Shown here: piece after piece, positions 1-64,000 of the stretch
How the letters are laid out: each line of letters starts with the position of its first letter
How positions within the stretch are numbered: the stretch's first letter is position 1
Assembly (NCBI RefSeq): GCF_965638725.1
Contig: NC_134963.1
Coordinates: 10,444,501 to 10,508,500, forward strand
DNA from: Aptenodytes patagonicus
Lineage: Eukaryota > Chordata > Aves > Sphenisciformes > Spheniscidae
Reading direction: 5' to 3'
Length of the DNA stretch: 64,000 bases
Program-made: the position numbers and the translations under genes
The notes under the pieces: model-generated
Database searches by the model: none
Told to the model about the DNA's origin: nothing
Seen by the model: only the letters and a program-made list of their open reading frames with translations

Positions 1-3000
1 AGCGTTTTGGGATGGAGGAGTTAAGCGCTTGCACCCACTTGCTGCACTTGCCATTAATTTATTAAAAACAAACAAGATACCACATTTTGAATGAAACAAT
101 AGCTCAACTGTGGAAAATAACCACTCGCATTTTATTGCTTTATTTAGTATAACGCTCCAAAAATTCTCCTCTTTGAAACAAAACCAACAAGAAAAAAAAA
201 CTGGTCTTGTGGGCTGGAGAGCAGTATTTTCCTTTAGGCCATGAAGTTGTTAAAATCATTTCAAATGAGCTTGGTGTTTAGTCTTCACTGCAGGAAACAT
301 TGCTCTACCTGTCTGAAACAGCTCTTATCAGGAAAATAATGCTCACTACCTCTGCTGAAAAATCAAGGGGTGACTCTTTAAAACAGTTATATGACCTTTA
401 AAAAGTACACAAAATAAAGGAACAACAAGGATGTTGGAATCCCCATTAGTTAAATGGCCTCCTAGGCTTTCATTGGGTTATGGATGTATTTAACTAATAG
501 AAAACATCACCCAGTCTGATTCCTGTCTTAGAAGCAAAATAGGGATAATTTAGTATCAGGAGTGATTAATGTCATTTACTTACCCATTTTGTTATAGCTG
601 TTACTGAATTTAAAATGCTACTCACAAATTAAATATTTTACAACCATTTTGCTCCTAATTGGTTGCAGATCACAGATTTCCTTTAAACATAATGGCTGTT
701 TAGGTGGTGGGGTTTGCAATGCACATTGTTTTTTTACAATCACTTTTGACATTTTGAGAATTTTTTTAATTTTGATTAATTTCAGTTAAATGAGACGAGA
801 GCGTACGATCTCTTTGGAATGGTCTGTTGTTTCAAAGTGTGGTTTAAGTGCGCAACATCCTTTAGCATATTAATTTGTACACTTTGCCATATACTTGTTG
901 GCCTTTAAGAGTCTGAATTAATGTAGCTTAAAGAGATGTTATCTTGATTGTTATTTGGATCAGGATAGTTTAACATACCCTTAATAAAAACAAATACCCT
1001 GTCACATAATGAGCCTAAAGTTTTTAGGGATTTCTTTTGATGATATCTTTTAATGAAATATTTAATTCAAATGAGAAATAGTGAAGTAGAGAGCGCACAT
1101 ACTCTGTATGAGCAGCAGAGAAAAGCTGGTTACTTTTTTCCAGCAGGCTAATGAATAGCAATTTTAGGATGCCGGTGACTTCTGAAAGTTGTACTGAAAA
1201 CAAGATAGGTCTGCCAAGAGCCAGGTAAGAGCAGTAGACAAACTTCATACTGTATTTGAGTCTGCCCCTGTTAGACAAAGCTTATATGCATACTTGGAAG
1301 AAACCTTAATAGTTCATTTTAAATATTATCAAGGTGTTCTCACTGTGTGTTTGGTTTTTTTTAAATCACCGTTGATCTACACCTTTCTTCTCTTAATTTT
1401 TTACATGGGAAAGAGAAAAACTGTCTGAGCTGAAACATGATGATGCCTGAAGTTTCCATTGCCAGGTCTTAACAGAGCAATTTTTCTCTTAAATTCTTGA
1501 ATTTTTAAAGGATTTTAGTGGTGTTCACAGCACCAAATTAGCTTCCTTCTAAGCTTAGGTCAAAAAACTGTGCTGTCTCTGGTTTCTGCCACAAAGTGCA
1601 AGTCTTCCTCTTCATCGGTAATATTAAATCAAGTATTTGGAAGAATTAGTGAACTGATTCTGCCCTGCAGTCACTTGCATTTTTCTCTAGTTCCCTGTTA
1701 ATGTTGTCCACACAAAAACCAACCCTTCCTTGATGGCATTGTTAATTCCTCCCAATTTTTCTCTGCCTAGTGGAATTGCCCAGTCAGGAAATCCTTCAAA
1801 CATCCTCCGACCACTTGAATAGTGGTCCTTTTCTTGCCTTCCTACAGCAGCTTTGCCATGCGACAACATTTGCCCACCTCAAAACATGTGTGATGTGCTA
1901 CAGCAACCATGCACAGGCTACATTTGCCCCTTCCTTTCCAAATTCAAACATTTGCTCCCTGATCATCCAAATATTGATTTAAACAGTCTTTGATGTCATT
2001 TGGGGAAATGCATTTGAATGTTTTAAATGTGGACTCAGTCCACTACGAGGAATACTCAGAGGATTGAGACAAACGGGGATCCTTTGCACTCTGTTAGCTA
2101 ATGTCATATTCCCTGCAGCATTTACTAAAATCATTTAGTCACAAAGATAACACTGTGGATAAGGAATATTTTTAAATGTTTTGAAAAGACACTGTTATCT
2201 GTTTGATCTTAACAGATGACTTCTACAATCTAAATTCCAACTTCACCAACAGAAAAAGCTCCTATTCTGTAAGAGAGTGTTTATAGTGAACCATATCTGA
2301 ATTTGTCCTGGGTTTGGTCACAGGCTCCTAACAGGTTTGAGCTCTCATTGAAAAATTAGTTCTTCTTGTGGGCTGTTATTTTCCAGGTACAGATTTCAAT
2401 TAGGATGAAGAAGCTCTCGTTCTCACATAAATGTTCCCAGCTACAGACTGGTATATTTAACCAGGACTTCCCAGCTTCTAGGTGTACAAACACCAAAATT
2501 TCATTGCTATTTTTCCCCCATTGACATGAAAGGCATACATAAACATGCTCAAGAGCTAGCAGTGTTGACTGAAATATTTCTGAAGGGTCTTTTACACCTT
2601 AAGCACCCGCCACTTTCCTGTGGTTAAATGCACAATGTGTGTGAGATATTAACCAAAGAAGTTCTGTAATTGCAAAGATTATTTTTCAGGGCTTGTTAAT
2701 ACATTTATTTTCATTTTCCTCTTGTGCCAACAAAGTCTTGCTTAACTAGTACAGTATCTTTCATTATAAGTGATGAGGAATATTAGATTATAGTTAAAGG
2801 TAGGTGCTCTGCTCGGTTAACCAGCGGTGCCTGGAAACTGGATATGAACTAACAAGTGATATTTTAAATGTAGTTGAACCACTAATCCTTGATGGACTTG
2901 AATAATTGGCATTCGGCTTGAGAGAAAATAATTTAACAAAATGTCAATATTAATTGTTTTGGATTTGTGAGAAAAGCGAACCACACAAGTTTTAAGGTAA

Positions 3001-5850
3001 GGGGAAATTAATCTTGAAACAAAGTTTTTAATAAATGTTGTTTAAAATTAAGCCTCACTGGTGCTAGTGGGCAATACAAAGATTAAATTTAACTTTGGAA
3101 GCATTCACTAAGGCTGCAAGCTTAAAACAAAGTTATATTGGTTAACAGCTAAAAGCAATGGAAATGAGTTTTCAATTCATTTCTAGTATGCAACTCAGTA
3201 GCCATGCCAAGCAAAACTGTGAGCACTTCTTTCTGCAGTTTTCTATTTCATTTTGAAAAGACAGTTTATGAGATAGTCAAACTAAGAGCACAGCCACATG
3301 TGCACCCCTCTAAAACCCCCAAATTTAAGCTGAAGCTTCACAAGCCTTTTGAACTAAACCGTTTGTTTGATAATCAAACAATAATTTCATAATTCCATTT
3401 GTACAGATCAGCTCCTTTAAAATATACCAACTGCATCTGCACAAGTGTTTACTGGTGGGATTTTAGAGTTAAAAAAGGAAAGGCTGTTTTCAACATTTAG
3501 CAGAGAAACAAATAGCTCTGCTAACCCTGCCCAGAGACTGCACTCATACCTCAACAAACACACAACTATCTTCATGTTTAGCACAGATTTTACAGATACC
3601 ATAAGAAAGAGAAAACCTTTATAATGATTTATTTTCATATTAAATTCTTAACTCAGAAGTGAGACGTGACCCTTAGATAAATCTCCCATAATACCCTGCT
3701 GATTCCTCCAGTTTGGTCAGGGCTAACAGAATCATATTAATTGGTAACTCTGCTGTGGGGGTAAAGAGGTGGGTTTTTTCTTCAGTTACTTTTCTTGAAT
3801 GTCAGACAGATTAGTGCACTAAAATGTCTGGGAGATAAATATGCTGTAGATTTCAAACAAATGAAATTCCAAAATTGTTTGTTAAGGTGAATTCAGGGAG
3901 TGAAGGAAATAACTATCCTTTTTTCATGCACTCTGAACTGCAGGTTGTACACTTTAGTTTGTTGTAAGTTGGATTTTTTTTTTTTTTAACTATTTGGAAA
4001 AAAACTAAGAAACAGATTTGGAAAGAAGGAAAGAACTGAATCCCAGGTTTTGCTTCTGATTAAGTTTTGTGGATTGTCTTTATTTAAAAAAAAATAGCCT
4101 GAATGTTCTTCTTGACACTAAAACAATGAGTGAGATCCTGAAATACTTTCAAGTATAGGTTTTGTCTCTGTAGAGCACTCCTAAAAACATGCTTCAGATC
4201 TTTCACAGCACAACTGTCTCCTCTCCCTGCCTATCTGAAAGCACATTTTAATTGTTTGGTACAGCAAAATGACCCTTTTACTTTTGTTCCAGAAAAGTTT
4301 AAAGTACAAATCCACAGAATTTTGGGGATGAGCACATCCTAGGTATTTTAGGAAGGCATTTTATTTTGTAAATATTTTGTTTTAAAATGTACATACAAAA
4401 GCTTGTACAACGGTGAAAGGATGAACTTCCTGAAATTAGCTAATCCTGAAAAAGATTCTATTTAAAATTTTGTTTGTTACTAAGAAACCTGGGGCTCTCT
4501 AAAAAGAAAATGTCCCGGAAACCTTCCTATTGCATATTCTGGACAAGCTAGAAATAAGTGTTACATATTAGTATGAATTAATACAAAATGTTTGGGCAGT
4601 TTGCTCTGAACAAAAATCATTAAATAAAATTAGGAAGCATTTGAACTATGATTTAAATAAAATTTTACACTAAACTATCTATAAAGACATGCTCTTTAAT
4701 TTTAATAGTGAGTATTAGATAGAAAAAAATAATTTAAAATACTCCTTGTGGTTTTTTTTCCATGTACAGCTCCACTTAAATTATCTCATTCAAAGTAGTG
4801 CACTTTTCAACCAGTAAACTCATTCTTAAGTTAGTGTTACACTGATAAACTAATTTCAAACAAATGTAACTCGGTGCCAACACACAATTTCAACAAGAAG
4901 CAGAATTACAATAACAAATATGAAACAAACTATTTGACTGTTTAAGCCTATGTGAAATCTGAGAAAGGTGGATTTCTCAAACAATTATTATAGGAACTTT
5001 GGGTTGTTTGTTGGTTTGGAGTTTTTTTCTGTTCGATGCAGTGACATTACATTGTACTGGTGGAACACTTTCAAGTTGGGTTTTGTTTTTACATTTTAGA
5101 TTGAAATGAAGCTTCAAGGCACAGCTATGAATTTTCTTTTAAATGATGACTAAGAATTACTTGCTTTCTAAGGAGAGAACATAGCTATTCGCTTTTATAC
5201 CCATGCCAAACCTCTGCAGTATTTCTTTGAGCTAACCTTTATCCCCTTTCTGGACTTGTATTGGTCTCTGCTAGAAAGCAAGTCAGCTGTAATTACTTAC
5301 AGGTGAGTTATTCCATACTAATGAAATAGCTCTATGAAAACGATGTTATTGAATTGAAATGTAGATGGCAGAAACACATTGATTTATTTTGCATAGATTT
5401 TTAAACGCTTAACAATCGCTCCCTCTCCCCTCAGCGCTAAAGAAATTAAGATCCAGCAGAGAGAGAAGCGAACATGAAGTTCAGTTCTAAGTTAGACTGG
5501 TATCATTTTTGCATGGTTTGGGGGCAGAATGAAAAATAAACTTGGTTTAATAGGTTCCTAGTAAAATGTCTCATTTTTTTATTTCCAAAAGCCCGGTGCT
5601 GGACACAGCAAGGCACAGCACCCTTGCACTCTTACCTTCCTCCTGACACTAACTGAAAGATGAATTTGTTTACTCTGATGTGCTTTTTTTAAAAGTGTGG
5701 GTAACTCCACCCATAACTCTACAACTTCCCACTCACCCAGTTGTTTTTAACCTTTTAAGCACTGCTCCTGACCCTCCATCCTCCCTGCCACTGGAGCAGG
5801 CATTTTCAAGCCACGTCCATTTTTATTGACCAGAACCAGACTGAAACCTC
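1..5850. other. AT-rich non-coding DNA, no gene seen
   Basis: No open frame here has coding character. The longest are about 60-90 codons, lack splice-flanked continuity and show no recognisable protein. The sequence is AT-rich with homopolymer T and A runs, for example near 3974-3988. I saw no RNA gene, satellite or recognisable transposon. It may hold distal regulatory elements, but nothing in the sequence alone proves this. Confidence 0.5.
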
Positions 5851-6609
5851 CAGCTCCCAACTGCAGCCCCCTCCAAAAGTGCCCCCAGCAGCTGTAAAAA
5901 TAGGGGCTCTTTCCACACCGGCCCGAAACCGCCTTGGCCCCGGGTTGGCAAAGAGGAGCCAACTGCCCCTCGCGTTTGTCTGCAGGGAGGGGGTTGCTCT
6001 TACGGGGCTCTTTCCCCCCCCCTCTCTCCCTATATATATATATTATTATTTTTTGGCGGGGGAGGGACAGGATTTTGTTTTGTTTTTACAGCAGCCATCC
6101 AGAGCCCTGGGTATTGATTTTCGGGCACATGAAAGGGATTTTTTACAGGCCTTCCCTGTGGAAGGGAGCAGCAGTAAAAGGTGATACCACCCACTCCGAA
6201 GGAATGCTGTGCATGCAATTAGGAGCAAGCTCCCAGCCAGGGGGTTAGAATTCAAAGCAAGGCAAAAGCTCCCCACCTCCCACAAACAACAAATCCATTA
6301 AAACTACCAAAGCCATCAATACTAATCAATGCATCCAGGGGCCGTTAACTATTTCGGTGCTCGGGGTTTTTCTTCCCCTCGCTCCTTCACGCTCCTCCCG
6401 CAGCCGCGGGGGCTGCATCCCTCTGATGAAACATCCCCACGTTTGGGTCGGCGGCGTTTTGTTTTACCGCTTTTCCCCACGCCCGGAGCCGGCCGGGCGC
6501 TCCCGGCTCTGCGACCAGCCTCATTAAATACCATTAAGCGCGACTGACTTCAAAGGGCTGGTCAGGAGCGGCGGGAGCGCCGGGGCCGGCTCCGGGCGCT
6601 GGGAAGCCT

Positions 6610-6690
6610 CCCCGGGGCAGCCCCGGCCGCGTCCTCCCCGCCGGCCCCGGGGCAGCCCCGGCCGCGTCCTCCCCGCCGGCCCCGGGGCAG
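6610..6690. repeat. 35-bp GC-rich tandem repeat, about 2.3 copies
   Basis: Unit 1 (6610-6644) and unit 2 (6645-6679) are identical by eye, and an 11-bp partial third copy follows (6680-6690). The unit begins CCCCGGGGCAG and includes a CGCGTCCTCCCCGCC block. Such repeats are commonly length-variable between individuals. Confidence 0.85.
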
Positions 6691-6694
6691 GCTC

Positions 6695-6719
6695 GGTGCG
6701 GTGCGGTGCGGTGCGGTGC
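6695..6719. repeat. (GGTGC)5 microsatellite
   Basis: Five perfect tandem copies of the pentamer GGTGC directly follow the 35-bp repeat and run into a GGGCCGGGCCGGGGG stretch. The G-rich character could favour G-quadruplex formation on the + strand. Confidence 0.9.
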
Positions 6720-6789
6720 GGGGCCGGGCCGGGGGAGGCAGCGGCTGGAGCGAGGCAGCGCGGAGGGGTAGCAGCGAAGTGGTTAATCA

Positions 6790-9700
6790 ATACCAGGGCT
6801 GCAGGCAGGGGAGGGGCGGGGTGGAAGGGGGATAAAAAATGCAGAAAGGAAGGAAATGGAGGGAGTGAGAATTAGACTCACTATAAAACCTCCTCGTTCT
6901 GATTTACAAAAGAGGGAGGGGGGAGAGATGGGGGACGAGTAAAGAGGGGGGGAGAAGAAAATGTGAGCCAACAAGCACAATACCCCTCTTTCCTGTAGCG
7001 AGGATGTTTGTTGGGGTTTGGGCTGGGGATGTTTTTAACTACGAGTCCGCAGACGCGATGGGATCCGAGGGAAAAATCACATCAGTGTAAAACCTATGGA
7101 ATTAAACTGATTTTTGCATTAGCTGTGTCTCTCCACTTTTTCTTTTTTTTTTTTTTTTTTTTTTTTCCCCTCCCATCCAATCCCTCATTCATAACTTGCA
7201 TTTAGTGACTGTTTTTCTCATTCATGTTCCCCTCCCTCTCGGACACTGTCAAACCGAGCACAAGAGCCTGCTTTGTAGAGGTTTGATCAGCAGAGGTTTG
7301 AGCTCTTTGGGCTGACTGCATTTTGGTTACATTCAATCACTTTTGAAGCTATCGATTCGATATGTTTATGGAAACACGTGAGGTATTTTTGGCCATCTGC
7401 TAGCTAGGAAATGATTAAGATTATTTATCTTTAGCGAAAGGAACGAGGAGATTTCTCTCTTTCTTATTTTCAATCCTGCAGATAGGAAAATGTCCTTAAG
7501 AAAATGTTGCACTTTTATCACATTAAAACGATTGTTCGGTCTAAATAAAGATGTGGTTGGGGGGGTGAGTTTGGGTGCATTTTAGACTTTTAGAAATCGT
7601 TTCTGACAGCTTTTAAATTACTAAAACGTTTCAGATGATGCCTTTTTGTTGTGAATAGTGCTTTTGTTTGTATTTTTTCATTTTAAAAATCCTTTAACAA
7701 GCTGCATTTGTTGAAGAACTATAAAAATATGGGAAAAAATTAAGAACAATCTGAATTTCAGTGATATGTAGACACATATCTGTGGATAGAGATACACATA
7801 CATAGAGTAATTTTAAACTGTTTTATTCTCGTGTGTCTGAATCAAAGCCCATTCAAATAAAACTTTTTCGTAAACTACTTGGGTAAAAATATGGGGACGG
7901 TGAAATCTCACGTATTTTAGGGGCAAGTTTTAGGATCATTCAAATCAGCGCTTAAATAAAGGGTCCACTTCAAGTTTGTGTGTTAAAAAAGAAAATTATA
8001 AAGGTAGCCATGCTGAATAAGAAGAGAGTTACCATTTTAGATGAGCTTTGATTTCCAGCCTCTCTGAAGGAGTGGTAGTGATTTTTTTGAAGTTGAGGCA
8101 AACCAAAAGTCCAATCTGTTTAAGTTTAAACATTACTAGTCAATGCTGCCCTGTGAACATTTTATGAATCTATTCATTCCTGTCTCCCATGGAATTTTAT
8201 CAATTCGTTTTGAATCCAGCCTTATAGTTTTGTCCACAGGAACAAATGTTTGCAGCTAGGGAGCTGGGAATGAAAGACAAAAACACAAAAATCAAATCTA
8301 TCCTTCCTAAATGTAGCAATCTTCCACAAGGATGGATTTTAAAGTTAATTTATAACAGCCTCTGTAAATATATTTGGAAACTTCTGTGAAATTTTTCTTG
8401 CCCTCCTCTTTTCTCTTTGTTTCTGTCTGTCACACACATTCACAAAGCATATGTACGTTCAAGACCTAATTAAGAAGGTTTTATATGAGTTTGTACATGT
8501 GTTTTCACACAGACGATAACGGTGAAGCGTGTTACTGTGCTGCTCGTGTGGGACGTTAACCTTGCAGATGGGAAGAGTGTTATTAAAGAAATCGTAATTA
8601 ATAGCATTAAGAAGCTGATTAAAATAAAAAACGCGTTACTGCAGCGGGGGTCTCATTAAGGAATAGTCATGCCTGTCTGCCACAGATTTAAGAACTTTCA
8701 GCCACAAGGCCTTGAACTGAGGCAGCTCCAGTTTAAGCAAACGCGGCGGAGACTCCACCCCCAGTGACATCAGATTGAGTTACACTGCAAAAACACCCCA
8801 AGATCTGGAGGGGAAAAAAAAAAAAAAAAATCAGCTTTTCTCCCTCCCCTCCTTGATGTTTAAAAATGATAAAAACGCCATTCTTCTCCAGCATTGGACG
8901 TTTGCAAAGAGCCCTTCTTTAAAGCAAACTAACAGCGGAACACATGTCTCTTCTCAGCCTTCCTTTCCAAAGGGAGGGGAGAGCACAACTGCACATTTGC
9001 AGCAAAACGCCACCAAAAAAAAAATCCACAGAACTCCCCAATGTCCCCCAGCCCTGAAACACAAAAATTAAATCAATCAATCCGGCACTGCAGCAGAGCA
9101 ATCCTCCTTTCGCAGAGCAGGAAGGAGCCCCGTGGAAAGGGCTGTGGTACGCAGCGACAGATCTGGGGCTGGGGACCAAGGGCTGGCAATGGGGAACTTT
9201 CATTAACTTTATTTGCAGTTTGGCCAAAATTAAACTGACAAACTGGTTCGGAGCTTGCTGTAAAGTTACACATTTTTCACGTAAACATCCAAGGCAGTTG
9301 CCTTTCTCTAGGATGTGTCATTTCCTGTGTAGCTATAATAATATATTAAGTAAAGGGATAGCAATGAATTTACATATTTACATACGTATAGACACTGTGC
9401 ATAGGAAAGATAGCAGGATGATGTGTATATACAACAGCAGAAATCAGCAGAAAGCATTTTGTTAAAAAGTTTGGGAAATGACCACACTGAAATAAGAAAC
9501 ATGCTTCAAATATTCTTGGCATTCAAGACAAGGCTGGCAAGGAAAGATTTACGGACAAGTCAGTGTGGGACAGGAAAGCTTCTATGTTTAAAGGTTCGGG
9601 GAGGTGGATGTCATGCTCAGGACACAGGTCACCAAAAAGAGCTACAAAACCAACTTAGTTCTTACCTGCTCCCCACGGGCTTTATTTTACTCTGAATCGT

Positions 9701-11050
9701 GCAATGCTAAACATTTAGCAAGGCAGTCATAAGGAGACTCTCTGGCGACTGATAGCAAGCTGAAGGAATTAACTGCAGGGATATAGGGGCTCACCTTTGC
9801 TCCAGGAAGGACATCTTTCTTTTTGCTGTAAGATATCTACTTTTTTTCCAGCAGTAAAGTGTCAAACCCACAAAGGAAGCGATATAATTAGTGCTGGTAC
9901 CTACTACAAACTCGGATCTCTGAAGAGAGACCAGTGCAGCTTTTCAAATGTCTACCATTTTGAAATCAGAAAAACATTTTCTAACAGACAGAAGAATCCC
10001 TCTTGAATCCCCCCTGGCCCTTTTGAATTCACGCCCTGCCTTACATCAAACGCTTTTTTGCTGATTAACTGCACAATCAGGTCCCTGCAGATCAGGGGAA
10101 GAATGGAGAAGAGAAAAGCAACCTCTTTTCCAGAGAACAATACCATTATTTCAGCTCCATTGGACAGGAATGTGTGATTTCACAGCCCACTGCCCTTCTC
10201 TCCCATCTCCAAAAACACTGCCAGAGATCCACTGCTCCAAGTCCCCACCCATTAGTACCCAGATCCAGCATTTACAACTTGGGTTCAATATTTGTGCGTG
10301 GGGGGCTATGCACACATGTGCATACATATATGGAGAAAATATCCAAATCAGAACCAACTCCCAAGCCCAAGAATAGATACAAAGGAAGTTTAGTTTATTT
10401 TTAAAAATAGCTAATATCCTTTTTCTTGTATAATGTAAAATTCTAGTTCACACGCACGCAAGTTGTATTTTGGGGTTGGATTTGGTATGAAGGTAGTTAC
10501 CAAATGAAAGGAAAAGAAATTTTAAAACTAAAATAATTCAACAGTTTAGAGACAAATATACTTTTTCAAAGACAGATTACTTAATAAAATGCCAGTACAT
10601 ACAGTTAAAAAAAAAAAAAGCCTTTTTAGCCACAAAAGTGTATTGCCTTCTCACAGCTTACCCGGTTCCTTTGCTGTTAAGTTTGTCTCATTGGAGTATG
10701 GAAACATTTTCATTTTACAAACATCTGTTGAAATCAATTGTTGAAGAGATGATTCCACAGGAGGAACTATGTATTTTAAAGGTGGAAGCAACCGCACAGT
10801 TGTGAGTTTGTTAGTTAACAATATGGCAGAAATCTTTTCAAAAAAGAAACTCGCCAAGACATTCCCCTGTGAGAGAGACTGTCAATGACTCTCTCGGTCT
10901 TTGTTTATTCATTTTTCAACGATTCCTGTGTTTTACAATTTGCAGGGCAAGAGAAATACTGGACAGCTTCCCCCCCTAGCCCTTAAACTTTGATATCGCC
11001 TGGTTTCAGCTCGACCGCGTGTACAAAAGGCAAAAGCTCTTGTCATGAAA
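6790..11050. other. Non-coding DNA, no gene seen
   Basis: Only short chance frames occur here. There is a 24-base T run at 7143-7166. The segment from roughly 8515 to 8770 mixes homeodomain-type TAAT cores with CpG-containing words and reads like a constrained non-coding element, but this is only an impression. No RNA gene or mobile element was recognised. Confidence 0.45.
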
Positions 11051-11683
11051 GTGCACTGAAGTGACCTGGTGTGTTTTAGTCGGTCACAATTAAATCCCCT
11101 GCTTGGCTCGGCCGGCGGAGAGCGCGGCCGCGGGAGGAGCGGGAGGGCAGCGCGGCCGTCCACGCCGCTGCCCGCCGGTCCGGGAGGGAGAGGAGCAGCC
11201 TCTCCCGTGGGCACCCACCCACCGACACCCCCCCCCCCCCCAGCAAACGCTCCCCAACTACAGCAACAATTACGATTCTAAATTTGGCAAATTTAGCGAT
11301 TTGTTTTGCCCGGGCAGGGCTTGCTTTTCTACGCGGGGGAAAGAGGTCGAGCTTTGAAACCGAAATAGACACAAAATAGCTGCAACCTCTTGGGCAGGGC
11401 CGCCCCCCCCGACCACACCTCCCCGATCCGGGACCGCTGGGGATCAGTTTTGTTCCCCCAACACCAGCACCGCCGAACAAAAGAGAGAGAAAATAATATT
11501 TGCTCAGGTCCCCCCTCTGTTCGCCTTTGATTTATCTGTTTACAACCGGGACCCCCTCAGTTGAAACAAAAAATCAATGAAAATGTAGTTGGAGAAAAGG
11601 CGGGCAAACTACTGAAAAAAAAAAAAAATTTGTGAATGGAAGAATGTGTTTGTGCATTCATTGTTAAAATAAAGAGCGTGCCG

Positions 11684-11812
11684 TGACGTGAGCACCCGGG
11701 CGCCAATGGGCGAGGGGATAATATTTTTAAATATCCTCCCCGGGAGCCAATGGGGGAGGCGGTGGCAAAGACTAGCGCAGGGGCGAGCCAATGGCGGGGG
11801 AGGTATGCTAAT
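11684..11812 (+). promoter_or_regulatory. Core promoter: CRE-like site, three CCAAT boxes, octamer
   Basis: In order: TGACGTG (11684-11690, CRE-like), CCAAT (11703-11707), CCAAT (11747-11751), CCAAT (11788-11792) and ATGCTAAT (11805-11812, octamer-like). Each CCAAT sits in GCCAATGG, and they are spaced 44 and 41 bp apart, about four helical turns, all in the same orientation. This is the classical layout of an NF-Y-driven TATA-less promoter. An AT-rich inverted repeat lies between boxes 1 and 2. Transcription probably starts shortly after 11812 and runs rightward into the microRNA locus. Confidence 0.6.
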
Positions 11813-12748
11813 GAGGAGTTGGTCAGGCAGGAGCTGAATGTCAACTAGTCAAAGATGGAGGCTGGAGCGGGGAGACCATGAGGTTGGTACCGGAGGATTT
11901 GCCCACGTTTTGATCGATCAGGGAGCCACGCCGAGGCGCGACCGGCGCGGCGGCGGCCGGCGGCGCGGGGCGGCGGGAGGCGGGGAGGGGTGGGGGGGGG
12001 GGCAGAGCCGCGCCGCCCTCGCCGCCTCTTTTGCGCCTCTTTTGGCAACTTTCCCCCCCGCGGCGCGGGGATCCGTCCCTCCCGCCGCCAGGTACCGCGC
12101 AGCGAGCGGGGCCCGTCGGCCCCGCCGCCGCCCGGGGGCCGCATCCGCCTGCCCGGGCGGAAATGGCGGGAGCTGCGGGCCCCGGGGGGGGGGGGCGCGG
12201 GGTGACGGCGGGGCGCGCCGCCGCCGCGGCTCTGACAATGGCCCGCAGGGCGAGCGGGCCGGGCGGCCGAGGGGCGGGGGGAGCCCGGCGGAGAGAGCGG
12301 GGCGAGGCGGGGGGGGGGGGGCCCCGCTTGCCGGCGGCGCCCCTGGCCCGCCTCCCGCGCGGGGGGCTCCCCGGCGGGGCCGCGCCGCCGGCCGGGCGCT
12401 TCCCGGAGAGGTTTCCCCGCGGAGCGGGCGGGTGCGGGGGCCTCTTCCTCCCCCTTTTCCAACTGTAGCGATTTCCCAAGTGAAGTTCTCGCCGGTCGGT
12501 TTGCTTTCTGGCGTGCGATCGATACGAGCTGTTGAAACGAGCCGGCGGCCGGAGCCGCCTAGGACGGCAGCGGGGCTAGGAATAAAACTTGGGAGCGGCA
12601 GAAGCGGCAGAGGGCTGGCTGTGTCCGCCGAAAACGGAGGGGAGAAGAGGGGACGGGTGCGGGTCTGCATCGTCCGTGCGCGAAGTGCTGGAGAAGTGTT
12701 GGGAGAGGCGATTGCTGGCAGGCTTGGCTGAAAAATCTCTAGATAGTG

Positions 12749-12750
12749 GT
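12749..12750 (+). other. Candidate 5' splice site at the island edge
   Basis: The sequence reads GTG|GTGAGCTAAT, a near-consensus donor followed by a T-rich stretch. It lies about 940 bp downstream of the octamer, a reasonable end for a first exon of the primary microRNA transcript. No matching acceptor could be assigned. Confidence 0.3.
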
Positions 12751-13383
12751 GAGCTAATTTTTTTTTTCCCCCCTCCTCTCTCAAATATTTCACCGATGCA
12801 AACACTTCTGAGAAATTGAGCGTGATCCCACGAATCGAATTCTTTTCGCCGGAGCCGAGCCCGCTCCCTCCCCACCCCCAGCCCCGCGCCGAGGATTGTG
12901 TTTCACGGGAGGGTTCGCGTGTGCTGCCGCGCTCGTTGTGCCACACGGCTCCTCTTGGAAAATACTATTCCCATTTTCAAACCTAGCAAAACTCCCATCT
13001 CTCTAGATACCATGTAGAATTGTTTTGCTAAAAAAATCCTGTTTTAGACACCCCCCCCTTTTTTTTTTTTTTGCTTAGGACCCCCAAAGAGCGAGGCAAT
13101 AAGTCACATGCTATCTCCAGCCAGTATTTATATTGGCTTAATATTTAAATCTCGTAAAACTAATGCTTTGCTTAAATAGTCCAGAGTTTTTGCAATAAAC
13201 CAGGGTGCGCAGCCCAAAGTGTTTCTTTGGCATTCTTGCACTTTGCCCCAATTCCGCTCCGTTTCCCTCCAGTGTGTGGTCTTCGAGTTGTGTAAGGAAA
13301 GCTCGTACCCTCGAACGCAAACCTGGGGCTCTGGAATTAAAAAAAAAAACTTCCTAAAGTTTAAAGCACGTTCTTTCTTCTAG

Positions 13384-13469
13384 TTTTCTCTTTCTTTTCT
13401 TTTTCTTTTCTTCCTTCCCTCTTTCTCTCTTTCTCTCTCTCTCTTCCCCCCCCCCCTTTTTTTTTTTTT
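13384..13469. repeat. 86-bp uninterrupted polypyrimidine tract
   Basis: The + strand contains only C and T from 13384 to 13469. Mixed TTTC and CTCT repeats lead into a C run and a T run. Long pure homopurine-homopyrimidine tracts with partial mirror symmetry can form intramolecular triplex (H-DNA). It lies in the putative first intron of the microRNA transcript, about 1.2 kb before the first hairpin. Confidence 0.85.
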
Positions 13470-14677
13470 AACATTTCCAAACTAGCCTAGGCTTCTGGAT
13501 TAGGGATAAATTATTGTACAAAAAAAAGGAGGAAAAAATTGAAATTAAATCAGAAAACAAGAATGATACCGTTTTAAGATTCTAATTGGGTTGGGACATT
13601 TCCAAATCAGTTGGCTTTTTGTTAATACTACTCTGAAAAACTGACAACTAGAATTCATTTAGTGCATTTTCTCACTCAGCCCAAACTCCCCCAGACTTGA
13701 ATCAGCTCAATTCATTTTAGCATTTGGTACGATTCTTATTTGTCTATACAGTTTATGGAAAGTTGTTTTCAAGTTTGGATTTCTTTGCATAGAATTTCTT
13801 TGCATTGTTTGAAGTCTGAAATCAAAGTATTTTATAATTTCTCAGTGATTCGTATTTAATAAGTAGTTACGTTTTCCAGCTTTAAGTTTGAAATTGTTAA
13901 AGAAACAAATGGTAAACAGTTTGAAACCTAAAGACTAACAAGTTGACTTTTAAATGTTACTTATTGCTAAAATTATTTGGAATGTCTGATTTGTAATGAT
14001 TAACTGATGTTTTCTCCTTTACTACCCATATATTCTTTTTGAAAAAGGAAAAAAATGCAATAGTAATGTTTTCATGATGCAAGTAGATGATTTTTAAAGG
14101 TGTCTCACTCCTGGATGGCAGTTTTTTTTGAAAGCTTGTTTAGATGCTTGTGTAAAATAGCAAGACTTACTTAGCAATTAAAAAGAAATAAAAATAATTT
14201 AAGCTACTAGCAAGCATGTATGTAATAAATACCAAATATTTTGGGAGACGATTCAGGTGAAAGCAATAGAAAGGATATGAACTTCTCCTCCATTGTGTCT
14301 TTAAGATAATGTTTAATCTAATTCATTACACCTACTTTTGTAAAATACTGGAGTGCTGAAATGCAAGGAGGACAATCCTAATTCTGGTCTTTGATTTCAA
14401 TGCTCTAATGCAATACATCTACCATTGAGAAGAAAAAAAAAAAAGTCCCTAAACCAAGCTTATCTAAATTCTTGCTGAAGTTAATTCAAAATGCAGTTGT
14501 GAAATATGAAAATCTAATTTTAAAGAATGACATTGATTCAATGTGGTTGTTGAAGAAACTCCTTTTTTTTTTTAATGTAACAATCTGTTTTAGAGTAAAT
14601 CATGCACAGAAGGCCATCACTTGGAGAAGTTTCTAACTGATTTATCATTTATTTTGGAAAGTCTCTGAAGTATGCTG

Positions 14678-14757
14678 TTGTCCAGAGCCCTTTTTCTGTT
14701 GTACTACTGGCAATTATGATGAGCAGTGCAATATTAAAAGGGCATTGGCTGGCAGAA
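14678..14757 (+). ncRNA. mir-130c: microRNA precursor, miR-130c-like
   Basis: The 3p arm (14724-14745) begins CAGTGCAATATTAAAAGG, the miR-130 family sequence with the AUAUU variant I associate with the non-mammalian miR-130c. The 5p arm (14687-14708) begins GCCCTTTTTCTG. The arms pair well: CCAGAGCCCTTTT with AAAAGGGCATTGG, then GTTGTACTACT with AGCAGTGCAAT, leaving a loop of about 15 nt. The seed AGUGCAA is shared with the other three hairpins. Mature miR-130 loads into Argonaute and represses mRNAs carrying UUGCACU sites. It is the first hairpin of the cluster, 2.9 kb downstream of the putative promoter. The name miR-130a is possible, but the AUAUU centre favours 130c. Confidence 0.9.
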
Positions 14758-15907
14758 ACATGACCCCCTTTAGCAGCCCACCCTCTTCAGAGTGGGCAAA
14801 CAACCCTAAAATAGATGCCTCCTCCAGTGTATTTATGCACGTGTGTGAAATAAGGTTTTATACATGTGGGAGTGGTTTTAAATAAGGAGAGAGATTCTGG
14901 GTTATACATTTTTATATGTCTTTCTGTAGAAATGGGCTGGAATAATTTGAACACATCCTATTTAAAACATAAGCTCCAAATATTTCTGGGAGCTTTCAAG
15001 GCATCACATTACCTGCTTTGTTTACCAATAACTTGTGAGTAATTCATTATTAATTTCTACACACTTCCATACAATATCTACATTGAAATTTTATAATGAT
15101 TTCTTTATAGTTTTTCCCCTTATAGAAACTTTCCCCTGTATGTTTAAGGTGGTCCCTATCAATGTTTATAGGGATTTAATGCTGTTGATTTGTTCTGTGG
15201 TGTTTATACTGTGATTTTTTTTGAGTGGTGACACACACATACGTGTGAGATTGAAGCACAGGCGCTAGGTATTTTTGTACACAAGTCTCATCATTTCTGT
15301 AACATTTTCCATAGCAAATCAAAGCACTGTGTATTTATACCATTCTATATATATACACACACGCACATCAGCCTTTTTCATCTGTACTGGTCAACCACCA
15401 TAAAATACACAGCACAATTAAGAAAACTTCTGAAGGCACAGGAAAGGGCTGGCACTTTCTGTGATTTATTTAAATTGTGTAGTTCAGATTCATTGACTGA
15501 CCAATTTGGTTTTTATGGAAACACATACATTTGGGGGTGCTGAATTACATCCCTTGTTCTTTTATTCTCCATTACTGTAGCAAAATATTTTATTGTATAA
15601 AACCTTTATAACGTACCGTGCCTAGATATACTGGGCATGTAGCAAAAGACTTGAATGGTTTGTTTAACAAGCCATACTAACAGTGGTCTTTCTCTATCTC
15701 CCTCTTTTTTTTTTTTCTCTTTCTGTCTTTTTTTTTTTTAAACTAACTTTTTGTTGTTGATGTTTTTTTACCTTGTCTAATTACGATTGCAAATAAACTT
15801 TGTCATGCAGGGTTTTATTGGGGCTAAACATAAAAACGTTATTGTGGTTAACACTGTAATGTAACAGTCCCTTACAAAAGGATGCAGGGACAGCTGTGCA
15901 GAACGTG

Positions 15908-16006
15908 ACAGTGGCTGCTGGTATCGCTGGCTCTGACAATGTTGCACTACTGTCTGCACAAATAAAGCAGTGCAATAATATTGTCAAAGCATTTGGTTCC
16001 AGTCCT
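15908..16006 (+). ncRNA. mir-301b: microRNA precursor, miR-301b
   Basis: The 3p arm (15968-15990) begins CAGTGCAATAATATTGTCAA, matching the miR-301 family. The 5p arm (15930-15951) begins GCTCTGAC, the conserved miR-301 passenger-strand start, and ends TTGCACTACT. The arms fold into a long stem extended by CTGG/CCAG-type pairing at the base. The loop (15952-15967) contains the hexamer AATAAA. It lies 1.2 kb downstream of the miR-130c-like hairpin in the same orientation and shares its seed. In mammals miR-301b is adjacent to miR-130b; here they are about 7.8 kb apart. Confidence 0.93.
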
Positions 16007-16009
16007 AAT

Positions 16010-19000
16010 ACATCCTTTATGATCAGTTACTGTTGCACACCCAGCCCCTGACATTATGGGACTCTGTAGTTATTTAATGCATTTTAGTAGGGAACCAGCC
16101 CCCTATGCTGATTTCTTCCCCCCACCGCAAAGGCTCCAGCGAGCGTTAAAATGTCAAGATCGCGTAGAAATTGCCCAAAAAATCCCTACCCTTGTGTTTG
16201 TTTGTTTGTTTTGTGTTTAGGTTGAGTGGTCTGTATGGAAATTCCTTGGGTTTTGTTCCCCGTTTTGACTGCTTCAGTGTACAAAATGGATTGCCCTTTC
16301 TGCCACTAGTGTGGGTTTGTGTGTCCAAGTTGTAAAATAAAAAGCTGGCCTATTCACATTTTAAAGCCCTCTTGTCCTCCTTTAGAGCAATCACCACCTT
16401 TAAAAATATCCTGACCAGGTTTGAATATTTTCTTGCTACTGCTTTAAAAATTAAGAGTTTTATGAACCTAAGGATGTTATTGTTGTGTATAGAATTCAGT
16501 GACTTTAATACATACACATGTATTCACAGGCAATTTAATTTTTGCTTCCTATTGATGTATTTTTCAAGTTCCATCGTATTTCACTTTTAGAGAAATTACT
16601 GTTAAGATTAAAGCAATATTGATACCTTCATTTTCATTTAAAAAAAAAAAAAGAGTAGAAGGCATCCAAATAATAATCAATAGGTTTTGAAAGACAATCT
16701 TTCCCTGCACTTCCCAATAGCAACGTGGAGCGAGTCTGAGAGACGCAGGGATGATGTAGGCCCAGGAACAGGAATATTGCATTCAGAATTGATCTTTAAA
16801 TAACAATATGTTGGTGACTGTCACTCGAGGTGTAGTTGGAGGCAGATGTGGTGTTTTCGCTTGCAGCTGCTAAGAAAGGGGTTTGGAGGGCTGGGGGATG
16901 GGACCTTCCTTTTTTTTTTTCTTTCCTGAAGCCTTGAGCTGTTACCTTGGGAGCAAAGGGTGGGGGTGGGGAGAGCCGTCATATTGGAAATCAAATCTAA
17001 GTAAAGGAGTGTTTTCAGATTGCACTGCACATCCCAAGCCAGGCTGGGGTGTGCTAGTGAGCGAGCCATGGGGAGAGGCAGAAAATGGAGGACCACATCC
17101 TGAGGGGGGGTGTGTGTCCCATCTTAGAGGGATGAGGGGAGGCCGAATCCTCAATAACGCACTCCAGTTCCTCAATGAATGAGGGAGCAAACAAAAGACA
17201 CCTTTTCAGTCCCTCTATTTCTGGTGAGGAGCTGAAGCCTGTCTCCCTGTTGCGCCCAGAGGAGAAGGCTAAGCCTCCGCGCCCGAACCGGAGGCACGGT
17301 GCTGGTGGCGGATGCGGTACAGCTCCCAGGCCTCAGTGGAGGTAACCTGAGCCGGCATGGCTCCCTTTCTCTAGAGCTTTTCTTTTCATCCATCTCTCTG
17401 CATTGTAGCACGGTTGCCATTTTTGTATGTGTTAAGGAACAGGGAGGCCTGTTTAGCTTTGGCACTTTCCCCTCCTCCTCCTCTTAATTTTTTGATTAAT
17501 TAAAAAGTAGGAGAGAGTGAAATCTGTAAGGGCTTTGCTGGGGGGGGGTGTCTTCCCCCCCCTGCCTCCCCCGCCATCAATAGGAGCGCAAGAGTGACCA
17601 GAGTGGAAGTGCGAGGGGCCCTTCACTGCCTCTGGCCAAAGGGGATGGGAAGGAGGGTGGACCAGCGAGGAGCTGGAAGCCACACTGGAGCAGGGCAGCA
17701 CTTTGCTCTCTGTGTGTGTGTGTCTGTGTGCGCTCGTGGAGCCCTTCAGCAAGTGGAAATAAGCGCTAGTGAAAGCCTTGGTGGAGCTGATGCTGGGCTG
17801 TAAGATGGCCTCTCAGACGTGTGCGCCTGCCTTGTTTGGAGGTGGAGAAATCACGGGGGGGAATAGATGCATACTTGTTTTCATGTATAAAGTTATGTCT
17901 TTAAAAATAATATAGCCGCTACACTTGAAAACCTTCCCTGGGCGGGGGGGGATTGAGGCGTGTGGTACAGGGAAAGGCCTGTGCGGTGACAAGGACCCAT
18001 CCCATTGGCAGAGGGCGAGGGGACACATTCAGAGGCCTCCTGGCTCCGGCTGGGGCAACGGAGCCCACGGAGGGCCCTTCACTGAGCACCAGCTCTCTTG
18101 AAGGCAGGCCCCAGGGGTGCGGGGAGGGGGGCGAGGACAGGGTTCCCTGCAGATTTGGGCCTGGGATGGAGGTTACACATTCCAAACCCTCCCTTCCCCA
18201 CTCTTTCTTTATCTTTTTTTTTTTTAACCCTGCCTGGCTGAGGAATGTAACAGCGAAAAAAAAAAAAAGCAGCAAGCACTGGAGGAAAGCAGAAAAAAAA
18301 AAAGGGGGGGGGGATTCGGAAGCAAAAGCCCCTTCAGGAGTCTGTATTTGTGCAAGGGAAACCATTTGCATGTGTGTGGAGATGCCAGAGTTTGTCTCCA
18401 GTTGGGTCGGAGGGGGAGGGCGCGGGAGGAATGCGGGGAATCAGGTCGGGCTGCGGGGGGAAGGGCTCCGGCAGAGCCTCCATCCTGTTGTTGCATAAAC
18501 TTGTTAAAAGAACCCCTCCTCTGTGGAAGCAGCACACATAGGGTATTAGTGTGGTGGAGGAGGCCAGACCTGCGCCCTGGCTACACAACCAATTGGAGCG
18601 GAAAGTGAAATCAGATGGTTTAAGTTTTCAGAGGGATTTTTTTTTTTTTTTTTTCAGGGGGACTTTTTGAGTCATTGCATTGAGTGCTAGATCCGTGTTA
18701 AGGTCGCTCCTGCTCTCGCCGCTCTTGGGTGGTTTGGGGAAGCGGGGCGGCCGGGCAGGGGCAGGAGGTGCTGCTTCCCCTCTTGCGGTGCCCCTGGCCC
18801 CGGCTGTAGAGACTTGGGCTTGGGGCCCTGTGGAGAAATCGCACCCCCTACCCCTGCCGGCAAGGGGACGGGCAGTTTGTGGGCAGCTGGGGTGTGTAAC
18901 AAGGGGAGTCTGTCCCCTGCCATGGGGGAAGAGTTACTTGGGGGACCCCGAGATCAGCCCCACACGTGCTCCTTCCCCAGCCAAGGCAATTACAAGAGCT

Positions 19001-22000
19001 TTCACTTGCCCTGCTGTACATGCAGGGCCATAAGTGGGATCGGCACTTCCAAGGTGATAGGGTTTAGCCCTATTTTGCTCCTGCATTTAGTACAAGTCTT
19101 TTTTTTTTTTTTTTTCCATCAGACAGCAGAGCACTGGTAAACACCATGCAGAAAAGCCGTATTGTGGGGTTACAAAGTCTAGGCTGTTTAAGGAGCTCTG
19201 TCATTCCTTTTAATGGAGCTCACTGACGCAGATCTGGCTTCTGCCAGCCGAGGAAATGTTGCTGCTGAGAAAAGGGTTATTGAAACCCACAAACTAAATA
19301 TTATAAGCAAGAATCAAATGGCAGGACGTTCTGGAGTGTAATCCCTCCTGATTTCAGGAGAAGGGGAACGTATTGATAAGTGGCTGTGGGTGACAGAGTC
19401 CCCAAGCTCGGTGGGTGAAATGCGCTTGGGAAGGTGGTGTTTTCAGAGAGGATTATCAACCCTTACTCTCTGGAGTCTCTCACACCTGGACAGGTTGACT
19501 CTTGCATGGAAGCAAGAATCCCCTTTTTCTCTGGACGGATTTGTACAAACTTGCTAGATAGACTTAAGGAGCCAGGACTGGAATGCTAAGAATTTTCTCT
19601 CTCAAAAAAAAAAAAAAAAAAAATTAAAAAGGCAACACTTCCCAGTTTTAAAACAATGATAAAATTATTAAATAGGATGGAAAACTCTAAATCAACTCTC
19701 AGCCTACAGCTGTTTCCAAAGTGTTTGCTCTGACCTTTGGTAATAGTGTCAATTCCGCTGCAGAAAATATATTGTAGACTATATAATGTATTTAATTGCA
19801 AGATGGCTTTTAAATGGTCTCCTTTCCTCAGGCTAGCGAAATGGCTGTGACCGGGGAAGCAAGGCTGGACTGAAGCTTTGTTGCCCTGCTATGTTTTGTG
19901 AGGTTGCAACTGAGATGAAAATTTAAAAAACCCGCTTGCCCGAAGTGGCACCTTTAACCACAAGAGAAACAAACAAACAGCAACAAAGGGAAGGGGAAAT
20001 GGCTCCCTAAGCTAAACCAGGGAAAGGTCTGATCTCACAAGGAGCGGAGGCCTCTGAGCTCCAGAGTCAGCTCACTACTTTATTTATCCCAAAGCTTCAT
20101 CGTAAGGACGCTTCAGTCTGCTAACATCAGAAAAGGGGGCTTAAACATATAGCAATGACTCCACTACAGTAAAAATTCCCCCCAACACACACTGCCAAAA
20201 AAAAAAAAAAAGGCTTTCATTATTGAGCAACATATAGTGTTATTTCCATACTAGTCTGGGTGACATTTCCATTTAGTTTCTATAACTGTGATTAAAGGCG
20301 AGAGAGGTTTCTAAACATATCTAGAGATGCTGAGTCTCCTGGTATATAAATAGCATGCATTTCATAATCTCGTGTTTAAACGTTTATTTTAAAATAACCC
20401 CCTTATACATTCCGGAGAGTCTCCCGGCTATAGGACATAGCGCAACCCAGGCTTTGCATATTGTTTGCAAACTGGGGGAATATTATTGGAGATTGAATCA
20501 ATCTTCATTTTTCTTGTCTTGTTAAAAAAAAAAAAAGGGAAGGCGTGGGGAGTCCTGTGCCAATACACCACTTGAAGATAAGAAAATTTCTGAGACACAT
20601 CTAGGCTCTCAGCACAGACCCAGAAACATAAAGACAAAGTAACTTAATTGCCGTTGCTTGGAACTTGTGGCTGACGTTTCTAATTACATCCCTTACACTT
20701 TCCTGCCAGTTGTAGCTTCCGCAACTACTGAAATTCTTAAATTGTGTAGAAATTGTCAAATCGTGCTCCCCCCCCCCCCCCCCGCTACTGATGCATTAGT
20801 AACATCACCTGATGTGCGAATTGTATGTTTCCACTGTAAACTTGACAGTGGGTTTGTCTCTTGTGCCACTGGAGAAGTTAAATTGTGTGTGTTAAGTGTA
20901 AGTCTTGTTTGAGATAACATCGAGGCTGAAGAGTGGAAAAGACAGACATGGTAAACAATAAACAAAATAGAGACTGGACGGGAATAGATGGAAAGGTAAG
21001 GCCAAGCCTAGTTGCGTCTTTTTTTATGTTCTCAGTCCAACTGGATGTCTAGGTTGCAGGGATTGTTGAGAAGCAGAGTGGCAGGATTAAACCTGAGGTT
21101 TTGCCAAGGTAACGAGAATACAGAAGTTTTATCAAACTCATTCTGAGCCACTTACAGCAATCTCTGTGAATATGGCCTTTTAATTAGTGTGAGCAAAGGT
21201 TAATACAAATAAATAATGCGGAAAAAAGATCCCTGTTTGCTTCCAACAAGCAACACAAAGGATGGGGAGAGGGAGGGGTTGGGGCAGATTAGAGATTTTG
21301 TTTATCAGTCCATTAGAAAAACAAACAATTAATGGAGCTTCCCCCGTTCCCTTTTCTTTGGCATGTCCTTAGTTTTCTGCTGCTTTGGCAAGTCAGGCAA
21401 CATCAAAGGGGATGCAGGGCTGCCTCACACCAGCATGCCAAACGCCAGGGATCTCTAATGGCAAAGACCAGATCAATGTGGCATGCATAAATTAGCCAGG
21501 AATCCATGAATTAGGGGATTGTCTCTCCATTACACTCCTATTTAATCCACTGGAAAGCAGGCTGAGGAAAGAGAAGCTTACAGTGTCAAAATCATGACCT
21601 GGTTTGGGATGGCCTGGGAATGAAGTTTCCTTCCTCTTCCTCTGGACTCTCAAGTGTTCCTACGTGACAAATGAACTGGGGCAGGTTAACTGGGAGCCAG
21701 ATTGCAGAGGAAGAGTCTAGTTGGCAAAGCAGCCCTGAAGCTGGAGGTGTCTCGGCCCCTCCCTGGGAATCATTTCTGTGGCTGTTGGTGTGTTCAATGC
21801 TAAACCAGCCCCAGCTGAAGATTGTGCCTTCCAGCCTAGGACAGAAAAGGTGCTGGGGAGGGAGGCAAGAAGAAGAAAAAGCCAAACAAAACGAGCTAGG
21901 GCAAAACACGCGTGCGTCTCCGAACACTGTTTAATCTGTGTGCATTAATGTGAAGTCAGTGCTGGAGAGCCAGCCCTGGAGATCCTGTTTCGCTTTCTAA

Positions 22001-22510
22001 TTTTTGGTGTGTACTTAATCCTGTGATTTCCAACGAAGGGAGGGATATTTTAAAACACTGGGCTCTCCAAGTAGGACAGCCCTAGAAAGGAAGTTCTCTG
22101 ACAGCTTGATGCCTGTTACTAAGAGGTTCGAAATACAACTATCAGTTAATTAAATAAATAGCACTTCCCAGCCTCTAACAGCTAGGCAGCTAATTGACTG
22201 AGGTTATTAATAAAGGAGAAAAATTTACACAGAAGAACAATGTGAGAACTAGGGACAGAGGTGTATAGAAACCTGGATAAAATCCATACTGGAGTTAAGT
22301 ATGTCCTGGGAGAAAGGGGTAGCGCCCATGCACAGATTCTGCGGGGTCAGAGGTTTACTCCATTCCTGCATCCCCACCCTCCCAGGAGCACACGGTGCTG
22401 TGATCCATAGGGCAGTGCACTGCTTTCTAACTTTTTACCCCTTCCCCATTTGCAGGCATGGAATGAAGCTCCTTCCAGTCACCTGCTGCAAGACACATTA
22501 TCCAGCTTCC
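16010..22510. other. Spacer inside the microRNA locus, no gene seen
   Basis: Six and a half kilobases separate the first and second pairs of hairpins. The stretch has G-rich parts (about 16.85-19.0 kb), many A/T homopolymers (for example 18637-18655 and 19604-19622) and a 16-base C run at 20768-20783. No coding exon was recognised. A degenerate extra family member was looked for by the AGTGCAAT core and not found. Confidence 0.5.
20768..20783. repeat. C16 homopolymer
   Basis: Sixteen consecutive cytosines interrupt an otherwise AT-rich spacer. It is likely to be length-polymorphic and prone to sequencing slippage. Confidence 0.9.
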
Positions 22511-22514
22511 TAAC

Positions 22515-22600
22515 CTTAAGGATGAGACCCTATCAATATTGCCTCTGCTTTTGTGATCAGGGTAGTAGTGCAATATTGCTTATAGGGTCTTTTCTTTTGA
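22515..22600 (+). ncRNA. mir-454: microRNA precursor, miR-454
   Basis: The 3p arm (22566-22588) begins TAGTGCAATATTGCTTATAG, which is miR-454-3p as I know it. The 5p arm (22527-22548) begins ACCCTATCAATATTGC, the matching miR-454-5p. The stem is strong: ACCCTAT pairs with ATAGGGT and CAATATTG pairs with CAATATTG, around a loop of about 17 nt. The seed AGUGCAA is the same as in miR-130/301. In human the known miR-454 lies next to miR-301a on chromosome 17, not next to miR-130b, so this copy extends the 301b/130b-side cluster. It lies 1.2 kb upstream of miR-130b on the same strand. Confidence 0.92.
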
Positions 22601-22979
22601 GGGTTATTCTTCACGGAGAGAAGAAAGCCACAGCAGGAAAAAATAATCCTATGTGCCCATCGAGTTAAGGGAAAAGTTGTGAAATGCCGAGCGTTGTTAG
22701 ATAGGCAAGTAATTGTGCAGAGATTTTACTTGTGACAAATAATCGTGCTATTGTGGTGACTCAGGTTGTGAGTAATGGGCATATTTTTGATGCTATCACA
22801 CAGGATTCAAAACGGCCTTGTGTTTAAAACGCACAAGCAGTGATTGAAACCGGAGAAACCCATCGTGGCTCCATTTTAAAATAGTATGAGTCCCGAGACT
22901 TTTGAAGGGTGCCTATTTTGCATGATGATGTAAACACCCACCAAGGGATGGGAGGAGATACAGAGCCACACTTGCTGTT

Positions 22980-24130
22980 TCTGTGCCTGATCCCAGCCCG
23001 AAAACCAGTGCGGTGCGAAGCAGAGCACAGCACAAAGAGGCCGAGGCTTTAATCCCAATAACCTCCTCGAAACAATGCTCGTGCCTCTGCCTGGCGAGCG
23101 CAGCCCGCCGGCTACAGCTCCGGGCTCCGCGGCCGGGCCGGGCCCTGCCACCCGGGGGCTGTTCCAGGGTCGGGCGGCGCAGCGGGGCTGGGCACTGCCT
23201 CCGGCCCTTCCCGAGAGCTGTTCACTGAGGTACGTGGGAACGGAGCAGGGATGGGGGTGTTAAATCTCTTCTCCGCTTTGTGAGGGATCAGCTGGGGGCT
23301 GACAGCAGCCGGGATGGCCGAGTGGGTGGCCCTGCCTTCCATTTCAGGTGGTCCCCGCGGTCCCTTTCGGGACCTCAGGGGCCCAGGGAAAGGGATGGTG
23401 GGAGGGGACTGGAGGCCGGATCAGGGCGCGGCGGAGCAGCCGCTGCCGCGGGGCTTTCCGAGCCGGTCCCCGGGCAGCGCGGGGCCGCTGCGGCGCGTCT
23501 CCCCGCGGCGGCCGGGGGAGGGCCCGGAGCCCCACGACGGGGCTGTGGCCGCTGCCTCCCCGTTGTACGGCTGACCCTGCCGCTGCCCTCGGTTTAAACC
23601 CCCCCTCCCCCTCCAGCATCATTCCGGGGGGAGGTGGGCAGCTCGGGGACAAAGCCAGGAACCGCCCCCCCCGGGCTCTCCCTCCGTGCCCCAAGCCCGG
23701 CGGCCGGGCTGCAGGCCGAGGGGTGGCCGCGGCTGCTGGGCCAGCGCTGGGACCGCCGGGCGGGCTGCCCCTCTTTCCCTGTTGCACTACTGTCACGGTC
23801 GCAGCGAGCAGTGCAATAATGAAAGGGCGTCAGTGCGCCGGGGAGCGGCGAGAGCCGGGGACGAGCCGGTGACAGCGTGCGGGGACGAGACGTCCCGCCG
23901 CCCCCCGAGAGCCACCTTAACGGGGAGGGGGAGGGGGGGGGCTTTGGTTGTGCAACTTTCTTTGTTTAAACACGCAGCGGCGGAGTGTGCGCGCAGGGGC
24001 AGGGCAAGGTGAGCGGCTCCGCGCACCGCCCTGCCCCGGGCCCCCGGCGACCGCCGCTCCACGCCCCGCCGGCCCCGGACGCGCTCCCCCCGGCTGGCCG
24101 CGGGGCGTGGGGCAGGACGCCCCTCTGCTG
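22980..24130. promoter_or_regulatory. CpG island surrounding the last microRNA
   Basis: This is a CpG-rich block of about 1.1 kb that contains the miR-130b hairpin itself. Open frames across it are compositionally biased and do not look like protein. It could be a second, proximal promoter for miR-454/130b or a GC-rich last exon. Placement of a hairpin inside the island is unusual compared with the other three, which lie in AT-rich DNA. Confidence 0.5.
23760..23842 (+). ncRNA. mir-130b: microRNA precursor, miR-130b
   Basis: The 3p arm (23809-23830) begins CAGTGCAATAATGAAAGG, the miR-130b form. The 5p arm (23771-23791) begins CTCTTTCCCTGTTGC, which is the conserved miR-130b-5p. The arms pair as CTTTCCCTGTTGCACTACT against AGCAGTGCAATAATGAAAGG, with a GC-rich loop of about 17 nt. 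It is the last hairpin of the cluster and sits inside a CpG island. Potential polyadenylation signals follow about 320 bp downstream. The shared seed with the other three hairpins implies an overlapping target set. Confidence 0.95.
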
Positions 24131-24146
24131 TACCCGGCCAACACCG

Positions 24147-24156
24147 AATAAATAAA
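24147..24156 (+). terminator. Overlapping AATAAA poly(A) signals
   Basis: AATAAATAAA gives two overlapping canonical hexamers at 24147-24152 and 24151-24156, followed by T/G-rich sequence from about 24175. They lie about 320 bp beyond miR-130b, so they are the best candidate 3' end for the primary microRNA transcript. Confidence 0.45.
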
Positions 24157-27004
24157 GTGACTCCCACGTCCCCTGTCGCTGCCTTTTCTTCCTGGTGGGT
24201 TTTCTTGCAGGTCACCAGCCCCTCCCGCCTCCCCAGCAGCTGTACGCAGATAAAAATCCCCTCGACGGGCTTTTGTCCGGCGATCCGGTGTGCTAATCGC
24301 CCGTTTAGTCTTTGTGGGGAGAGGTTGAAAACGCCAATAGGAAAACGAGTGTCTTCCTTCATTGAAAAACGGGCTCGAGTCATGCCCTAGTGCTGGGTTC
24401 AGCAATGGGGGAGCACGGGTAGGTAAGCGAGTGTGTGGGGGTGGGAGGGGAAGGGTTTGCAATAATGGAGATGAGAATGGCGCTTGGCATCTGGGAGCTG
24501 TGCGGGGAAGGCCAGGAAATAGCCCTTTGATTATTAGTGGCCATGGTGAAATGGATACTTCTGTAAAAGAGGGCTGGGGAGGGGTATTTCCTTTAGCAAA
24601 GGACCTTTCCGCTCTGGCCTTTTGAACCTGCGCTTCTCCCTGGCACCATTTCTGCTTCATCATGACTTTTTGCAGAGGAAGGTGAGTGCAGAAAGCAGTC
24701 TGGCTGTAGGAGAGGGATGCAATCTAATCCTGATGAAAAGGTTTTTAACAGTATGCTTCGTTTCCTATTTCTTTTAGATTCCTTCTTTCTCCAGTCTTTC
24801 ACATGCACAAGCAGATATAAAAGCTGAATCCTTCCCTGCAGTCTTTCTCCCAGGGAAAAGTCAGACCCCTCCCTGGCTTCACCTTCAGGCTTTGCGCACA
24901 CAAAATGGCTGCAGCAGCCTGTGGGTGGGCATGGAGAGCTCAGGAAGCTGCTTTTCTTTTTCCCACCCTGCCTGCCCAGGAAGCCCTTCTGCTTTTATTT
25001 TCTGTGGCATTTTGCTCTTGCATAGCTCTGTGCAAATCCAAGGGGGTCTCCTATGTGCAAGCTATGCATGGAATGGGAGCTGGGGAGGGAAATGGCCAGT
25101 TTGCATGAGAAGGGGACCTGTCGGGCCCCAGTGTTTATTTTTTTGCTGACCTTCTGGGGATATGGTCAGTGAGAGCTGTGACAGCTGCTGGAAGCGGCAG
25201 GGGCTTTGAAGATTGTGAAGGTTGTGACCTCGAGGCCCCTTTCCTCTCTCTGTCCCAGGAGCTGCTGAGTCAATCAGGGAAAAGGGGAGGTGAAATGGGG
25301 GCTGCTCTTTAGCCATTTTTCAATCGGTGAATGAAACAGGAAAGGACAAATGCAAGAAGAAAAAAGAGCGATTACTTCCACTTTGGTGCATTACTGAGAA
25401 GGGGGAATCTCTCTTTGGCAAAAGATTATAACAATAATGGGAAACCACTATGCTCCTAAGATCCAGCACCTTGAATAAAAGATTTAACTGGGCAAGGAGC
25501 TGATGGCAGATCAATAACAGTAAACTAGGGGGAAAGCCTACAAACTCCTCTTGGTTCAAAGCAAGAAGAAATCCACCTCTTGTTTCCACCTGATACCAGC
25601 TCTAGATATAGCAGCGGGAACATGTTCCCAGTTGGCCCACTAGCTCCCACCATCTCCTTGACCCTACATTAACACATCTTCATCTTTGCTGAGCTCAGCT
25701 GAACCCTATGGCTGAGGTTACAGAGGCCACCGAGAATGGCTGCACCACACATGCCAAAATAAAGGGACAAAGTACATTGTGCGGGGCTGTATCCTTGATG
25801 TGCATGCACTTTCAAATGGCACAAGCTCCCTTGGCAATCCACACCCCTGGGCAGCCCACGAGAAGGCTCTCGCTCAGCCCCAGAGCCCTGTCTAAGCCCA
25901 CTGAGTGGGGTTTAAGTCTTTTTCACTTTCTGGATAACATGATCCTATGGATCTTTCCTTTTAAAATAGTAATCAGAACAGCAAACAGAGCACCCGGCTT
26001 CGGTTGACCAATACACAACAGAGGCAAAGAAGGCAAACAGCAGGCTTTTCAGTTAGTTTACACAGGGGGCACTTAAATACTGTATTGGTTACATAATACC
26101 ATTTAGGGGTTGGGGTTTTACACATTCTTCTACTAAATATATCTGTGAGATTTGTTTTAAAGTGATCAACATAAATCCAGCCACAGCTTTGAGGCAAAAA
26201 CTCCTACGATTAGACCTAATACCACAAGGTAGCTCATAGCGTATTTACTGAAAACCAAGGCACAATAGATTTTTTTCCTAGACCTACTGGTCAGCACTGT
26301 GCTCGCTCCACTGCAGTGGAGGGTGTACACTGCCTCTAGAAGGGCTGCCATAGACAGCCACTTCCCTACAGGAAGCACAAGCTGCTGGTTTTTAGGGCCA
26401 CATCCTGCCACTGCTCCGCATCCAGTCCTCAGGATTCATCCCAGCATAGACTGACCACAGGATATGTTCCGGCAATTATGACAAACTTCAGTGCTAAGAA
26501 AGAGGGTGAGGCATATAAAAAAAAATTTCTAAATCCTAGCTGCGATTGATTAGGAAAAAGGTATTCACTGTTAACTCCTCTGGAGAACCCCATTCACAGG
26601 GGATACCTGAAAGTATATTCCTTTCCTGATAAGCCCTCTGGTAAGCATCCTGTTCCCATCCAAAGGGCGTAGCAGGTGGCCAAACTGCTCCACTGGAGGC
26701 TTGACAATGGCATTATCCACCCAGCTTTTCAGCTGAAGCCTGGCTCAATCTGTACACAACTTCTGAGACTCCAGCTAAACCCTTCCTGGGAACAGCAAGC
26801 TTCCCCAGGCAAGGCCCGGATCTAGCAGCCCTGCATCCTTGCAAAGGACCTGTCCCTCTGCTCAGAAGTGAACAGATGGGAAGAAGAGTCTCAAAGCATC
26901 AGAGCTTTAAAACCGTGCTCTTCTCTTTAGTGTGTTGTCACCAGAAGCTCCGCAGGCAGAGATCTCTGCCATAAGGAGCTAGCAGAACAGTGGGTGGGCA
27001 GCTA

Positions 27005-27095
27005 ATTGAGAATGGAAGTTCCTTGGGGCAAACCAAAATAGTCTTTGTAGCACTGCATAGAACTAGGTACACTGCCTGGGCTCAGCATCAAACAC
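27005..27095 (+). repeat. Possible ancient MIR/CORE-SINE-like fragment
   Basis: The words TTCCTTGGGGCA, GTCTTTGTAGCACTG and CTAGGTACACTGCCTGG follow in the order and spacing typical of the 3' half of MIR-type SINEs of amniotes. The match is by eye and degenerate. No target-site duplication was visible. Confidence 0.35.
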
Positions 27096-27147
27096 CAACT
27101 CAGTAAAAATCCTGCTTACTCACTCACCTGGGAGGGGGTGAGCCCTT

Positions 27148-27185
27148 GTCTTGTAAACCTCCTTAGGTCTTGTAAACCTCCTTAG
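27148..27185. repeat. 19-bp tandem duplication
   Basis: Two perfect copies of GTCTTGTAAACCTCCTTAG occur head to tail (27148-27166 and 27167-27185). This is a simple local duplication with no evident function. Confidence 0.9.
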
Positions 27186-28189
27186 ACACACAGAATAATC
27201 AGGTGACAACAGTAAGCTGTGGCACACAGTACAAACTCGAATGTACTATTTTGCATGGGTGTAATAAGTCAAATATTTTAAAGAGTCACCCTGCTACTAC
27301 TACGACACACGGCAGATCCCTGCCTCCCTCAAACACCGATCTGCTGAGAAGCAACACCTTTGCCAGGAGTCGCTACATCTTTGTGAGCAGTTTACCCCAT
27401 TAAAATCAATATGGAGTTACACTGAGTATGAAAGCCACCATCACGTAGTGCTAGAAGACAAAGTGGTTTGTTCTTCCACTGTGAATCCCCATCATATTTC
27501 AGAACAAGTTTAAGGTGACAGCAATCTGGTTTTACACAGCCCACCAGCAGAAAATTCTGTTGCTTGGTTTTCCTTTTACAGTGGTTACACCTTTTAAACA
27601 CCTCTAAATTATTTTGAAAAATTCAAACAAAAGGGAGGCTCTGCTCCAAGAGAAGCAAAAAATGAAGACTTCCTGATCTGAAGGAAAAGGGGATCTCTTA
27701 ACAGCCCTGGAAAAGTATGGAGGTCACCTTCACGTACAAGCTGTTACAGACACCAAGCACCAGCAAAGCTAAGGATTCCTCACTGCCCACCCCCAAACAC
27801 CAAGTGATTCATTTAGGGTGTTTAGAGGAGCGTTTGGAGCAAGTCAAAGAGTAGTTTGGATGCGCCCCTGTTGAATCTGGCCAAATTCTCTGATCAGAAT
27901 TGATTCCTTCTTCCCCTTCTTTCCCTCTTCACACACAGACATCCCTACTGAAAGGTAAATGTTTACAAGAAAAAAAACCACAAACAAACCAACTCCTCCC
28001 AAAAAAACATCTCGCACAAAAAAAAGCAGGAGAGAATTTAAAGGGGGGCGGGGGGGATCAGGATAATTTTTAAATCGGGAAAAGTGAAGCCGAACTGTTT
28101 TCCATTTGTACCCTGTATAAGGGAGCCAGTGGGGTAAGGGGTCTTCTTTAAAGCCTCGACCAGCTGAATGGCTCTTGGCACTACAGCAG

Positions 28190-31100
28190 GAAAACCCTCC
28201 GCAGGTGGGTTAAAGCCAACAGCCCGCCTCCCCCGGGGAGCGCCTCCCCGGGGCAGCCGTGCTCCGCGGGGAGCGGGGCGGCGCGGCTCCCCGGGAGGGA
28301 GGCTCTCCCCCGGCGCCGCTCTGCTCCCGGTGCCCCGACGGCACGGCGAGCATCCGAGCGGCCGGCGAGCGGGACGGGCAGCGCCGAGCCGCGCCGCCGC
28401 CGGCACGAAGAAAGGGTTTCAGTGCCGGGGGCTCATCGTCGGTGCTTAGCGAGGGACGGTGCACCGCAGCCGGCCGAGCCCGACAGCTGCTGCCGGGTGA
28501 AACCGACCTCCGCAAACGGATTGCATGGGGATTTCGGAGGGTCTCTGGCTCGTGGCTCTTGAAAGGACCCCGCTGACAGTCAGCCCCACCGCTTTGTTCG
28601 CACGACTCTGTCCAAAGGGAAGGCGTCCAAGCCCGAGGAGTTTCCCCCACCGGGCTAGAGGGATGCAGAGGGCGGCTCCCCTTCCGTCGGGGAAGGTGTG
28701 CGCGAAACCACCGCCTTCCCCTCCGTGGGAGGCTGACGCAAAAGACCACGTCCACCGGCCCTAGTAGGGACGGGGAGGGGAGGCTCAGGGCGGTGCAAAG
28801 GGGACATCGACTAAAGCCACTTCTCGACATAGACGTCTCAAAATATTTTTATTAACTTGGGGGCACACAACAAAATAGACTGGGGGGCGGGGGGAGGCAC
28901 GCAGCAGGAGAGGCTGTTCAGTAAGTATTGCTCAAGCCATTCACTCACACGTTTCCGATTATTTCTGCCTAAAATAGCTCTGAAATCCAAGCACATCCTT
29001 CCCTGGCTCTTCTCTATTCAATTGTAAACCCACTGATGCACATAAATGCCCCGAGAGATCAGTCTGGAGGGATCCCGCTGCTGCTCCGACCGGGAGAGCC
29101 CCGCCCGGGCACCCCGGGGGGCTCGGGTCGACCCCGCCGCCGGGCTGGGTTTCGCCGGGCTTCCCGCAAAGAAGCTAACGCCGCGGGTCTCCCACCCGCG
29201 GCCGGTCGGTCCTGGAAGCGGAAAGCACCGCGCGGAGAAGGGCTGCGGGGAACCCCTGTCACCCCGCAGCCGCGGGAGGGGCGCTGGCTCCCGGCAGGAC
29301 ACCCAGCCTCCCTCCGGCCGGGCTGCGGCGGCAGCGGCCGTGCCCCCGGTTCCCACCCGCGCCCGGTCACCCCGGAACCCCTGGGAGGCCGGGCAGGGCC
29401 ACGCAGAATCTGCTGCCTTCGAGGGACAGGGTGGCCGTCGCCATTTTAACCTGCTCCGAGCAGGCCCACAGGACAGAGGCGGCGGGTGATCTTCTGCCGC
29501 TCCGCGGAGCTGCGGAGAAAGGACACTGGGGAGGGCAGGGGTTCATCTGGTCAGCCCGGGGCATGTCACCCAGCCTGGCTGCCGGCTTCCCGGACACCAG
29601 CCCCGGGTCCCAGCGCGCCGCTTACAGACAAGGCAAAGAAAACCTATGATTTTTCTTCCAGGTGGGGCGAAGAGGTACTGACACGTTACTTGGGACCACT
29701 CAGTTCTGCAGCTAGGAACCGAGTCCTGGTCATCAGTCCCAGTCCAGTACCTTAGGCATAGTTCCACCTATTCCTACCAAAAGATGCCTCCTCGACTTTA
29801 GCTAACGCTTTATTAGGATGGATCCTTTTTTAGGTTAAGTATTAAGCCATTCTTTCAGTATGAACCATAGCGTCTCAGAACGGACAGCAGATAATAATTT
29901 TCCTTCGGTTTCTTAAGGCACCAGATATAAGAAAATATGATCTAGTGTCAAGGTTTTCTGGCAAGAACGGTCTAGACTGGGCAACTTTCCTATGGAGAAG
30001 AGCGCAGAAAACAGCCTGGAAAGAGAGGAGCCGTTCCGCATTATTATTTTTCCTTCAAAAGCACCTTTTAATGTAGCGTCCCACTCGGCACCAGCCTTCC
30101 CAGCGCCGCCCCGCGCAGCATCCCTTCCCCGGCGAGGCCAGTGCCGCGGCACGCAGCCGGCGGGAGCTCCGCTGCCGGTGCTCCGCCGCGGGGTCCCAGC
30201 CAGGGGCGTGCTACGGGGCAGAGCAGGGGCTGCCCCGGCGGGCAGAGCAGGGCTGAGGATGCTGAGGCACCCGCCTCCGGCCAGGTTTCATTGCGCGTCC
30301 CCTCCACGCGTGCGCCCTGCCCCACGCAGCCCCTGCCCACCGCCGCTCGCCTCCAGGTCCGCGCCCTTGCCCTGCTGGGGACCGCCGGGCTCGGAAACCC
30401 TCCTTCCCCGAGGGAGCATTAGAACCCCCCGTTCTCCGTCACTGACGCTTTGTTCTGGTATTTTCCACATTCGGGATCCCCCTCCCCACTTTCCCGTCCC
30501 CGCAGAACACGAGCCGCCATCCCTTAGTGCTGCGGGGAAACACCGCCCCGCCGGGGCTCGCTCCCTGGCAGGCTTTCGGGTGGCGCTGGGGAGGAAGCTG
30601 TAAAAGCTGCATTGTGAAACGTCCCAGTCTCGGGAGGGTTTTCAAGGCTTTTCAAGGCTTTTCTACGCTACCCACCACAGCTCTCCCAGAGGAGGGTGTC
30701 CCTTCCACTCCAGCTGCCACTTCAAAAAAAAAAAAAAAAAAAAAAATCACAATTACCTCTTCCTTTTTGGGTAGGGAGGAAGGAAGTTGTACTCTCCCAG
30801 CTGAGAATTTATACCCTAAGGAGCAAATGCATCTATTCTGGCCGGTCCGGTCACCCCCCACCCCCCTTGCCGAGCAGCATCCCTCCTGCCCTCCACCGCC
30901 TGGCTTTACCCCCAAGAAAGGCAGGTTTCCTAAGGGGCGACACGAAGCAATTTTATCCCCAGAGCCGAGACCGGGGGGCTCCGAGGCTGCTGTCGAGTCA
31001 CTGCTGGGACTTTCTAGCAAGGTTTCAGTTAATCACCCGCAGTGAACAGCCTCCCATCTCATGAGGGAAAACAGCGGCCATGTAGGGAGACAGACAAAGA

Positions 31101-33650
31101 TTTTAACATTTTAAGCTATTTTACCCCGGAGACTGAAGTCTCTAAGCTCGACTGAGAGGCACCCTCACCACCGTGCGATTGTATTGCTGAGGAAACGCAG
31201 CACAGCATAAACGTGTTTTGCTGTGCAGCTTTATAGAAAATTGCCTCCAGCTCGACAGTAATCGCCTCCACGCCCGCACCCAGCGAAGGCAGAGGTAATG
31301 CATTCAAAAGCATAATATTTGCAAGAGAGACAGCAGATGGTGCTCCCTTGGGGGCAATTTCAGGAGAAGCCTCGCGTTCTGCACTTTCCGATGTCTGTTT
31401 TAGCCGCACAGGTTTAATGCTACAACAGCCTTTTTTTTGGCGGTGGAGTCGCAAGCACACGCGACACAACCCCGGTATAAGATGTTGCTGGCACGAATCA
31501 TGAGCCTTCCCGTTTTGAACAAGCGGGGAGGATACGAGTGGAGTAGACCGGTGATTAAACAGGTGCCTATACAATTATTTAATCACACCACACTCCGTGT
31601 GCCCATCGAAGCCAGTTACCGAGCTAGATCAGTTTGCAGGAGGACGGCAACTGCTGGAGGTGCACTAAGGCACGTTTCCCTCACAGTGTCAGCAGCCGGG
31701 CAGGGCTGGAAACCCTCTCACAAGCCCTACAGCCACACAGTTAGAGTCTCCATATGCGCGGAGCCCTCCGGACATCCTAGGTGCGGGACAAGCGCTCAGG
31801 AAGTCCGGGAGCGCCCGTGTGCCCCTCGGCTCCCTCTCCCGGGCAGGTACCGACGCGCTGCTGTGTTTTCTCGGCACAAGGAGGCACCGCTCTCCTGTAA
31901 TTCCCCAGCCCGACGCTTCTGTTCGTAGCCTTTCGGGCTCTTGAGCTACTGGGCTTTAAACTTGCCACCCAGCCAGAGGCAGTCGGATGGGGCAGCGGAG
32001 GAACCGGGAAGAGACCCCCGCAGCCCCGTCCCTGGGGTTCAGCCCTGCCACGGCCTTGCGGCAAAGCATCGCCGCGCCCAGCCGGCGAGGAGCTCTGCCA
32101 CGGGTGCCGTGTCGCGCAGCGCCCGACCTTCCCAGGGCTTTGCCCACTGCCGGGGGCTCCGGCGGGGCCGTGGCAGGCTGACAGCGGCGCCGGCACACGT
32201 GGCTCAGGGCTGCGCACATGAGGTGGGACCTCCCCGCTCCCCTCCACGCCCCGCTGCAGCAGGCGAGGCTGAATAAAGAGACGACGACCGTGCCCGGCGG
32301 AGCAGGAGCCGGGGGAGAGGAGGCGGGAGGGGACAGAGTGCGGCCTGAGGACGGTTTCGGCTACGGGAAAGCGGGTTTGGAAGGAAGCCTCCTGCTATCA
32401 CCCGAGGATCGCCGTTAGCAGAGGCTGGCTCGCAAATACTGGTACCCGGGATCGCAGAAGGCTCCTGTTCAAGATCATCTTTCCGCTAGACATGAGGAAT
32501 ATCGGCAGGCGGCTGATGCTGAGAAACCGAAGTTGCACTGCCGGGCGGATTTGCAGAAAAATCTACGTCCATCTGGCAAATAAACGAAGCCCCCGGCAAC
32601 AACTGCGTCGGCAGGGAAGAGAGCTGGACCCGCCAGCCCGCGGTCCCCACCGAGGACGGCTGGCAGGGCGCGACGTGGGCGACCCACGCAGCCAGCGGGA
32701 GCGGCAGCCCCGCAGGATGGCAGGGAGAAGCCGACGGGTGCAGCCTGCCAGTGGCTCGCAAATCGATACTGCCTCGGTAAGAGATGGCAGCTCGGCTTTC
32801 ATCCTTACGCCAAAGGGAATCCACGGCGGATGGCACAAGATCCGCTCCAGGGGAAGCGGTCCCGGCAAGAGCCGAGGAGAGCCGGGTTAGTTACACTAGG
32901 GACAAGATGTGTTCATGTAAGTATTACCACTAACGTGCAACGTTATCTTACGCTGGCTAGAAACACACCGTTTGATTTTAGCTTTTGCTTTCGAGATATC
33001 GCAAAATGCAACAGCGTTGGTGTAGATGACGGGAGGAGAAAAGAGCTCCTTGTTTAATGATCCTTTTGTCTCCCCCCCCCCCCGAGCGGAAACCGGTATT
33101 TAATTTTATAATACAGGTAATTGCCTTAAATGCCTACTGTAAGCAAACAGACTTCAGCCTTGGCCGCATTTATCGATCCCGTAGAAAGATGGTAAACAGA
33201 AACGCCTAAAGCATCGCTTTATAGCCTACGCTAATGTTTTAAACTTCCCTTTCAAATAACTAAGTAGCACATGACTTGGCAGAGCGCACTTAACGCGAGA
33301 CACGGCCGCACAGGAGGTCTTACAGCCGTTGATCGCCTTAGCAGTGTAACGCAGGGGAAACGGATGTTATTTGTTCCCCCCCCCCCCCCCGAAGAGTATA
33401 AATTTGCAGGCGATCAAAGCCACGCTGCTGAAACATTGCCGGGCTGCCAGAGGCGCCCGGTTCCCAGGGAGCCGGCCGGCAGCGCTCGGGCTGCGGGGAG
33501 CGGGCGCGGAAGGCGGAGGAGCAGCGCTGACTAGCGGCCGCGCCGCCGCCCGCCGCTCCCGGCCTCCGGCTCCGGCAGCGCTTCGGGCCGTAAAACGGAG
33601 GTAAGGAGAAAGACGCGCCCGTCCCTTTTCCCTCAGAACGGCCCTGCTCG
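28190..33650. promoter_or_regulatory. Broad CpG-rich block with several islands, no gene recognised
   Basis: Island-grade CpG density occurs at about 28.19-28.80, 29.04-29.63, 30.06-30.62, 31.65-32.90 and 33.42-33.62 kb. Intervening AT-rich parts (for example 33.0-33.35 kb) also keep many CpGs, suggesting long-term germline hypomethylation across about 5.5 kb. The longest frames (up to about 206 codons on either strand) are Pro/Arg/Gly/Ala-rich, overlap one another and match no family I recognise. The block lies between the microRNA locus and SDF2L1. It may be the promoter region of a non-coding transcript or a regulatory valley; no specific function can be assigned. Confidence 0.45.
30724..30746. 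repeat. A23 homopolymer
   Basis: Twenty-three consecutive adenines follow a CCACTTC stretch inside the CpG-rich block. It could be the tail of an old retroposed sequence, but no body of such an element was recognised upstream. Confidence 0.8.
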
Positions 33651-33659
33651 CATCTGCGC

Positions 33660-36600
33660 CACCCAGGTTTTTATACGGATCATCTAAAGGGCTGTTTCCT
33701 AGGCAGGACAGAGTAGCCGTCTGGATTTCAGTGAGTAGAAAACAAACCCTAGTGATACGGGCTCTCTGTTGGGGCACCTGCAAATCCAGGGAGCAGTGGG
33801 AAGGGGTTTGCAGGCAGCCCGACCCTTCCAGCCTGCGGTGGCTGGGCAGATAGAGATGGGACCGAGAAGGCATCAGCAGAAGATATTTGGTTTTGTGTTT
33901 AGCTGTGGTTCGAGTTGTGCTAGATCCACCCCAGATACTTCCATTTTCAGCACAGCACACACCTCTACTACTTATCACTACTCCCAGAAAATGAAGCTTA
34001 GGGGGATAAATACATGACCATCTTGAAGATCAAGCGAAGAGCCTTAGACCTAAGTCCAAGCTCGACAGTCCTCCAGCCATGCAAAGCCAGCACTCGCACA
34101 TTATTTTTATAGTTAAAAAAGCATATAGAAACTAATTAGCCAGCTTTATAGCTTGCACACATTCTGATTAATTTGTAATGTGTTTCATGAGGGTTTGGTA
34201 CCCTTGAGATGCTATACAGCTTCTAACACGCTTCTAACCCTGATGAAGCAGGACACCCTTTTCCCAAAGGATTGAAGACAGCTGAATCCCTCACAAAACA
34301 GCAGCTTGAATCGGCATCAGAGCTGTCATAGGAGGATTCCGCTGTGAACTTTATGCTAGTTTAGAATTAGTATAATACCAAATATAGTAAATGGTTTTTA
34401 TAACCAGTTTAATTTGCTGCAATTTAAAGAGAAAGAAGCGTTGAACTATGTGACTGCTGAAGTCTACTTTCAAGGTGCTCACTATATTCCCTCCTTGTCT
34501 CATACACACCCAAAGTAATTCAGTATTGTCCTCAGAGGAACTGGTTGAGCATCTCTCAATCAATTCCCACAAACCACTGAAATTATTGCAAGTTTGATTA
34601 AGGAAACAGATTAGAAGGAGTAACCCTGGTGTTCCATCTTTTGCATAGAGTCAAAATAAGTTATTAGGTATAAATACTCAAGGTCCTGCTAAAGTATTTA
34701 TAAACATGGGAGCACCGAAATGCTTAGAATGTCAGTGGGAGGAAGGGAGAATGTATAAAATGTTTATTCCTCTAAGCATTTAAAATAACCTTAGGACCCT
34801 GAAGTTTATTACTGTTTGTGACTTGCATACATAATAAACACTACATACCCTAAGGTAAGTTTGAATTGCCTTGTGTTTCCAATGCAACTCCAGGTTGGTA
34901 AGGTTGAACGTTTTATTCCTTCTTGAGGAAGAAAAGTCATCCCCTGTGCTTCCTACTCCACAGAACAGAATCAAGGAGACTATAGGAAGAAAGCACTTCC
35001 CTAGGTCTGAGTATTCCTGTTTAAGGGTAACTTCTTTTTTTTCAACTGTTTCCTTAAACAGCTTAATGACACAACCATGGGTGCTGTCTTGTAAGCCCAA
35101 ACACATGGGTTCCGGAAAGGCAGCTGATGAAACAGCCATGTTATGAAGTGATTAATTATCAAGGATATTTGAATGGTGGCCCAGAGCTGGATTACAGGAA
35201 GATGTGTTTGAAGAGAGAACTGCAAAATCAAGAGGGCACAGATGAGAACTCAAAACTAGGAAAGAGGGGCAGGCAGCATCATGGCACCCTGCATATGCAA
35301 ACCTCTCATAGGCTCTTAGCCAGTTTCCCAGCTGTCAGCAGGGAACCTAACCAAAAAGCCAGCAAGCATACCAGCCAGGGGGTCAGACACCTAGCAAGAT
35401 GCTGCTTCTGAAGGAGATATTTCTAAGGTTCAGCCTCTGTCTAGTACAGCTGTGAAACGTGGTACGTCTACAGTGACAGCTAGTGCTTCAGTGCTGTGGA
35501 GAAGAGAGGCAGAGGAGAGAGGATTCAGCAAAACTAACAGGCTTAAAAATACTGCTCAGTAAGCATCACTGTTACAGGGTTGTTTTGATTGTAATGGGTT
35601 TTTTCTTCTTTGATTTTTTAAAATATACGCTGATTTAACTTAATAAGAACAGATACACCCAATTAGTATTCCCAAACATAATAAATGAAATTAAAACATT
35701 GGTTTATCGTTAGCCTTGACATTCAGAATGAAGAATCAATGAGCAGTACATCCATTCTAGCACTTTCAAAGAACTAAACCCGGTTCTCATTCATACTGAC
35801 TGAGAAGTCAAAATGCATGGTAAGTGTTCGTATGCTGAGCATTTATACAGAGCTTTAAAAAGCTTCAGGAAATAAAGAGTAAAAATGTTTGTAGACACAC
35901 ACACACCCCTCCAAAATTAACATGTCTAAGGAACTCTGTCATTTTACATTAAACTACATATATACATGTGTAAAATGTGGTATTTGACAGATTTTCAAAG
36001 TAGAGAGTTTAAAGTAGGTATTTAAAGTAGGTAGATTGTCTTTAGCAATTATTCCCACTGCGAATAACTATAAATACAGATCCCTAACTCTTTTCTCAAA
36101 AGCCTTTCTAGTTTATTAAAGGAAGAGTAACAACATTGGCGCACCTTTTCAAAAAGTTCTTGTAATAGTAAGTGAGCAAGAAATTGGAAAGGACCTGTCA
36201 GTTATTTGAAAGAATTATTTTCTGCTAGCATCATAAGCCAAAATAAATAGTTTTCACTTAACCTTGAAGTGTATAGAGAATTTTGACAAGAACTATTATA
36301 AAATTTAGTTTATCACCTTAAAATAAAGAGAAAGAAAGAAGCAAAACAGTGTTCCCAACTCTCATATCTACATCTCTCAGTATTTCATGTTGTACCCAAG
36401 AGTCCCAACATCTTTAGGCAGATAAAAGCCATATGGAAAACAAACAACAAAACCCAACAATATAAAAACTGGGATTCTCCAAGTCTCTAGTCCTCAGCTA
36501 TGGGGGAAGGACTGAAAAGTTGAATTGTAAGCAGCCAAAGTAAATAAAAACACCTGAATCAGATTCTGAAATCTCAGTACTTCAGTTTAAAGCATAAAAT

Positions 36601-38870
36601 ATGACATTAACCAGATACTAATGCAAGTCTTGCAATTCTAGAAGTTATATAGAGAGGAAAGCACATTAGCACTTGCACAAGCCATCATTTTTCACAGCTA
36701 TAAACTTTTGCACTCCCTACATTAACTTATGACTTTTGTAGTCTGCATTTAGCACACTAGGAGTACCAATAGTTATTTTAGTACTGTATTAGACCTTTCC
36801 AGAGTAAGCTGTACTTCAGCTGGCCGTATTTAAGAGTCCTTCAGCACAACTTTTATAGTGATAAGAATTGGAAAAAATAAAAAATCTATTGTAACACATG
36901 CACAAGTGAAATATTAAAGCCAAATAACTTTTACACTTTGGTCAGAATCAAAAGTGAAAGAAACTTAATTCACAGGAAGATTGTTGAGTATGTCTTTAAA
37001 TAAGGCATTCATGGATACATGTGTGTGGGGAAGCTTGGTTCTTTGGGAACAGAAGGTACACGTTTTCAAAACTGAGATCATGTTAGAAATTAAGCAGTAA
37101 GAACTGAAAATCAGTTCTTTCTCAGCCTCACCAAACCAATTTGGCTCAAATCCACAACAGAAAGAGGAAGGTCCAGTGAGATCCCACTCAAGCATAATAA
37201 ATAAGACTGATAAATACCTTTGCTAGGGACAGAAACATCCAAGCAGAGATAAACATTGGGTAGGGGTAGTACCTGGCACACAGACCGAGGTGAGACACAC
37301 AGCTCTACCCTTTCTCAGCCAACCCCGTATTCCACAGGTGCACAAACACTAAGCCCATATGGTTTAGGCATAAAGCATAGTGACTCTTAGTGACAGAGAA
37401 CTCATTGCCAAAATTATTTCTCCCTCCTGCCAAATGCTACCACTCTTTTTGTGTTTACTCATATACCAACTTGAAAAAGAAAAGCCCCCCTTTTTAATAA
37501 AGAAAAAAAAAAAGTCAGCTTTTTATGCAGAAGATTTGTTTTGTTTTTAAATAGTTATCCTTTATAGCTACAACTTCAATACCAATTAGTCAGGAATATC
37601 AGTGAACCTGAAACATTCCTCACATAAAAGTTTACTTCTAATACAAAGCAGCAAAAGCTAGTCTACTTACTCTCCAAAATGCTCATAATCCTTAAATACC
37701 TGCATGCAACTAAGAGTCATAGAAAAACAGTCTTACCTTTTTCTTTGAAGAAGAATAATCAGGTATGCAAAACAACTGTTACAGAGTTTCCTTGTTCCAT
37801 AGGGTATGAAGGATCTTCACTAGTAGCAAACCCTTAAATAAAGCCTGAAGCTAGCCCGTACAGTACAACCACATGAGGGATCACAGAGTATGAAGCACGT
37901 ATCAGCAGGTATATTTATAAAGCTTAACTGCAATTGCCTGTTGCACCTTCTCAACACAACACTCTCTCTAACACTGCAGCACGTGACTGGAGCTGTAAAA
38001 GCAGTAAATCAGTTTCCTGCTTCTTTAACTGATTGACTAATTAAGACCATAATCAGTAAACTATTTACACATGGAGACAAGAACATCCAAATTTTCTGAC
38101 TTTTCACACTCATTTTGTGAGCTTCTCTGTTTAAAGCAAATAGAAAATGTATGGTACTTTGAATTTTAATCAGTATTTCCAGAAACAACGTGTAACAAAC
38201 ACATTCAAGAATTAGTTTTCTTCTCTTTTCACAGAGGGAAAGGAACACAGAAATTCATAACTTGTTTAGTGAAGATTCCTTGCTAGCATTCCAGAGCACA
38301 CCATTCTGTCAAAAACCCAGGACCAAACCATTGTCTAAGGTTCTTTTTTCTCTTCTTACGGATTTACACAAAAAAACCCCACACGGGTATATGCCCCACT
38401 ATTTATTCATCTAGATTCTCATACTGATCTTGCAGAGTGACATGCAAGTACAACATAAGTCAAATTCAACTGTTCCTCGCACCACATGGAATTTTATAAA
38501 ATTCTAATAGTAATTAAACAAACAGTAGCTTTCTGCACCAGTTCATAGAGCAGAGCAGTCTTACCATTTGACAGTTAGCAGTATCACCATTACCAGAAAA
38601 TCTGAACTTCTTGGAGAAAGTGAATAAATTAAAACTGTCTTCTTACTCCAACGTACACAATATTTTCAACTCTTCCAATACAGTACACAATGAAACTCGT
38701 TTTTCTGGAAGGCTGAATAGATGACTTCAAGCCATTCAAAAGACATCATATTTGAGAGTATTTTTCCCTTTCTAGACTTACTCCATCTCCTCATTAATAC
38801 CATTCTCTCACTAAGAAGTAGAAATCAGTTTCCAAATATTTAATTATAATTGGAAAAAGATTACAAAATA
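33660..38870. other. AT-rich non-coding DNA downstream of SDF2L1, no gene seen
   Basis: Only short chance frames occur on both strands, with no splice-flanked coding continuity. The right end should include the 3' flank of SDF2L1. No RNA gene was recognised. A few (CA)-type and poly-A runs are present but short. Confidence 0.5.
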
Positions 38871-38876
38871 CAATGT

Positions 38877-38882
38877 TTTATT
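38877..38882 (-). terminator. Candidate SDF2L1 poly(A) signal
   Basis: TTTATT on the + strand reads AATAAA on the - strand. It lies 340 nt past the SDF2L1 stop codon, giving a plausible 3' UTR length. Other hexamers farther downstream (for example near 38402) could be used instead. Confidence 0.4.
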
Positions 38883-39221
38883 GTACTTGGGACTACACAA
38901 ATGTATTACTTCAGTTTTTCCATTTCCTTTGAATTTGAGAAAAAGTAACAAGCAAAACAAATGACAATGAAAACTAACAGATGTATGAACTAGTTTCGTC
39001 AATTAAGCTTGAAAATTCAGAAAGGATTTCGCCAAATAAATTTCAATGGCTGAACCTGGCAGATGCCATTCCCCACAGAAGCGCTGCATTCCTAGAATGA
39101 ACTAATGCCCTTCAGTAATACAGAAAGTCAGTCACTTAGGCAAGGCGGGACTTATAAGAGACCAAGGATTAGCATCTCCGAACACTGGAGTAAGCTGAAG
39201 CATTTTGGATCCTCTGTCAAA

Positions 39222-42200
39222 TCAGAGCTCATCATGTTTTGCAGGGTCCATACTGGGTTTGATGAAGACTCCTTCCATTGCTTTCCAATAGTTGTGATGA
39301 TTAGCAGTAGGCATGCCATGAACTTCCCGTTGGCCTCTAATGGGATGGCCATACTGTTCCCCTGTTATTGAAAGGAACACCTCCGTTCCTACGTGCTTGA
39401 AGCGCACTGCATCCTCCCGCTCCCAGTAAGTCCCACTGCATTGCACAATCCATATATCAAGGTCATCTCCTTCGCCATCATCACCAAAGGCACTTACTTC
39501 CTGTTAGAGACACAAACTTCCTGAAGTGAAAATGTAAGCAAATACCTCCAATACACACACAAAAATATCAACCGCAAAGTCAGCAGAATTTAAAGGCAAG
39601 GATGGAGAGGAAAGAAAAAGCATTGTTGCATTGCTTTGTCAACAGTTATCAAATCCAGAAGCAGTAACTTTCTACCACTACAATCTGAACACAAAGTGCC
39701 ACCAAACTCCGACATGTAACCTGAGCAAAACGTGCCAACAAACCCCAACATACATTACAAATGAAATGAAAGAGGACTTAAGCACAGAGATCAGAACAAT
39801 CCTTCTGCAAAAAAATTCAAAAGAAACAACACTAATGCTGATGCAAATCTTCCCCACTCAAAAAAGTTTGTAACTGCAGACATTTAGTCTTGTAGTATGA
39901 CCAACTTCAGTTACCATTGCAACGGTTTTTTTCAGCATGTGTTTTTAATCACAAAGTCCCAACAATTTAGCTTATTAAGTACTCGTATTCCTTTTTTACT
40001 TAATTATACCAAGCTTACAATTCGGTCAACAACTATTCTGGTTTACACTCTTTCTTCAGATAGGCAGCTGAATAGCTCTTTAAAAACATAAAGAAGACCA
40101 TTAAAGCAAATGAATTCCTGCTGAAACAAAAGTTAGAGATTAGATTTCATTATGCACTAAAAAAAATTCCAAGTGTTTGCAGAAACCGGATAGGCTAAGC
40201 ACCAACTGTTTAGGACTCCAGACAGCCTTTAATTCTTAAAAATGTGATAACTAGAAGTGATGAACAACTTGAAATAGAACTGCAATAGTTTGTACCTAGC
40301 AACCTAAAATTTTAGGGTCATGTTAATTCAAGTTTATGTAGTCCAAAAACTGTGAAAGACAACATACTAATTGAAAATCCAACTTCTGTTAGGAATATGA
40401 AATAAAAGTTTGTGTTCATAACTACATCATATTTCAATAATGTCATAAGACACAGTCCTGTCAATCTCTGGGAAGTCATGCAAATTTTCCTTTCGCTTAG
40501 ACGCTGTGCAAACACATAGCAAAAACAAAGAAACACAATGACAGTTGCTGAACATTTTTACATTAATGACATTGTTATTCAAATTGTCTAAACTGACAAA
40601 TGAAAACTGGGGCAAGGTTTTAGAGTCAATCTGTTCTTTAAATAGTTCTTCTGAAATACTATTTTTCCATCACTTCCTTTGTTTTAATAACCAGATCACC
40701 TAGATACCCTAGACAAAACTGGACCTTATTGTTTCAGGCACTTTACTCATGGTAAAAGATAAACCTTTTTCACAAAGAGTCAGGTCTTCCAGCTTTGAAT
40801 GTAATGGCCTATCTACATAGCCTGAAGGAAGACTAAAATGACTGCTAATGACAAACTTCCAACAAGTTTGCATTATTTATTTTAAGAGAGATTTTCAATC
40901 TTGGAGAAGCATTTCTTCAAGGACAAGACTGGGACCTAATTACAGTTAGAAATTACACTCTTCTAGACAGGTACAAAATGATAAATAAATACAATTGTGA
41001 GAGCAGATCCATTTTTCCTGTGGAAGGAGGACAGATAAATAAGAATAGTGAACTAAAATAGGGATAGTGAGAAGATGACTGAGACTAATAGATTGGATCA
41101 CCAAGGAACTTGGATATAGGAATGCCTAGTGCTACAACACAGGATTAGTTGCCTTGCTCTAGAGCAATCTTCACAATGTTGAGGGAGGTGCCCAGCCTCC
41201 TATGCCTTGAAAGTGCTAAACATTTCAGAACAGTCTTCCCAGTAGCAATGGTGCAGAATGAAAAAAAAATAATGCAGATTTGTTAAAACTACTGTGAAAT
41301 ACCAATACCGGTACATATTAAATTTTACCTCTGTCAAGAACTTGAATACATTATTCCAAGATGCAGAAAAGCATATACTTGAACTGTGGATATGTATAGA
41401 CATACTGTTTCTGGCAGCTGGTACCCAAGCCTGATTCTTCAAAAACATGAAAAACTGGAGAGAATCTTGTCAATAGCATGCACTATTTATACAAAAGCTT
41501 GAGATTTAAAACAACTCACTTGATTATTGGAGAGTGGTGATGGGAAGTGATGAGTATGTAAATTTTTTCCTGTGTTAACATGGGTAAGTCGTATAGCTTG
41601 CCCACATTTCACTGCTGTTCCACGTTGGCAACTGCCATCACTCTTCCCACGAATCCGCCAGTAACTGTTAGCATCATCTGAAGCTTCAACTCCTGTCACT
41701 GACTGCTGCCCGCTTCCTGTTTGAATAGAATTAAATGGCAGGAGACTTAAGCCACTTCTCCAGTTCAAAAAGTCCTGAAAGAACTAAAGAAACCTGCCTT
41801 AATGTTCTCATGCCTTCCTGTTTAAGAGACGTTTAATTCTCACAGTCCATTTACTGACTGCAATGGGAATGCAGGTACGAAATAATCTTTCAGATTGAAG
41901 AAGTTAAACACAGCATGTGTTAGTAGGTGCAAACTGTCAAAGTTCATGGTGAACACGAGAAGAAAGTCTGATCCGTGATGGATACTATTCACACCATCCC
42001 ACTTCTCTCAAAAATACTATGAAGTTCTTTGTGTCCCCAAACAAACCAGCAGCCTTGTTGCCAGAATAGATGCTGGGAAGGTACTGCTGAGGCCCTAGAC
42101 ACAGAACAGGGCTCACCTCAGGGATGAGGGCAAAGCATCCCTGTGACACCCCCACTCCAGGACCTGCGGAGCTCAGCCGCATCTTCCTGTACCCCAGGCC

Positions 42201-42757
42201 TCAGCATCCTCCTCTCCCTGCCAGGCTGCCCGGTCTCCAGCGCATCCCACAACCCCAGCCCTGGCCCGCTACTCCCTCTGCACCAGGGACACGGACCTCA
42301 GCAACCTCTAATCTCCTCCTCCTTCATTGCCACCCCTCACTGCCGGCCCCCTCCCGCCATTTCTCTGCCATCCCGCCAATTCCCCGCTCCCCTCATCGCC
42401 TGTCCCCCCGCCACTTCCTAGCCCCCCGCACAGCCTGTCCCCCCGCCATTTTCCTACCCCTCTCACCGCCTGTCCCCCCCAGCGCTTCCCAGCTCCCGCC
42501 ATTTTCCAGCCCCCCTCACGGCTCCCCGCCCGCCATTTCTCAGCCCCCGGCCCCTCAGCGCGGCGGCCCCCAGCCCGGCCCTGCTCACCGGAGCCGTACT
42601 TGACCTCGTGCGAGTGGAGCCGCACGCTGTGGCGGGTGTTGAGCAGCTTCAGCACCGAGCCGCAGGTAACAGCGCCCGGCGCCGGTTCCCTGCCGTGACA
42701 CAGCCCGCGCAGCAGCGCCAAGAGCAGGAGCGGGAAGAGGCGGCAGCTGCCCCGCAT
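39222..42757 (-). CDS. SDF2L1: Stromal cell-derived factor 2-like 1, ER-lumenal MIR-domain protein
   Basis: Three coding exons join in frame with GT-AG borders: exon 1 42757-42589, exon 2 41716-41520 and exon 3 39500-39222. They give 645 nt, 214 residues plus stop. Human SDF2L1 is 221 residues as I recall. Residues 1 to about 22 form a signal peptide (MRGSCRLFPLLLLALLRG...). The mature part starts with TCGSVLKLLNTRHSVRLHSH and carries three MIR repeats, including GSGQQSVTGVEASDDANSYW and a later LTHVNTGKNLHTHHFPSPL. The C-terminus is HDEL, an ER-retrieval signal, which separates it from the paralogue SDF2. In other animals the protein binds the ER co-chaperone DNAJB11 and helps keep misfolded clients soluble in the BiP chaperone cycle. 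Intron 1 (872 nt) is phase 1 and intron 2 (2,019 nt) is phase 0. The flanking YDJC gene confirms the locus. The start is the only ATG that gives a signal peptide in this frame. Confidence 0.96.
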
Positions 42758-43260
42758 CGCGCCGCAGCCCGGCCGGCACCGCCGCCCCTCCGCTGCCCTC
42801 AGCGGAGCGCGCTTCCGCACCCCCTCCGCGGGTCCGGCCAATCGTCCCGCGCCAGCACCGCGGCCGGCCAATCCCCGCCCGCCCTCTGCTCGGCCTCGCT
42901 CTCGCATTGGGCTACGGCTTAGTGACCTCACCGCCGGCAGGTCCCCCAGCAGGAGAAGCTCATTGGGCCAAGGGAAAAAAGGTGACCAATCAGAGCAAGC
43001 GGCGTGGCACCTCCCAGGGAAGGACGCGGGGGAGGACCGCGGCGCTTTTACCTCAGCGGCGCCTCAGGCGGATCCCCGCTCTGGGTCGGGACCGCAGCCC
43101 CCTGGACAGGTCCCGTCGGCCGGGCCAGCATCCAGCGGGGTCCGCGGTGCCTCCACCCCCGGGTGCCTTTCACCCGAGCCCGGAGCGTTGTCACCCCCGG
43201 CTGCCGGGCCCTCCAGCAGGCGGTAGCCCTGAGCGCCCCGGGGCAGCGCTGACAGGAATC
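42130..43260. promoter_or_regulatory. SDF2L1 promoter CpG island
   Basis: A CpG-rich island spans exon 1 and the 500 bp upstream of the SDF2L1 ATG. Between 42838 and 42990 there are five CCAAT boxes: + strand at 42838, 42868 and 42986, and - strand (ATTGG) at 42906 and 42962. Two resemble ER-stress elements. CCAAT-N9-CCAGC (42838-42856) is like ERSE (CCAAT-N9-CCACG). ATTGG-G-CCAAG (42962-42972) is one base off ERSE-II (ATTGG-N-CCACG). In mammals SDF2L1 is induced by the unfolded protein response through ATF6/XBP1. Retention of that control here is plausible but not shown. Confidence 0.65.
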
Positions 43261-43269
43261 CTTGTGCTT

Positions 43270-46250
43270 CTCTCGCTGTAGTTTGCTCTTGCTGAGAATT
43301 GGTTTATGTCGGAGGAGAGCAGGCCAGGTTTGTTGCAGCAGCCCTCTCATCTAACGTGTAGTCTGGGTTGTAAGAAAAATACTAGCTGGGTCAATGTGAC
43401 TGACTGTTAAGGGCCTTGGGAGAAAACATGCTGCAAGTGGGACTGGTAAATCAATTATCATCAGAGCCTGGGGTGAACAAATGTCTTCACAGTGAGAGCA
43501 CTGTCAGACATAAACCAGCTCTAAGGTTACTAGCTCAGGTATGGGTAATGGTCTAGATACAGCCTCAGGGAGCCAGAATTGGCACAAATAGGTCAATCAG
43601 CCCATGCTGTTGCATTCAGGCCACTTCTACCTCAGAGCTGGCAGGTGGCATGTTTAGGTCTGCTCCTCCCTGCAGTTCTAGCTCTTAAGAGTTGTGTAAA
43701 TATGTCCCCATTTTTGGGGATTTACAGACAAATGTAACATAATGTTGAAAAATAAAGGAAATTCATGGTAGTGAACTGTCTTGCATGACAATATACCACT
43801 GGTCCAGTCATTTCTGGATTATATTAGAGCTTCTGATGATAGGGCATAAATAGTATACAAAGAAGAACTAACAATGGTTGCTGTGTCATTAAGCTGTAGT
43901 GATCACATCTTTGCTTTTGGATCTGGAAGTTCACCTGTGATTCAGTCTCTTGTGAAGTTCTAACAAAAAGAGATTATTAAGCTCTATTCTGTATAAAAGC
44001 TGCATAAATTAATGTACATACTGTCCTTCATTGCATACTTTTGCAGACTGGAGAACCTCCCCCCCCCCAAAAAAAAAAAAGTCTCCTTTAGCAATAGGAA
44101 GCAGCCATGGACAAAGGACACAAGAACTCCTACATAGTACATTAGCTTTTGCCTCTGAAACTGCTCATTGGATTGACCCATATATCACATCACAGTCTGG
44201 TGTGAGTCTGGTGTAACACTCCCAGGAATACAAAGTAATTTAACAGAGCAAAAGCTTTTGACCTTCTTAGCAGCAAGGAAACAGGTAGAAGGGCACCTGC
44301 CTTGGGACTTCAGTCTTTGTAACAATGGTATTCTGCGTGTGCAACAGCAAAGAACTGCAACACTGCACTTTCTATTATAGGATGATTTAGAAAGCACATT
44401 AGTGTCGCTGGCTAGCGGAAACATCATAAGATGCTCAGCTGACTCTCTCTCTTCCACCAGTTCTGGATCTGCAAGGCTTTTTCCTACCCATGTGATACCA
44501 CTCAATTGAATGGTTAGTTTTCTTTATGCTGGCTTTGGCCCATTTTATATAGCTATACCTACATCTAAGAAAAATCTCTGACTTAAACATCAGGCCTGCA
44601 TTAAAACAAGACCAAGTCCTAACCTCAGTCACATATGTGCACGTGTACACACACACAGACTCAGTGTGTTTTTCTGAGGACTAAAAACTCATTTCCTAAT
44701 GCTGGAAGTATAAATGTTTGCTCACAGAAAACCAAAAGATCACCCATTGATAGTCAAATGCCATATTTCTACGTCATTCTTAGAAGCCTTGCTGTTCTAA
44801 CTAAGACAAGAGCTCGCATTTGCTGCTGTTATTATATATGGGGCAAAACCAGATGTCTGTGGTTGCCATTTTAGCCGTGGAAAATCAATCATATGGGGCT
44901 TTAGCTGGCACCTGTCTATCTTTCTGGGAGGTCACTCAGTCTCAGTGCATTTAGTGCCATTTACATGGTGCTCCCTACAATGCTTTTCAGTCCTACTTTA
45001 GAAACATAATTGGGTTAGAACGGTTGCCAACAAAGAACCCCATCAATGCCAAACACCCGTGGCAATTAACAGCCACCTCATTGCTACAGGGCCCACTATT
45101 GTTTCTAGTAGACTGCTGTAAATTACAGGTAAACTTGCCTCAGAAATTATGTGACAGTGCACATTTGTAATGGAAACATCAGCTTTTTTGATAGGTATCT
45201 CATTATGATTCTTGTTTATGCACACAAACAAAATAATTCAAAGTGCTGTAAAAGGGGAGAATGTAAAATGTAACTAGAATGCCTTCTGCCTTCAATCACT
45301 TAACCCTGCAGTCCTTGTGCACACTTGATTTTCAAGGATTTTGAAAATGCCTACCATTTCCACTCAGGTGCACCTGTAGGTATAACCTGGCCCTCCCTGA
45401 AAAACAGGTTTTAGTGGATTTGGCAGAACCAAATGCTTTTAGCATACAGGAATGAGAAATCTGTGGCACAAGAAAATTTCAGAGGGCGTATGCTGGCCCA
45501 AAGCAACATATTATAGAAAAGGATTTTCCTTCTTTTTATATTGGCCTTTGTTAAACAAGCTTGAAGCTTTCTGCTTGTTTTGCATGACAAAAGCAGTGAC
45601 TGACAACTAAGGTAGCATAGCAGGCAACTCCTGGGCTTGATCTACACCCAAAAAAGCACTGGTGCATCTTTGGGTATAGACAGCCCTTGATTTATGGAGA
45701 ACACTGCAGTAACATCGCCTGGATTCTTTCTCAGATTGTCACTAACCTTAGGCAAAATATATAGGGCCCAGTTCTGAAGATATTAGTACCTGATATAAAA
45801 AAAGACCACATGAGCTCTTCCACTGACTTTTCTCTGCATCTGGTCCTTTCTCCGATTATCAATAAGGATGAACTGTACTGAAATCAAGGAAGTAACAGTA
45901 GAGAATCAGGCCTGTAAGCATTCTGTGGTTCTTTCTGTCTCCTTTCACCCCACACAGATGAACTGATGGTTATGAACCTCACTTCAGATCAACCATTTGC
46001 ATCCATTGGCATGCTTTACAACAGAGCTCTTCTAACTGTGACCCCTACACATAATACAAATAGCAAACAGTAGTAATAACAATAAAATACTGTCACCCAG
46101 GGAGAAATTGAAATGACAAAAATTTATAGAATTACACAGTTTCTTATCACTCAGCCCATGTTGTTTAAGGACTAGAGACCCAAAATCAGCTATCCAGATT
46201 TTTGCATTCAGTAGATATAAACATAGTGTAAGAATAAGCAGAGTAAGTAA
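43270..46250. other. Intergenic DNA between SDF2L1 and the broken gene
   Basis: No intact coding exon was recognised. The right part includes a possible old CR1-like fragment ending at about 45.9 kb. The remainder is AT-rich with no obvious structure. Confidence 0.45.
45770..45916. repeat. Possible ancient CR1-like fragment
   Basis: The flanks GGGCCCAGTTCTG and GAGAATCAGGCCTG are approximate reverse complements. They resemble the terminal words (GAATCAGGCC) of old amniote CR1/SINE-type elements widespread in turtles and archosaurs. Internal similarity is weak, so the call is tentative. Confidence 0.3.
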
Positions 46251-46296
46251 ATAAGCAGAGGACATTTGACAAAAAAAAGTATTAACATATACATAT

Positions 46297-47260
46297 TTAA
46301 ATTGAAGAATTTTTCATCTGGGGGAGAAGAGTTGATAATTTTTTTATTCCTGCCCTCTGTTTGTAGTCTTTAAGGAAGGACAGACTTCCTTGAAAGTTCT
46401 GCAGAGTCCTGGCAATCTGTGTCTGGTAACATTGACAGCATCTCTCAACTACTCTCCTAACTGAAGCTAGTCCTTCAAGAAGATGGGATCTCTCCTCAGA
46501 GCTCCAAAAGAATTATCGTCCATTTCCATTCAATCAGCTGAGATTTTCCAGGTGCTTTCAGTGATGCTGGGAGACGACAACAATCGCTGTAAGTGATCTG
46601 CCAGATTAACTTCATGTGTAGTAATGTTGTTGAGGAGTTCCCGATATTCTCATTGGTAACACTAGCTCCTTTGTAGAAGGAACTCTTTAGAGATGACACG
46701 GAATACTCATGGTTCTACAGCAGTCTCTTCTTCCCTGTCTGATAAAATAGGTAGTTCTCCCTGGCTATCATTTGTACGGCTAGATTTTTTAGAGGTGGTT
46801 GTTTCTCTTAAAAGTTCAGCAGTAACCTGCTTTAGAGAGTCTTCTACCTCTCATGGTAGACTTTCAGGGAATTTTGGAGGCAGTAGTTCTGTCATCTCTG
46901 GCAGAGGAGTGATATTTTGGCGAATGGGTTTCTTGGTTAATACTTCTTTGCTGATACTCATTTTTTGTTTAGGCAAAATCTTTTTGTCCCCCACTTCTGA
47001 TGTAAGCTTTTGAGATTTATAAGAATTCTTCAGATTTCCTTGCTTCTGCCATATTAATTCGTGCTGATAGCCTTATGCCATTGCCCTTCAGTTTTCTGAA
47101 GCCAAACATCATCTCAAGGTGTACCTTTGTAACAGGAACAAACATAAATCCAAGCCAATCTGAAAGTATTTTTTCACAGTTAGATAAAAGTGTGTCTGAC
47201 TGCATTTTCAACAGGAAACTCAACAATCTCCTCGTGACTTCTGAAAAACCTGTATCCTCC
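46297..47260 (-). pseudogene. CCDC116: Decayed protein gene at the CCDC116 position
   Basis: On the - strand a protein-like reading continues across about 960 nt only by crossing frame changes and stops. Part 1 (47260-47018) reads LLSNCEKILSDWLGFMFVPV and GFRKLKGNGIRLSARINMAE. Near 47025 the frame shifts into LPKQKMSISKEVLTKKPIRQ and later ELLRETTTSKKSSRTNDSQG and HEVNLADHLQRLLSSPSITE. This part is broken by TGA at 46853-46851, 46709-46707, 46652-46650 and 46532-46530, and by TAG at 46664-46662. Near 46500 it shifts again to EERSHLLEGLASVRRVVERC and a lysine-rich tail ending at TAA (46299-46297). Amino-acid composition is heptad-like, Leu/Glu/Lys/Gln-rich and unlike chance frames. SDF2L1 on one side and YDJC on the other make CCDC116 the expected gene. 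The symbol rests on synteny only. The breaks mean no full product is made. Confidence 0.55.
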
Positions 47261-47839
47261 CAAATTTACTTTCTTTGCTTCCCCACTCCACACCTTTAGG
47301 AAGCAGAGTGCTTAGAAGTAGAGGAAGTGCAAACTATTTCCAGATGTCAAAAAAATAAAATCGAAGACAATGATTAAAAATTTTATGCATTAATACTTTA
47401 TACATAAAATATAGCTTTTTCTTTTTTTTATTTTTTTCTTAACATGAGGACCTGCCCCTGACATCTTTAATTTATTTTAATGGCTCCTGATCAACACTTG
47501 TCAAAATCAGATTCAGGCTTAACTCTGCTCTTGCTTAGACAGTGTAAACTGAAACTGAGGAAGTTATTTTGAATTTGTAGACATGGATTGGAATTGTAGT
47601 TTTGATGACTAACTTTCTATTTCAGTATAAGAAGGTAAAAATGCAATGTATGTTACATCATTTCAGGCAGCTTTTAAAACAATTTTGTGCTTAATGGGAT
47701 TTGAAAAACTTCTAGACATCTATCTGTTTCAATGGTAGGTAAATATTCATGTAATTCTGAAAATTCCACTGAACATCTATGCAACTTTTATAACATCTGC
47801 TCCTTTTTGACCTCAATAAATGTGTTATTCTGCCTAGAG

Positions 47840-48113
47840 ATCATTTCCTCTAGGTATCTTTATCATAAATACCAAGAAATGAGCTCCAGATAGTATAGTA
47901 ACTTCCAGAGAGGGCAAAGTGAAGTCCTGAGTTTTGATGCAATCAGTTACTGGAATCAGATGGTCTAGGTTAAGCTGTCAATCCCCACAGTTAAACAGTA
48001 CCTATTTTGTACCCATCATTTAATTGTCTAGTAGAAGGATTCCCTGTCCGAACTCTTTTTTGACCAGGTATCTTTGTATATTTAATAGACCTCAACATCG
48101 GGCAAAGAGGCAT
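47840..48113 (-). pseudogene. Possible upstream remnant exon(s) of the same broken gene
   Basis: A plausible acceptor (TTCCTATTCCAG ending at 48114) precedes a - strand reading of 40 codons containing KYTKIPGQKRVRTGNPSTRQ, closed by TAA at 47993-47991. After a frame change comes a second protein-like piece, LDHLIPVTDCIKTQDFTLPS followed by a hydrophobic stretch, closed near 47840. Both are short and could be chance. Orientation and position are right for 5' exons of the pseudogene that ends at 46297. Confidence 0.25.
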
Positions 48114-49139
48114 CTGGAATAGGAATGGGCAGGCTTTACGTTGTCTCAAACCCAGTCAGAAATCACAGATGCTGTAGCTTAGTTCATATTCAAATATTTA
48201 CTCCACATTAGACACTTTGAAGGAAACGCAGCAGGAGGAAAATAGCCCTCTGAAAAATGGGAAGGTGGATTAAAATTCACTATCAATGAGCAATACATAG
48301 TCTCATTGAAGATCAGAGGCCTGCTATCTGCATCAGGGAGGATTTGAGTTTGGTACTTTAACAGTACACCGTAATTTAATGCAAGTGTCAAGTTAATAAT
48401 AAGGTCATGATGGCAAATTTTGCCTTTCACTTTCTGCCACCTTGCTAGCACCATGCACCTTGTCAGGTATGGATCTTATTTTGTACTGGTGTAAATTCAG
48501 GTAATTTCAGAAAAAGGGAGAGGGAAGGTGACAGGTATACTGCCTAGCCGGTCTTACATGGTGTGCAGGGAAGCCTTTGCACTCTTAGCAGATGTACCCT
48601 AGAATTTGGGGATTTCAACCCTTTTTGATGCAGGATGGAAGAAGCAGTTATATGGAGCAGATCGCAAGTCACAAGTAAGGGGACAAACCACGGGATCTTG
48701 GTGTGTTTATCCAACATCATACGATTAATTTTGAATCAATTCTCTTTGCTGCTTTCATCTCAGGTAACAGTGCTTGCACCCAGGATTTAGAAGAGCTACC
48801 TCTGGGCAGAACCCACCCGCCACATCCTCTCCCTGTTGGGGATTTGGGCAGCCAATCCATCTGGCACACCCTGCCGTTGTGCACACCCAGATTTGCCCAT
48901 GAACTGCTCTTTCCACTTGCTTTCTAAGCCACATGTGGTAGAAAAGGACGGGAGCAGAAGCGTCCCTGCTTTGTCCTACAGCAGCACACCCTACCTACCC
49001 TGAGCTCAGGCCCAGCCCTCCAGGGGAGACCCTCTCAGTCGCTGTCAAACACACCCACGTTGGCAGGGAAGCCCGCACAGTTGGAGGACTGCTCAGCAGC
49101 TGGGTGGAAGGGGAAAAGGGAACACGCTGCTCTTTTTCG

Positions 49140-49480
49140 GGCTCCTCTTTACCGTTACTGCGAGCGATACTAGAAGAGAGAACCTCTCCCTCGCCACAAA
49201 ATGGCGCCCACGTGCCCGGCTACCTCCTACCCAGCCAGCCTCCCGCCCGCTGCCTGGGCGGGAGCAGGCGCTGCGCAAGCGTAACGGCCGCCTCCGCCGC
49301 GCGGCACGCCGGGAATTGTAGTGCGGGCGGGCACGCCCGCAGGGGGCACGGGCACCGACCGGCGAGCTGTGCCCCACAGCGGGTCTCGTACCCTCACGGG
49401 CGCGGGTCTGCACCCTCACCCTGGGTCCGGTGCCCTCAGAGCACTGGCCCACACCCTCACCCCTGCCCTGGCCACACACA
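49140..49480 (-). promoter_or_regulatory. Housekeeping-type CpG promoter without an intact gene
   Basis: A compact CpG island holds a set of sites typical of ubiquitous promoters: a YY1-like CAAAATGGCGCC (49197-49208), an NRF1-like TGCGCAAGCG (49272-49281), a ZNF143/THAP11 SBS-type site reading ACTACAATTCCCGGCGTGC on the - strand (49304-49322), and a CTCF-like CCCGCAGGGGGCAC (49336-49349). The order SBS-NRF1-YY1 going leftward fits a start site near 49.25 kb transcribing to the left. That points toward the decayed gene at 46.3-48.1 kb. A possible first donor on the - strand is AACG|GTAAAG near 49150. Rightward transcription is also possible, as such promoters are often bidirectional. Confidence 0.6.
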
Positions 49481-49489
49481 GCACAGGTT

Positions 49490-52400
49490 TCCTGAAAGAC
49501 CAAGGAAACCCGTTTTTCTGTCTCACCCAAGGCTGGTCATGTCTGTGAATTTTAGGAAATCCGGGCACCTGCAGTCCAGCCCTCCTCATTGTTACATTTC
49601 TTCACTTCTATTCAGGTTCACTCAGTTCAGATGCTGAAAATTACAGCCAGTGAACACATGCCCCTACAGCACTCTTGCATGTCGCCTACCTCAACCTCTG
49701 CAAAACCCCCCTCATTTTCTTTTCCTTTTTGCGCTACGCCTCACCGCAGTGCCCTCCATCTCCTGCCATGGCCGACTGACCAGCCAGTTTTGCTCCTGGG
49801 CTGTACATCGTTTAGGGGACTGCAGCCTCAGAGCCACATGCTACATTGGCTTGTTGCAGGACCTCCATCTCTGCTGCAAAGGAGGTTGGAATTGGCCAAG
49901 GCATCCCACTGCGATGAAGAGGAGACTAAGACAGGCGCTGACAGCGTGAACACAAATGTCTTGTTTCCTCTGAAAACCGACCTCAGTAGAAGGATGAAAA
50001 GGCTTTAATTTAAACATTTCTACAGAAGCCACTGAACTTCCAAGATTTTGTAAATCTTTGACGCTGGGGAAGAGAAGAAAATTTTAACACCCTTTCATTT
50101 AAAAAATAGATTTTACTTTGCCTCATTCAAACATCTTTTACAATTCACACTTTCAACAAAATTTCATGCAAGGAAAAGACAAACCAAGTCCTACTGTGCT
50201 ACCATTGTAATCCCAAATGAACTAACTCACTACAGCCAAGGGAACAAGAAAAAGAAAATATATTTTTTATGTCAACAGATGGCTTGTTGGAAGCATTAAT
50301 TGTTAGGAAATGCTTTTGTGAAATACAGGAAACCTCTAAATCTGCTACTGAATAACTCTAAGTTCAGGGAAAGAAATTCAAGCTCAAAACCAGTGAAGCA
50401 CTTGAGGATGGAGAGAGCTCTTGCTGGCTTCTGTGACTAAGATAAGGTAGGGCTGTGTTTTGTTTCAGTTAAGCTAGAAGATGCAGCCTATGCTTAGTAT
50501 GTGTCCTGGCTGATGCAACTCAACCAGAAATGCTGGCCAATATTCTCATTCATGTCTTCATTGAAGAGGAGACACTAGCCAGAGGAAGCCTGCCTCACCT
50601 TTCAGCTCCAGGTTGAATTTGTAAGAGACTTTCCTCCGGACCATGCAGGGTTGGCTGCAAGGGCTATTTTGGCAGCCAGCTGGGGTACACAGGCTGCAGA
50701 GGAAATATTGTGCTGGGATCTGAGGGGGATGTGGCACAGTAGCAAGATTTGCTTGCTGGGGAGTGTTTGCTTGCAGTCACAGGAAAGAGAGCTGGATAAA
50801 CAGGAATGAAATCAGAAAAGAAAAGCCTCCAGGAACTGCATTCAATATTTAAGAAGGATGTTACCGTTAATAGCATGAAATGCATAAAAAAGTTAAGATG
50901 GCTGAGAAGCCAAGCTTTGTCTCAAGATTCTTATGTAGTGCCTCTCACCTGTGCTGAGGCAAGCAGCATTGACTGTACTAGAAAGAGGCGGAAAACCCCA
51001 GAGTTTGCACTGGCAAAGGCAGAAGATACTTGTTTTTGATTCATGCCATTACTTCAGAGTTGTGCTGATTTCATCTGTTACAGTAATAGCCCTCATCAGT
51101 AAGTGAAGCTTTGGGGGAATGTGGGCAGGCTGTGGAGTTCACCTCCCAGAAGGGGAAGGAAGTAGCAGTTGCACAAATAGCCACTCTGAAATGCCAAGGG
51201 CACTGGAAACCCTTACAGAGCATCAAAAACTTTTCTGTAACAGAGACATACAACTACTAAATGATGGAAATGTTCACACGAATTGCTAGAAAGAAGATTT
51301 AGAAAGTTCTCTACAGTATTTTAGCATGATTTGTTTGGAATTTCATTCCATATAATTTTTTGATGAGAAAGGAGTCACTAAGGGGGCAGAAGGCTCTCCA
51401 GCTCTCACCGTAATTTCCTCTAGTCAGTGTTCATTTACATGCCAGGGAAGAGTAAGCTCTAGAAAGTGATGGACAGCTGATGTCCACTCCAGATCCAGCA
51501 CAAGTCTCCATGCTGCCCATTTCAGGGCCGATAGGGAGAGCACAGCCTAGGAACCAAATTCTTCTGTGAATAACATTGCTACCACCCGTTCTACTTTTAT
51601 TTTCCTCCTTCAAAGTATCGAAATACCCTTACAATCATCCAAATCTTAGCTGCCCCTGCAAAGTGGAAACATTTTTACTGCTGCACAGCGATCTGAGGTG
51701 GGAGGCAGAGGCATTCCCCTTCCAAAGTTCTGCAGCAGTTTGCTACGTGGACTGCAATCAATAAGAGCCTAAAGATCAACAGGGCTGCAGCCTGCCTCGA
51801 TTCACTGATTCCAAATTCCTTGTGAGGAAACAGACACGGAGAACCACTGGCTACACAGGTGTTCATGCCCCCACATACAGATGTTTCATACCTCAGCTTT
51901 GGGTGTGAAAGCAGTGGAATTCCCTCCACTGAGCTGTGCTTCTATGTCTCCACAAACTGATGGTTCTTCCTTTGCCAAGAAGGACGGTTAGTCTCTGGTT
52001 CTGCCTGCACATCATTGCCTTGACTTTGGGGCTTGGGTACGCTGGCTGTCTTTTAGGAAGTGAATTCTGCAGAAAGAGGGAACACCTGGAGGCTTTGGTT
52101 TCTTCATGCAAGGACTGCCCAGAACTGAGAACAGGGTTGCAGTTGCAATGAAAGAGAGCTAAGTTAGCCCAAATGACTTTGCCTTAGCCATGAATTAAGC
52201 AGCAGGATGGTCAGTCTGTTCCCATAGAAACAACCCTCGATGCCCTTTCCAACCTGTTCCACCCCAGCTGCTCTTCCAAGAAGCCCGTGCTTGGCCTGAC
52301 AGCTGTTTCTTCTCTTCCCCAGCCCTCTTACTTTCATGTTGGCACAGGTTCAGACATGGAAATCACCATCATCCATGCAAGGGTCCCAGTCCTAGTGTGA

Positions 52401-53100
52401 TTGCTGTTTCCTAGGACAGGTTAACAGCAACCACCAAGACAGCTACCCTGAATCCATGGACGTGTTACCCCAGCATTTTCTGAACTATCACCCTCTCCCT
52501 GCCCCAACAATCAGTTTGTTTTTTCTCCTGCAATAGGAGGCATGGGTGAATATTTTGGAATAACACTACAGACCAAGAAGGGGTGTGTTCTACTTTGATA
52601 GAACATCTTCTCCTTCCACAGGTGAAAAATGCAGGCTGATAATATCTGCCACTCAACATTTCTATGGTACTCAGTGCTTTCACTTTCACTATGGTAGATC
52701 AAGAATAGCTTTTCTGCAGTAAGAAAAAGCAGCAGTTCAATGCCAGGACAAACAGGATTTTACATGCAGCCTAGTGGAGAACTGGCTTACATCCAGCACT
52801 GAACGACAGCACGTTAGAAGTTGTCCTTCCCAGGGCTCTCTTCTGTTCTTCCTGCCCTTCCCCAGCCCCGCATCAAGAGCTGTGGGGACTTCCTAACCAG
52901 GGTTTGCTCAACTGCAGCTCTAAACTCACACTGAGTTTACACAGCCAGCAAAAAAAGGTGGGGGAAAAACGAGCAATTGGCTCCTATGGAGGTCATGGAT
53001 CGAGGGATTATAGATTCATGGCATTGTTAGGATGATTAATTTTGCACTGAGGCAACCAGAGAGCACAAACATGAGCTTATCCCACCTGCAGCTACAGGCG
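49490..53100. other. Intergenic DNA upstream of YDJC, no gene seen
   Basis: No coding exon or RNA gene was recognised in either strand. Frames up to about 139 codons at the left edge extend from the CpG island and have no family resemblance. Composition is mixed, with no evident tandem or mobile structure. Confidence 0.45.
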
Positions 53101-53109
53101 CAAGTCTCA

Positions 53110-53900
53110 TCTCGGGAGTCAGGAGCAGAAAAGCCCCATCCTTGCGCTGCTTAGCGCAGCGAACACCGAGAGCCGGCGGCACAGCAAAGCGCCTCTCCCC
53201 GCGGCAACACCGCGGAGGCGAACCCTAGGCCCTTCCCCGGCGCTCCGGCCTGCGCTAGAGCACCCTGGCCGCGAACAGCCCCACCGGCGCCCGGGACCCG
53301 CAGGCAGCCCGACTACCGCCGGCCGGGCCGGGCCGGGCGGCGCTGCGAGCCGCGGCCGCCAGGGGCCGCCAGCGGGGCGGCGCGGCCGCGCCGGTGCTCG
53401 CAGCACTGCGGAGGCGCCGGGCTCTGCGGCGGGGCCGCCGCTCGCCGCGGGTGAGCTCCCGGCTGGGGCTGCTCGGCAGCACCGGGGGAGGGGAGGATGC
53501 GCGGCGGGGCGGCGCGGCCAGAGCTCCGCCGCCGGGGCCAGCATCCCCCCCCCCCCCCGGGGCGGGGGCGACCGGGACCGCTGCGCGAGCGGCGGCGGCC
53601 GTGGGCACGGGAGCGGGCAAGAGCGGAGGTACGCACCGCCCCGGGGGGGCTGGCGGGGCCCCCTCTGCCCCCGCCGCAGCGGGAGGGCAGGGCCTGAGCC
53701 GCGCCGCCGGAGGCCGCTCCTTTCCGGTTGTGCCCGGGGACAGGGGTCTGCCGCGCCACGGCCCGCACCTCCCTCCGGCCGCGCTGGATGGGGCCGGGGA
53801 TCGGTGACAGCGAGGCATGACGGCTCCGGGGCTGCCTCAGGTGCTTCACACCGGTGCCATTTCACCGGGCACCGCGGGCGAGGGCGTGGAGCGGGGAAAG
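53110..53900 (+). promoter_or_regulatory. YDJC promoter CpG island and likely non-coding first exon
   Basis: An 800-bp CpG island ends about 370 bp before the YDJC coding start. It contains GGGCC/CCGGG repeats near 53320-53340 and a second CTCF-like word (GCCGCCAGGGGCCGC, near 53354-53368). Two good donor sites on the + strand, CCGCGG|GTGAGC (GT 53451-53452) and GCGGAG|GTACGC (GT 53629-53630), could splice to the acceptor at 54256-54257. That would make the first exon entirely 5' UTR. The island has no coding exon of its own. Confidence 0.6.
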
Positions 53901-54259
53901 GAATTTGAACCCTTGACGCACCCTCAGTCGATCAAATCAACTCACGAAGTCCCTGACCTTCTGCACACTCCTCATTTACAATACAAAGTGCAGGCAGGCC
54001 TTTGCTCCCGCAAAGAAAGGAAGGCTCTGGTGCTCTCACTGCAAGAGCAGGCAGGTGTGGTGTGAGCCAGGCGGCCACACGCAAATCCGGCTGCTGTGCA
54101 AGCTGCGAGACAGCGGCAGGCTGAGGTGGAGCAGGAGGAGTTAGTCAGGGGCTGAGTCACGACTGGGTTCGCTCCCGTTGAGCCTGTCTTTTCCTGTTTG
54201 CCTGTGATCTGCAGACTGCTGATTGTTCCGATTTTCCCTCCTTTACTTTTTTGCTAGGG

Positions 54260-54307
54260 ATGACCTCTAAGGATGCTTCAGGTGAAGCTAATAGTAACTG
54301 GAGATGA
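54260..54307 (+). CDS. Upstream ORF overlapping the YDJC start
   Basis: An ATG two bases after the exon acceptor opens a 15-codon frame ending in TGA at 54305-54307. It overlaps the YDJC ATG (54273) in another frame. If the exon is spliced as proposed, every YDJC mRNA would carry this overlapping uORF. Ribosomes would have to leak past it to make YDJC. No function of the peptide is implied. Confidence 0.35.
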
Positions 54308-57300
54308 CTTTGGCTATTGTCCTCGGAGAAACCAAGGCATCGTGGACTGTTTCCTGGCTGGTGCGGTATCTAATGTGTCCCTTCTAGTCAACGGAAGTGC
54401 TGCAGCAGATGCAGCCAAGCTGGCAAGGAGGTAAGCCACTTTCTTTAGCTCCTTTGTGGACAGCCTCCACAGGCTATCCACGGAAAGCCAAGCCTGTAAA
54501 ATTTAGTATTTTGTAGCCCCAGTGTAAACACTGTATCATAGCCCAGGGTGGTATAAGAAAACTGGATTCCAGGCATATTTACTAAGACTCTTCATAGTAA
54601 AACCAATGACCTGCCAACCATACCCATATTGGCTCTTTCTCTGGTATTAGCCACTGCACTGCATCTTTTTTTCCTCCGGATAGAAAGCCACTTACACAAT
54701 TTGACTAGTAGAGTTTGGGTTTGTTGGGACCTTCTTTTCCCACAGTTCACCATCACACTATATACCCAGGCCAAACTGCTACCCCTAAAACTATTAAAGC
54801 ATAAAAGCACAAATCTTTAAATCTCATTTAATTTGATGCATTTCAGCCAGGCTGAACACAGGGTCAGCCAGGTTCATTGCAGAATCAGGGAAAGGTGTGA
54901 TTCTGCATGGGCTAAGTTATAAATCGGGGCAGTGGAAAACTTGATTCTTCCACCCCAGAAACCTTTTAAAAAAGCACCTCAATATTTCTATTAATTCTAG
55001 GCTTGATAAATCCATTTGTAAAAACTGCATACATAAAGAGAGAGACAGTACCTTTTACCTGCCTTGTACCTACCATCTTTACTCCTTCACAAACTTTTCA
55101 GAGGTTGCTGGCACAGTTGGCTCTGTAGCAAATCAAATGCTATGTGTCATTCTCATGGACTAGCCCAGCAAATCCTTTAATAGGAAGTATTACTTGTATT
55201 TAGAAGGTAAAACCCAGCTAATGCTTCAGCTCCAGTGTGGGCAGGCACTTGGAAGCAGGAGCATGTCCTGAAAGAGAGAGCAGCAGGGTTGAGAAACAAT
55301 TTAGGAAAGCAGAAAAGGAAAGGAGCTGTACTGGTACTAGAAGAACTGAGACCTTATGCTTCAAATACAGCTGCTGCAGGGGACAGTTTCATGAGAATCA
55401 AGCTGTCCTTGTTCTCCTTGAGCATCTCTCCCCATTTTGGCTGTGATTTTAGGGGTACTTGGAAATTGTTTGCAGCCTGTAGCTTCTTTGATGTTGGGTG
55501 GTGCAGGAAAGCCAGGGTGTGGTGTTAGTGGCAAACCAGTCTTCTGTTAAAAAGGTTAGAGATTACACAGAAACACTGAGAGAGGAACTGCCTCTGGGAT
55601 GATAAGGGGAGAGACAGAAGGACACAACACTTGAGAGGCCTAAAATCCTGTTAGTAAATGAAACAAATGAAATGTAAAACAAGGAGATAAAAGCCAGCAC
55701 TTCTCTCAGACACAGAGGCACCGTGAAACCCTTTAAGCCCCAATGCTCTGGTAATGTTGTCAGCTATTTTAACCATGGTCTTTAGCAGGCCTTTAAATAT
55801 AGAATCCACCTGGCCTCATTTCCATAGCCAGAAAGTAGGCCATGTAATCAGAGGTTTAAAAAGCATCTTTGAATCCAGGTCATGACACTTGTGCTGACAG
55901 CTGATATGGGTGTGAAAAGCCAGATTGGAGGGCAGGTGACAGCAGAAGCTGCAACCTGCTGCTATGATTTCATTCTTTTGGGGGGTAGTTTTGAATTGTA
56001 AATGTGAATGAAATGGATTTAAATCTATTTCTGAGAATATAAGCACGGTGACTTTGAGAACATCTGTCAGCACTGAAGATCAACAGCCCAGGTTCTGAAA
56101 TTCCTCATTTGTGTAACCCTCTGCAGCTGTATTCAGCCCTACTCACCCACGGGGAAAGCATTTGCAGGTTTGGGGAAAAGGGTTTCTCATCTTCTAATGC
56201 AAGCCCCACTTCAGGTGCTGCTAGTACACATGCACTTAATTGGCACCTGTGCATGTAAACAAACTCTTGTGTCACCCTTAAGATATTCGTTCCTCTATTG
56301 CAAAGGTTCACGTAAACTCTTTTTAGACACAGATGTCTAGTAGGTCAGACTTACTAGAAATGTCATTGAATGCTCCTCATCTTGTGGTGCAGAAATGGGA
56401 AAGTATCACTGTTGCTTGACTGCCTTGCCACTGTTATTCCCTCTTTCCCCTGCTTGGTGTTGTTTCCCATCCCACTATGAATGTTGAGGCTTTGCAACAT
56501 TTTGTGTTTTATGGGATGAAAGTCTACCCTGTTTTTTCTCCCCATGTTTGTCTTCCACCACAGACGCCCAACTAAGCAAGTACTATATACTACACAATAT
56601 ACATACACATGCATATATGCTTAACTCCGTAGCAGACATTTCAGCCTTGACTAGACAGTGGTGTAAGCAGGGAGACTGGATCTATCACCAGCTGAGAGAA
56701 GAGGCTTGAAGCAAGTAGCTTGTTCTTTCCTGTGGTGCATTTCAGTATTGTGGGATTTGGTCTTTTGCACACACGGTGCCAGGATTGTCAGAGTGCTGGA
56801 CTGTTTCTATGGCTTGTGGAGATTATCTGGTTGCTTCTTGATGGTTGCTCCTCACTGCAGGTCTTGAGCTCTCTCTCCTCACCTGGTCTTCAGTTAATTG
56901 GAGGCAGGCAAAGCTAATTAGTTACAAGACAACTTTTTTTGCAGGACAGTCCTTCTTAAGCACCTTGTGCTGCCCTGCAATGTTAGGACTAGGCATCTTT
57001 CAGAAAGGAACACAGTTCCTCTGGAATTTCATTCTTCCTTTCATTTTTACAATAATTCTGTAGGCTTCTGGGCATACCATCTGTTGCCCTGTGTTTTGAT
57101 TAGAAGCCTTGGCAGAAATGTGATGGTAGTCAGCAGATCTTTGTACCAGCTCTAGCACAAACTAATTGCAAAACAGCAGAACCAAGCAGTAAATAATACA
57201 CCTTCCCTAACATCTAGGGTCTGGATCTTGGGCTTTTCTCATTCATTGTCACAACTGGGCTAAAAGAAGGGACCCAGTCACTTCAGGCAAAAGAGAAGTT

Positions 57301-60300
57301 TCAGCAGAGGCCTTATTCATCACCAAACGACAAACCTATTGATAGCAACTGCTAGAGCAGTCCATAACCAGAACAGCAGGCAGGAGAAGAGATTTCCATT
57401 GCAGTTTTTTTTCAGTAGCTCAAAACTTTACGGGACATAGACTGACTGTGACTTCCTGGTTATCCATATAATATAATCTTGATTTTCTACTTATCAAGCC
57501 CCACCTTGAAGTCAGCCAGTCTTCCTGGTGCTTATTGCAGAGCCTTTCCTAGAGATTGGAAGGGTTACTTTGTTACCTGAAATGAATAGGTCTCTTGATT
57601 TTTTCCTTAGAAATATGGAGATAGCAGAAATAGAGAGACCTAAGATTGTTTACCGCCATATTTTCCCTCCCTTTTATCAACCAGCTCAGTTGTGACTGAG
57701 TATTAGGACCCTTTTCCAGATGATTATATCCAAATACTTGATGAAGAGTGACATATTTTAGAACACAACCTCAGTCTTCCTGGTTTTTTTGCAGTTTAAA
57801 TGCTGAACATCAGCTCCACAAAAGCTGAAGCCCCCACAACATCTGGGTACATTTAACAGAAGACTCTAACAAAACCACATTTAATTGCTGTCTATGTTTT
57901 CACTTCCTTTCCCATCAACACTAATTGCAAAACGTGTGTGTAAATTGTGACTTAATTCTGACCCTCCCAGTCAACATCTGACTAATCTAGAAGTCTCTCA
58001 TGCTTTCTCATCACCCTTTTATCTGACTGTTAATCACAAGGCAGACAGTTCCACTGCTGAACTGTGTTTGGATTAGGCGTGGGCCCTGAGCTGAGGCCTT
58101 AAACTAGAATCCCAGATCATATTAACTTTACTGGCAGCAGCACTTTTTGCTGATGTAAGGTCATGGACACAGGAGCTTCAGTTGATAAAAAGATGTAATT
58201 AAAAAGAAAGTCACATCCCTAAGCTATGTTATAGTACCAGTTCTTAACACTGCAGAGGCTTAAGTCCTCAGCAGTAACAGAGCAAGACAAGATGCTATTT
58301 GATGAAAGAGAGTTAGATCTTACAGCTTGCTGAAGGGTTAAAGAGGGGAAAGAAAAAAGTATGAAAATGCCAACATGGAGAAACTAAGAGGTGCACTTTT
58401 TCGCACAAAGCACAGCCTTGCTTTGCCTGGCTTCAGACACCTGGATGTTTACTGAAGCAGGGTGTCTAGGTACAGATATTTACATGAGGCTTTTAATTGC
58501 ATCACACTTGGGCTGAAACCTGATGAACCAGTAATTTCCTGGATAAGGATACAAACAGGATGCTGAAGGTGGGATCTGTTTACCCATCAAGGAAAAGGGT
58601 AAGTGCCATGCTTATGCCAGAACTTGCAGCCTTCAGCAAGACAATTGGGACTGGGCTCTGGGAACCACAGAATTCCCACAGCCACTGCAACCGCTCCGAG
58701 GAATGCAGGGACTGCACAGAGTCCATGCCGTGGCCAGGCAGGACCCAGGGCACTGTTACTCATCCAAAAAGCTCAGAAATATGCAAAGCTGGTGGGCACT
58801 TTAAAGAGTGACTCAGTATAGTAACAGTCTCCAGGGACCCTTTACTGCTAAGGATATGAATGGACAGGGATTGCAACTGCACAAAAGCCCATTGCCTCAG
58901 CAGAAACACTTGTTCAGAGCACTCTGTGGCAAAACAAGCAACTACTTGAAGAGGAAGCAGTTTAGCTGACTGTATTTCCTCTCTCTATTTGGTAACTGGG
59001 CTGGGCTTGTCAACTCAGAAATCTTTCCAGACTGAATTCCTTGTTGCCCCTTGTAGCACTTGTTGTAAGGGTATCTCCTTTTTTCTTTTTTTTTTTTTCC
59101 CCTCATCTCTACAGCAGATGCCGAGCAGAGAACCACAGAGCCAGGCTGGCTTTAACAGCCAACTTTCTCTGAGTGGAAGCGGCTCACTAGTGGACTAACC
59201 TTAGTGGCTGCAGAAGCTACTGGCCTGAGCCTCTTCTCAACAAGCCCACAGACAGTCCAGTCTAATGCTCCTTATGCTATAGGAGCACACACTTGTAGAC
59301 ATTGTCCTTTGGCTTTATCAGGAATGAACTGAACCCTTGTGCTAAATCCTGCTTCACATCTGCGCATTCTCCAGGGCAGTGGGACAGGCTTGCAAACACC
59401 TAGACACGGGCCTCTCCAAACAGATTGTGGAAGGGTCATTGCTGCTTAAAACAACCACCAAAATGAGTTTAGAGACACCACGTAGATTCCTCAGCATCAT
59501 TTTGTTTTGGCAACGGTAGCTGTATTGCAGGGCTTTTATCGCAGAAACTAAACTGTTGCTTGAAGCTCAATGCCAATCCTTTCATTTTGTATCTTGGGTG
59601 GAGCAACTAGCAGTTAGACTGGACTGGCAATGACCAGCAGGGCTCACCCTGTCCCATCTATAAAGGACTTAGGCAGAGGAGTGGGTATGAGGCCAAACCC
59701 ACAACAGCTGGGCTCTTTTCCCAGTGTGGCATCACATGCTATATAAGCTGCTTGAGCTGCTGGTGTCTGCTTCGGTATTTTAGCCAATAAAATAGCAGAT
59801 ACTTTACAGTCTTTGAAAAGATGCAAGCAACTATAAAGTATGTTTGTGTAGCAGAAACAATCATCATCTGCCCTCTGAAAAAGGGGCCCTTCTAGGATAT
59901 TCCCATAACTTGACTTTTCTCCCTGCCTTTTTTACAATACAGCATACCTTGGCATTGCTCTTTGGTTGCAGAAGCTACATTTCAGTGGTGAGAGGCACTC
60001 AGGAGCAAGAGTTAGTCCAGTGTGTGTCAGTGGGGAAAAAAGCCTGTTGGTTCGGTCTTAAAGCCCAAGCCTCTGGTCAGGACAGAGCATGACCAGAGCC
60101 CTGTCTCCCAAGGTACAACCCAGCTAATTACATGCAGTGTCAGGACTGTTAGGAATGAACACTGGGCAGCAGGACATTTGGTGCTGAATAGGAGCATCAT
60201 CTGGCTCATTGCATCCAGAGGAAACATACCTATTTAGGTACAGGAAAATGCTAGCTAGCAGCAGAAGCCTGCTGTGCCTGCTGCATTGTCCTCCTTCTCA

Positions 60301-63300
60301 TATCCTTACAGCTTTCCCAGCATGCCTGCTTCTGTGCATCTCCCACAGATGAATATTTCTGAACAAGTTTCTCACGTGCTGCGTTTGGAGTTTTGGTTTC
60401 AGTCCCTGTATCCCAGAGCCATTAAACACTAGCAGTTCTTCTTTAGATGCCTCAGCATGGACGGTCTGTCAAACCATCCAGGACTAACTCTAAGAGAAAA
60501 CTATTAAGATATTCAGCTGGTGTTAGCCAAAGCTCTGAAACATGCTTTAATGTTACAGTCAGAGCCTCCCCTTACAGCGAGAACAAGGCCAGCTCTCTCT
60601 GCACTTCCACATTCTGCACATTCCCCAGCTCTGGGGCTGGTTTCAGCTCAGGTGGAGGAGCGGCTCTAATGTTACGCAGCGCAGTGCTTGGCTCCTTGGT
60701 GTCTCACACCTGTCGGAGGGGCTTGCCTTTTCCTAGAAATAGCTTCCCTCGCAGCATTTGAGGCATTGCACAATTGGAGGTAGTTCATTTGATGCTCCTG
60801 GGAGACAACACTGAGAGGCTCAGCTGTTCATTTCTTGCCCTCCCACAACACATGAGAAGGAGAGTGCTCAACAAAAAAAGCCTTCCATCTGCTGATTCAT
60901 GGTAACACATGAATCTTTTTTCTTGCAGACAGCAGTGGCTGTGGTACAAATAATGCTACCAGTTGATGCAGTCAGAGCTTCCCAGAGACATGATAAAGAA
61001 TCTGGGGTGGACTTCTAAAAAAAACCAAAACAAACCCACAGGCTCCCCCTCTGCCTTTGGGCTCATGCAGGGTACACAGCAGGTCACAGGATGGCGGGGG
61101 AGGCCTCCTGCCACAGCACCCCTTCTGTACTGTAGCTGCCTCCTGCCCTGCCATCAGCTGCCTGCTTAAGAGCCCCCACTGCCAATGACGGCATCTTCCA
61201 GTTCTTGTATTAGCAAGGAGTTAGTGTGCACGTCATGTGCTCAGGCCCCATATATGAAAACCAGATGGACATTTATCATCAATTATACAATCAGGCCCTG
61301 CTGCAGAGAAATCACCAAATCAGAAAAGCCAGAGAGGACCTTTCTCTCCACAAGCTGTTTTGCTCCATTAAGCAAACATTCAAGCTCCCTAATCACACAG
61401 TGGACTGGAAAGACATGGACTCATTTTGTTTCACAGAGCTGTCCATACAACTTGACTCAATGTTTATGTCTTTGAGAAGGAGCAGTATCTAGCAACAGAC
61501 TACACCATCCACCTGGAGCACAAGACATGGAAGAGCCATGAAAAAAGACTTTCAGTCCTGCAAGGGCCAAAGCCTTAGGACCTGAAGGAGCTAAATGACT
61601 CTGACTTGGTCTAATCCATCCACAATCCTTCTGTCTCCCGTAACTTGGTGCTTCACTACTCAGCTTCAGGGCAGCAGACAGAAGGGGAAGATCTGTTTTT
61701 TGCACACTTTGCCTAAATGGCGATTGCTTTTGTTTTTCTCCTTGTGGTACAAGGGCTGTAACAGGGACAGACCATGCCCAGTTTTAGCAGCTCCATGCGG
61801 AAGTTCAGGAAGGATTTAAAGCATCACAGACTTGTTGCCCTGAAATTAACTCTGCACCATGACTCAGACCGGGCAGCACAGAAGGAACATTGCAGTTCTC
61901 TCATTTACTTATGGGTCAGCCAGAGGCCAGGGGTTGTCTTGGAAAATGTTTCAAAGCATCATTTTGGCCACTGATTCTGAGGATTTCTAGAAATGCTAAT
62001 GAAACTCAGCACAAATCTGAGCACTTGCAGGTCCTGTTTTTATTGTAGGGGAATCCACAACACAGACCAAGAAGGAAACACCAGCACTCTGCAAAGCCCT
62101 GTGGCTGAGAGGAGCTCTGCCGATACACTAGCTCCATAAGTTGTGGTTTTTTTTTTTTTTAACGTTGCAGAATGTAACTAGTTAACAAATTGTACCCTTG
62201 TGATTCCTTAGCAAGGCTCTACACTTACACTGCCGACCTCCCTGCAGTAATCCTCTGTGCCAGAGAGATACTACTTTGTACAGCTTAGCCTTGTCACTCA
62301 GTGAGTAATCATCTGCACCAGTAGACAGAAACCTGGCCACTGCGGACAATTTCAGCTGCAGCCTCTTGGACCAGGAAACTCTTAAACTCAGGCAGTATTT
62401 ACACTTGTAGCCTATGCTGTTGCCATAACAGCTGCCTTGGGCACTGTTTATATATGACTGAATTCTACTTAAGGGCAGCTTTAGAAGTTGTCAAGTAAAA
62501 CTCAAATGTCTCATAAACGTAGCATCTTTAATAGGGTGAATAACTCAAGGGAATACCTAGCAAGGGCTAATGAAGTGCTTTAGGAAAGGGTTGCAAAGTC
62601 CAGATTTTTCTGTTAGTCACTAGTGACTGCAGGGCAGTTACTAGTAGCGTGCAGTTATAGCATTTAGTGTAGTTATAGCATTTAGCGCAGTTATAGCATT
62701 TAGCCTGAGATACATCGTGGCTGCTCTCTCCACAGGAGTCAGGGTGAGAACAGAGTTGGGGGAGTCTCACAGACTGGCCCTTGGCAGACTGCACAGGGTT
62801 GTTACCTGGAGATATTCTGCTCTGGTTAGTGTCGTTCTGCTTTCCTTTCTAGAAGAGCAGAGATATGAAGATGTACTCCAGTGAGTACACCACCACTTTT
62901 TAGATCAGTCTAGATCTTTCACTGAAATCTCCCCCTTTGGCCACAGTAAGGGAGGTAGAGGTGCAAAGCTTAACAGATATTTCATTCCTGTTACAGATAC
63001 AACATCCCAATAGGCCTGCATGCCAACCTCTCCGAGGGCTCTCCTGTATGTGAGGTGCTCAAGACAAACTCTTCTCTGCTCAACCAAGATGGATTCTTCC
63101 ATGGGAAAATGGGATTCAGAACAGCTCTATCAAAAGGTCTCCTGAATATGTCAGAGGTAGGAGAAAGCCACATACAACCACGCAACTTGCTTTCCTGATA
63201 CAGATCAGCCTGCACTTACCCCAGCACATAACAGCTGAAGATCCTTCCTGGGTCCCAGCTGTGAGTAAGCTTAGAGATGAATCTTGACTGTGTTGCCTGG

Positions 63301-64000
63301 GCAGCTGGAGTCCTGGGCCTAATTCTGCCAAAGGCTCTGCAGCCTTTGAGAACTCATTCCTCCCTGCTTCAGTGCCTGCATACATTAATGTCCTGTTAAC
63401 TACTTATCTGAGGGGGCAGAAGAGGCATAGGAACAGATATTTACAAAGAACCTGGAGATCAGTAAAGGGAAAATGCCAGGGAAGTGCTAAGTAGGCAGTA
63501 GGCTTTTCATCACCTTGTCAGAGGCTTTTGTTCTCTAGGGAGATGGCTGGTTTTGCCCCATGAGCAAGGATGAATGTGTTCAGGTGATCAAAACTGCCTA
63601 TGGGATATGAGAACCTATTTCCCCATTCATTTTAAAGGGAAATGGGTATTCAAATGTCCTATGTATTTTAGAAAATCCTGGTATCAGCACCATCCACGTA
63701 ACCAGTACCATAAAGAGACCCATGCCTAGTGGAGGTTCTGGGCAACCTAGCAGCATTGCATGTCCGTTTATACATCATAGTGCTTTGTGCCTCCCAGGGC
63801 CAGGTCGCGAATACTGGCCCACAAGGTCTCCAGCAGCCCCTTGTGCTCTCCTGATCTCAGCCTGCTGACAGGTCTTGCTCTGACCCTTCTCTGCTGCGCA
63901 GGTGAAGCAGGAGCTAAAGGCCCAGGTGGAGCTGTTCCATGAGCTGACAGGTCACCTACCTCCTCACATGGATGGGCACCAGCACATCCACGTCCTCCCA
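54273..64000 (+). CDS. YDJC: YdjC-family carbohydrate deacetylase, partial at right edge
   Basis: Three coding exons join in frame: 54273-54430, 62997-63156 and 63902 to the window end, giving 139 residues with the C-terminal part outside. The N-terminus is [20 protein letters not shown]; the Asp pair at 11-12 belongs to the family's metal/catalytic site. Exon 2 adds [17 protein letters not shown] with His61, and exon 3 adds [12 protein letters not shown] with Asp130 and His132/134/136. These match the conserved [14 protein letters not shown] and DGHQHVH signatures of YDJC proteins, a TIM-barrel polysaccharide-deacetylase-like family. The family is predicted to remove acetyl groups from N-acetylated carbohydrates; the animal substrate is not settled. 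Acceptor and donor sites are canonical (TTTTTTGCTAG upstream; AGGAG|GTAAGC, phase 2; CAGAG|GTAGGA, phase 0). The full protein is normally around 300 residues, so more than half lies beyond the window. Confidence 0.95.
54431..62996 (+). other. YDJC intron 1, 8.6 kb
   Basis: The intron begins GTAAGC and ends TTCCTGTTACAG. It is large for this gene, which is compact in human. No embedded coding exon or RNA gene was recognised; the internal frames are short and without family resemblance. It contains an 18-bp triple repeat close to its 3' end. Confidence 0.8.
62652..62705. repeat. 18-bp tandem repeat, three copies
   Basis: Three head-to-tail copies of a unit like CAGTTATAGCATTTAGTG (62652-62669, 62670-62687, 62688-62705) differ at only a few positions, mainly the first and last bases. 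They lie in YDJC intron 1 about 290 bp before exon 2. Confidence 0.9.

Follow-up and report, generated by a model that had tools for sequence, protein, structure and literature searches.

In human, the members of the miR-130/301/454 family are split between chromosomes, with 301b~130b on chr22 and 454 on chr17. The stretch of Aptenodytes patagonicus DNA analysed here (64 kb, hereafter the window) carries four hairpins with the family seed AGUGCAA on its forward strand, at about 14.7, 15.9, 22.5 and 23.8 kb, and is therefore fuller than the human locus. Is this a set preserved from an early vertebrate, from which human has lost members, or a local gain, and did its two pairs of hairpins arise by duplication of a segment, as proposed in the original prediction? 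We consider it very probable (about 0.93) that the known vertebrate miR-130/301/454 cluster has its ortholog in the window, at a locus of the human 22q11.21 type, in the order 130a-301a-454-130b under the chicken names. The hairpins themselves, their order, strand, spacing and neighbours, and the identity of the mature strings to chicken for three of the four were directly observed. The cluster is of a conserved kind that has been described before, most of its details included, and the window does not contain a new system; three of its members (130a, 130b and 454) have already been placed on chicken chr15 in the literature. The original prediction described the locus correctly and interpreted it half rightly.

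A scan of the whole window with the Rfam models (cmscan) returned three matches at the gathering score (40.6 for mir-130, RF00258; 56 for mir-301, RF02061; 60 for mir-454, RF00746). All three are microRNA precursors on the plus strand, and they correspond to hairpins 1, 2 and 3 (Table 1). The seed occupies positions 2-8 in each of the four 3p arms. Since the window contains 18 occurrences of AGTGCAA, 6 on the plus strand and 12 on the minus strand, the seed alone is no evidence, and it is the hairpin scores and the whole mature strings that carry the identification. Successive 3p arms start 1244, 6598 and 1243 bases apart, so that the two tight pairs with internal spacing of 1.2 kb that had been proposed are indeed present; 130a and 130b are separated by 9085 bases. 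Folding of each precursor, which had been put forward as a check, favoured hairpins 1 to 3. Compared with 200 shuffles, the z values of the four hairpins were -4.51, -4.29, -5.61 and -1.09, and 1, 0, 0 and 28 of the shuffles, respectively, folded as well. Stem stability thus exceeds that of shuffled sequences for the first three hairpins (z from -4.29 to -5.61), but not for the fourth (z from -1.11 to +0.78, all cuts considered).

Table 1. Coordinates of the hairpins, CpG islands and neighbouring coding exons, in window positions.
Feature	Position	Strand	Evidence
mir-130 hairpin (hairpin 1, 5'-most); chicken name gga-mir-130a	14676..14754	+	RF00258, 59.6 bits; 3p arm at 14724
mir-301 hairpin (hairpin 2); chicken name gga-mir-301a, human 301b locus	15919..16003	+	RF02061, 68.9 bits; 5p at 15930, 3p at 15968
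mir-454 hairpin (hairpin 3)	22505..22605	+	RF00746, 88.0 bits; 3p at 22566
mir-130b hairpin (hairpin 4)	23759..23839	+	exact gga-miR-130b-5p/-3p strings; 5p at 23770, 3p at 23809
CpG island, 1.7 kb upstream of hairpin 1; candidate promoter	10901..13000		GC 0.623, CpG observed/expected 0.95
CpG island containing the 130b hairpin	22801..24600		GC 0.649, CpG observed/expected 0.76
SDF2L1-like coding exons	39225..42685	-	tblastn, human SDF2L1 query
YDJC-like exon	54273..54431	+	Pfam YdjC, E 4.4e-17
UBE2L3 exons	past right window edge	-	tblastn

The fourth hairpin deserves separate consideration. On the plus strand it falls below both thresholds that could apply to it, with 43.4 bits against 56 for mir-301 (23759-23841) and 37.7 against 40.6 for mir-130 (23759-23839), the latter gathering score being a detection threshold rather than a biological definition. 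Three tighter cuts of the precursor gave z values of +0.65, +0.78 and -1.11, with 148, 159 and 29 of 200 shuffles equally good. Because the fold resembles that of shuffled sequences, it proves nothing by itself for this hairpin. The missed gathering score and the ordinary fold are what one would expect if a chance or decayed copy, not a working microRNA, were lying within a CpG island. Such a reading is scarcely credible, since the two arms match exactly the printed chicken miR-130b-3p (22 bases; PMC6586908) and miR-130b-5p (21 bases), the 5p string appearing with counts in a chicken small-RNA count table (PMC5758705). Moreover, chicken miR-130b-3p has been measured and has effects in cells (PMC5966247). 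Hairpin 4 is therefore taken as the ortholog of chicken miR-130b on the strength of its arms and not of Rfam, and the presence of four AGUGCAA-seed hairpins on one strand can be regarded as real. A CpG island surrounds the hairpin, and shuffled versions of the GC-rich hairpin fold about equally well.

Comparison with chicken strings also gives the names of the first two hairpins. The 3p arm of hairpin 1 matches exactly the string printed as gga-miR-130a-3p (PMC6586908). Hairpin 2 contains the exact gga-miR-301a-5p string, printed with chicken counts (PMC5758705), together with 19 bases of a gga-miR-301a-3p primer (PMC6663980). The names first given to these two hairpins, "130c-like" and "301b", should accordingly be replaced by 130a and 301a in the chicken nomenclature. 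For the third hairpin, the name of the 3p string is taken to be miR-454; the mir-454 model supports this name, and the string itself was found in published papers. The strings gga-miR-130c-5p and gga-miR-301b-5p are printed beside 301a-5p in PMC7565416, from which it appears that chicken has further family members, beyond those placed by the search of the present genome. MirGeneDB naming follows the paralogon (PMC8728216), and in the accessible text of that paper the sole match to "mir-130" is MIR-1306, another gene. Whatever the names, the locus of the hairpins corresponds to the human 301b-130b locus.

This correspondence is supported by the neighbourhood. SDF2L1, YDJC and UBE2L3 are, we assume, the neighbours of the human cluster at 22q11.21, and all three are recognized here (Table 1), which supports placing the cluster at a locus of that type. 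The SDF2L1 query aligned over three stretches with 79, 83 and 57% identity (E 4.5e-40, 7.5e-36 and 5.7e-13), and one SDF2L1-like fragment compared with Pfam matched no family at 1e-3. The window and human mir-301b~130b on chr22 are thus alike in surroundings; the human cluster differs in consisting of 301b~130b only. YPEL1 is also presumed to lie near the human cluster. Here, YPEL1-like exons were found on the contig of the window (C15:69426-81986) at a distance of 10.4 Mb and not close by, so that the human synteny is broken on the YPEL1 side. Queries for PPIL2 and MAPK1 gave no match at E <=0.01 in the window, in the adjoining 50 kb on the left, or in the surroundings of the YPEL1-like gene.

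A further difference concerns strand. The microRNA cluster (14676-23839) is on the plus strand and SDF2L1 on the minus strand, whereas the human hairpins presumably run parallel to SDF2L1. This looks like a local inversion, in the bird or the human lineage, that changed the orientation of the cluster with respect to SDF2L1. Between the cluster and SDF2L1, four more CpG islands are observed (27901-29800, 29801-30900, 31401-33100 and 33101-34000).

Among the closest known systems is that of chicken, whose printed gga-mir-130a, 301a and 130b strings are identical to those of the window; 454 completes the chicken set. Chicken 130a-3p and 130b-3p are mapped to chr15:399369-399390 and chr15:390547-390568, both on the minus strand and 8822 bases apart (PMC6586908), that is 8.8 kb against 9.1 kb in the window. 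Chicken 130b and 454 are both on chr15, while their human counterparts are on chr22 and chr17, respectively (PMC7291112). Given the identical strings and the neighbouring accessions MI0001239, MI0001240 and MI0001241 (130b, 301a and 130a), gga-mir-301a would also be located on chicken chr15. A literature search confined to titles and the first lines of abstracts, and reaching neither the miRBase and MirGeneDB tables nor the majority of subscription journals, returned no description of a bird four-member cluster as a unit with its synteny. PMC8789304 gave no match to four terms, and the accessible parts of PMC4159003, PMC7565416, PMC10993543, PMC3406056 and PMC6862082 have no bearing on cluster order.

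Zebrafish is informative on age. Its chr5 carries the pairs 130b+454b-2 and 301b+130c-2, matching the window both in the four kinds of hairpin and in how they are paired; the zebrafish arrangement differs in that two separate transcripts are listed and that chr10 also carries 130a-1+301a-1+454a-1 (PMC2427041, Table 3). One could imagine that the four hairpins are a gain of birds or sauropsids, 454 and a second 130 having been copied into a pair of the human type, and the retention of 301b and 130b only in the human chr22 cluster would fit with this idea. The zebrafish chr5 pairs make it very improbable. Since identical pairs occur in zebrafish and in this genome, the four-member set is likely ancestral and the human pair reduced, and an ancestral full set is more likely than a bird gain. 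The suggestion that the window preserves the fuller ancestral cluster is accordingly supported, though such a conserved set was already known in kind. In terms of history, the four kinds of hairpin would probably have been together before ray-finned and lobe-finned fishes separated, and the human lineage would later have lost two of the four at the 22q11.21-type locus.

The second part of the original interpretation, in which an ancestral unit of two hairpins was duplicated as a segment, fares less well. The nearly equal spacings inside the pairs (1244 and 1243 bases) are suggestive of it, and in an alignment of five sequences three extra columns are common to 301 and 454 and absent from the 130 hairpins. 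These columns would provide a weak hint that 301 and 454 are sister hairpins. Outside the hairpins, no similarity between the two pairs rises above chance, either by blastn or by local alignment. When spacers and flanks were compared between the pairs, the five local alignments scored 21-27, values that 12-95 of 100 dinucleotide shuffles reached in each case. A blastn search of 5 kb against 4 kb around the pairs gave 31 rows, of which only two had E <1, and both of these are hairpin arms (130c-130b and 301-130b, 130c being the first name of hairpin 1). The use of the near-equal spacing as a trace of duplication was set aside because the spacers do not align. Among the hairpins, the scores of 130c-130b (24.5), 301-130b (20.5) and 130c-301 (20.0) each beat all of 200 letter shuffles. 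The scores of 454 with 130c (9.0), with 301 (8.0) and with 130b (8.0) are each under the best shuffle; the 454-130b value exceeds the shuffle mean (3.1, sd 1.6) by about three standard deviations, and the 454-301 value compares with 15.0 for the best of 200 shuffles. Hence 454 does not appear nearer to 301 than to the others. Finally, the hairpin order is mirrored with no change of strand, and an A-B-B'-A' order on one strand is not the product of a single tandem or inverted duplication; it requires either that hairpins were copied one at a time or that other rearrangements took place. Taken together, these data leave the duplication of a two-hairpin unit unsupported and unlikely. It should be reminded that the pairs already exist in zebrafish; any such duplication would be very old and its flanking trace may be lost, so that lack of similarity does not amount to disproof.

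Related hairpins elsewhere in the genome bear on how an ancestral four-member set may have been pared. The genome-wide profile search scored the best candidates only, so that all copy counts are lower bounds. At least one mir-454 match was found, that of the window (none in 14 control genomes), and at least one mir-301 match above the cut-off, also in the window. The two mir-301 rows that scored lower fall on the 130 hairpins of the window itself; a below-cut-off match in one of the 14 controls, a bacterium, means that weak mir-301 rows are given no weight. mir-130 exceeds the cut-off in at least two places, the window and the contig named C17 (none in the 14 controls), and the pattern AGTGCAATNNTNAAAGGGC occurs three times, twice in the window and once on C17, its reversed control having no match. 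The C17 hairpin (L014:7735-7818, minus strand; 3p arm CAGTGCAATGTTAAAAGGGCAT) scores on both strands, with 52.1 bits on the minus strand and 50.0 on the plus strand. On the better strand it lies upstream of two SKA2 exons of the same orientation (Pfam SKA2, E 1.5e-13) and some 56 kb away from the first exon of a YPEL gene taken as YPEL2.

In human, mir-301a and mir-454 are presumed to sit in an intron of SKA2. If this is correct, the present genome resembles the human SKA2 locus in having a family hairpin, here of the 130 type, upstream of SKA2 exons, and differs from it in giving no mir-454 match. In 110 kb around the C17 SKA2 locus, neither mir-301 nor mir-454 reached the gathering score, a masked stretch in that sequence preventing any comparison for, or claim of absence of, mir-301. 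A check for a third paralogon, on a 9 kb contig with YPEL-like exons and on 40 kb around the YPEL1-like gene, gave no Rfam match at the gathering score. The scan also took in 50 kb on the left and 10 kb on the right of the window, excluding the outer locus L013 on the right, and had no match in its 11 loci and 109,000 bases. It may be proposed tentatively, with slightly less than an even chance of being right, that the four-gene set predates the vertebrate genome doublings and was pared differently in each lineage at the YPEL1-side and YPEL2/SKA2 loci. This genome would then have retained all four hairpins at the former and at least a 130 at the latter, and human 301b+130b and 301a+454, respectively. 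On this view, genes that carry one name in bird and human, 130a above all, would not be orthologs, and the cluster would be inverted relative to SDF2L1 in one lineage.

As regards expression, members of this family are Pol II transcripts cut by Drosha and Dicer, and 3p arms with the AGUGCAA seed share overlapping targets. The four hairpins of the window are most likely processed by the same enzymes from one or two primary transcripts, transcription as a single unit being one possibility, and their 3p arms would repress an overlapping set of mRNAs through the common seed. The CpG island 5' of the cluster is a plausible promoter of the primary transcript. In chicken Marek's disease tumours, the loss of miR-130b is accompanied by methylation within the 1 kb upstream of it (PMC5966247), a finding that fits a role for the island at 22801-24600.

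The main reading, an ortholog of the known vertebrate cluster, raises no new question by itself. It shows clearly how an old microRNA cluster can be kept more completely in one lineage and broken up in another, and it is useful for naming orthologs. The chicken and human names 130a, 130c, 301a and 301b do not match the same loci, and this matters whenever target data are transferred from one species to another.
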